DNA from: Dioscorea cayenensis subsp. rotundata
Taxonomy: Eukaryota > Streptophyta > Magnoliopsida > Dioscoreales > Dioscoreaceae
Direction of reading: 5' to 3'
Assembly: GCF_009730915.1 (NCBI RefSeq)
Contig: NC_052486.1
Coordinates: forward strand, 22,349,589 to 22,413,588
Length of the DNA: 64,000 nt
In this document: positions 1 through 64,000 of the stretch, piece by piece
How the letters are laid out: each line of letters opens with the position of its first letter
How positions within the stretch are numbered: the first letter of the stretch is position 1
Notes under the pieces: model-generated
Database searches by the model: none
What the model saw: the letters and a program-made list of their open reading frames with translations, nothing else
Told to the model about the DNA's origin: nothing
Translations under genes and position numbers: made by a program

Positions 1-1003
1 TCAATGACCATATGTTGCCAGATGAAGTTCCATGAGACCAGTTCAAGAAAACAATATGGAAAAGAAGTTGTTAAATTATTCAAAGAAAAAAGGATATCAT
101 TTTGTATAATGTTATCGTACCACATGCCCTCAGAATTATGTCCCAAAATTAAGAGAATTTCCAAGAACTCACAAGAAAGCAAATGATGATTAATCATCAC
201 TTTGACACCAAAGGATGAGATGAGAACAATCTCATCAAATAACTTACAACAAGAGGAACAAAGAAATAAGAACTTAGACTAATCCACATCCAAATAAATG
301 AAAATGACAGGGCAAAAATGGAAATAATAGAAGCAAGGCCAGGTAGGTAAAACAAAAAGGGCCCAAAGCTTTCTCTAAGACCATGGAATACCAATACAGA
401 GACTATGAAAATGGCCAGAAGAAGAAAAGATGCGAAATAAGGTGGGCATCTGCGGCACAGCCCATGAAACTGTTCACCAGATAGCTCTTCGATTGTTGGC
501 ACAGGTAAAAACTTGCATGATTTCATTGAGGAAAATAGAATACATCATCAGCTAGATCAACAAACAAAACAGCATGTATGTTAGCAAATGGAATATTATT
601 TAAGATTTACATTCAACATCACTTTCCGGTAACCAAACAACCAGGAGTTAAAAAGACTAATTGGCAAACCAATTAATCATCTTCCAAAACATAAGACCAC
701 ACCGCTGATTTAGGTTTATAACCAAATGATGAACCACCTGGCAAGGTGAATCAAAAAGAGACAAATTAATGAATGAGAAATTAAGATAAACGAAGGAGGT
801 TTGAATGTATTCATCACTTGGAACCATGCACGAAAAACATCTTGCACAAAAATGCCAAAAGAAATATAGAACGTATGATTATCTTGGTCCTGATATTACA
901 GATTTTGCAATATTTGCTACCTGCCACTGGTAGTATTCCTCAACAACAGATTAGATAACTAAAAGGGTTTTAAGGAGATAAAATTAAAAGCCACATATCC
1001 TTG
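1..1003 (-). repeat. Left arm of a large inverted duplication of TRM3-like gene sequence
   Basis: Read on the minus strand, this stretch matches about 2496-3710 on the plus strand in order, with many small differences. It covers an intron, the exon at 3418-3555 and the start of the exon at 3669. Shared landmarks include GATAACTAAAAGGG at the inner end and GGGACATAATTCTGAG near position 140. A minus-strand open frame at 197-526 and a plus-strand frame at 3059-3394 translate to related peptides only because both lie in the duplicated intron, so neither is called a gene. The arm runs off the left edge and may continue. Confidence 0.85.
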
Positions 1004-1727
1004 TTGTATGGGATGAAACATTTGAACCACATTTAAGGTTCATTTCCTTGACATTTACCAGAGGTTATGATATCTTTTCCCACTTCCTGGTCAAGCAGGG
1101 ATTTTTTTTCTTTAAATTCAAATATTGTTCTAACCTCTTCACCAAACAATATCATTTTTATCTTTATTTTAAAAATAAAAAACGATCTCACTATCAGTAT
1201 ATACATGAACACTAATTTAATTGAACAACTCCTTTAATTTTATGTAATACTGTTCTTGTTTATAACACTAAGAAAAAAAGTATTGCAATTTGTGCTTTAT
1301 TTGACTTTTGTAAAGCTACTATGAGCTATGCAGAAAATAAGATGATCTTTTAAAGATACTACACTTAGGATAGCATGATGATCACACCAAAACAGATTGG
1401 TGCTTTGGCTTTTGAATTTTATCTCATATGTTCTCATCCAAAAAGAAAAAGGTAAAGAGCACCTAGCAGATGGTTGCTTTTGTCATTTGGGATCCTAGAA
1501 ACTTACTCTGTTGTATAAATAGTTTAGCAAGTAAGTCTTTACACTTCTCTAAACGTGGGAACCAATCAGAGGTGAATCATCTCTTAGCACTTGCAGTCAT
1601 CAGTGGTTCAGTATAAGGCTTTTTATGATTTATTTTCGAATCTTGACAACAATTCTGGACTGATTGAGGTACGTTTATGTTCAATTTTCACTACTGATTT
1701 TCAATTCTAGTTGTAGATCCTTTTTAG
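1004..1727. other. Spacer of the inverted duplication; no clear gene
   Basis: AT-rich sequence between the left arm and the first recognisable TRM3-like exon. A possible exon end (GATTGAG followed by gtacgt) lies near 1669, but no upstream reading frame could be confirmed. Nothing else was recognised. Confidence 0.4.
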
Positions 1728-2495
1728 CATTTGCTTTCAAAGAAGGTTGCTTCTGATCTAATTGAACTCGGAAAACGTTCTGCAGAGGTTGTATCATTTT
1801 ATACTTACATTTCGGTTATATGATTTGCAAGTTAGGTACTTTTATGTCTGAATATTATGGATATAGTTTGAATTTAAATTTAATACTGATAGCATATCTT
1901 GTAATACCAACCTTTCTTGTTTTTGCAGTTTCTTCAGAATAACACAATGAGTCTATGCACGGAGGGTGTTCATTTGAATTTGGTTCCAATTAAACTTCTA
2001 ATTCTTATTCAAAGCTTTGTTGAAGAATTTGAAATTGGATGGAGGAGATATACTAACTATATAGAACCTAGAGCTTGGAGAGCAGTTGATGTGACAAATA
2101 AATTGGATGAGTCAACTTCTTTGTTCAATCCCCTTTTTCGTGAGAAGTTCATCAGAAAGTTTACACCTATGTTGGTATACTATCAATCAATATATTTATG
2201 TGGCATATCTACAGCAGTTTTTTTGATTGATTAAAGATTATACCATAGGTTGATTATTGTTGCATCATGCATCTGTTTTGCAGGGTGATCTCTTGTCCTA
2301 TGCCAAATCAGTTTCCCCAGTATTCTGGTCTATATCTAGTAGAGGCACAGAATTGCCTCATTCTATCAAAGGAAAGCTTGGAGGTCCAAGTCAGCGGCGA
2401 TTGGCTTCTCATACAACATCTGATGTGCTACAAGCTGTATGTGCAATTTGATATATTTTGATTGTATTTGGATGCATGTGCAATTTTTTAGCTAA

Positions 2496-3710
2496 AGGAT
2501 ATGTGACTTTAATTTTATCTCATAAAGCCCTTTTAGTTATCTAATCTGCTAACATTAGAATACTACCAAGTGGCAAAAGGTAGCAAATATTGCAAAATCT
2601 GTAATATCAGGACCAAGACTAATCTACATACGTTCTATATTTTCTTTTGGCATTTTCTGTGCAGATGATGTTTTCGTGCATGGTTCCAGAGTGATGAATA
2701 CTTTATTTCTTTTTTGTGATTTACGATAAAACCTCACATTTTGTTATCATTTGCTTTATCATAGACATCTTAATTTCTCATTCCACAGAAACAGATGATG
2801 CCATTGACATAATTGCTTGTCTTTTTTGGTCAGCTCACCTTGCCAGGAGTAGTTCATCATTTTGGATTATAAACCTAATCAAGTGGTGTGGTGCTTGTCA
2901 TTTTGGAAGATAATCCTAATTGAACTATTTAGTTAGTCTTTTTGGCAACTCCCTGTGATTGTTGTTTTAGTTTACCAAGAAGACATTAGTGTTGGTGTAA
3001 ATGCTATAATCTTCCATTTGCTAGCATACAACATTTTGGGCCCTGATGGTCTGGCTAATTGAAGTCTTATTCTGTGTTCTCAGTAAATCGTATAAGTTTT
3101 TACCTGTGCCCAACAATCAAGAGAATATCTGGTGAAGGCAGTTTCCTTGGGCTGTATGCCTGGATACCCCTTTCCACCTTATTATTCTCCCCCATTATGG
3201 CATCTTTTCTTCTTCTGGCCCTTAATTTTTTCATGGTCTCTTCTCCTCACCTTGTAATTAATTATCCCCATAGTGCCAGAGAAAGCTTTGGGCCACTTTT
3301 GTTTCACCTGCCTGGCCTTGGCTTCTGTTATTTTCATTTTTTGCCCTATCATTTTGTTTATTTGGATGTGGGATTGAATTACAAGTTCTTTTAATTTCTT
3401 TGTTCTCTTGTTGGCAGATTATTTCGATGAGGACTGTTTCCTCTATCTCATCATGGTGTCTTCAGCTAAAAAGTGATGATTGCTTAAATCCTTCATTTGC
3501 TTTCTTATGGGAGTTCTCTTGGAAAGTTATTCGTTTTTTGGGACATAATTCTGAGGCATGTTCATGAGCATATGCAATATTTCTGCAAAATGATATCCTT
3601 GGCCCTTTTTTTTCTTTGAATAAATGGCAACTTTGTCTTTCCATATTGATTTTACTCTCCTTGAGCAGACTGGTGCGGAACTTCATCTGGCGGCATATGA
3701 ATCATTAGTG
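2496..3710 (+). repeat. Right arm of the inverted duplication
   Basis: This is the partner of the arm at 1-1003, separated from it by a spacer of about 1.5 kb. It belongs to the TRM3-like gene: intron 2437-3417, exon 3418-3555 and the next intron. Because this arm carries gene structure in register with the flanking exons, it is the original and the left arm the inverted copy. Divergence between the arms is substantial, with indels every few tens of bases, so the event is not very recent. Confidence 0.85.
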
Positions 3711-6700
3711 TATGTCTTCAAAGCATTTTCCACTGCTTTTACTCCATTGGTCATTGATTTTGTATCAGCTTTCAACATGTCACTACAAGCTGATGAGGGG
3801 AACAATCCTTTGCTGGATCCTCTGGTTCATAGTTTTATGCAAAATGTCAATGATCTCCTCACTGAAGGAATTCTGACAAGAAGCCGACGAGCAGTTCTAA
3901 TGAATTGGAAGGTGTTTGAAATCTTCTTATAGTTTGTTGTTCTATTAGTTGCCATTTATGTTGAGGTTTTCTGGTCAGAATTGACCAGAGCACCAGACAA
4001 ATCCTCTGCCATTTCCTGGCATTTGGTTGAAGGCTAACATAATATCCTTTGTTTGAATTAGTGGCTATGTCTAGACTCTCTGCTGTCTATCCCGGGTAAA
4101 ATAATGGAATATGGAAGTGTATTCAAGAAATATCCATGCCTACTTTTCAGATTCAACTCTTGCAGCTATATTTGCTGATATTGTTGGCAGGTAGTGATTC
4201 TTTTATCTTCTTATCTGTGTCTTAATTTTGATTATATTGTGGGGTTTAACAGTGTGAACTTGTGAAGGATCACATTTGTGCTGTTAAAATACTAATTGTT
4301 TTGTTGTTCACATGATTGGGAACTCATGTTTGAGTAGAAAACTCTGTTTGGTTTGGATGTACTCAGCAGACAGGAGTGACACTTCTTTAGATTGCCATCC
4401 AAATACATCATCTTCTTTTCCTTGCATTTGGAAATTAGAATAACTCAATTGTGGAGTTCAAGAAAGCCAACTTCCCTAAGATGATTCAATTGCTAAATCT
4501 AATTCCAATCTAGTACATAATTTTTAGATACAAATCAAACACATACTAATTAGTCCCCTAACCATAAAGCTTACGCTTCTACTTGTAGGACAAGAGAGAC
4601 ATATATATTCAGACCAACAGCAACCTAACTGGAACAGACTCCTCTACCAACCTAGCTATGAAAACTTTATAGTCAGTGGTTTGTATTTAAGTTACCTGTT
4701 CAATGGATAGTCAACATGCAAGTGATTGTATTTAAGTTGTCTTCCTCTTAATTTTGTTCCACATATCTGCTAAGGCAATATAATCACATTAAATTCTTTT
4801 CTATTGATTCTAGTGAAGCTGATGTTCCAAATTTATTTTGTGGTATAATGGTTGCTCAGTTCCTAATTGTTAACATGTTTTTATTTGCAGCCTTGAGAAT
4901 GCTGGTGAGGGTTCAATGTCGCCCATGTTACGCTCTGTTAGATTGGTAATGGGATTAATATCCTGTGGTAGGATGAATGAAATCACCCAATTTAGTTCTG
5001 GAGTGAACTATCAGGTATATGCAAATTCATATTGTTAATTAATGACAGCGTTCTCATCATTGATATACATCAAGAAGCTTTTATATCATTATATATTTGG
5101 AGCTTAGAAAGAATGTAATTATCCATGAATGCATAGCAATTATCTGTCTTGAGACTAGTGGACATCCATCCATCTGTACGTCCTTTGGTTTCATGCCCAT
5201 TTCAGTTGAGCAAATTCATAATGGAGTTTTGTAGTGCCTCCAAGCCTATGAATTTTATTGTGTCACGTGTCAAATTTTTATTTTTGCTTGCAGCTCATAA
5301 TGCAATTGGTACAATCTTCCTTGATTTTACACCTAAGCTGCAATAAGCGAAGGGTGGCACCGATAGCGGCACTTCTTTCTGCTATCTTGCACCGATCCGT
5401 CTTTAGTGTCTTGAGCATGCATAAAACAATTGATGGAGGGGAGGGCCCCTTAAAATGGGTTGGTATCAACTTGTTCTGAAACTTATTTTTTTCCTTATAT
5501 TCTAATTGTTCCTATTTAGTTTTAGATTTAGCGATACATTTCACAGAAGAGAACTGTTCATGGTTAGTATAAATCATAATATAATGATTTTGGCATAAAC
5601 CAAAGTGAACTTCTCAACTAGGTATCTACTGTTGATATATATTTTGCTTTTCTTCTTTCCTTTATCAGCCTCAAACACTTTCCAGTCATCTACTGAAAAC
5701 CATCCTGTTTATGTAGTGTGTGAAGAATGAAATTAAGTCAGGAAAACTATGAGTTATACAGATTGAAAATAAATTAAATTTGAGACTTGTCTGGAGGGAA
5801 TATATAAAATATATTAAGCTCAAAAGCCAAAAGGTTACACAGCTTGCTGCTTACTGTCCTATTTTGTCTAACATGGTGAGATTGAAATGGTTGACTAGTT
5901 GCAATTGATGGTTACTTCTTTTAGTGGGTTTTAATAGAACTTCAAAAGCTGCTGACTTCCTGGTGATCATTAAGCATAAAAGAAAGGAATGGATTGTCCA
6001 TAAATAAGATGCAAAAAATAAGGATGATCAGAATAAATCTGCTTATGTAGTCCCTACAGAGACTATAGTTGGGTACAGACTATCTGTGGCCTAGCAAGGT
6101 GAGGAAGAGTAGAGTTTGTCTCTTCTTGTTGGGCTGCAAGAAAAACTACTATGTAATTCTATAAATACACTAACTGAAGTTATTTTGTAAATGTAATATC
6201 GTAAATCTTCATCGTTTTTTAGTCTCCTTCTGTTTGCTCTTGTAATCCTTGTTTCTTTTATTCTGATTTGCATCCTGTTTTCTGGGGTTACATTGCTAGG
6301 TTTATTTTGTTGTATTCTCAACTCCAACTTTTATCACATCTTGTTCTCTTGTTTGTGCATCATATTTTATTGTAGCTTTCCTGTGTTACTTGGCAGGGTT
6401 GTAAAGCCTTTTTCTCCTTTTGTTAAAATTTTATTTTGCAGTTTATCCGAAAACTCCTCGATGAAGGCGTAAAAAGTCCGCGCACAATTCGACTTGCAGC
6501 TTTACATCTCACAGGCTTATGGCTTGTAAATCCCAAAACTATTGAATTTTACATAGAAGAGTTGAAATTACTTTCCCTATATGGCTCTGGTACAATCACC
6601 CTTTAGATCTTTTTCACATATAAATTTTCTAAGCTAATCATTTTCTCCATTTGTTTTCCTAAAAATTCTAATATTATTTTCAGTGGCTTTTGACGAGGAC

Positions 6701-9700
6701 TTTGAAGCTGAACTGACAGAAAATTTGGAAGCAAGAAGTGAAGTTTCACTTCTAGCTCAAAGCCCAGATCAAGAATTGACAGAGGTAATAGAAACTCTTC
6801 TCATTGTCTTATAACTATTAAAGAAACAAGAGAAGTTTAAATGAGACCAGAGAATGTGACCCCTTTGTCTGAAAGATGACACGAAATAACCATTTTCTTG
6901 CTTGCTATGGACTGCATTGGTAAATGACCTCTTTATTTGAAACAGTGATTGATAACTTAATTCCTAGGTGTTGGTGCATCTGCAAATCTCTATCTAATGT
7001 TTCTCAAGCAAAGTTATAATGTATGCGAGGATTTTTATTGTTCTTATTTTTGTGATGTAGGTTCATTTAGTTCCATCTGTTAATATTACCAATTCAGATC
7101 ATTGTGACTAGTAAGGTTGGCGCTTGTTGTGTGCCACATCATTCTCTGGATGTTGAAATCAGCTTCATTTGTTGTTAGACTGACTTTATCTGATTGCAGA
7201 TGATTTGTTATAGACAGTAGTCCAAATCAGTCTTACTAATTGTGAGGTCCTTTGTCATGTGCATGCCACAATATAGTTTTAGTGAGTTAAGATAGTTGTG
7301 CAGCAGGATGCTTAAAAATCATCCCGCTTAGTTGATGTTTGCGTGGTGTTTGCTGGAAGTCTTGATCTATACATGCTAGGTAGGTTTTTGTAGGCATGAA
7401 TAAGCATGAGGTAATGGATGATATAAACAAGAAGTATGTGCTAAATTAAGATAGAAAAATCAAAGAGTTCTTAATTTACATCCGGATAATGCTCTGAATG
7501 GTGGTGTCACCACGCCTTTTCACCTAATACACCTGAGATACAATGCTTTTAAGCAAAGATTAGGAGCAGTTTCTCAGACTTAATATTCCTGCTCGCTAAG
7601 TTGATGGAGAAGAAGTAAACATTGAGGGGTTTTGCTTAGAAGAAACTGAAAAAGAGCCAATGTAGGAGTTCTTTCGTGAACGATTATCAATCTACAAAGA
7701 AGTCCGAACATGTGGAAGATTGATAGTGCCATGATGTATCAAATGGACAGTCACCTTTAGACTGTGTCCGCTCATGATTGAGTTTTAAAGCAATTGATAT
7801 ACCGTTCTTATTATCGCAATGAAGAGGTGTAGATTGAGATTGTCGAAATCCCATAGCATCTACAAGCCAATGAAGCCAAATAAAATCAGTTGTGGTATAC
7901 GCCTATGGATCGACAATCAGCTTTGCGTGGATGATCTAGCAACAACTCCCCTGTTTCTTGCTGTTTTCCAAGAAAACAAAGAATCTTGCAAAACAAATAT
8001 ACCAACCAGGCAGTGTAGTGGAGCGTGATTCAGATGATTACAGCCCAATCTGCTCACTTCTAGTCTTTTCCTTTTATACTTTTTTTGGTATTGTTTTCCT
8101 CACTTAATTGTTCTTCTTTATGTGTATTTAAAAGTACTTGCTTGTTTTGTTGATTTTCTTCTTGTTGACATGATCTTTTTTTTTACAGCTTTAATTATCT
8201 TGTCATCTGACTAAGTTTTGCTGTGACTTTGTTATATTTTTCAATGTGGGTTAATGATAAAGATCTTGCCAAGGGTGTATAGAAAAATTGTTTGATAGGC
8301 GTAAAGTTGGAATTTTATCCAGTGTGCTTTGTTTCGCTGGAAACTTGGCTCTGCTGGTCTTTTGTTTCCCCTCACAGCATATGACACAATTTATTTATCC
8401 ACACAGGTTCCACTTAAAGCGCAAAGGTTCGTCTGTGGCAAATGATCTGTATATTATCACATTTTGTTGGGCCTGACGATATAGTTGGAGCAGTTCGATC
8501 AGATTGCATGTTTGTTGTCTATCGTGAGGAGATCAGCGTTTTGTGTTGCTTTGCAAGACATTGCTCAATTTGTGCTTGTAGTTCAGTAAGCCTGTCTTTT
8601 GGTGCATAATTATAACTTCTAAATTGTTCATAGGGTTATTATTATTTTATCTGATCCATGTGGGACTTTTCCTATTCTGGTAATGTAGGCCAACTCCCAC
8701 TGTAAATAGTATCTTAGAAACACTCTGCCAGATGAGTTCCATGGTTCTGTGGTTACATTGTGTATTTTGTTTTGTGGTTGAATTTTAATTTTGCTTGGAA
8801 CTTTCACATATTTGGTTCACAAAATTATGTTGTTTCACGACATTGATTTCATGCTTAGGTTTCATTGTTAATCTGAAATATTTCCTGTCTTGTAGAGAAA
8901 CAATTTGCCAGGTGTTAGGCAATATTTGGAAATATTTGCGATGCAAATTGCCCAGAAGTTCCCAGCATTAGTAAGTTCATTTAATTTCCAGAATTTTAGC
9001 ATATTTTGAAAAGATTTTGCTATTATTGTTTTGCTTTTATGTGATTCTCAATTTCTGGCATTTCATCACCGTCTTTCTTGTTCCTAAACTGATATTACTC
9101 TTTTTTCTTTTGGAAGATGTTGCTGATAAAAATCCTTTAATTTACATGTTTAAGCATTGTCTCCTCATTGACAAGATATAAGTAGCTTGTATGAATGTAC
9201 TAGCCATCATATATTCCGTTTACCTTTTCTTTTTTCATCTTCACTTTTCTTCTTTTCACAGTTCCTTTTCAATTAGTATTTATAATGTTTTACTAGTACA
9301 GTTTCAATAATTTATCTGTACATTTGAAGTTTGATATTATCTGGCCCATAAGCTGGGCTCTGTAAAAGCTTGATTTATTAGTGTAATTTATTTATGCATG
9401 ATTTTTCCGACGACCTAGAATTGTTTGTGCCATGGAACTTTTCATAGAAATAAAAACATCCAGTTGTTTACTGATGACTACCTTTTACATAGTACAGTGT
9501 TTTCGAGGTTCATATTATTTGGGGAGTTGCTTCTAGTTAAAAAGCGTGATACCTCCCATCTGTTTTGTTAGAAATTGAACAAACTTTGCAACTTATGACA
9601 TGTTTGTCATCTTACAGGTTGAACAACAACTGCTTCCCTATTTTCTACAACTATAACATCGACCACAGGTACTTAACTTTATCTACCATACCTACTATAG

Positions 9701-12700
9701 TAACCTTAGTTTGATTTCATTGTGTGGTTTAAATGCGGGCATTATCTTCCTATGTATTCATAGCAACCAATGTTATCAACTAATGCTGGTGACTTGCCTA
9801 TGCAGTTGAAGCATTTACATGGGCTGCTTCCTTCAATAATTCCATTTTGACCTCTCATCACCATGGTTGCGTGGTTGCCAGATACCGTCTATTTAGCGTA
9901 TTAACTTAAATGCCATCTATATTTGTTTATTAGTCTATCTTGTGTTATTTTTGTTGCAGTTACTGGTTTACCATGTCCTTTCATTATAGCCTGCTCACAG
10001 GGCCTGGTACCTCAAGTTGCACCTTTGGAAAAGAAGTGTTTGAGGACTTGAAGCTATATTTGTTTGAGAGTCAGACTGTGTGAGGTATTCTTCATGCACT
10101 GTAATTTCATTTCAATAATCTATATAAGATCTTGACCTTTTTGAGTTATCAGTAGTCACCTTTCAGTTATGTTTCTCAAAACCTGATTGTAGAATAGTTT
10201 GTGCTGTATTTCAGGTAATTGCTCTGATTTGGGTTAGTTTGGTGTTAAAATAGATTGCACTCTCTCATCTGATGTACCTGAGCCTTGTGCTTGATGCAAC
10301 ATATTATATAAGCTTTTAGAATAGCAACTTATGATGGTTTCTTTCTCGCATTGATGATTTCCACTACAGGAATATAATGCATCTATTAAAAAAATACCCT
10401 TTCTTCCTAGCTCATTTCCTCTTCTGTAATTGGGCTTGATGTAGTGGATATATTAATTTGAAGTTTGAGAGACACTTGCTATGTTTGCAATAGTTTTGTC
10501 AAATTTGCAAAGTGAGTTCCTTTGACATCTAACATTTATTATTGATCTTGTTTTATATGTAGTTATTCCGTAATATAAAGGCAAACTGACACGTCAAAGT
10601 ATTAACAAAGAGATATTAGTTCTCACTCATTCAAATTTCTGCTGTTTGATGAGAGTAATGTTAATAATAGGCGAATAACATTGAAGATTAACGTGGCTCG
10701 CAAGTTTTAGAGTGTTTTGAGCAGTACTTATTTGCAGATGAAATTGTTTCTACACTAGAGAACCATATGCATGGGATATAAAACCAATTTGAGAACAATT
10801 AGGAATCAATATTTGCTCTGAGGAGGTTTTGGAAGGTTTTCAGTGAAATTTCAGTACTTAATCTAGTTGAGGTCAGGGATAAAAGAGTGGGTCCAAGTTT
10901 TTCAATTGTAACAGAGGTATGCACTGAAATAATGGCGGCGATGTTTGAGGCTTATATACTGCAAACACACTGGGATAGGTGCCACATATTGATGTTATGA
11001 ACTGTAAAGAATGACATTTTGCTTCAAATGGTTCTCATTACCAACAAACAAATAAGAGCTATAATTTGCGAATCCATTGATGTCGAATCTACTGTTAAAT
11101 TTAGCCATAGAATCTTACCTTTAGCATATATTGTTTCTTGATAAGTTATTAGTCTGTTTGTAGATGCATCTTTTCCTTTAGTCATTTGTCCTTGATATTG
11201 TGTTTGGATATTGTTACATGAAGGTCCATCTAAATGCTGTGTCTGCTATGTTGTTTCAGGCTAAGGGCATCAATGGAGCTTTTCTTGATGCTTTTGATCC
11301 TGTAAAAGTCTACGCGCCACTGGAGTCTTCAATGACCCCGTGATGAGGTTCCATAATATTTGAGTTTTCACACACTTCTTTGTCTAGTTAAATTTCTTAT
11401 CAAAGTATACTTACAATTCCTGTAATTTATTAATCCTATTGCTGGGCTTTATCTTCTAATTTTGCATTTTCTGCTGCCATTCATTCAAACAGTGCGTTAT
11501 TTTCACTATTTGGTGTCTTCTGTATCAATGATGTTATTATTATTTGGAGTTTTTAAGTCATTCTTCTAGGAGCTAAAACAGCGTTTTTCTTTTCATGTTA
11601 TTTCAGGGGCTTGAATTTGAATGTGTTCCTGTATCCCTCATGGAGCATGTCATCACATTTTTAAATGTGAGCAATACACCTATCTGTCAAATCTTAAACT
11701 TCTAACAGGGTGCAATCTGACCCTTAACTAATGCAGGACGTTAGAAAGTGATCTAGAGGATTCCACATTGCAAAGGGCGCCATGGCCATCAAAAATGAAA
11801 GTATAACACATGCAGATAGTTGCAAGGACTCAGCAGAATTACTAAGAGGCCAATGAAGATGGAGCATTTCCTCTAAAGCCGGATTGATTTTCTTTAGATT
11901 TTCAAAAAGAAAATCACAGTTCAAGAATATGGTAGCGCTGATTACTTCTTGGGTGATTCTGAACCACCTAAACTTCTTTTAGGTACGTGAGGACATTGAT
12001 CAAAACATAAAATTTACTGCCAAAGAAGTATGAATTTCTTTTCTGTTTTGTTATGTTATTATCCAAGGGTTGTACCTGGAGATTATTTTTTCCTTTTATT
12101 TGCGGTGAACTTTTGCGTCGATCTCTTGACTATGTTTTAGCTCCAAGGGAGTTGCTTATTTGTCATATCTGGGTTTCTGCTGTACAGTTGGCTGATTTTT
12201 TGAAATAAGCCTTGCTTGTTTGAAGTGCTCTGTTATTTCAATTCTTTAGATATATATATTCTTTTTTTATATCAATTTCCTCTGGAACAAGTGATGTTTA
12301 TTTTGACGTTTTTCTACTTAGTTATATACAAGCTAAAAGCGCACTTTGTTTAAAAACCACTTTATCCCCGCTCATGCGGTATCAACCAGAGACGTAGGAT
12401 GCAAAGTTTTTCAAAGCTTTCTTAACCGGTCATTTTGCATCCTTCCCTATTCTCCGTGTCCTTGTGGATAAGCCTTTGAGAAATCTGGTTCGCCCTTTAG
12501 CAGTGATGTAAACTATCACTGATTGAATGGTTGGGCTGCTACTTAAATTCATATTTATGCCTGATCTGTGGCAAATAGCATGTACACATTCAGTTATACT
12601 GTCACATAACTTAGCTATTTAAATTTTCTAGTCTATATAGCGGTGCCCATTTAGTCATTGGAAACATTTAGGTCTACTTGAAGCTTAAACTTGTTTAGTT

Positions 12701-12797
12701 TCCTTTTGTTTCTGTCACTTAGATATTATGTCTGAGTAATGCTGTGCATAAATTTTGGATATCGTATTTTATCTGTCTGTTATCTTACTTACACCAG

Positions 12798-14250
12798 AAA
12801 TGGAAAAGGAAGATCAGCTTCTGAGGCCAGTGATTCAGTCGAGAAATCAAGCTGTGCAAAGAATAAAGGAAAGTCAACAGCAGTTTATCTTTGTAGCATC
12901 ATTACTTGATCGAATACCTAACATTGCTGGGTTAGCAAGGACATGTGAGGTATGCCACAGAAACAAATCTTATGTCCCTTTATGGTATTTTTTGAGCATT
13001 GTGGATCTTGCATTTTATGATTGAATTTTCTGAATTCAGGTATTCAAGGCAGCAGGTCTGGCCGTTTCTGATGCAAGCATCATACATGACAAACAATTTC
13101 AACTGATTAGGTAATTGTGATTCTTCTTCATTGCCCATTTATTGACTAATATTTTAATTCTGCTTCCATAACTTCGTTTGCTGGATTTCTTACTTGAGGC
13201 AACCAATTATTTGATGAATAAACTTTGCTTGTCATTCAACATCTCAAACCACTGCTAATACTCCTTTTTTGGGTGCCCTGATTAGTGTGGCATATGTGTA
13301 TTGTTTTCCATGTGGGCATAGGGTATCGGTCATACTGGTACCAAGGTGAATCTCAAACTCATGCGTAATCTTTCATGCATTCTTCAAAGTTACAAACGCT
13401 TACAGAAAGAATTTCTGAACCTAGCTCTCAAAAAATCTGGCAGTTTTATTTCTCTCCTACAGCTCAATCATTAGGCTGCCGAGCTATTTTTTGGTACTGT
13501 ATATCATACTTATTCCTGAGCAATGTAACATCTATATTATCTTTGCTTCCAAAACCCAATGAATTACTTCTTGAATGCTCTGTAACGATGATCGAGTCAT
13601 TCCAAGTATTGACTCTTGTACTTGCTTGAATGGTCCATCCATTGCTAGCTATATTATTAGGTTGCAGTAGTGCTTAAGATTTATGACCATCTGTTTTTTA
13701 TATGAATTTTCTTTGTCATATACGGTTATAAAACTGTTTCTTTACAATTACCTTCTTTCTTAGGCTTTGCATTTTTGAACATCTGTCTTTCAGAATTGAT
13801 TCTAATGGCAATACATCTCATCAATCATTTATTTCAGTGTAACAGCTGAGAAGTGGGTTCCTATCATAGAGGTTCCCTGTGTTCAGCTTGAAGGTTTTTA
13901 GAAAAGAAAAAAAGCGAGAAGGTTTCTCCATCTTAGGCTTGGAGCAGACTGCAAACAGTGTTCCTCTTGACCAGTATTCCTTCCCACGGAAAACAGTATG
14001 TCATGCGCTAAATATTGTAGGCTTTAGAGTGTAGCCATGTAAAACTTGTCATCATCTGATGCTTTATGTCTTTATACAGGTTCTAGTCCTAGGGAGAGAA
14101 AAGGAAGGAATCCCTGTGGATATTATCCATGCACTAGATGCCTGCGTGGAGATTCCTCAGTTGGGCATTATTAGGTCTCTCAATGTGCATGTTAGTGGTG
14201 CCATTGCTTTATGGGAGTACACTCGGCAACAGCGATCTAAGCAACTATGA
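12798..14250 (+). other. SpoU (SPOUT) methyltransferase domain exons of the TRM3-like gene
   Basis: Four exons hold the catalytic domain. Visible motifs are the SpoU motif 1 region NIAGLARTCEVFKAAGL (12920-13060), with the conserved Asn and Arg; motif 2, [12 protein letters not shown] (from 14080); and motif 3, [15 protein letters not shown] (about 14180-14225), which forms the knotted SAM site in this family. The ORF ends in TGA at 14248-14250. The third exon is out of frame by one base after the PIIEVP segment, so the domain cannot be read through as the sequence stands. About 800 bases of 3' flank with no gene follow before the next promoter. Confidence 0.8.
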
Positions 14251-14984
14251 GAGTTTTATAACATTATTTGGAGTTGTAATGGCAATTTTTTTGACAGTGA
14301 ACTTAATTGCAACAATTTAGATTCTCTTGATGATCATGCACCTCTGCTATAATTATTGCCAAGCATACATTATACATCAGTAGTTTAAACATCGATTTCT
14401 CTCTGCGATAATTGTTGTGAAGCATTCATTATATATCAGTGGTTTAAACATCAATTTCTCTTTTATCTGGTTGAGTTGGTGTTTGATACTCATTTTGACA
14501 AATTGTCCTCAGATTGAATTGATTATGAGGCCAGAAGGAAGCCTAAATCATTTGGTTGGTGTTTTTACTGGTTCTGAGTTTTCTATGGTTGATATGATGG
14601 TTCATCTCATAATAGCATTTCTTGTGTCATAATGTTTTTGTTACTGTTTCATAGGACTGGTATGGAAGACTAGAACATAACAGCAGGTGACTTGGATGAA
14701 CATGCAGACCAGCGATGATAAGCTGCAGGTATGCATGATCTTGTCATAAATGATGTGAAAAGTCAGGCTTGGATTTGGATGCAAGAGATCTTGGTGGGGG
14801 GCGTCACTAGTAGGAAGAAAGTAGTTGAGAAATGAGTAGAACATGCATGTATGTGTGAATTGCATGAACTCTTTCTACCTGATTTTTTTGTTTTTCCATG
14901 TTAAGCCTCTGCTCTCTAACCCTAACCTAAACATTATCATTCCCAAAAAAGCAACTAACCTGGTTCATAATCACCTAGAGTTGC

Positions 14985-14992
14985 TATATAAA
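14985..14992 (+). promoter_or_regulatory. TATA box of the SBT2 gene
   Basis: TATATAAA lies 60 bases upstream of the ATG at 15052, a usual spacing for a plant core promoter with a short leader. Confidence 0.6.
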
Positions 14993-15051
14993 ACTGCCAT
15001 CTTTTTCATTTTCAAGTACCTCAGGGACTTCATAGCTTCGTACCAGCAGCC

Positions 15052-18000
15052 ATGGCTTCTGTAGCCATATGTGCACTGATTATTCTTTGCATTTTATTGG
15101 CTTTATATCAGGGTTCCTTAAACGTAGATGCTGAGGTTTTTCTTGTGGTGATGGAGGATGAATCTGTTATTTCTTATAAGAAGTATTTTCTGCTTTCTCC
15201 CATTGTTCTGTTCTTTCATATGTTATATTATCTGCTTACGCTTTTCTGTGTGTTCCACAGGAGTGGTGATGATGCTCTGAAGTACAAGGAAAAGGTAATC
15301 ACTAGGCATGACATTTTCCTGGAGTCCCTCCTCCCAGCAGATTCCTACTCAAAGCTTTACAGCTACACCCACTTGTTCAATGGTTTTGCTCTTCATACAA
15401 CATCCAGAGAGGTTCCTCACCATCCCTTCAATCATTTTGTATTATTTCTCGTCATACTTGTGCTCATGTTCATGACTATCGAAGAGGTGCACAGTACGGA
15501 ATTTATGGCAGAAGAATATCTGAACTTGGGATTAGTTTTTTATTGATGGATGATAGTATCTCCACAGGCATTGGAAGTCCTTCACAGTGCACAGGGAATT
15601 AGAATTATTCATGAGGATGTCAAGATGGTGAAGATGACCACTCATTCTCCAGAATATCTTGGTCTTCCTACCAGAGTGTGGCCATCGTTAGGTGGCCCTG
15701 ATATGGCTGGTGATGGAGTGGTGATTGGTTTGATAGACACTGGGATCAATCCCAATCATCCCAGCTTCGCTAACCTGAAGCCTGGGCCACCTTCTGACAT
15801 TGGAAAGTTCAGGGGGAAATGTGAGTCAGCTGCACATGAGTTCCCGCTCAATGCTTGCAATGGAAAGATAGCTGGTGCACAATATTTTGCCCGTGCTGCA
15901 ATAGCTTCTGGTGACTTCAATGCGTCTCATGATTTTGCATCCCCTTTTGATAGTGATGGCCATGGCAGGCAAGTTTTTGTGACGTCTTTTAACTTTGGTA
16001 ATTCTTTATCCACCAATTGATTAAATTTGCAATTATCATTGTGGATTGATATTCCCAGCATTAATTCTGATAACTTTTTGAGTTGTATAAAATATCACTT
16101 GCCAGGTACTAAATATGAAATTCACAGAATATTTATTACATGGGCACATTACATTTGTATTCTTGTAATTTGTCTTATTTCATCAGTCACACGGCAGCTA
16201 TTGCCGCTGGGGAATTTTTCGGATCCCAGTCATCTCCAATAACTTCAGTTATGGATTTGCAAGTGGAATGGCTCCAGGAGCACAGTAAGAGGATATATCA
16301 ACTGTTGTGTGAAAAAGAGTAAATTTTGAAATCGTGCTTATCTAACTTGTGGCATCCCTCTTCTGTTTCTTTTCCAAGCATTGCTATCTACAAGGCATAT
16401 ATATTCATTTGGCGGCTACATGTCAGATGTTGTTGCTGCTGTTGACAAGGTTTGGATAATTGACTTTATATAGTTGAATTTCCCCTTGCTGAATGGTGAT
16501 AAAACTGTGTTTTTTATAATTCAAAAGGCAATGATCTTTGATTTGTTATGCATGTGATGTTTCTTTTCTTGGGCAATGTGCTTTCTTCGTTCCTCACTCT
16601 TAAAGGAACAATATTCAGCTACCTTTCATTTCCAGGCAGTAGAAGATGGAGTTGATATCTTGAGCTTGTCAATAGGACCATCTGCAGTTCCCACGGGCCC
16701 TGCTGCGTTTCTCAATATTCTAGAAATGGAGCTGCTTTTCGCTGTTAAAGCTGGAGTTCTTGTTGTCCAGGCGGTTGGCAATGGAGGACCTACTCCTAGT
16801 TCTGTACTCTCTTTCAGCCCATGGATCACAAGCGTGGCTGCCTCCACTATTGACCGCAAGTACAACAACTCGATCGTTTTTGGTAATGGCCAAGTTTTTA
16901 CAGGCACTGCACTCTCCTGTAAGCCTCTTGATCTCCATAGACATATCTATTGCCATTTCCGTAATGTTTATCTATTGTTTATACTACCATAACATAGCGT
17001 GTTAGCATGACTACTTAATGATGTTCACCTCTAGTGTCTTCCTTTCATATATTGTATTCCAGTGCCTACACAGGAGGGGCTTTTCTTGCCACTTGCTGCA
17101 GCAGAGGATGTGTGCAATTGGAATGAAACTTGCATTTTAGCTCGGAACTGCCAGCGACCAGAACCTTTTAATCGGTCCCTCATTCAAGGGAAGCTGATCG
17201 TATGCACATTCAGTGACTTTATATTCTCACCCACCAGCGTCGATTCTATAGTCAGTACTGCTCAGAAAATTGGTGCTGCTGGGTTTGTGATCATTATGGC
17301 CCGTGGACGTAGTTCTGAATTTCTCAATGAAACTACATCGACCTTGAATCTACCACTCCCTGGAATTGTGCTTAGCTCCAGAGAAGCATCAGAGGTATGA
17401 ATTCTCATGATTCTAACAGTAAAATGCTTGCCGGTACTGGCAATAATGCATTAAATCTTCTTGCTGCTCTTGTGCTTCAGGCATTTTGGGATTACTATGA
17501 CAGCCATACATTGCGAAGCAAGAACGAAGTGGTCGTTAATTTTGGCGCGTGTGCAAGGATTCTGGATGGGCGACATGCTGTCTACACTGGAAAGGGGCCA
17601 AGTGTTGCTTCCTATTCATCAAGGGGACCAGATGTAAACAATGCTCTCATGCAGACCGCAGACGTACTAAAACCCAACATCCTGGCCCCTGGAACTTCTA
17701 TATGGTCTGCATGGAGTCCTACAAGCCAAAGTGATCAATACAACATAGGTACCAACATGATAATTTCCTCACCACCCAAAATAATAATCATCTTTGTTTT
17801 TTTTTTTTAAAAAAATTTGCATCGATCCATCTTGTGTTTGTGAATACCCAGGGCAGGATTTTGCCATCCTATCAGGAACAAGCATGGCCACACCCCATGT
17901 AGCTGGTGTGGCAGCTCTGATCAAACAGAAGCACCCGCACTGGAGTCCCGGCAATGATCACCCTCAGCCCTGATGACATCTGCTATGTTAACTGACCACT

Positions 18001-18538
18001 CTGGTGAGCTTTTTATCAGCTCAAGTCCGTGACGGGCCTCACTCCAGCTACTCCCTTTGACTACGGAGCTGGCTTCATCAATCCTTCCCATGCCTTAAAC
18101 CCAGGCTTAGTCTTTGATGCAAAGTTCAGGCAATACATTCAGTTCCTCTGCGTGGTACCAGGTGTGGACGATGAGTCAGTACGAAGTGCAGTTGGCACTG
18201 GCTGCCCGACGGTGAGAAGTGACTGGTGCTCAGACTTGAACACAGCTAGCATAACAGTGTCCAACCTGGTTGGGTCACGGCAGGTAATTCGCAAGGTGAC
18301 CAGCGTGGGGAGCATGGAAGAAAGGTACCAGGTTGTGGTGCGTGAACCAGCCGGGGTGGCTGTGACAGTAAATCCCCAGGCATTTACCATACAGCCGAAC
18401 TCTTCGATGATCCTGAAGATCATGCTTGAAGGCAGGGAAATAGCTAATGATTATACGTTCGGGGAGTTGGTTTTCAATGGTGATAAGAATCATGTTGTCA
18501 AAGTCCCTCTTGCAATCTTTGTTAGCAGTACTTTGTGA
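15052..18538 (+). pseudogene. Subtilisin-like serine protease, SBT2 subfamily, frame-broken
   Basis: Secreted subtilase (S8 family). The ATG at 15052 starts a signal peptide (MASVAICALIILCILLAL). Exons: 15052-15182, 15261-15411, 15568-15968 (GC donor), ~16187-16287, ~16379-16449, 16636-16918, 17063-17394, 17481-17748, ~17852-18001, ~18020-18538. Visible are the I9 propeptide (SKLYSYTHLFNGFA), catalytic Asp (GLIDTGIN), His (DGHGR/S-HTAA across the GC-AG intron), oxyanion Asn region (AVGNGGP), PA domain (exon 17063) and catalytic Ser ([13 protein letters not shown]). The C-terminal Fn3-like domain is intact from 18029. Frame is lost in the His exon (two extra bases near 16208), the following exon (one near 16400) and after WSP in the Ser exon (two single-base gains near 17950). 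Other codons are well conserved, so the breaks are recent or are consensus errors. Confidence 0.85.
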
Positions 18539-19351
18539 TCACAAAATATAGTTTTTAGTTGCAGGTAGTGAAGAGATGCATCCATCATTCCAGTTATATT
18601 TTTCTTAATGTTTTATTGTTGCTTGCTTCAATGAACTTTTCTTGATAAAGATGTTTCAGTTGCAAGCCAAATCAGTATAAACTTGAGTAGAAGGGAACAA
18701 TTTAAGTGATTGATCGAAATAAAGGAATTAATAATTTTGTCTGCATAAAAATATTTAAAAAAAAATTATAATTTAATATTACACAACTTTATTGACTAGC
18801 ATGTTTATTAAACTGGATAGATGAAAATCTTTATTATCTAATATTTTAAAATTAAATAAATCACAATACGCTTGGATGAAATAAAGAAAAGTGCTCATAA
18901 AAAACCTCAACTAATTTCAAATTTCAATCCCGCCTATATAATAACAATTTAAAATTCTTGCTTTTTTATGGATATATAATTAGTTATGATGTTCTCCAGG
19001 GTTATATTCGCAAATAACCCTAAACTATAATAACAGAACACGAACTAAACCCAATAATATTTCCCAAGTTTCATCAGCGTTTTGCAAACATAATAAAAAC
19101 ACTTTAACTTACTAGCTACTTTCTCAACTGATCTTTTATCTTTCAAATTGTTAATTAGTGGTTAATGATTCCTGCTTCAACTCAGATTATGAGTTCAAGT
19201 ACTACATTGACTCAAATTCCCAATCCAACTCTATCTAAAACTCAACAACAATAACAATACATAATACATATAAATACATAAGAGCAAAACCAAGAAACAC
19301 AATTGCTTGAAAAGTTTCAAGTGTTAATTGAAGCATATTCATTCAACAGTG
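18539..19351 (+). promoter_or_regulatory. SBT2 3' flank and AATP1-type promoter, copy A
   Basis: This stretch holds the SBT2 3'UTR and then the upstream region of AATP1. It is shared with block B (30392-31813) and, from 39981, with block C (to 40644). Landmarks are the nonanucleotide TAATATTAC at 18774-18782, a telobox-bearing motif at 18987-19025 (ending ACCCTAAAC), and a TATA box TATAAATA at 19269-19276, 83 bases before the ATG at 19352. No other gene was seen. Confidence 0.6.
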
Positions 19352-19582
19352 ATGGCCTCCAACTCCAAGAAAAGCATGAGTTCAAGGCAAGGTTTCCTTG
19401 CCACCACAGCCTCCATTGCTGCCTCAGCCATGTCGGCACGCTCCCTCTTCTATGATTTCGTCCCTGAAGAAGTTCGAACCTCAATGTTCTCTCAAATAAA
19501 AATCTTCCAAAACCTTTTCTCTCGCGAATTCTCCATGGTCATTCATGACAAGGAAGGAATTACTACCAACAATGTTTACAAG
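19352..19582 (+). pseudogene. AATP1-like AAA-ATPase, truncated copy A (first ~77 codons)
   Basis: The ATG at 19352 opens MASNSKKSMSS and continues colinear with the intact AATP1 copies at 31814 and 40645, through the N-terminal anchor segment (ATTASIAASAMSARSLFYDFVPEEV) to NNVYK. At about 19582 the match stops abruptly and unrelated sequence follows, closing the frame at 19670. The AAA module is absent, so this cannot make an ATPase. Its complete promoter remains and now lies about 0.5 kb upstream of a glutamate dehydrogenase gene. Confidence 0.85.
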
Positions 19583-22698
<3,116 letters not shown>

Positions 22699-23480
22699 AA
22701 CTCTGCAGTTTTGCTGTTCTTCATTCATACTTTTATTCTTTGCAGCAAAGAGTTACAGATAGAGAAGCATAGTCAAAAACATTTTATCATCTTCATTCAT
22801 CCAATTGAGTTTTGGTTTAATTATTTGAACATTGATATGTTGAACTTCTGCAACAATAATGTGACCCATGACTTCCTTCCAATTCAAACTCTGCTCTTTG
22901 TATTCATTCTTCAATTTTCATCACTTACTTTTATGGGTTATTGATCTTGGTTTTAATTTTATTTAATGTGTAATACTTTGTGAAAATCTCAAATTTTTAG
23001 AAAATTAGTATCTGAGATAGAGATTTAAAATTAACCTTTTGTTTTAGTTATTAAACATGTTACTTGAATTAGTTGAAAAATAGACTATGTATTAACTCAC
23101 TTGTTATTTATAACAAAGTGAAAATTTTGAAATTTATAAACACTTCTGGTTATAAAATATGTTTATACATAAATTATTTCATTGCTAAAAATCAATTTAA
23201 ATTTTGGAGGAAAATCATAAATTTAATTTGGGGAATTCAAAAATATATGAAAAAAAAATAAATTTACCCTTCATTTTCTTTTGACACTAGAAATAGAACA
23301 AGGGGTAATTTGGTCTTTTAAAAGAACCGCAACAACAATATGCTTTGGACATTTTTCGTTAATAGCCTGTGTCAAACAGGCAGACACACTAGTTTGTAAT
23401 GGACACGTGTCAACAGGCAAACACACTGGTTGTATGACTCTATATACATACCACCTCCCAAACTTCAAATTGTAGAATCC
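22699..23480. other. GDH copy A 3' flank and intergenic spacer
   Basis: AT-rich and colinear with 51398-52417 of block C, but without the SINE present there. The empty SINE target site is near 23055. No gene recognised. Confidence 0.6.
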
Positions 23481-24960
23481 ATGGCGGGCAAAGAAACCCT
23501 CATCGCCGGAGATCGATCTTCCCCGCCCCCAAGCCTCATCTTCTCGTCCGCAAGCACCTTCTTGCATTTCTCTCGCCGATTCCCTTCTCGAGGTCTCCTC
23601 TCATGTCCTCTGCTTCTCTCTCTCTCAAACCCTTTCTCCGTTTCTCTCTTTCTTGATCTTCTTTTCAATGGTTTCAGATGTAGCAGCCCGATCGGAGTGC
23701 GCTCTATTAGATTTAGTCCTCCGATGAATGGATCAACAATTGATTACCTCTCCTGCAGAATCCTGGACGATGAGCTCGAAATCGGCGGTGAAGGAGCAGC
23801 GGCCGGAAAAGCCTAGGGTATCTTTGTGGATAAGTAGTCGAAGAAGATCAATGATGAGCAAAGCGTGGAGGGTTGGCTGTTGTTTCTGTTACCTTGATGA
23901 TGATCATCGCTGGGCTCGAAGCTGGAAGGTCATGTTTCTTGAAATCCTGGATTTTTTGGAGTTTTGTTCCCTAGTTTTCTTGATTTTTTTTGTTCATAGA
24001 CATGATTATGGTTGGGCGTGTCCTGACGCTGCTTTAAGAGGTACTTGTGTCAAATCTATTGTGTTCTTTGATTGTTCTTTGAGATTTCATTGTTTATGTC
24101 AAAACCCTAGGTTCTTTCGCTAGGGCAGGCTAACAACCTGGTGATCGTCATCACTGTTGTGCATCAGATATGAGGGATCGGATTGGGACAGTGATTGGGG
24201 AAAGACGTGTCATAGGAGCTCTTGATCAGCACCTTTCACTAGTTCTGTTTGCAGCTCTTGTGGTCACAAGGAGGAAAAAGGAGGAAAGTATGCCAACTTT
24301 TCAATTTTGGTTATTACCTCTTCTTGATGTGTTGTTTTCATGAAACATCAGAAAGGATTGCACACTTTTCCTGCATTCATACATGAAATTCATTTGTAGA
24401 ATCTTGTGGACATGCATTCATAAGCATTATGGGAAGATTAACTTGCCTTTGGATTGGTTTATGTAATTACCATTTTTATGTTTGGGCCCTATCCATAAAT
24501 TTTTTTAGTCTTCTCATTTTCTCGTCATTTATACATAAACCTGAACTTGCCTTGGACACAAGCTCTAATTGTGGATACTAACTTGCATTTTCACTATTCA
24601 CTACAGTAAGATGAACAAGATTTTGGACTTTCTCCCCTCAAAATATTAGCCCTTGATGATTTATTAAGATAATAATTATTAGCTCATTCAGGTTCTAGCC
24701 AATCCATATGCAAGAAGTGGGTAGCACAAACTTGATATAATCTCTTCTAAAATGTGGTTGTGGACATTGACTTTTCTGTTAGAATGGATATAAGCAATGT
24801 TCTATGCAAGAGTTGCATTTTTCAAATGATTTATTTTGAACATAAAACTTAAGTTTTAGTGCTTCTACATGTATTCCTCTTCAGGCAAAAGTATATGGGA
24901 TAACTCCAGCAGATTTAGAAAAATTGGGTGATAATATAGGAGTAAGACAATAGTTATTTT
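23481..24960 (+). CDS. Gene X copy A: unidentified duplicated gene, probably degraded
   Basis: The ATG at 23481 opens MAGKET, as in the copy at 52418, but a different frame follows because of a small indel. Exon-like segments conserved with block C include one ending near 23815, one around 24170-24290 (MRDRIGTVIGERRVIGALDQ) ending at a possible donor, and one near 24885-24942 (AKVYGITPADLEKLGDNIG). No known domain was recognised. Between the copies, the segments at 23481-23590 and 23690-23815 appear in shifted frames, so copy A is probably non-functional. The homology to block C ends near 25108. Confidence 0.4.
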
Positions 24961-25117
24961 TTATGACCACACTGCTGACTTTGTCCTGATTTCGAAACTC
25001 TTAGCTTTGTTTCTTGATTCTGGCTGCAATTCTTCATAATTTTAGCCCCATGCTAGCATCATGCAATGCTTTCAGTTACCATGAATTGTTAGTTATCATG
25101 TGAAGTTGATCATGGAT

Positions 25118-25282
25118 TTCCCTAAATCTTTTTTACTAAAGCTGGAACCACCCGTATACAACCACTATTCACAACTCCCAGAAATGTGCCCTCAGCTGAG
25201 AATCGAACTCTCACCACTCGGTGAGAGCTCTATCGGCGACCCGTGTATCAATAGACCCGAAAGTCATTGGTTTGCAAAGATG
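25118..25282 (-). mobile_element. Partial tRNA-headed SINE, minus strand
   Basis: On the minus strand this carries the same tRNA-like head as the SINE at 51771-51993. There is a GGGTCTATTG-type A-box region and a B-box core GAGTTCGATTC (the reverse complement of GAATCGAACTC near 25201-25211). The 3' part is shorter than in the other copy. It lies at the point where homology between blocks A and C ends. Confidence 0.6.
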
Positions 25283-26089
25283 AATGTTGCTTGGTGTGAA
25301 CTACACCCCGCAACAAGCTAAAGTAAAGTAGACGTGTCAAATATATAGAGAAACAACAAGAATTAAATGAAATGATTACAGATTGGCAAATGAATGAATT
25401 CCAAAAGGCCTACTGCCAGCTGATTGATACAGGCAGACAATACAGAAATGTGTGAGAGGAAGCACTGTGGTGTATAGTCCAAAGGATTTGATAGAATAAA
25501 TTTGAAGATGTTATATGAAAGAAATGAAGTACAATAAATATTAAAGCAAGCACATTAACTACAGCTGGGTTCCAAGCATAAAAACATGAGGTATAATAAA
25601 TATTAGGGAAAATAATCTAAAGGTCTTTGGGAAGTTAACAATAGACCTTGAGGTCCATGATGGTTTCAAGATACCCAAAACCCGCTTGCTTTGCAAATCC
25701 ACACTTTCAACATCCTCATTCATGAGGAGTTACTTTTTTACCCCATGCATTTTTCTTTCCTTTTATTTTATCAACCACCTCTGTCGAGCTCCGCAAGGCT
25801 GGGCAAGCTCAACGGAGGCTCACCAAGCCTAGGTGAGTGAGGCCAGGTAATCTCACCCACCAAGCCATGAGCCACATGCAGGCACATGGCGGCGGGCCCA
25901 CAAGCCCTAATTGCGGCCTAATTAGTCATAGTTAGTTCATGGTACTAATAAGTTAGGGAGATGATCAAACAAATTTTTTTTTTTTTAATAATAAAAATCG
26001 ATGCAATTAACAGCAAATGCTCAGGCTAATATACACAATTATAAATCTCGCATGGCGCCAAGGCAAGGGGTAAAACAGTATTTAGTAAC

Positions 26090-26143
<54 letters not shown>

Positions 26144-26410
26144 TTGGTCTCATTAATACAAGTAATTTTCCTCCCAAATCAGTTGTTCTGCTGTTAGTTC
26201 CTCAATATTTCATAAGTATGTCTAGTTTTAGTTGGTAAAAATAGAGTTCAGTCAAACAGCACATTTGATGTTTTCGAAAAACCTGTATTCAAAATATAAA
26301 TACCAAGCAATTATCTTACAGAACAATTCTTACCTCTTATCCTGTCTCACATGTCAATTCTAACTACGCAACACCCAGACAAACATACAAATTACCCATA
26401 CATGTTTAAT
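25283..26410. repeat. Segmental duplicate of 59830-60930
   Basis: Non-coding sequence matching 59830-60930 in the same orientation, including the AAGCTAAAGTAAAGTAG start, a GGCTGGGCAAGCTCAACGGA stretch near 25800 and the CATGGCGCCAAGGCAAGGGG stretch near 26055. An (AAT)n microsatellite at 26089-26142 is far longer here than in the partner copy (60647-60663). No gene recognised. Confidence 0.8.
26089..26142. repeat. (AAT)n microsatellite
   Basis: About 18 uninterrupted AAT units. The duplicated copy near 60650 has about five. Confidence 0.95.
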
Positions 26411-26973
26411 TCAGTGTAGTTAGAAATATGGATCTTACGATTCATATCGTTTTTCATCGGTAAAAGTTCGAATCTTATAAAAGAATCGAAATTGATCTAG
26501 AATCGTTAATAAATCATTTGAATCGGTCCCGAATTAGTTGAATCAGTCCCGAATCAATTGAATCGATATGAATAGAGAAGATGAACCATTCCTAGTTAAT
26601 ACAAGTTTTAAATAAATAAAAAAAAGACAAATCAGCCCTTATTTAATTAATCTTTAAATTTGTTATCGAAAAACAAATTCAAAGATTAATTAAAAGATAA
26701 TGCTTTTTTTTTTAAAATTTCAATATAAAATTAATTTGTTATCTTAAAAAACTTGTAAAGGAAAGAAATTTTTTTATTATTTTTATTATTTTTTAAAATT
26801 TGAACTATTTTTGAAATAACTAATGTTTTTTTTAAATATATATAGGTTTGCTTGATACTTGAAAATATCTTTCAAACTTAAAACATAATCTTAAAATAAG
26901 AAAATGTCTTCCAAACTATTTTATGTTTAGTGCATGACTTAGAATTTATTGTTTTTATTTTTTTGATACAATA

Positions 26974-27040
<67 letters not shown>

Positions 27041-27256
27041 TTCTACTCAAAAAAATAGGAGAAAAAGACACTCCAAGTTTAATTGGAAATCAATAATAAT
27101 AACATTATATAAAGGGTAAAGTTGAAAAAAAATAAATAATGTCTGTGTGGAGCTTTGTGGGTGTCTATGATAGTTTTTTTTTTTAATTGAAATGATTTAT
27201 TCACCTTTTCAAAAAAATAAAAAAAATAATTCAGTGTTTTATCAAAATAGAGAGGC
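26411..27256. other. AT-rich intergenic sequence with a (TA)n tract
   Basis: No gene seen. The stretch 26440-26580 repeats GAATCG-type words, several within TTGAATCGGTCCCGAAT-like units, and a (TA)n tract lies at 26976-27037. Confidence 0.6.
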
Positions 27257-29563
27257 ATGGCATTGAACAAAAACATTTTTGCTATGGCCATGTCTCTTGC
27301 TAGCTCAGCAATGGCATTGCACACTTGCATTAACAAATTTGTACCAGAAGAATTTTGGCATTTTTTTTTCTGGCTAGTTGCTTCTAGTTTCCAAATACTC
27401 TCTTATTAATAATGTTCGAAGTTGTTTACTTCAAGAGCGCGTTAATTTCTTGAAAAATCACCCAACTTTGCCTTATTTTCACTTTAGTCATCCAACTTCA
27501 AAATGTATCAAAGTGATCATTCAAGTTACAAAAACTTTCACTGGATAGTCACTCGAGATTTTTCGGTGCCCAATCGCCTATGTGGCAGCCGAGTTAGCGA
27601 CTGATGTCCACATCATCAAGCTTATGTGGCTTGTTCACATCAAATTAAGTTGTTGAGTCAGCAAAACAACCGACACCTCAGCCTTTTCTTCTTCTTCTTC
27701 CCCTCTGATTCTTCTTCTCTATCCTCTACTTCTTCTTGTCATTGTTCTAGAGATTTCTGAACTGGTGATCAAAGTTTCTCATCTACCTTCTTCATCTTCA
27801 TTCCAATGACTAGATCAGTACAACGACGATGAGCAGGAGTGAGCCCTCTTTCCTCTGCCGCAACTAGATATTGGAGGGAGTAGTAGGTGATGCCAATCCG
27901 ACGAACTAGGCTTCTATAGAAAACATCATCCGAAGAGAATAATCGTACCATCTCATCAGAGCGAGATCGGTTGCTAGGGGTGAGGATAAGGTCGAGCGAT
28001 GAAGAAATGGAAGAAAGATATGCGGAGAATAAAACTTTATCACCGTCATCTTCATTGAGGTAATAGAAGAAGAATCAGAGAAGAAGGAGACCAAGAAAGG
28101 GCTGAGGTGTCAGGTTGTTTTGCCAACTCAGTGACTTAGTCTAACATGGACAAGACATGTAAGCCTGATGATGTGGACATTAGCCACTGGCTCAGCTTTT
28201 AAGGTGGCCACGTAGACTACTGGGCGCCGAAAAGTCTCCAGTTACTGTCCGGTAAAAGTTTTTGTAACTTGAGTGATCACTTTGGTACGTTTTGAAGTTG
28301 AATGACTAAATTGAAAATAAGACAAAGTTGGATGACTTTTTAAGAAATTAATCCCTTCAAGAGCTCACCTTTTTTTTTTTTATCAAAGAAAAAGATAAAT
28401 ACAGCTTAAATAATGTATACCAAGCTACAGTGGCCTACCTTAGTTCCAAAATATCATCTTCCACAAATAAGATCAAAGTGAAGAAACAAGGTTATGAAAA
28501 GAGTTTAGTCATCTCATTGGACACAAGAAACACAAGCAGACATGGCATAGGACGTTTACATTCCATCTATATTAGAGTGGTGGGAGAAAAGTTCAAAGAA
28601 CAAGATAAGACACTACAACTCTTTCACAATGAACATGATGAGTGGATTTCCATCATTCATGACCATCCTTCCACATTTGACACAATGGCAATGGATCCAG
28701 AGCTCAAGCAAATGGTCATGGAGGATTTAACTAATTTTATAAAGCAAAAGGATTTTTACAGGAAAATCGGTAAAGCTTGGAAGCGTGGTTATTTGTTGTA
28801 TGGGCCACTAGGCACCGGTAAATCTAGTTTGATCTCTGCAATGGCCAACTTCCTCAAATTTAACATTTATGGCCTTGAGCTCGCCGGAGTTAGAAATGGT
28901 TCAATTCTTAAGAGACTATTGATTGAGACATCGAATAAATCCATAATTGTTGTCAAAGATATTGATTCCTCGATACCATTTGACAACAGGGATAGCGACG
29001 ATTTTGATGCCAGTGATGCAAAGGTGATAATTTTTTCCCATACATATATATAAACTTCTCTATGATCTTTTTATCTAATATAGCATATTATTCTAATAAC
29101 ATCTCTCATTTGTCTATTGATAAGCTACTCTTTCTTTATTACTAAACCTTGTTGATGGACTTTGGTCAAGTTGAGGTGAAGAGAAAATCATTGTGTTCAC
29201 AACAAACTACAAAGAACGTCTTGACCCAGCATTGCTTCGTCCAGGAAGAATGGATATGCATATCTATATGGGTATTGTAGCCTCTGCATGATTAGGATCT
29301 TAGCTTTCAACTACCATGATGTTAATGATCACCCTTTGTTCAAAAAAATTAAAGCATTGATCCAAGAACTTGAGATAACTCCTGCTTATGTAGCTGAAGA
29401 ACTAATGAGAAGTGATGATAGTGAGGTTGCATTTCAAAGACTCCTCAAGAATCTCCAATGCATGAAAAAAGAAAGAATCAAAGCTAATGAAGATAGTTCT
29501 CTACATGGGAAATCCTTGATTGATCAATATGTGGAGAAGGAAAATGACTTACAAAAAAAATAA
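27257..29563 (+). pseudogene. Diverged AATP1-like AAA-ATPase pseudogene split by a MULE
   Basis: N-terminal codons start at ATG 27257 (MALNKNIFAMAMSLASSAM, then KFVPEEFW), aligning with the AATP1 anchor region. A 917-bp Mutator-like element at 27439-28355 splits the first exon. Coding similarity resumes near 28400 (YLSSKIS) and runs to 29022; the second exon starts near 29135 (LLNLVDGLWSS) and ends at the stop near 29563. Decay is clear. Walker A reads GPLGTGKSS instead of GPPGTGKSS. Walker B reads VVKDID instead of VIEDID, losing the catalytic Glu. A stop replaces Cys after WSS, and one base is missing after MHIYMG. It is far more diverged than the copies in blocks A-C, so it is an older paralogue. 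Confidence 0.85.
27439..28355. mobile_element. Non-autonomous Mutator-like element (917 bp) with long TIRs
   Basis: The two ends are long inverted repeats of well over 200 bp. The left starts GCGTTAATTTCTTG; the right, reverse-complemented, starts GGGATTAATTTCTTAA, and similarity continues through TTTTCGGTGCCCA-type words. A 9-bp target duplication, TTCAAGAGC, flanks it at 27430-27438 and 28356-28364, the size typical of Mutator. There is no transposase ORF; the inside is pyrimidine-rich, unidentified sequence. It sits within an exon of the AATP1-like pseudogene. Confidence 0.9.
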
Positions 29564-29582
29564 ACGGTTAAAGTATGCCATA

Positions 29583-30167
29583 TGGATATATATATTCAAG
29601 GGTAAAGTCTGCAAAATTCTGTTGAGTGATCAACAGAGACAACAACTTGGCAGTAAAAAAAACAACAAATTGAGACAAATCTGCCAAGCAATTCAGACAA
29701 ACGCTTTATACATTCAGAAATTCAAAACAAAAATTTACCTCTCTTCTGAAATTACCACTTGGGCATGCGCACATTCCCTATCAATACAACCTCCCAGTGC
29801 ATTCGTCCGAGCCACAATGACAGTCCTTCCTCTTAATGTTACCATCAGAATCATGCACCTGATCAACAGCATAATTGTAGTGGTATGTTAGTTCCTGCAA
29901 GGGGGGAATGTTTTCAGCAGCAAAAAGCATAATGTGAGGCATGCTCTTATCATCGTGATCATAGAGCACGTTCTGAGCATAGAGGTTCGGAGAGCAGCTG
30001 TGGTTGATAAACCTGCCAACGTTTCCGTGCTTAGATGCATCGACAGTGTAGCCCTTCTCCTCCACAGTCCACACCTTGGAAAGATGCACTCTTTTTCAGT
30101 TCCGGTATACACATTGATAATCCTTCCCAAACAGATTCATCATGATAGTTGTTCCCGATGGCAAACA
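29583..30167 (-). pseudogene. SUVH (KRYPTONITE-type) H3K9 methyltransferase, C-terminal fragment
   Basis: The minus strand encodes the end of a SET domain plus post-SET region. GNNYHDESVWEGL lies near 30130-30155, NVGRFINHSCSPNLYAQNV at about 29965-30030 (SET cofactor motif), ELTYHYNY near 29880-29900, and a post-SET Cys cluster CHCGSDECTGRLY ending in a stop at 29781. In SUVH proteins this module methylates histone H3 Lys9. About 200 bases of probable 3'UTR follow to 29583. The first part lies in another frame from the rest, a one-base shift near 30065. The pre-SET, SRA and most of the SET domain are absent. At about 30167 the sequence switches to an SBT2 3' tail on the opposite strand. Confidence 0.85.
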
Positions 30168-30391
30168 AGTACCAGGTTGTGGTGCGTGAACCAGCCGGGG
30201 TGGCCGTGACAGTAAATCCACAGGCATTTACCATACAGCCGAACTCTTCGATGATCCTGAAGATCATGCTTGAAGGCAGGGAAATAGCTAATAATTATAC
30301 ATTCGGAGAGTTGGTTTTTCAATGGTGATAAGAATCATGTTGTCAAGGTCCCTCTTGCAATCTTTGTTAGCAGTACTTTGTGATCACAAAA
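30168..30391 (+). pseudogene. SBT2 subtilase 3' tail fragment (block B)
   Basis: Almost identical to the last ~220 bases of the SBT2 gene (18328-18538), from YQVVVREPAGVAV to the stop region, but with an extra T in the TTTTTCAATGG stretch near 30318 that breaks the frame. The 3' flank also matches. It is joined head-on to an antisense SUVH fragment at a TACCAGG word. It shows that block B once continued into an SBT2 gene. Confidence 0.9.
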
Positions 30392-30629
30392 TATAGTTTT
30401 TAGTTGCAGGTAGTGAAGAGATGCATCCATCATTCCAGTTGTCATATTTTTTTCTTAAGTTTGAAAAAGTGGTTGCTTCAATGAACTTCTCATGATAAAA
30501 AAATGTTTCAGTTGCAAAGCCAAAATGAGTATAAACTTGAGTAGAAGGGAACTATTTAAGTGATTTATCAAAAATAAAAGGAATTAATAATTTTGTCTGC
30601 ATAAAAGTATTTTAAAAAAATTATAATTT

Positions 30630-30808
30630 GCCAACGGCCTTTGAGTCAATTGCCATCTGGTCCCTTACGTAAGGTGTTCATTTCGGGGAGGATTCAGGAT
30701 CGAACCTCATAGCCTACTCAAGGTGAGGGCACATGGGTGGTCGGTTGAGCCTCGCTCCCTCACATGTCAGCGTCCACGAGTTCCAGTCTTTGTTGTCTTT
30801 CTCAAAAA

Positions 30809-30839
<31 letters not shown>

Positions 30840-31137
30840 CTAAGCGCTAAAAAAATTAATAATTTTTATCGCATAAAAGTATTTCTTAAGCGCTAGAATC
30901 TCAAATCAAGCTGACGATTCTGACTCTGATCCTGCGCAGGAGTAGTTGTTCCTTTTTGATTGTTTGGGCGGGGCATGAGGGACCCGGATGATGTCTTTCG
31001 CTTTTCCCGACTTTTTCTCCTCGTATTTTTTTATTTTCTCGTTGTTCTTGGTTCTATTCCTCACTACTGGTGAGAGGACTTATCTTTTGTTTTTTGTTGC
31101 TCTTTTTTTCAATAAAGCTGTGAATTTATCCACATTT
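30630..31137 (+). mobile_element. SINE-like retroposon with a 21-bp target duplication
   Basis: Inserted in the AATP1 upstream region of block B and absent from block A. A 21-bp direct repeat (ATTTTAAAAAAA... to ...TTATAATTT) flanks it at 30609-30629 and 31138-31158. The left end, GCCAACGGCCTTTGAGTCAA, resembles the head of the SINE at 51993 (GCCAACGATTTTCGGGTCTA) and carries a B-box-like GGATCGAACCT near 30690. A (TA)n tract lies at 30810-30831. The last 300 bases end AATAAAGCTGTGAATTTATCC, resembling a plant LINE 3' end. It is either a long SINE with a LINE-like tail or a composite; no ORF. Confidence 0.65.
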
Positions 31138-31813
31138 ATTTTAAAAAAATTATAATTTAATATTACACATCTTTATTGTTATAATGTAAAAAGCTTTTGA
31201 CAATCTTCATGTTTATTGTATGATGAATTTGAATGGATGTATTAACTAGCATTGTTTATTAATTAAACTGGATAGATGAAAATCTTTATTATCTAATATT
31301 TTAAAATTAAATAAATCACAATACGCTGGGATGAAATAAAGAAAAGTGCTCATAAAAAACCTAAACTAATTTCAAATTTCAAGTTTCAATCCGCCTATAT
31401 AATAATAATTTAAAATTCTTGGGGTTTTATGGATATATAATTAGTTATGATGTTCTGCAGGGTCATATTCGCAAATTACCCTAAACTATAATAAAAGAAA
31501 ACGAACTAAACCCAATAATATTTCCCAAGTTTCAACAGCGTTTTGCAAACATAATAAAAAACACTTTAACTTACTAGCTACTTTTTCAACTGATCTTTTA
31601 TCTTTCAAATTGTTAATTAGTGGTTAATGATTCCTGCTTCAACTCAGATTATGAGTTCAAGTACTACATTGACTCAAATTCCTAATCCAACTCTATCTAA
31701 AACTCAACAACAACAATAACAATACATACATATAAATACATAAGAGCAAAACCAAGAAACACAATTGCTTGAAAAGTTTCAAGTGTTGATTGAAGCATAT
31801 TCATTCAACAGTG
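31138..31813 (+). promoter_or_regulatory. AATP1 promoter, block B
   Basis: Upstream region of the intact AATP1 gene, shared with blocks A and C. It carries the nonanucleotide TAATATTAC at 31158-31166, the telobox motif at 31448-31486 and the TATA box TATAAATA at 31731-31738, 83 bases before the ATG. Confidence 0.7.
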
Positions 31814-33454
31814 ATGGCCTCCAACTCCAAGAAAAGCATGAGTTCAAGGCAAGGTTTCCTTGCCACCACAGCCTCCATTGCTGCTTCAGCCATGCTGGCA
31901 CGCTCCGTCTTCTATGATTTTGTCCCCGAAGAAGTTCGAACCTCAATGTTCTCTCAAATAAAAATCTTCCAAAACCTTCTCTCTCGCGAATTCTCCATGG
32001 TCATTCATGACAAGGAAGGAATGACTACCAACAATGTTTACAAAGCTTCAATGACTTACCTCAGTTCTTTAGTATCACACTCCACACAACGTGTTCGAGT
32101 GAAGCAATTCAACGATGATAAGAGTTTAGTCGTCTCATTGGATTCAGGCCAAAAAGTTATCGATGTATTTGAAGGGATCCAATTCAAATGGTGTTTGTAT
32201 TGCTCACAGAACAATGTGCCTTCTAAAGATAGTGATAAAAAAATTAGTAGTTACATGGTATCGAATTCGTATTCTCTTGAACTCTCATGCAAGAAAGAAC
32301 ACAAAGACAAGGCTTTGGATGTCTACCTCCCATGGATAATGAACTGGTGGAATAACACCAAAAACCAAAATACCATCCTCAAGCTTTTCCTCAATAGTTA
32401 TGAAGATTGGAGTTCTGTTAATCTCCATCATCCTGCCACCTTTGACACAATTGCCATGGATCCAGAGCTTAAGAAAACAATAATTGATGATTTATCCAAA
32501 TTCAAAAAAGGTAAAGATTATTATAAGAGCGTTGGTAAGACTTGGAAGCGTGGTTATTTGTTATATGGTCCACCAGGGACCGGTAAATCTAGTTTGGTTG
32601 CAGCTATTGCCAACTTCCTCAATTATAATATTTATGATCTTGATCTTGCTCAAGTCCAAGGTAATTTACAACTAAAAGGATTGCTAATTGAGATGACTAA
32701 CAAGTCAGTAATAGTGATTGAAGATATTGATTGTTCAATACCAATCAAGAACAGAGATAGTAAGGACTCTTATAGTTACAGACCAAAGGTCAGAGAGTAA
32801 TTTTTTCTTTTCAATTATTTGTTTCTTTATTTTTATGTTTTTTTATATTTTAACACACAACTTGTTTCTTTGTTTTTTACTTTGAAGGTAACTTTGTCAG
32901 GTTTATTAAATTTTGTTGATGGTCTTTGGTCAAGTTGTTCAGAAGAAAGAATAATAATTTTCACAACCAATTATAAAGAGCAACTTGATCCTGCATTATT
33001 AAGGCCTGGTAGGATGGATATGCATATTTATATGGGATATTGCAGTCCTTCCATGTTTAGGACCTTGGTCTTCAACTATCACCACATTGAGCATCACTCA
33101 TTATTTGAACAGATTGAAGCATTGATTAAAGATCTTGAAATCACTCCTGCTACAATTTCTGAACATTTATTAAGGAGTGATGATGCTGATGTTGCACTTC
33201 AAGAACTCCTCAAATTTCTCCAACTCAGTAAACAGGAAGCTCTTGATAAAGAAAAAGAGAAAGAAAATAAAGATGATGAAAATAAAAAGGATGAAGAAAA
33301 GAAAGATGAGAATAATAAAAAGAATGCCGGGAAAAAGGATGATAAAAAGAAGAAAAAGAAGGAAAAAAAAAATGTCAAAAATGACTCCGATACTGATGAC
33401 GACGACGACGATGATGACTCCGATACTGATGACGACGACGACGATGATTTTTAG
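31814..33454 (+). CDS. AATP1: AATP1/BCS1-like AAA-ATPase, copy B (513 aa, intact)
   Basis: Member of the plant AAA-ATPase family related to mitochondrial BCS1, ATP-driven membrane-anchored remodelers often linked to stress. The ATG at 31814 is preferred because the frame upstream begins only at a non-ATG codon. Two exons, 31814-32788 and 32888-33454, join in frame to 513 aa. Visible are the N-terminal hydrophobic anchor (about residues 13-32), the BCS1-type N domain, Walker A GPPGTGKSS (about 251-259), Walker B VIVIEDID (about 301-308), sensor TTNYKEQLDP and arginine-finger region LLRPGRMD. The last ~70 residues are a Lys/Glu-rich coiled stretch and two DSDTDDDD acidic runs. It is nearly identical to the copy at 40645, indicating recent duplication or gene conversion. 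Confidence 0.92.
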
Positions 33455-33619
33455 TTCAATAAATTCTATGTGATTTTTTGTTTTATTTAAATTGGTGTAT
33501 AGTCTTTGCTCGTGTTTCTGTTTGTTTTATTTATGTATTATTTTTTATAATGTTATTTTATTAATTCATTACATTCATTGTGATTCAATTCTTTATATTT
33601 TATTTAAATTTATGTGTAT

Positions 33620-33623
<4 letters not shown>

Positions 33624-33659
<36 letters not shown>
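33624..33659. repeat. (TA)n microsatellite downstream of AATP1 copy B
   Basis: About 18 TA units. The equivalent site in block C (42457-42510) is longer. Confidence 0.9.
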
Positions 33660-33662
<3 letters not shown>

Positions 33663-33787
33663 CTTTATTTATGCCATATATTATAAAATTTTATAAAATT
33701 TTTATATGAATAAAATATCCACATGTTTTTCCAATATATTTTGAGGGATCTATTCATTAAAACAAATCTAAAAATTAGGCAAAACAG

Positions 33788-33827
33788 TGATGTTCTGCAG
33801 GGGTGTATTCGTAAATTAACCCTAAAC
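33788..33827 (+). promoter_or_regulatory. Telobox-bearing motif upstream of MED31, copy B
   Basis: A 40-bp motif, TGATGTTCTGCAGGG...ATTCGTAAATTAACCCTAAAC, which also occurs upstream of all AATP1 copies (18987, 31448, 40257) and of MED31 in block C (42651). ACCCTAAAC is a telobox, common in promoters of plant growth and translation genes. It lies 136 bases before the MED31 ATG. Confidence 0.55.
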
Positions 33828-33962
33828 TTAATGTGTTGGACTTCGGATCCGTGAGGTTTTAAAACCGGATCCGATAAGAAAGCAAAATGGATCCAAACCC
33901 GATATTTCTCAGGGCTTATAAAAATTTTCAACATTTTCTCAGAGCTCACGAACGCTGCGCAT

Positions 33963-35386
33963 ATGGATCCCTCCGGCGACGATGGTGATCATCACTCCGA
34001 CCCTGGTTCCTCGCAAGCGTGGGATTCCTCTTCGAATTTCTAGGGTTTTGATTTTTTTTATTGGTTTCTCCGTGATGATTGATCTCCATAGGGTTCGGTT
34101 TTGTAGCCCCAAGAGCGTTTACAAGGATCCAGATGATGGGCGCCAGCGTTTTCTGCTCGAATTGGAGTTCGTGCAGTGCTTGGCCAATCCCATGTACATC
34201 CACTGTGAGTTATCCTGTTGATTTTTTTTTCAGGGTTTTGATATTTTTTCGATTCACTTTGTGGTTTGAAATCACTCACCGTTCGATGGTGGCGTTGTTT
34301 TTTTTTGTTTGTCATGATCTTGTTTGATTTCTATTAGCAAGATCCTATATTGTTGTTTAATTTCAATGCTTTTTCGTTTTCAAATGTTAGTTTCACAAGA
34401 AAGTATTTAGTAATCAGATTGAAGAGCAAGGATTTATGTTTTTCCTCTATGTTATTTTGAGTTCGATAGTTATTGATGTTCCTAGGAGAGTTTTCTTGAG
34501 TTTGTTATATATTTTTCCAGAAATTTAGAGTCATTTTGGTTGGCATGTTTTCCCCTTTTGTGGTTGAAAACATAAATTCAAAAAACTTGTTTGGGCACCT
34601 ATTTTTAAAACCATTTCTTACAAAACATCCCTGTCTTTTTTGTTTTTACAAGAAATTCTGTAAATGTTATCCATTTATTGTGTTGTAAATTGTTTTTGGT
34701 CACCCACTGATTTCTTAGGAGCCACTAGTTCTAAGCTACTTCAGGTGAGTACTAAAAGCCCTATAAAGGGTAGACTTCTCTTGGTTTTTTTTTTTTCTTT
34801 TCTTTTTTGTATCCACAAGGATTCAAACTCAAAGCAGTTGCTTAAGTAACCGACGCATGTACTATTTAGACCTGACTCCGGTTGGTTAAACCAATTTTAT
34901 CCTCGTCAGATTATATCTTTTAATTCTCTTTATTAGGATAAAAAGCCTATATTATTGTTGTTACTAAAGCATTCATATCATATGCATATATATATATATA
35001 CACAAAAGTATATGATTGAATATGTATGTCAAACGAACATGTTTTCAGTTACTTTTTTAAAAACATTGTCAAAACAAACAGGCGCATAAGATTGTTAGTT
35101 GACAGGATTGAAGACTAAGTATTTTTTTCTTTATTTTATTATTATTTGTTTGATTGATTTTTCTAAGAGAATGTTTTCTTTAGTTTGTCACAACAATTTA
35201 TGGAAATATAGGTTTTTTAGTAATTAGGATTGAAAATTAAGAGTGTATGTTTCTTCTTTATTGTTCATAGTTGATTGATGTTTCTAAGAGAATGTTTTCT
35301 AGAGTTTGTCATAGCTCTTTCAAGAAATTTATGTTTCTTTATTATAGAGGATTGAAAACTATGCATTTAGGTTTTAGGTTTTTTCT

Positions 35387-35427
<41 letters not shown>

Positions 35428-37272
35428 ATATATTTGAGTTCATAGTTTGTTGATGCTTCTAAGAGAATGTTTTAATGAATTTGTTATATGTCTTTTTTAT
35501 TGTATGATTTATTATATCTATGTTTTAGTAAATATGGAAGCATGATTTTTGTCTTATGGAGGCAGATTTAGCACAAAACTGCTATTTCGAAGATGAGACA
35601 TTTATGGTATATTTGAAATACCTACAATACTAGCTGAATCCTGAGTACGTCAAATATATAATGTGAGTGGGGTCTTTAAATAAGATGTGTTTTGTTTCTG
35701 TTTCTTTGGCATCTAACCTGTGAGATTTGCTAGTGGAATCAATTATTGCAAAATTATCAAATATTATTTTGGTTTTTTTCTAAGTTTGTCAATTGTGATT
35801 GTACATTTGAGTTTTGTATGATATTTACAGGTGTCCTCATTGTCTTTTCTTTTTGAGCTTCTCCAGAATGCTAATTTTCGGAATGCCATGGCACATCCTG
35901 GCAACAAGGTTACATTCTTGTAATTCGAACATGGACAGGATGATTCTACACCAGTAGATTTGGGCTTCATGCCGATATCAACCTTTTTATTTATTATCAG
36001 TGATGTCAAAGAATGCATTTCAATGAGAAACTCTGACTTTCCCCTAATAGTTTCTGGCTTAATAAGTCATCCTATTTTTTTATTCCAGTACTGTTTTTCT
36101 GACTTTGTTTTAAAGTAGATAGTATGCCATTATTATTGGATCTTTTAATCTATTATTGTAAATACTCTGCTTGTCGTCTCCATAGCCTCAGTGATTTTCT
36201 TGATATACTGTTTTTTTAATTATTCAAATAAATCTTGAAGGTGAACAAATAAGTCACAACACCATTGGAGCCCTTTGACTCAATCTGATTGATGAGAAAA
36301 GAACACATACACACACACAGACACACATAGCAGTCAGATTGTTAGTTGCACAGTTTTTGAGTAACTGAGAAAAGGAGATCACACACATTCACACACACAC
36401 TCAAAGTGGTCAAATTGTTAGTTGCACAATTTCTGAGTAAGTGAAGGCTGAGTTTGATAGTGTTCTCTGACGGTTGATGGTTCTTGAAGGTGAAATAACA
36501 GCAAAATCTTGAGAGGCCAGCATCAAATCGGTGTCTGTCTGATGAATACAAAAGGAGAATAGATAATCACAACACCATGATAGCCCAGAGTCAAATCTGA
36601 GCCTGTCTGCTAAATGAGAGGAGAATAGATGTACATTTTAAGACATATGCATATCTATATATACAGGTGTTGGATTGTTAGATGCACAACCTATGGGATG
36701 TTAATTAAAAGGCTGATATCAAAAGCCTTTCATTGATGTTAGATGGTAATGTGAATGCAAAACCGGTGCAATTAATGTTGCTTCCCTTAAACGACCCGCT
36801 ATTTCCTTTTTAGTTCTTCAACATTGATGTTCCCCACTTTGTCGATCACTGCTATATTTGCCACGTTCTTTGAAATGATTGCTCTTAGATTACAAACCGC
36901 TTTTCTTTCTCATTAAACTCTTTCCATGGTGGATATCGACTATTTTTCCCTCTTCTGTAGGAGTTGGCTCATAGGCAGCAATATTTCTTTTGGAAACACT
37001 ATAAGAACAAAAGATTGAAGCACATTCTACCGCGCCCTCTTCCAGAACCTGCACTTCCTGGTCCTGCTCCAGCTCCAGCTCCAGCTCCGGCCGCAGCTCT
37101 GGTTCCAGTTCCAGCTTCAGCTCCACCTCCTATTCCATCCCAGGCACAGATGCCTTCAATGGTTGCTGCTGCACCAGCACCTTCCATGCAATTTCTCAGG
37201 CAACCAGTATCTGCACTTCCGAAAGCTGACATGAGAAATAACATGGGGGATTGGAGGAAGAGAAAGTATGCT
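33963..37272 (+). pseudogene. Mediator subunit MED31, copy B, broken
   Basis: Same exon plan as the intact copy in block C: 33963-34018, 34092-34204, 35566-35662, 35831-35908, 36961-37265, with a last short exon at 37457 (ATACTGA). The MED31 core is recognisable (SPKSVYKDPDDGRQRFLLEL, then NCYFEDETFMVYLKYLQY). Copy B has TAG where copy C has TGG (Trp of LQYWQ) in exon 3, and exon 4 is one base shorter (78 against 79) in a run of Ts, shifting the frame before the LLQNANFRNAMAHPGNK segment. The last exon is open, with a Pro/Ala-rich stretch six bases longer than in copy C. It is therefore a recent pseudogene of MED31. Confidence 0.88.
35389..35419. repeat. (TA)n microsatellite in a MED31-B intron
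   Basis: About 15 TA units, followed by TGTATGTATATA. The matching block C site (43987-44009) is shorter. Confidence 0.85.
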
Positions 37273-37736
37273 CCTTTCTCCTTAATTGGCTGATACTTAA
37301 ACTTTCAATTCATCTAATATCTTTACTGTTAAAGACTCATATGTTTGCTAAGTTGTCATAACTACATGCCTACATCTTCATAATTATGTTTGTAGAAGCA
37401 GATGATTTTTTTTCCTTTTCTCTCTGGCGCTGACACCAATGTTTTGGTTTGCACAGATACTGAACGTATGTGATGTTGCAAACCAAGAGAGGAGATAGTC
37501 ATCTTACCTTGTCAGGTTGGCAAGGGACTATGAATCATGAGCTACCCGGGCTCTTATGATTGATGATTATTTTGTCAATGCAGTAAACAGAACAACCAAC
37601 AATTTAACTTGATGCCTTCGTTGATCCTCTTTACTAGGGCAATGGATCCTATTGGGAGCTGCACAGCAAGCTTCTGTATTTTGTGCCGAGCCTGCTGATG
37701 TGACTGTGGCTGAAATTCATGCCTGAACACCAAGTA
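37273..37736. other. MED31 copy B 3' flank
   Basis: Colinear with 45908-46379 of block C, including the ATGTGATGTTGCAAACCAAG stretch. The match ends near 37736, where geminivirus-like sequence begins. Confidence 0.8.
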
Positions 37737-38860
37737 AAATTTTTTCTTGACTTATCCTCGTTGTTCTCTGTCCAAGGAGGAGGCATTGTCGCAATTGCTT
37801 GCCATTCCATTGCCGAGTAATAAGAAGTTCATTAAAGTTGCGAGGGAGCTCTATGATGATGGTTAACCGCGTCTACACATGCTGATTTAATTGGAGGGCA
37901 GGGCTTGGATAACAATTCAAAGGTTGTTTAATCTGCAACATCTTCTTTCCTCTCGAAGCTTTCGTCCAAACATTCAGACTGCCATGTCTTACTCAGTCGT
38001 CAAGGCGTATGTTGAGGAGGATGGTGATTATTCTGACTGGGGTGAATTCTAGATAGATGGGAGATCTTCAAGGCGTGGTCCACTTAATTTAGCTGAGGTT
38101 TATGCTGAGGCCTATAATGTTAGCTCCACTGCAGATTTATTACAAATAATCAAGGAGAAGGATCCTAAGTCGTTTTTTCTTTAATATCATAATCTGAAGG
38201 CTAATGTTGACCGTATATTCGCGCGACCCATCTTTGTTTTCAAATCGAAATGGGATTGTTCTTCTTTTGTAGTTGATACATGTATTTCACAGTGGTTAGC
38301 GGATAATTTTATTGTTAATGGCGTTGCGCGGCCGGAAGGAAATAATATATATATTATTGGGAGTGATATTGATCGGCCAATGAGTTTGATATTAGAAGGC
38401 CTGAGCAGAACAGGTAAAACGGCTTGGGTTCGGTTTTTGGGCCCGCATAATTATATTTGTTAGCATATGGACTTCAATTCAAACACATTCCGGAATTATG
38501 TCATATACAATATAATTGATGATGTCGCTCTTCACCATCTTAAATTAAAGCACTGGAAATAGTTAATTGGTTCACAGTGAGATTGACAGTCAAACTGTAA
38601 GTACAGAAAACCGGTTCATATCACAGGTGGTGTTTCGGCTATTGTATTATGCAATCTTGGGCTTGAGTCTAGTTATTCGGAATTTCTTGATAAATTTGAA
38701 AATATTTCACTAAGGCAGTGGAGACCCGTCATAATGCGGTCTTCGGGTTCATTTCCTCTCTGCTCTTTCAGCTCTCAGGTGACCAGTCTGGTTTGACGTC
38801 GATGACGGTGTGATCGACACTGCTATTATCACTTACACAGCTCTGTCGGCGACGTGCAAC

Positions 38861-39269
38861 ATGGATTCCCCTACCGGACTCTTCATTACTGCACCACAGG
38901 CTAAGAGGGGCGTATATGTTTGGCAAATAGATAATCCCCTCTATTTCAAATTGATTGAACATCACCAATGACCTTTTGGTAAACCGTATATCGTATGACA
39001 TCGTTGTCATTCAGATACGGTTCAACTATAATTTGAGGGAGGCATTACAGATTCACAAATGTTGGTTTACTTTCAGATTTTTTACTACCATGCGTCCGAG
39101 TGGTTCTGGTTTCCTTCATGTATTTAAAACTCGTGTATTGTATTTTCTGGATAATCTTGGTGTTATTTCCGTTAACAATGTAATTTGTGCTGTATCTAAC
39201 TTTGTTTCCAGACTGGAACATGTAATCGATGTAGAGCAGGATTTTAATGTACAATACAATATTTATTAG
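38861..39269 (+). other. REn (AC3)-like section of the geminivirus fossil
   Basis: Within the fossil, this stretch matches the replication-enhancer protein family by the short segments [25 protein letters not shown] and LDNLGVISVNNVI. The reading is broken. The degenerate TrAP-equivalent region overlaps its upstream part, as in begomoviruses. Confidence 0.85.
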
Positions 39270-39969
39270 TTTTTTTATTTTACCTCACAGTGTTTGTATT
39301 CTTGTGTATTGGCATTAGATATGGATCTCTGTCTTGATTATACATGTATTGTTTGTTTTATACTTGGATGTATATGTTATACTTCTATGTGTCCATTGTG
39401 TATTTCTTGTTGTCTATCATTGTGTACTGGAGGAGTTTTTGTTTACTTGTACTCGGGAAGCTATTTTTGATACATGTATTTCGGAAGCTTTAGCTTATTA
39501 TGTTTGATTGCATATTTCTATTTATCCAATTTCAAACGACGGATAATGATATATCGGCTCCGCTAGGCATGATGAGTAATCGCACCTACATACATTGGTT
39601 TTGACTTTAACAAGACAAAAATACATGTTTCGGGTTATTATATTTACCGGATACAACATCATTTTTCTTTTTAGTCTCTTTTTTAGACATTGTAGGTTAT
39701 CTCGGTTGGGATGCCAGACTTGTTCACCGATCCAGGAGAATGGGACGGTGGATGCAAATGTTGCCATATGGACGGTGATGGAAGAGGGGGAACTTCAGGT
39801 CACGTGGGTCCAGATAGAAGAGAGGGAGGGAACATGAGGCATTCAGGATAGGCAACAGAATGGAGGGGCTCCACGGTGCACCACTCCACCAAGAGACTCT
39901 CCACTAATGCGGGAACTTTAATTTGAATGCCGGCATCTGATTGGGCCACATGGTGGTGGACCTGAGGGT

Positions 39970-39980
39970 GGCCATCCGGT
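39970..39980 (+). other. Remnant of the geminivirus origin stem-loop, cut at the nick position
   Basis: GGCCATCCGGT equals the complementary-sense stem arm of the begomovirus origin up to the base opposite the A that follows the Rep cut (TAATATT/AC). The next base, 39981, begins host sequence ACACATCTTT. In host copies A and B that same host sequence is preceded by TAATATT. Confidence 0.8.
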
Positions 39981-40644
39981 ACACATCTTTATTGTTATGA
40001 TGTAAAAGAATTTTGACCATCTTCATGTTTATTGTATGAAGAATCTGAGTGGATGTATTAACTAGCTACTTCATTAAACAGGATATATGCAAATCTTCAT
40101 TAGCTATTATTTTAAAATTAAATAAATCACAATACGTTGAATGAAATAAAGAAATTGTTCATAAAACCCTCAACTAATTTCAAAATTCAATTCGCCTATA
40201 TAGTAATTCAAAATTCTTGTTTTTTTAATGGTTTTTTATGGATATATAATTAGTTATGATGTTCTGCAGGGTCATATTCACAAATAACCCTAAACTATAA
40301 CTATAATAAAAGAAAACGATCTAAACCCAATAATATTTCCCAAGTTTCATCAGCGTTTTGCAAACGTAATAAAAAAAACTTTAACTTATTAAGTATTTTC
40401 TCAACTGATCTTTTATCCTTCAAATTGTTAATTGGTGGTTAATGATTCCTGCTTCAACTCAGATTATGAGTTCAAGTACTACATTGACTCAAACTCCCAA
40501 TCCAACTCAATCTAAAACTCAACAACAATAACAATACATATTACATACATATAAATACATAAGAGCAAAACCAAGAAACACAATTGCTTTCCCAGTGAGC
40601 TAGCTCAGAAATTAAAGTTTCTGAAACATATTCATTCAACAGTG
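39981..40644 (+). promoter_or_regulatory. AATP1 promoter, block C
   Basis: Host sequence resumes at 39981 and matches the AATP1 upstream regions of blocks A (from 18781) and B (from 31165). The telobox motif is at 40257-40295 and the TATA box TATAAATA at 40550-40557, 95 bases before the ATG. The extra spacing comes from a short unique insert near 40590-40620 (CCCAGTGAGCTAGCTCAG). Confidence 0.7.
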
Positions 40645-42280
40645 ATGGCCTCCAACTCCAAGAAAAGCATGAGTTCAAGCAAAGGTTTCCTTGCCACCAC
40701 AGCCTCCATTGCTGCCTCAGCCATGCTGGCACGCTCCCTCTACTATGAATTCGTCCCCGAAGAAGTTCGAAAGTCAATGTTCTCTCAAATAAAAATCTTC
40801 CATAACCTTCTCTCTCGCGAATTCTCCATGGTCATTCATGACAAGGAAGGACTAACTACCAACAATGTTTACAAAGCTTCAATGACTTACCTCAGTTCTT
40901 TAGTATCACACTCCACACAACGTGTTCGAGTGAAGCAATTCGACGATGATAAAAGTTTAGTCATCTCATTGGATTCTGGCCAAAAAATTATCGATGTATT
41001 TGAAGGGATCCAATTCAAATGGTGTTTGTATTGCTCACGGAACAATGTGACTTCTAAGGATAGTGACGGAAATTTAAGTTTCATGTTATCGAATTCATAT
41101 TCTCTTGAACTCTCATGCAAGAAAGAACACAAAGACAAGGCTTTGGATGTCTACCTCCCATGGATAATGAACTGGTGGAATAACACCAAAAACCAAAATA
41201 CCATCCTCAAGCTTTTCCTCAATAGTTATGAAGATTGGAGTTCTGTTAATCTCCATCATCCTGCCACCTTTGACACAATTGCCATGGATCCAGAGCTTAA
41301 GAGAACAATAATTGATGATTTATCCAAATTCAAAAAAGGTAAAGATTATTATAAGAGCATTGGTAAGACTTGGAAGCGTGGTTATTTGTTATATGGTCCA
41401 CCAGGGACCGGTAAATCTAGTTTGGTTGCAGCTATTGCCAACTTCCTCAATTATAATATTTATGATCTTGATCTTGCTCAAGTCCAAGGTAATTTACAAC
41501 TAAAAGGATTGCTAATTGAGATGACTAACAAGTCAGTAATAGTGATTGAAGATATTGATTGTTCAATACCAATCAAGAACAGAGATAGTAAGGACTCTTA
41601 TAGTTACAGACCAAAGGTCAGAGAGTAATTTTTTTCTTTTCAATTATTTGTTTCTTTATTTTTATGTTTTTTTATATTTTAACACACAACTTGTTTCTTT
41701 GTTTTTTACTTTGAAGGTAACTTTGTCAGGTTTATTAAATTTTGTTGATGGTCTTTGGTCAAGTTGTTCAGAAGAAAGAATAATAATTTTCACAACCAAT
41801 TATAAAGAGCAACTTGATCCTGCATTATTAAGGGCTGGTAGAATGGATATGCACATTTATATGGGATATTGCAGTCCTTCCATGTTTAGGACCTTGGTCT
41901 TCAACTATCACCACATTGAGCATCACTCATTATTTGAACAGATTGAAGCATTGATTAAAGATCTTGAAATCACTCCTGCTACAATTTCTGAACATTTACT
42001 AAGGAGTGATGATGTTGATGTTGCACTTCAAGAACTCCTCAAATTTCTTCAACTCAGTAAACAGGAAGCTCTTGATAAAGAAAGTGAGAAAGAAAATAAA
42101 GATGATGAAAATAAAAAGGATGAAGAAAAAAAAGATGAGAAAAATAAAAAGAATGCCGGGAAAAAGGATGATAAAAAGAAGAAAAAGAAGGAAAAGAAAA
42201 ATGTCAAAAATGACTCCGATACTGATGACAACAACGACGATGATGACTCCGATACTGATGACGACGACGATGATTTTTAG
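40645..42280 (+). CDS. AATP1: AATP1/BCS1-like AAA-ATPase, copy C (511 aa, intact)
   Basis: Two exons, 40645-41616 and 41717-42280, give 511 aa, almost identical to copy B. The same features are present: N-terminal anchor (TASIAASAMLARSLYYEF), BCS1-type N domain, Walker A GPPGTGKSS, Walker B VIVIEDID, sensor TTNYKEQLDP. The arginine-finger segment reads LLRAGRMD rather than LLRPGRMD; the finger Arg itself remains. The C-terminal KKDDKKKKKK and acidic DSDTDD repeats differ slightly in length from copy B (DDNNDDDDSD here). The ATG at 40645 is chosen by homology. It likely acts as an ATP-driven membrane-bound remodeler, like other AATP1 proteins; its substrate is unknown. Confidence 0.92.
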
Positions 42281-42453
42281 TTGAATAAATTCTATGTGAT
42301 TTTTTGTTTTATTTAAATTGGTGTATAGTCTTTGCTCGTGTTTCTGTTTGTTTCTGTTTGTTTTATTTATGTATTATTTTTTATAATGTTATTTTATTAA
42401 TTCATTACATTCATTGTGATTCAATTCTTTATATTTTATTTAAATTTATGTGT

Positions 42454-42456
<3 letters not shown>

Positions 42457-42510
<54 letters not shown>
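42457..42510. repeat. (TA)n microsatellite downstream of AATP1 copy C
   Basis: About 26 TA units, longer than the corresponding tract at 33624. Confidence 0.9.
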
Positions 42511-42514
<4 letters not shown>

Positions 42515-42650
42515 TTATTTATGCCATATATTATAAAAATTTTTATAAAAATTTTTTTATATGAATAAAATATCCACATGTTTTTCCAATATATTTTGAG
42601 GGATCTATTCATTAAATCAAATCTAAAATAAAAAAAAAAAGGCAAAACAG

Positions 42651-42690
42651 TGATGTTCTGCAGGGGTGTATTCGTAAATTAACCCTAAAC
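42651..42690 (+). promoter_or_regulatory. Telobox-bearing motif upstream of MED31, block C
   Basis: Same 40-bp motif as at 33788, ending ACCCTAAAC, 136 bases before the ATG. Confidence 0.55.
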
Positions 42691-42825
42691 TTAATGTGTT
42701 GGAGTTCGGATCCGTGAGGTTTTAAAACCGGATCCGATAAGAAAGCAAAATGGATCCAAACCCGATATTTCTCAGGGCTTATAAAAATTTTCAACACTTC
42801 ATCAGAGCTCACGAACGCTGCGCAT

Positions 42826-45800
42826 ATGGATCCCTCCGGCGACGATGGTGATCATCACTCCGACCCTGGCTCCTCGCAAGCGTGTGATTCCTCTTCGAAT
42901 TTCTAGGGTTTTGATTTTTTTTATTGGTTTCTCCGTGGTGATTGATCTCCATAGGGTTCGGTTTTGTAGCCCCAAGAGCGTTTACAAGGATCCAGATGAT
43001 GGGCGCCAGCGTTTTCTGCTCGAATTGGAGTTCGTGCAGTGCTTGGCCAATCCCATGTACATCCACTGTGAGTTATCCTGTTGATTTTTTTTTCAGGGTT
43101 TTGATATTTTTTCGATTCACTTTGTGGTTTGAAATCACTCACCGTTCGATGGTGGCGTTGTTTTTTTTTGTTTGTCATGATCTTGTTTGATTTCTGTTAG
43201 CAAGATCCTATATTGTTGTTTAATTTCAATGCTTTTTCGTTTTCAAATGTTAGTTTCACAAGAAAGTATTTAGTAAACAGATTGAAGAGCAAGGATTTAT
43301 GTTTTTCCTCTATGTTATTTTGAGTTCGATAGTTATTGATGTTCCTAGGAGAGTTTTCTTGAGTTTGTTATATATTTTTCCAGAAATTTAGAGTCATTTT
43401 GGTTGGCATGTTTTCCCTTTTTGTGGTTGAAAACAGAAATTCAAAAAACTTGTTTGGGCACCTATTTTTAAAACCATTTCTTACCAAACATTTCTGCCTT
43501 TTTTGTTTTTACAAAAAATTCTGTAAATGTTATCAATTTATTATGTTATAATTTGTTTTTTGGTCACCTACTGATTTCTTAGGAGCCACTAGTTCTAAGC
43601 TACTCTAGGTGAGGTTCTTAAAACCCTATAAGGGGTAGAATTCTCCTGTTTTTTTTCCCTCTTTCTTTTTGGTATCCCCAAGGATTCAGACTCAAAGCAC
43701 TTGCTTAAGTAACCTGCGCCTCTACTACTTAGACCAACTCCTGTTGGTTAAATGAATTTTATCCTCATCAGATTATATCTTTTAATTCTCTCTTTATTAG
43801 GATAAAAAACCTATATTATTATTAGGATTGAAAATTAAGCATGTAGGTTTCTTCTTTATTGTTCATAGTCGATTGATTTTTCTAAGAGAATGTTTTCTTG
43901 AGTTTGTCATAGCTCTTTCCAGAAATTTATGTTTTTTAGTATAGAGGTTTGAAAACTATGCATTTAGGTTTTAAGTTTTGTCTTTTATATATATATATAT
44001 ATATATTTGAGTTCATAGTTTGTTGATGCTTCTAAGAGAATGTTTTCATGAATTTGTTATATCTCTTTTTGATTGCATGATTTATTATATCTATGTTTAA
44101 GTCAATTTGGAAGCATGATTTTTGTCTTATGGAGGCAGATTTAGCGCAAAACCGCTATTTCGAAGATGAGGCTTTCATTGGATATTTGAAATACCTGCAA
44201 TACTGGCAGAAACCTGAGTATGTCAAATACATAATGTGAGTGGGGACTTCAAAGAAGATGTGTTTTACATTTGTTTCTGTGGCGTCTGACCTCTGAGTTT
44301 TGCTAGTGGAATCAATTATTGCAAAATTATCAAATATTATTGTTGTTTTTTTTTTAATTTTGTCAATTGTGATTGTGCATTTGACTTACGTGTGATATTT
44401 ACAGGTATCCTCATTGTCTTTTCTTTCTTGAGCTTCTCCAGAATTCTAATTTTCGGAATGCCATGGCACATCCTGGCAACAAGGTTACATTCTTGTAATT
44501 TGAACATGGACAGGATGATTCTACACCAGTAGATTTGGGCTTCATGCTGATATCCACCTTTTCATTTATTATCAGTGATGCCAAAGAATGCATTTCTATG
44601 AGAAACTCTGACTTTCCCCTAATAGTTTCAGGCTTAATAAGGCATCCTATTTTATATTCCATTACTGTTTTCTGACTTCAATTCAAAGTAGATAGTATGC
44701 CATTATTATTGGATCTTTTAATCTATTATTGTAAATGTTTTGCTTGTCATCTCCATAGTCTTATGTCTTCCTTTCTGGTTGATTTTCTTGATATACTGTT
44801 TTTTTAATTATTCAAATAAAATCTTGAAGGTGAACAAATAAGTCACAACACCATTGGAGCCCTTTGACTCAATCTGATTGATGAGAAAAGGAGAACACAC
44901 ACACAGTGGTCAGATTGTTGGTTGCACAATTTCTGAGTAACTGAGAAAAGGAGAACACACACACATTCAAAGTGGTCAAATTGTTAGTTGCACAATTTCT
45001 GAGTAACTGAGAAAAGGAAAACACACACACACAAACAAAGTGATCAAATTGTTAGTTGCACAATTTCTGAGTAACTGAAGGCTGAGTTTGATAGTGTTCT
45101 CTGACGGTTGATGGTTCTTGATGGTGAAATAACAGCAAAATCTTGATAGGCCAGCATCAAATCGGAGTCTTTTTTGATGAATACGATAGGAGAATAAATA
45201 ATCACAACACCATGATAGCCCAGAGTCAAATCTGAGCCTGTCTGCTAAATGAGAGGAGAATAGATGTACATTTTAAGGCACATGCATATCTATATATATA
45301 TAGGTGTTGGATTGTTAGATGCACAACTTATGTGATTAATTAAAAGGCTGAGTTCAAAAGCCTTTCATTGATGTTAGATGGTAATGCAAATGCAAAACTT
45401 GTGCAATTAATGTTGCTTCCCGTAAATCACCCACTATTTTCTTTTAAGTTACATTGATGTTCCCTACTTTGTTGATCGCTGCTATATTTGCCATGTTCCT
45501 TGAAATGATTGCTCTTAGATTACAAACCACTTTTATTTCTCATTAAACTCTTTCCATTGTTGATATTGACTATTTTTCCCTCTTGTAGGAGTTGGCTCAT
45601 AGGCAGCAATATTTCTTTTGGAAACACTATAAGAACAATAGATTGAAGCACATTCTACCGCGCCCTCTTCCAGAACCTGCACTTTCTGCTCCTGCTCCAG
45701 CTCCAGCTCCAGCGCCGGCTCTGGTTCCAGTTCCAGCTTCAGCTCCACCTCCTATTCCATCCCAGGCACAGATGCCTTCAATGGTTGCTGCTGCACCAGC

Positions 45801-46084
45801 ATCTTCCATGCAATTTCTCGGGCAACCAGGATCTGCACTTCCAAAAGCTGACATGAGAAATAACATGGGGGATCGGAGGAAGAGAAAGTATGCTCCTTTC
45901 TCCTTATATGGCTGATACTTAAACTTTCAACTCATCTAATATCTTTACTGTTAAAGACTAATTTGTTTGCTAAGTTGTCATAACTACATGCCTACATCTT
46001 CGTAATTATGTTTGTAGAAGCATATGATTCTTTTCCTTATCTCTCTGGCGCTGACACCTATGTTTTGGTTTGCACAGATACTGA
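42826..46084 (+). CDS. MED31: Mediator of RNA polymerase II transcription subunit 31 (intact copy)
   Basis: MED31 (Soh1) is a small conserved subunit of the Mediator middle module and helps couple transcription factors to RNA polymerase II. Exons 42826-42881, 42955-43067, 44139-44235, 44405-44483, 45589-45887 and 46078-46084 join in frame to about 216 aa. The N-terminus is MDPSGDDGDHHSDPGSS. The Soh1 core runs through YKDPDDGRQRFLLELEFVQC, YFEDEAFIGYLKYLQYWQK and MYPHCLFFLELLQNSNFRNA. The plant-specific tail is rich in Pro and Ala (LPEPALSAPAPAPAPAP) and ends DRRKRKY. If the last intron is retained, the frame ends instead at 45915 (KYAPFSLYG). The upstream telobox motif is at 42651-42690. Confidence 0.9.
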
Positions 46085-51397
<5,313 letters not shown>

Positions 51398-51770
51398 AAC
51401 TCTGCAGTTTTGCTGCTCTTTATACTTTTATTTTTTGCGGCAAAACAGAAAGAGAAGCATAGTCAAAAACATTTGATTATTTTCATTCATACGATTGAGT
51501 TTTGGTTTAATCGTTTGAACATTGATATGTTGAACTTCTGCAACAAATAATGTGACCCATGACTTCCTTTCAATTCAAACTCTGCTCTTTGTATTCATTT
51601 TTCAATTTTCATCGCTTACTTTTATGGGTTGCTGATCTTGGTTTTAATTTTATTTAATGAGTAATACTTTGTGAAAATCTCAGAACTCTCAGAAAATTAG
51701 TATCTGATGCTGAGATTGAGATATTTAAAATTAACCTTTTGTTTTAGTTATTAAACATGTTAATTGAATT

Positions 51771-51993
51771 TATTTTTTGAGGAAGAGGAGCGGGGCGAAT
51801 CACTAGATACCCCAAGGGCGTGTACAAGCATCGGTGGAACAAGTGGGGACAGAGCCGCACTTACATGGGTGCCGGTACCACCCGTACACAACTACTATTT
51901 ACAACTCCTGTTCTCAGCCGAGAATCGAACTCTCACCACTCGATAAGAGCTCTATCGGTGACTCGTATACCAATAGACCCGAAAATCGTTGGC
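51771..51993 (-). mobile_element. tRNA-headed SINE with target duplication
   Basis: On the minus strand the element starts GCCAACGATTTTCGGGTCTA. It has an A-box-like TATTGGTATACGAG, a B-box GAGTTCGATTC (reverse complement of GAATCGAACTC at 51923-51933), and an A-rich tail (CTCAAAAAATAAA). A 17-bp target repeat, AACATGTTAATTGAATT at 51754-51770 and AACATGTTACTTGAATT at 51994-52010, flanks it. Block A has the empty site near 23055, so insertion followed the duplication. Confidence 0.85.
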
Positions 51994-52417
51994 AACATGT
52001 TACTTGAATTAGTTGAAACAATAGACGATCTATTAACACTCTTGTTATGTATATTAAGGGAAATTTGTGAATATATTTTTTTCAAAAATCTCATTTATTT
52101 ATATATACTCTCTCCAAAACACTTCTGGTTATAAAATATATTTATATATAAATTATTTCATTGCTAAAAATCAATTTAAAATTTTGAGGAAAATCATAAA
52201 TTTAATTTGGGGGAATTCAACAATATATGGAAAATAAATATATAAATTTACCCTTCATTTTCTTTTGACACTAGAAATAGAATAAGGCGTAAACCCCGCA
52301 ACAACAATATAAGTACACGTTTGGACATATTCGTTCATGGCCACGTGTCAAACAGGCAAACACACTGGTTGTAACGGCAGCAGTTCCCGCTCATTCTCAT
52401 TTCAAATTCTAGAATCC

Positions 52418-53715
52418 ATGGCGGGCAAAGAAACCTCATCGCCCGAGATCGATCTTCCCCGCCGCCAAGCCCCATCTTCTCGTCCGCAAGCGTCTTCTTG
52501 CTTTTCTCTCGCCGACTCCCTTCTCGAGGTCTCCTCTGGTTTCCTCTGCTTCTCTCTCTCTCAAACCCTTTCTCCGTTTCTCTCTTTCTTGATCTTCTTT
52601 TCAATGGTTTCAGATGTAGCAGCCCGATCGGAGTGCGCTCTCTTAGATTTAGTCGTCCGATGAATGGATCAACAATTGATTACCTCTCCTGTAGAATCCT
52701 GGACGATGAGCTCGAAATCGGCGGTGAAGAAGCAGCGGCCGGAAAAGCCTAGGGTTTCTTTGTGGATAAGTAGTCGAAGAAGATCAATGATGAGCAAAGC
52801 GTGGAGGGTTGGCTGTTGTTTCTGTTACCTTGATGATGATCATCGCTGGGCTCGAAGCTGGAAGGTCATGTTTCTTGAAATCCTGGATTTTTTGGAGTTT
52901 TGTTTCCTAGTTTTCTTGATTTTTTTGTTCATACACATGATGATGGTTGGGCGTGTCCTGACGCTGCTTTAAGAGGTACTTGTGTCAAATCTATTGTGTT
53001 CATTGATTGTTCTTTGAGATTTCATTGTTTATGTCAAAACCCTAGGTTCTTTAGCGAGGGCTAACATCCTGGTGATCGTCATCACTGCTGTGCATCAGAT
53101 ATGAGGGATCGGATTGGCGCACTGGTTGGGGAAAGACGTGTCAAAGGAGCTCTTGATCAGCACCTTTCACTCGTTCTGTTTGCAGCTCTGGTGATCACAG
53201 GGAGGAAAGTATGCCAACTTTTCAGTTTTGGTAATTACCTCTTCTTGATGTGTTGTTTTCATGAAACATCAGAAAGGATTGCACACTTTTCCTGCATTCA
53301 TAAATAAAATTCATTTGAAGAATCTTGTGGACATGCATTCATAAGCATTATAGGAAGATTAACTTGCCTTTGGATTGGTTTATGTAATTACCTTGGCTCA
53401 TTCAGGTTCTAGCCAATCCATATGCATGAAGTGGGTAGCAAGTTATACATATAGAAACATATGTGGTTACTTGCATACAACAGTGGTTGTGTAGCATAAA
53501 CTTAAGATAATCTCTTCTAAAATGTGGTTGTGGACATTGACTTTTCTGTTAGAATGGATATAAGCAATGTTCTATGCAAGAGTAGCATTTTTCGAAAGAT
53601 TTATTTTGAACATAAAACTTAAGTTTTAGTGCTTCTACATGTATTGCTCTTCAGGCCAAAGCATATGGGATAACTCCTGCAGATTCAGAAAATTTGAGTG
53701 ATAATATAGGAGTAA
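52418..53715 (+). CDS. Gene X copy C: unidentified duplicated gene (5' part)
   Basis: The likely start ATG at 52418 opens MAGKETSSPEIDLPRRQAP and runs to SFSLADSLLE-type wording with a possible donor at 52528 (CTCGAG/gtctcc). Further conserved segments are at 52612-52752, 53101-53208 (MRDRIGALVGERRVKGALDQ, donor /gtatgc) and 53656-53712 (AKAYGITPADSENLSDNIG, donor /gtaagac). No family was recognised from these pieces. The region between 53716 and 55160 has no clear exon. The next recognisable coding remnant is the UvrD-like exon at 55295, which may or may not be the same gene. Confidence 0.4.
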
Positions 53716-55170
53716 GACAATAGTTATTTTGGATGACCACACTGCTAACTTTATTTCGATTTCGAATCTCTTAGTTTTGTTACTTGATTCTGGCTGCAAT
53801 TCTTCATAATTTTAGCCCCATCCTAGCATCATGCAATGCTTTGGGTTACCATGACTTGTTAGCTATCCTGTGAAGTTGCTCACATTCTTCTCCAATTTAT
53901 TCTTGATGCAAAATGATGTTGATGCAACATTCTTTTTCTACTGGTAGGCAATACCTGTTCTTTTATTCCTAGTGTATCTTGGGTGTTAAGGTATGGAAAG
54001 CGATACTAGTGGGTGAGTATCTATGCAATACTGTCTGTTAAGTATTTTGTCGTCTCACATCCATGTATGCAACCTTTGTGGGTGACAAAGATCAGGTGCC
54101 TATTGCCAACAATTTCTTATTTCAGTTTTTTTAAGCATCTGATTTTTTTCCTCAAAACTGCATATGCTTTATTATTCTGAAATATGAGGTTTTTTGAGCT
54201 TTTTTTCTATTCAGTCCGTATATAGTTTCAATGGTGTTGATAACTGTGAATTATATTTGTTTCATGATTCCATTTCACAAATAGGTCAAAACCAAGTTAA
54301 TTAAGATTTTATCACATTGTTTTAGATTTGCAATTTCATTGCTTATGCCAAAAGCCTCCTTTTTTTTCATGTTCTAGTCTTTTATAAAGATACTAGTGAG
54401 CTACTGATCTAATCAAAAGGTGATGCTTATAAATTGATGGATTTGCTGGGTAATAGTTCTTGAATAAATTACATTTATTCTGTTTTGCCTTTTTTCTTCT
54501 TGTCTCCAACGCAAGAGATACTTATCATTTGCAGAAAATATCTTCTTTAATAAAATGCCATGGTTGATGTGGAAGGAGGGAAGTTACTAAATAAAGAGAA
54601 TGATGTAACGTGCAAGTTATTGCTACATTCTACTACTGATACGTTAAAAATTTTAATCATTATGTCATCTGTCTTTTTTTGTAAAATTCAAATATTTTTA
54701 TTTTCAATTCATTAGGAAATATTTATCCACGAATCGTTGGTTCACTTGATTCTTTATTTATTTATATATAATTGAGAAGTCAACATCATTCTTTTGCACT
54801 TGGTCCTGATTATAGACCTTTGAATGATGCCATGCTTGTTCTTCTATCCCTTTGAGTGCAAAATGTGGTTTATGTGCTTGTGGCAAACACAATCAAATTT
54901 AAGTTAGACAAGACGATTTATGCCTTGAAAGACATTGAAAACTGAAGAAATGAATGTGAAATAAACCACCTAGCTATGCTTAACTATTATGCAACAATGC
55001 AAATTAAATAATTAATTCATTTTTTTTTTTAATTTTGGTTGCTAAGTTCGTATAAAATGTTATGGAATTTTGTGCACATTGGCTGTAATAGTTTCTGTGG
55101 GCTTTTATATTAATACCCCTACTTGTAGCCTAACGATTCTTAAATTCCTTTGTTGCATGAGTTCAACAGC

Positions 55171-55512
55171 ATGGATAAGGCAGGTGGGTCAACTCTAGAG
55201 GTAAGGTCGCTGTTTTTTTTTTTCAACCTTTTCTTCAGTGATGTTGAATTTTTTATACAAGTGGCTCTAATTCAAGCATAATTCAATAACATAGGAAGAG
55301 TGCAAGCTATTTTATGTTGCAATGACAAGAGCTCTAAGAAAATACATATCTTGTACACTATTGCGGATGCTTACTGGCAGGTAAAATTCACACCTTTTGG
55401 TGCACCGAACCTCATAGTTAAGATATATTTGGGTAATCTGGCTTTCTTCATTGGTTGTTGACAGCCTTCTTGATTTCAGAACTAAATTCCACAACATCAC
55501 CTAGAGATTCAG
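55171..55512 (+). pseudogene. UvrD/SRS2-like DNA helicase, C-terminal remnant
   Basis: The exon at 55171-55200 (MDKAGGSTLE, donor /gtaagg) joins in frame to 55295-55380 (EECKLFYVAMTRALRKY, donor /gtaaaa). LFYVAMTRA is the hallmark motif VI of UvrD-type superfamily 1 helicases, and plant SRS2-like proteins have EEERRLLYVAMTRARKK here. A third stretch near 55464-55512 resembles the family's QPSRFLREIPxHxLEIQ segment but contains stops. The Arg after TRA that is usual in the family is Leu here. The rest of the helicase was not found, so this is a remnant, possibly of gene X. Confidence 0.55.
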
Positions 55513-57300
55513 GTATGCAGTATTAGCTACAAGTTTCTGACTTTTAACCTAGAGAAACTGTATGATTGCACCCAAGCTATCATAACAGGCTTTTAACATT
55601 CATAATTTGGAACTTCAAATTTTTATTAGTGTCATCAGTTTGGCTATGCTAGCAAACACTTTATTAATCTGGATACACCATTAGAGACCTTCAACTGGTT
55701 ATTATTTAAGTGGTTTCAGGGTAAGCTGACTGAGGTATAGCTAATTTTGGTTCACTGCAATTTGAACATCTTGTATAATGCTTGGGACATCACTCTTGCT
55801 TTGGAAGTTTTTTTTTTTTCTTTGTTATTACAGTCGACATGTTTGCTAGAATTAATTTAATAGGTTTAAAGTGGAGGAGTGAATGATTGCATCTCATTTT
55901 TTTCTTCACTGGACAAAAACGCAATCATTTCAACATCCAAGTTAGTTGCTCGATGAGGTATTATCTTAGGTAGTGTTCATTAATTGTCGCTTAGAATTTT
56001 CTTCACTTGTTTATAATCACTTGGAGAAAATGGATTTTAGTGAGAAATGTTGTTGTAAACTCTGCTATGCTTTGTAATGCTTATTAGCACCATTTCCTTT
56101 CTCATTTCCATATAATCTGTAGGTTGTTGGCATCTTTGCATTTAAAAATAGTTACTAAAATAAATTAGAAGAGGCATTCAAGGGAACTTTATTTCATCTA
56201 GCACTTTTATTCTCTATGAGGGAAAAGAAAGTTAAAATAGTTCTTTGACTGAAGTTACGTGAATTTGCACAATATCAAAGTCAATTTGTGATTTTGTTTC
56301 ATTTATTAGTAAATCATTGCATATTCCCAAAAAAAACAATTACGGAGAAACATGATTTCAGGCTTTGATATGGGAGAAATTTCAATCAACAAAATGCAGG
56401 TAAAACAGGCTATTGATTTGGTTGAGAAAACAAAATCAACTAAAAGTTTTACACTTATTAATTCATTGCTTAACAACATGATGCACATGCAAATAATCAT
56501 TAATATATGTGGGCATTCTTCTGATCAGAATTGTTAATATTTGTTTGTCTTCAGGTAGTGTTTTATGAACACAAATTGGTTCAGCAATTGGATGAGTGGA
56601 AGCTACGGCTAAGCAGGTCTGCATTTTAAGAATGATTTGATCCAAAAAAGCGTGCTTCATTGTCGTCCATCGTTTCTGCTAATTGCTAGTCTTTATTGTC
56701 ATCCATCGTTTCTGCTAATTGCCCTATCATACCTTCTTCCCTGACCTAAAGCTTCAAGGCTGATATAACGATACAAATCTTCGTGAACAAGGACAATTGA
56801 CTAATGTCCTAGAGGAAAAATTTCTGTCCTATAATTATTATTATTGGACTAACAAGTATTTGTTCTCTTGGGCCCCTTGTTCAAGCCAATTTTTGCGGAG
56901 ATTTTACTATTGAAGCAGCATTCTTCATGGGGGAACAAAAGGAACACAAGCAAATGATTATGGATCAATCACGGCATAGAGAGAGAGAATTATGATTAAT
57001 ATGAATAATCTCCACTTAAATTCTATCTCCTACATAGTAAGATGCCACTGATATAATTTTCTTTGTTTATCCTGTTAGGCCCTCCCATGTTTGAAGTGGC
57101 TTTTTTCCCAAGAAGAGATGTGTTTGCACTATGCAGCCGCATTTTCCATGGCAGAACAGAGCCCCGGCTGCTACTTCTGCTGGATTTCAAACGAAATTTG
57201 TTTACTGGTTTTGTATTAGTTAAATGTAAGATAGTTGATTAAAAGAAGACGTACCAGTGGGATTGCAAAAGTTGATTAAGTAGGCTAAATAAAACCCAAG
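55513..57300. other. No clear gene; scattered exon-like pieces
   Basis: Plant intron-like, T-rich sequence. Weak exon-like bits lie at 56363-56400 (FDMGEISINKMQ, donor gtaaaa) and 56556-56629 (VVFYEHKLVQQLDEWKLRLSRSAF, then stop). They are colinear with the helicase remnant, but no family match was recognised. Confidence 0.35.
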
Positions 57301-57349
57301 TAAAAGAGAAAGTTAAGGGGAGATTTTGCTATTATGTGCCGCTTTTTCA

Positions 57350-57530
57350 TTTTAACGGCTTCATTTTTAATTTTTGAAGCTGCCTTTTCTTGTTTTCTTG
57401 TCGTCGTTTTATTTTACTGCACTGCCATTTCATTGTGCGGTTAGTGGATAGTTAAGAACGCTAAGCCAGGCTTTCAATGGGCCTCCACATACATTCCCCA
57501 TTAGGCTGCTACTGGACCAGAGTGAACTTT
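57350..57530 (+). repeat. Left direct repeat flanking the GGCCCA array
   Basis: Similar to 58640-58830 in the same orientation. Shared words in order include GCTGCC/AGCCACCTTTT, TTTTATTTTAC, GCCATTTCATT, GCGGTTA and GCTGCTACTGG. The two flank the minisatellite symmetrically. Confidence 0.6.
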
Positions 57531-57589
57531 TATTTTCTCATTCATAGACCACAACCGGCGGTTTTCGAATATCATGAACCCACGCTGAA

Positions 57590-58310
57590 AGCCCAACAAA
57601 GGCCTAATTAAAAACACAATCTCAGCCCATGAAAGGCCGACAACAGCCCAATTGAAAGCCTAAGAACAGCAGAATACTGGCCCAATAGCAGCCCAACAAC
57701 GGCCTAATTATCAGCCCAATTGCGGCCTAATAAAAAAAACCCAATCGTGGCCCAACAACGGACTAAATGAAAGCCCAATACCGGCCCAATAATACACCAA
57801 CAACGGCCCACTTGACAGCCTATATACGGCCCATTCACAGCCCAACTATGGCCCAACAACGGCCCAATTAAAAGCCCAATAACGGCCCAAGTGAAAGACC
57901 ATTGACAGACCAATGCCGGCCCAATAACAGCCCACCTAAGGCCCAATTACAACCCAACAATGGCCCAAATAAAAGCCCATTAATAGCCCAATACCGGCCC
58001 AACAACAGCCCAATTATGGCCTAGTTACGGCCCAGTTACAGCCAACAACGGCCCAATAACATACCAACAACGGTCCAATCGAAACCTAATGACGGCCCAA
58101 CAACGGCCCAATTGAAGGTCCAATAACGGCCCAACTCTAAGCCCAATACCGGCCGAACATAGCCTAATATCGGGCCGAATTAATTGCCCAATACTTCCCC
58201 AATAAAAGCCTAACAAAGACCCAATTGAAAGGCTAACGTTGGGGCAACATCAGCCAACTTATAGCCGGTGATAGCCGAATGAAACCCCAACAAAGACCCA
58301 ATCGTAGGCT
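57590..58310. repeat. Degenerate GGCCCA-rich minisatellite
   Basis: A run of about 720 bases built from irregular units of about 10-24 bases such as CCCAACAACGGCCCAATTGAAAG and AGCCCAATAACGG. Several dozen GGCCCA/AGCCCA words occur. Read on the minus strand these are TGGGCC/TGGGCT, the plant site II element bound by TCP factors. Open frames in it (Trp/Gly/Pro-rich, minus strand 57704-57946) are only the translated repeat. No gene. Confidence 0.85.
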
Positions 58311-58639
58311 CACATAACGTCGAAACCAGCCCAAGAAAATCGCCAAAATCCGCACCATCATCTACTGCCCCAATGAAATGCCTAGGAATTGAAGCAAAGC
58401 AGATTGAAGCCCAACATCGTGTCCTACACCGTCAAGGCCGTATTGGTGGTTCGCAACAGGCCGCCATGACAGTCTATTAATGGGTCGGCTTACTGATGTA
58501 CTAGAGCGCGGCGTTTACACGCCGATTTTTCTTTTACCTGTCATTCCCTCCACCATTTTGTCTTTTTGCGCCAACAATTTTGTTTTAGCGCCTATAAGCA
58601 CCACCTGTTTAAGATTTCGCGTTGTGTTATAGTGTTAAC

Positions 58640-58830
58640 ACCTACATTTTTTATTTGTGGAGCCACCTTTTTTTTTAAATTGTGGTTTTATTTTACCGGA
58701 CCGCCATTTCATTTCATTGAGCGGTTAATGGGTAATTGAGACCGCCATGTGAGGCTGGCAATGGACTTTCTTAATGTACGTTATTAGGGCTCTATACCTT
58801 CTCAATGAGCTGCTACTGGGCAATGCCAGT
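58640..58830 (+). repeat. Right direct repeat flanking the GGCCCA array
   Basis: Partner of 57350-57530. With it, the repeat-array-repeat structure spans about 1.5 kb. Confidence 0.6.
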
Positions 58831-59459
58831 AAGTGCTCACAAAAGTAAAAACTCTGGCCCTGAAAAACTGAGCGAGCTCGACAATATCAGCACCCTTGTG
58901 GTTATTCTGCCAACACCAATGCTAGCATAGCAGCAGCACATCTACTGGTTTCCTTTTTTCTGGGGCAGCATCAATAATGCTAGCAACTGTACTGCTGCAC
59001 ACAAGGGCTTCCAATGTGAGCTTTTGGAAGGAGCAGGGTGTGACTCCAACTGGTTCAGGAGTAAACTTCTACAAACAAAGACAAAGGAATAAACTTCTCA
59101 TACTTCCACCGAGACCATATATAATAAAAAATTAGCTTTGTTTGTGAAGGTCTAGGACTCATAAATTTATGGCACTTTCAGATGTATCAGTCCTATCCAT
59201 ACCATATGGTAATATTTGTATTATCAACTCAAAGAAAATTCACTCCCTTGGTTCTACCTTATACAGACTTCAAAAACAGATTTGCAGGATGGTGTTATGA
59301 ATGTCAACAGCATAATCACCTGCCCCTGATATTTCACCTCCAGCAATAATCCTTCTACACTACTATATGGCTGACAAACAATAACATGCAAAATAAAAGT
59401 CAAAATATAAAAGCTCTATAAAATGGAGGTGATAAAGGCAGAACAGAAAAAATTACAAA
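58831..59459. other. Intergenic sequence, nothing recognised
   Basis: No open frame of note, RNA gene or element end was seen. Confidence 0.5.
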
Positions 59460-59790
59460 GTTACATTCTTTGAGTTCGCACCAAGCAACCTTCACAACAT
59501 TCATCTCTGTGAGATTTTTGGTGGTTACACGCTCTTCACTAAAAACTCTCACCTTTTATTTTACCGTTAGGAAAAAAACTGGTGTATAACATGCACCATT
59601 ATTAACAGTTGCATATTTAGGCAAAGAAAATCTTTCCGCGGAAATACACAACTGCCAATGATGGTCCCTATTATCCGTCATTTTTTTTTAGTGAAGTTGA
59701 AATAAAAGGTGAGAGGGAGAATATGCACTACAAAAAAGCGGGCAAAGATGAATATTGCATGGTGCGAACTCAAACAATGTAAGCTAAAAC
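59460..59790. mobile_element. Fold-back / MITE-like element
   Basis: The ends are inverted copies of each other. The left reads TTACATTCTTTGAGTTCGCACCA and CTCACCTTTTATTTTACC; the right, reverse-complemented, reads TTACATTGTTTGAGTTCGCACCA and CTCACCTTTTATTTCA. Between them is about 110 bases of unrelated sequence. No ORF. Part of the right arm (CAAAGATGAATRTTGC...GTGCGAACT) also occurs at the start of the duplicated block near 25275. Confidence 0.55.
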
Positions 59791-59829
59791 TTTTTCCAAG
59801 AAAAAAAAAATAGAGTTTAAATGGAGAGT

Positions 59830-60930
59830 CTACACTCCGCCACAAGCTAAAGTAAAGTAGGCACGTAAAATATATAGAGAAACAACAAAAATTAAATGAA
59901 ATGATTACAGATTGGCAATAGAATGAATTCCAAAAGCCCTACTACCAACTGATTGATACAGGCAGACAATAAAGAAATGTGTGAGAGGAAGCACTGTAGT
60001 GTAAAGACCAAAGGATTTGATAGAATAAATCAGAAGATGTTAATAATGTTATATGAAAGAAATTAAGTACAATAAATATTAAAGCAAGCACATTAACTAC
60101 AGCAGGGTTCCAAGCATAAAAACATGAGGTATAATAAATATTAGGGAAAATAATCGAAAGGTCTTTGGGAAGTTAACAATAGAGGTCCATGAAGGTTTCA
60201 AGATACCCAAAACCCGCTTGCTTTGCAAATCCAAGATACCCAAAACCCGCTTGCTTTGCAAATCCACACTTTCAACATCCTCATTCATGAGGAATTACTT
60301 TTTTACCCCACGCATTATTCTTTCCTTTTATTTTATCCACCACCTCTGACAAACTCAGCAAGGCTGGGCAAGCTCAACGGAGGCTCACCAAGCCTAAGTG
60401 AGCAAGGCCAGGTAAGCTCACCCCACCCAGACATGAGCCACATGTAGGCTCATGGCTGGCGGGCCCACAAGCCCTAATTGCGGCCTAATTAGCCATAGCT
60501 AGATCATGGTACTACGAAGTTAGGGAGATGCTCAAACATTTTTCTTTTTTAATTTTAACAATAAAAAGCGATGCAATTAACAGCAAATGCTCAGGCTAAT
60601 ATACACAATTATAAATCTCGCATGGCGCCAAGGCAAGGGGTAAAAGTAACAATAATAATAATAATTTGGTCTCATTAATATAAGTAATTTTCCTCCCAAA
60701 TCAGTTGTTCTGCTGTTAGTTCCTCAATATTTTATAAGTATGTCTAGTTTTAGTTGGTAAAAATAGAGTTCAGTCAAACAGCACATTCGATATTTTCGAA
60801 AAACCTGAATTCAAAATATAAATACCAAGCAATTATCTTACCGAACAATTCTTACCTCTTATCCTGTCTCACAGGTCAATTCTAACTACACAACCCCCAG
60901 ACAAACATGCAAATTACCCATACATGTTTA
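59830..60930. repeat. Segmental duplicate of 25283-26410
   Basis: Same orientation and order as the other copy. An additional 33-bp tandem duplication (AGATACCCAAAACCCGCTTG...) is present at 60199 and 60232, and the AAT microsatellite is short. No gene. Confidence 0.8.
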
Positions 60931-61814
60931 ATTAGCTCTACACTTCACGCAAACACATGCACACCTCAGTAACACAACGCACAATTACACATGAATGCAG
61001 GTCTAACTGAAAGATTATATAAAAAAGAAGACACTCGTACAAGGACAGATAGAATCGATAGATAGATGGATGTATGTATGAATAGATAGATAAATATGTG
61101 CATGAATGTACCCTATGTGCTGACTGCCCAGTAGTTGTGATGAGCACAAGAGATGTATGCCCTCATGTGCGTGAGAAACTGTTGGGATGCATGGAGTCAT
61201 ATATAATAATGAAAAGACATGCTGATTAGAGCATTTCTTTATGTACAGTATCTGTTATGTGAGTCACCATATCTGTGAAATTCTTATTTCTTATCAAACT
61301 CATATCCAAATGCATGTGTGGCTATCTGGTATCAACATGGGGCATATCAATAGCCTTTTTCTATTGGACCTTGTCTAAGGATCTCACACCAAGATAAAGC
61401 ATCCAATATATGGAGGAATCGGAATCCCCAACCTAGTTTCAGAGGATGTGGTTCAGAGAGAACAAGCCCAAATAACTAACACTAAAGGATGCCAATAGCA
61501 ACACATCACAAGATTAATGGCAATAATCAAATTAGGGGTAAAGAAAAAACAAACTTGCATTTTTTTTTTCATAGGGAGACCCAACCATTGTGTAGCGTCT
61601 TCTTCACCAAACTGGGTCTTCAAAAACCCCCTCTTATCAGCAGTTCCAAAGAGAATGGCCACAAAAGTAGTTTGCATGTAAAATTGCTTCCGCAAATGGT
61701 AGTATAGATATCAATTAGATACACACTAAAGGAAGAGAGGAACTTACACATCTTATCTTCAGTATACTCAGGGAAATATTAACACACCATGAACAGGAAT
61801 ATAACTTAAAGCCA
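60931..61814. other. Intergenic sequence with GATA/GATG-type simple repeats
   Basis: A GATAGATAGATGGATG-type stretch lies near 61055-61095, with the word ATATGTGCATGAATG that recurs at 62570 and 62612. No gene recognised. Confidence 0.5.
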
Positions 61815-62560
61815 AGGTTGTCATAGGCTTAAGGCACATCTAGGCGCAAGGTCCTGGGGCCTAGGCGCAAGGCGCAAGGTGCAGGCGTGCGCCCGATTAA
61901 CACTAGGCGCACAGTCACCACTAAAGAAAATTGAAAAATTAGAAATATTTGTACTAAAGATTAATTTGTATTAAAATTTTAAAATGTTCTAAAGATTAAT
62001 ATCATAGAAAACAATCAGACATTAGAAAAAAAAACGTACATAATAACATGCGAAGTAATCTTCAAATGTATAATACAAAATGCGATAATATGATATAATG
62101 CATGTATATAGTCCAAATCTTAACTTATATAATAAAATCTAGATTTTAGTGACTATCATCAAAATCATCAAGTCCATCATCATCCAAGATCATCAATTTC
62201 CTCTTCAAATTTATCATTCTCTTCATCTAAATAGTGGATCGACCTGAAGAAAAGAGATGAGTCTTGATTCTACTTGGTTGGTTGTGTGTTGGTCACTCTA
62301 ATTTAAACGGCTCTGATTGTATGTGGGCCTCTTTTATTTTTAATCATCAAAGATGAGTGGATAAGATTAAAAGTTAAACTAAATATTTAAAAAATAACAA
62401 AATAAATTTGTTGATGTTATGAAGGCGCGCATAGACCCACGCCTTGAGCCTTGTGCCTAGGCTCAAGGGTGCGCCTTTGTAATAGTGTCCGCCTAACACC
62501 TATAAAGGCGCAAGCTGTTGAGCCTTGCGCCCAAAGAGCCCGAGGCGCTCCTCAACATGT
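61815..62560. mobile_element. GC-rich-ended MITE-like element
   Basis: AT-rich core between two GC-rich ends made of short interleaved inverted words: GGCGCAAGG, CTAGGCGCA and GGCGTGCGCC on the left; GGCGCGC, GCCTAGGCTCAAGG and AAGGCGCAAG on the right. The left end begins CCAAGGTTGTCATAGGC, and the right end resembles its reverse complement only loosely. On the minus strand 62150-62225 reads as acidic Asp/Glu-rich codons with stops, reminiscent of the tail of plant hAT transposase-like proteins. Family assignment is uncertain. Confidence 0.5.
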
Positions 62561-62628
62561 GAGTAGATGGATATGTGCATGAATGGATGGATGTATGTAT
62601 AGGTAGATGGTTATGTGCATGAATGTAC

Positions 62629-62798
62629 CATAAGTGTATGAGGCTATAAGCATCTGATTCACATGTTATCAAAATCTAGTTTATAAAAATTTCCCATAGC
62701 CAATGAGAATAGTGCAGTCTTTGTTGGTCTCTTACCATAAGTGTACGAGGCTATAAGCATCTGATTCACATGTTATCAAAATCTAGTTTATAAAAATC
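62629..62798. repeat. Direct tandem repeat of a ~63-bp unit
   Basis: CCATAAGTGTATGAGGCTAT... at 62629-62691 recurs with one change at 62737-62798, separated by about 45 bases. Confidence 0.85.
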
Positions 62799-63114
62799 CA
62801 TTCTAGTTCCTAATCTAGTTCCTAATCTAGATTGCATTAAATAGTTTCAAGATAACAAGCCGAAGAGTAATCAAATCCTATATACCAATAGAGAGACATT
62901 TTTGCACCCAGAAGTAAACGTGCACAGAAGTATCCACCATTCATGACATTAAAGAAAGTATTACATGTCGCTATACTGAAATTTTCAAAAACATGTCAAC
63001 TTTTTTAAACATGATTGTTTCATAACACAGTTCAAACTTGAAGGAAGTTCACCTTTTTCCCAATGCTTGCTAATTTCCTTGATGAAATAAAAATAAATAA
63101 ACCTATCACTCTCA

Positions 63115-63330
63115 AAAGCCTAACACCTTTACAACCTACAATCAAGACTAATGTTTGTTTACTATCCACTAAATGCGATAACCTAATACCTTTATAAACC
63201 ACAATCAAGACTCATGTTCATGTCACCATTCACTCAATGAGATAGTATCAAATTTCATTTTTTTTTTTATTTCGACACAAAGCAATCAAGACTGAGGTTT
63301 GTCCTACCATTCTGCCATTCAAAGTGACAT
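63115..63330. repeat. Degenerate tandem repeat, ~62-bp unit, two to three copies
   Basis: CCTAACACCTTTACAACCTACAATCAAGACT-type units begin near 63118 and 63181, with a weaker third containing CAATCAAGACTGAGGTTTG near 63285. No gene. Confidence 0.6.
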
Positions 63331-63689
63331 ATTAACGATCCAAAGTTTGAAGGTGCTTCTTTGGCAAACTAATCACGCACACGAAAGACACCGCCATTAA
63401 AATTTTCTTTTTTGTTTATTTTAAGGCAAATCCATAGTCTAGTAATTAAATCAGAAGAGATGCCAAAAGCGCATACCTCTAGCTAGAACTCAAACAATAA
63501 AGAGAATTAAAAAAAAAATCGAGGAATTAAAAACCATCTTGTCAAGAATCGGAGGATGCCTCAACGAACAGAAACCAAAATCTATTCCGCAAACCATTCA
63601 TTCATCGAGATTATAAAGAAAATCTACAAATCATCAAATTAAAAAAAAAAATACCCTGAAAAAATAAGAGAATGGGAGGAATAGCTCAC

Positions 63690-63970
63690 CAAGTGAGGTT
63701 GCTGGCGGAGATCAGACCTCATGGCAGTGGTGTCAGCGCCGCGAGATCCGTGATCGAAGATGCCTCATACTCAAGCGAGATCTTCACCTCTCCCATTGGG
63801 ATCTGAAGTGCCTTTAGGCACCAGCCACGGGGTCGTGAACGTCGCAGGGCTCCCTCCGAGGATCTCTGCTGCAAGGTACACCAAAGACACGAACCCTAAA
63901 CACAAAAGAACGAGAGAGAGAGAGAGAGAGAACGATTAGGCCATCAGGGTTTCTCTCAGCGAGAACTTAA
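63690..63970 (-). other. Possible 5' exon of a minus-strand gene at the right edge
   Basis: On the minus strand the sequence has a (GA)n tract (63915-63932) and AGGGTTT words typical of plant 5'UTRs. It is markedly GC-richer than its surroundings and ends at a good donor (CACTTG/gtgagc at 63690/63689). A short frame MGEVKISLEYEASS begins near 63797, and another ATG lies at 63723 (MRSDLRQQPHL). No downstream exon was recognised and the product is unknown. Confidence 0.35.
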
Positions 63971-64000
63971 TTTAAAAAAAAAAGGAGATGAGATTCATGT

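Follow-up and report, generated by a model that had tools for sequence, protein, structure and literature searches.

The route by which geminiviruses enter plant chromosomes is an open question. An endogenous begomovirus-like fossil (EGV) of the yam Dioscorea cayenensis subsp. rotundata raises it again, because one of its ends stops where the viral Rep nicks, at a host site whose neighbouring copies carry the viral nonanucleotide. What was cut, the virus, the host or both, and what happened to the host DNA around the insertion? We have analyzed this fossil in a stretch of 64,000 nucleotides (the window, to which all coordinates without a contig name refer) together with the other EGV copies found in the genome.

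Content of the fossil

The fossil occupies 37735..39981, with its virion sense on the minus strand, and extends from the nick (39980/39981) to the region of Rep motif I (37738). Of 10 pieces searched one by one against Pfam, six matched geminivirus domains: Gemini_AL1 was found in two, Gemini_AL3 in two, and Gemini_AL1_M in one above the cut-off and one weak (E 0.1). The Rep (C1) remnant (37738..38796, plus strand) is one frame of 353 codons with nine stops, eight inside and one at the end; the frame is given as read, with nothing put back, and has Pfam support up to 38460. Between 37738 and 38460 the Pfam-matched Rep pieces all lie in one frame despite several stops, which, speculatively, may reflect deamination of methylated DNA. 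The first codons of the fossil match Gemini_AL1 from profile position 7 (E 5e-15), confirming the truncation inside Rep that had been described in the first-pass annotation of this DNA. Read in virion sense, the fossil runs from the nick to about a dozen codons inside Rep (an estimate from the start of the AL1 profile match) and, since it stops there, it lacks the intergenic region that the founder had on the Rep side.

The REn (C3) remnant (38864..39269, plus strand, its end taken from the open frame) matched Gemini_AL3 on two pieces (E 1e-22 and 5e-7). As for a coat protein remnant, none of the three minus-strand pieces in 39522-39988 had a Pfam match. At 39721..39981 (minus strand) lies the virion-side part of the common region of the virus, which extends to the nick and is found too in copies beside sequence that we have labelled B-like. 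Geminivirus Rep and REn domains were therefore found within host DNA that is duplicated on both sides, which identifies an endogenous begomovirus-like element. Like yam EGV1/EGV2 and other endogenous geminiviruses, it is begomovirus-like and has partial Rep and REn, many copies and A- and B-like parts (PMC5014472, PMC7758297, PMC8626973); shuttle proteins typical of B components have been reported for D. alata EGVs (PMC7758297). The available portions of these three papers contain no analysis of ends relative to the nick, host duplications or empty sites.

The fossil is the seam of a tandem duplication

Comparison of the window with itself showed that 31164-37738 is repeated as 39980-46381, and that the EGV sits exactly between the two copies. 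The left copy (unit A, 31164..37738, plus strand) keeps the presumed ancestral left flank and an intact TAATATTAC, and the right one (unit B, 39980..46381, plus strand) starts at the nick junction. Self-BLAST aligned 31164-34959 with 39980-43823 at 93% identity and 35223-37738 with 43821-46381 at 88%; over the 6231 bases aligned, A and B diverge by K2P 0.055 and are separated by 44 indel events. Homology starts in unit B at T39980, the equivalent of T31164 in TAATATT/AC (the slash marks the cut), and ends in unit A at 37738, where Rep begins. At this left junction (37735..37738, plus strand) 4 bp, TAAA, are common to the host (unit B) and to the viral Rep of the family copies. When 45900-46900 was compared with the genome, two matches were obtained, one to the whole of B and one to A as far as the left junction of the EGV, and the right flank beyond unit B was found once.

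The duplication had been missed in the first-pass annotation. It leads us to reject a simple insertion: the EGV (37735-39981) joins the two copies of a host unit of ~6.5 kb repeated in tandem, and for the same reason there is no single filled site. Unit B contains an AAA-ATPase gene (40642..42280, plus strand; AAA_assoc, At3g28540-like lid) in two overlapping open frames, with Pfam matches to PF14363, PF00004 and PF25568. It seems to be the gene duplicated by the event, an extra host gene copy having been created there. Host duplication and viral integration were very probably one event.

Other copies of this host region were compared. A third copy in the window (around 18 kb) groups with A, and B with a fragment on C18, by seven informative sites versus one (unrooted), which is the grouping to be expected had A retained the old left flank. 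The fragment (C18:9780087; L013:8087) is 310 bp of the host promoter region; it begins 8 bp to the right of the fossil break, and is for that reason uninformative about the left side. In addition, window 13627-33034 has an inverted cluster copy at C16:21902879-21926000, ~0.44 Mb away and with main pieces 94-98% identical, which is either a recent segmental duplication or an assembly artefact. It was considered as an empty site including the right boundary and discarded: the match stops at the equivalent of 33034, inside the unit A gene, so it confirms the host motif only.

The right junction

The right end of the fossil (39970-39989) reads GGCCATCCGGTACACATCTT, and 39970-39994 can be divided by direct reading into GGCCATCCGG-TA-CACATCTTTATTG. 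The TA (right junction, 39980..39981, plus strand) is a 2-nt overlap of the viral complementary strand with host TAATATTACACATC; as it is common to virus and host, the position of the break is uncertain by ±1 (three possible points). Other EGV copies of the same genome (L002, L004, L006, L021, L023, L037 and others) run through the intact origin and loop beyond this point, so the viral side of the fossil stops at the nick, within one base. There is little doubt in our opinion that this end was made by Rep nicking.

On the host side, intact TAATATTAC is present at 31158..31166 (plus strand), at the left edge of unit A, and at 18774..18782 (plus strand), in a further paralogue of the left flank. 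ACA follows directly in both, and both window copies that match the host side of the fossil read TTTAATATTACACA, i.e., TAATATT/ACACA at the break. The claim that the sister host copies carry TAATATT/AC thus holds at both places, and the motif is found twice more in the inverted copy at C16:21.90 Mb. The two uninterrupted copies also have a left flank of ~460 bp in common (18314-18774 with 30158-30629, 91% by self-BLAST). Because of this shared flank, TAATATT is well supported as the probable ancestral state to the left of ACACATC.

A later insert adjoins the unit A motif (30608..31158, plus strand). Its body (30630-31136, 507 bp) is SINE-like by eye, and it has a perfect 22-bp target duplication (30608-30629 = 31137-31158) just left of the motif. 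The last base of this duplication is also the first of the host TAATATTAC, and the insert is thus a second rearrangement only a few bases away from the EGV break.

Viral ends across the genome

Matches to 39300-40300 numbered at least 46 in the genome, i.e., the window itself, eight that were host only and 37 others, these being matches to the right 681 bases of the fossil; a 601-base stretch spanning the intact origin had at least 49. All these counts are lower bounds, as both genome searches score the best 40 candidates. Among the 49 matches listed, 22 span the origin, 19 stop on its virion side, seven start on its Rep side and one is a short internal piece. Most of the end neighbourhoods were read and then sorted by hand, and ends found only with 39300-40300 were added. 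Left out of the count were five matches that lie where viral sequence joins viral sequence (C8:20124904, C334 twice, C4 twice), and copies whose loop is damaged or absent (L025/L026, L035). A junction that recurs in segmental duplicates was counted once (C14:17.2-17.3 Mb, C1:10.23/10.25 Mb, C21/C2171); among the C14 duplicates, the one at C14:17.23 Mb ends ~37 nt short of the nick.

Ten out of 18 independent virion-5' ends, window included, were within 2 nt of the nick (p 6e-14 for ends uniform over 300 nt), and 14 of the 18 fell within -9..+2 (p 7e-17, same model). The figure was 9/17 without the window, and 5/13 (p 1.5e-6) when four uncertain ends were also left out. These are C3:11.04 Mb, which has B-like sequence again after about 150-180 nt, C1:10.2 Mb, with loop-like bases beyond the end, and C6:8.21 Mb and C1999, both off by one. 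The ends at C14:6.887 and C12:20.97 Mb were placed by the alignment end only, and more viral-like bases may follow the one at C14:15.72 Mb (28 nt short of the nick). That the fossil ends at the Rep nick, as proposed from the sequence, is borne out both by the direct reading and by this recurrence.

Virion-3' ends were fewer: one out of six was within 2 nt of the nick (C974:168701, exact) and two others were at +4 and +5. The difference between both kinds of ends (10/18 vs. 1/6) gave a Fisher p of 0.17, or 0.046 when C974 was left out (0/5); with C974 counted it is not significant, and the sharper 5' end is a trend across copies rather than a result. C974 has no bearing, however it is counted, on how the 5' ends cluster at the nick. 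At C974:168500-168850 (L066) the Rep-side half begins exactly at the nick and the other side matches none of the viral probes used, a possible nick-exact virion 3' end.

A precise 5' end at the nick, a truncated 3' end and microhomology are the features of Agrobacterium T-DNA, made by the VirD2 relaxase, and this locus shares the three. It differs in involving a viral Rep and viral DNA, in a host breakpoint located at the enzyme's own motif, and in a 5'/3' asymmetry that is not significant across copies. The T-DNA-like asymmetry that had been pointed out is therefore seen at this locus but is not significant for the copies together, and as a rule for them it was dropped.

Other arrangements were seen among the copies. 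The one at C1:11.35 Mb (L049:4290-7163) is longer than a unit: from the V region it crosses an intact origin and goes once round the viral sequence to ~5 nt short of the nick, the layout that a rolling-circle concatemer would give. In L032 (C334:11457-12057) and L033/L041 (C4:9.297 Mb) two viral copies lie head to head, inverted, with the join within 3 nt of the nick. The intact viral end had no matches in a viral-contig scan.

Host duplications at other EGVs

Flanks were compared at 14 EGV loci (two pairs being mutual duplicates, and some with ~1 kb of flank, so that longer duplications could escape) and at two more. Host direct repeats embracing the insert were found at two other EGVs. At C3:2.386 Mb (L042) the repeat is ~0.41 kb (K2P 0.144); its right copy begins at the nick junction, and its left copy ends ~10 nt before the Rep-side end, with ~9 nt of filler at the left junction. 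This is a second nick-ended EGV at a duplication seam. At C8:20.12 Mb (L043) the repeat is 0.59 kb (K2P 0.031) and the left copy ends at the Rep-side end, but the right end of the insert is away from the nick; duplication does not, then, require a nick-made end. The C8 insert (L043:2502-8282) is a composite of A-like and B-like EGV inside this 93% identical direct repeat. Since the three divergences differ (K2P 0.055, 0.144 and 0.031), the three duplications look like separate events.

No duplication was found at the nick-ended copy of C6:8.21 Mb between 4.3 kb of flank on one side and 4.85 kb on the other, nor at the C7 copy within the 6 kb examined. At C14:5.487 Mb the right flank is repeated, but both repeat copies are to the right of the insert.

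The host motif, chance or Rep target

We estimated how often TAATATTAC is expected here, about once per 46-71 kb on both strands; three were found in the 64 kb, against 0.88 expected from shuffles. The background was taken from 11,408 host positions with TA likewise available for the break. Identity at 9/9 in the needed orientation had a frequency of 2.6e-4 (three positions, two of them being the window copies of the site itself); for 7/9 or better it was 0.031, and for 5/9 or better 0.47. The pre-insertion host site could be reconstructed for three nick-ended copies: 9/9 in the window, TAATATA/AA (7/9) at C14:5.487 Mb, taken from one neighbouring copy of the host repeat, and TTTTTTT/AA (5/9) at C3:2.386 Mb. 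Jointly the three give p 1.3e-4, and the two others alone a marginal 0.047. When other EGV junctions are checked for host TAATATTAC, as had been suggested, the window is perfect and the remaining two are not.

A hairpin presenting the host motif was also considered and rejected, as 82% of shuffles fold as well or better. No Rep-binding repeats beside the motif were noticed when reading by eye. Reps cut stemless ssDNA and tolerate variants with a loose specificity, T-4 and T-1 being the most preferred positions, according to the parts consulted of PMC7826260. Rep cutting of the host is plausible rather than proven. Judged from the sequence, the chances that Rep nicked the host site are nearly balanced, because a version with repair alone explains everything except the host motif. 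The earlier proposal of Rep cutting or template switching at a host nonanucleotide is thus upheld for the nick-exact viral end and the motif at this locus, and is not general, with a perfect motif at one of three loci. The microhomology that had been offered as an alternative is seen at the right junction (2 bp) and at the left one (4 bp), and is compatible with either view.

A possible AAV-like integration

The observations to be explained are the position of the seam, both breakpoints, the microhomologies, the recurrent nick-exact viral ends and the two further EGVs with flanking duplications. They could be accounted for as follows. Rep would nick the host plus strand at TAATATT/AC and remain on the 5' A. 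The 3'-OH of TAATATT would then prime synthesis that displaces the nicked strand and copies ~6.5 kb, giving unit A. The growing end would switch at TAAA, inside Rep, to a linear virion strand, and copy it as far as the virion 5' end, which Rep would have made by nicking the virus, running off at ..CCGGT-3'. Finally, Rep or a repair process would join the run-off 3' end to the 5'-ACACATC, still bearing Rep, of the displaced strand, which would become unit B. The cut of the host by Rep and the order of the steps are the parts that we infer. Strand polarity had been raised as an objection to joining virus and host at the nick. With the EGV at a duplication seam the objection falls: synthesis that started at the host nick, went through the unit and then changed template to the virion strand, leaving it at its 5' end, would give the orientation found.

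The model for this scheme is AAV2 Rep at AAVS1. In the consulted parts of the literature, AAVS1 is described as a unidirectional Rep origin, with junctions that fall on one side of the nick and mostly at short homologies (PMC2944168), and most latently infected lines as having gene duplications, with partial duplication of the target (Henckaerts 2009 as cited in PMC2900306, PMC5714925). Both systems have an HUH nickase with a matching host nick site, one-sided junctions, short homologies and a duplicated host target, and for AAV synthesis from the nick has been proposed (PMC2944168; Henckaerts 2009 as cited). In the same way as in AAV, the yam fossil has its viral end at the nick, a host motif at the breakpoint and a target duplication from the nick, the latter also at C3:2.386 Mb and not at C6:8.21 Mb within the stretch examined. 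The yam case differs in being a plant geminivirus, known from fossil sequence alone, with 6.5 kb duplicated, no fixed target locus and no Rep-binding repeat noticed beside the host motif. HPV "looping" integration also places a virus at the junction of rearranged host segments, but HPV is a circular dsDNA virus with no nickase-defined viral end, and the process is somatic (from the accessible part of PMC8025556).

In favor of the scheme, the boundaries of units A and B coincide with both EGV ends, and the host motif is 9/9 in the orientation required, i.e., with the duplicated unit on the AC side. Against it, host TAATATTAC is perfect at one out of three inferable nick-ended sites, with the other two together marginal (p 0.047). 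The nick-ended C6 copy and the C7 copy lack a duplication in the stretches examined, the sharper 5' end predicted by a Rep-capped 5' end is not significant across copies, and the host site has no stem-loop and, by eye, no Rep-binding repeats. By analogy with AAV, we put integration of the geminivirus in this manner, with the duplication in the same event, just short of an even chance.

The strongest competitor is a single event without a Rep cut in the host. The end of unit A, a Rep-ended linear viral DNA and the start of unit B would have been joined by cellular break repair, or by template switching at microhomologies, with the host TAATATTAC present by chance or helping only through the TA overlap. 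The 4 and 2 bp of microhomology agree with it, as do the C8 insert, with a flanking duplication and no nick-made end, the C3 insert, with ~9 nt of filler at the left junction and a T-run/A-run host site, and the C6 copy without a local duplication in the stretch examined. It leaves to chance a correctly oriented 9/9 match (~1e-4 to 3e-4, for a finding picked from many readings). We regard it as a real, if minority, possibility.

Improbable is a sequence of two steps, in which a duplication or a simple insertion at TAATATT/AC was followed by a deletion, or by unequal exchange between filled and empty haplotypes, that gave the seam. The cluster is multi-copy and rearranged, which makes a later exchange possible, but the breakpoints would have had to coincide by chance with both ends of the EGV, host duplications embrace the EGVs of C3 and C8 as well, and the seven sites to one that group the 18-kb copy with A and B with C18 (unrooted) are as expected if A kept the old flank. 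Still less probable is annealing through the self-complementary TAATATTA, by which viral GGCCATCCGG-TAATATTA and host TAATATTA-CACATC would have been joined with the loss of 6 nt, placed between the terminal TA repeats of TAATATTA, to leave TA. It needs no Rep at the host, and the 8 nt are common to both in exactly the orientation observed (direct reading); on the other hand, the expected product TAATATTA is absent from the junction, and other copies stop at the same viral point, with inferable host sites that have no palindrome.

Helitrons have both ends precise and insert between A and T without duplication; here one end is truncated and the host duplicated, with duplications also at C3 and C8. 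Helitron-like transposition of the EGV by its own Rep after endogenization, suggested by Filloux et al. for yam EGVs, is very improbable: the precise 5' end at the nick does recur in dispersed copies, but only one of six virion-3' ends is at the nick, the copies are diverged and unequal in extent, some insertions have host duplications, and no copy with both ends precise was seen among the few with both ends read.

Implications for geminivirus endogenization

No report of nick-defined EGV ends or EGV-linked host duplications was found in the part of the open literature that our search covered. The authors of the yam EGV work asked, in the accessible text, whether these elements, which carry Rep, resemble Helitrons (PMC5014472). 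The nick-exact 5' ends of many copies, and the host duplications that flank some, point to an AAV-like capture of Rep-cut linear DNA rather than to a Helitron. A virus fossil at the seam of a 6.5-kb gene duplication suggests that the virus entered the chromosome and the gene was duplicated in a single event, and each EGV-flanking host duplication can date its own. We propose tentatively, and with somewhat less than even confidence, that geminivirus Rep may have acted as a chromosomal nickase-integrase: it would have cut the plant TAATATT/AC and, through primed synthesis, left an endogenized virus and a duplicated gene. Yam EGVs would then be the record of repeated events of this kind, some of them with a clock in the flanking duplication.
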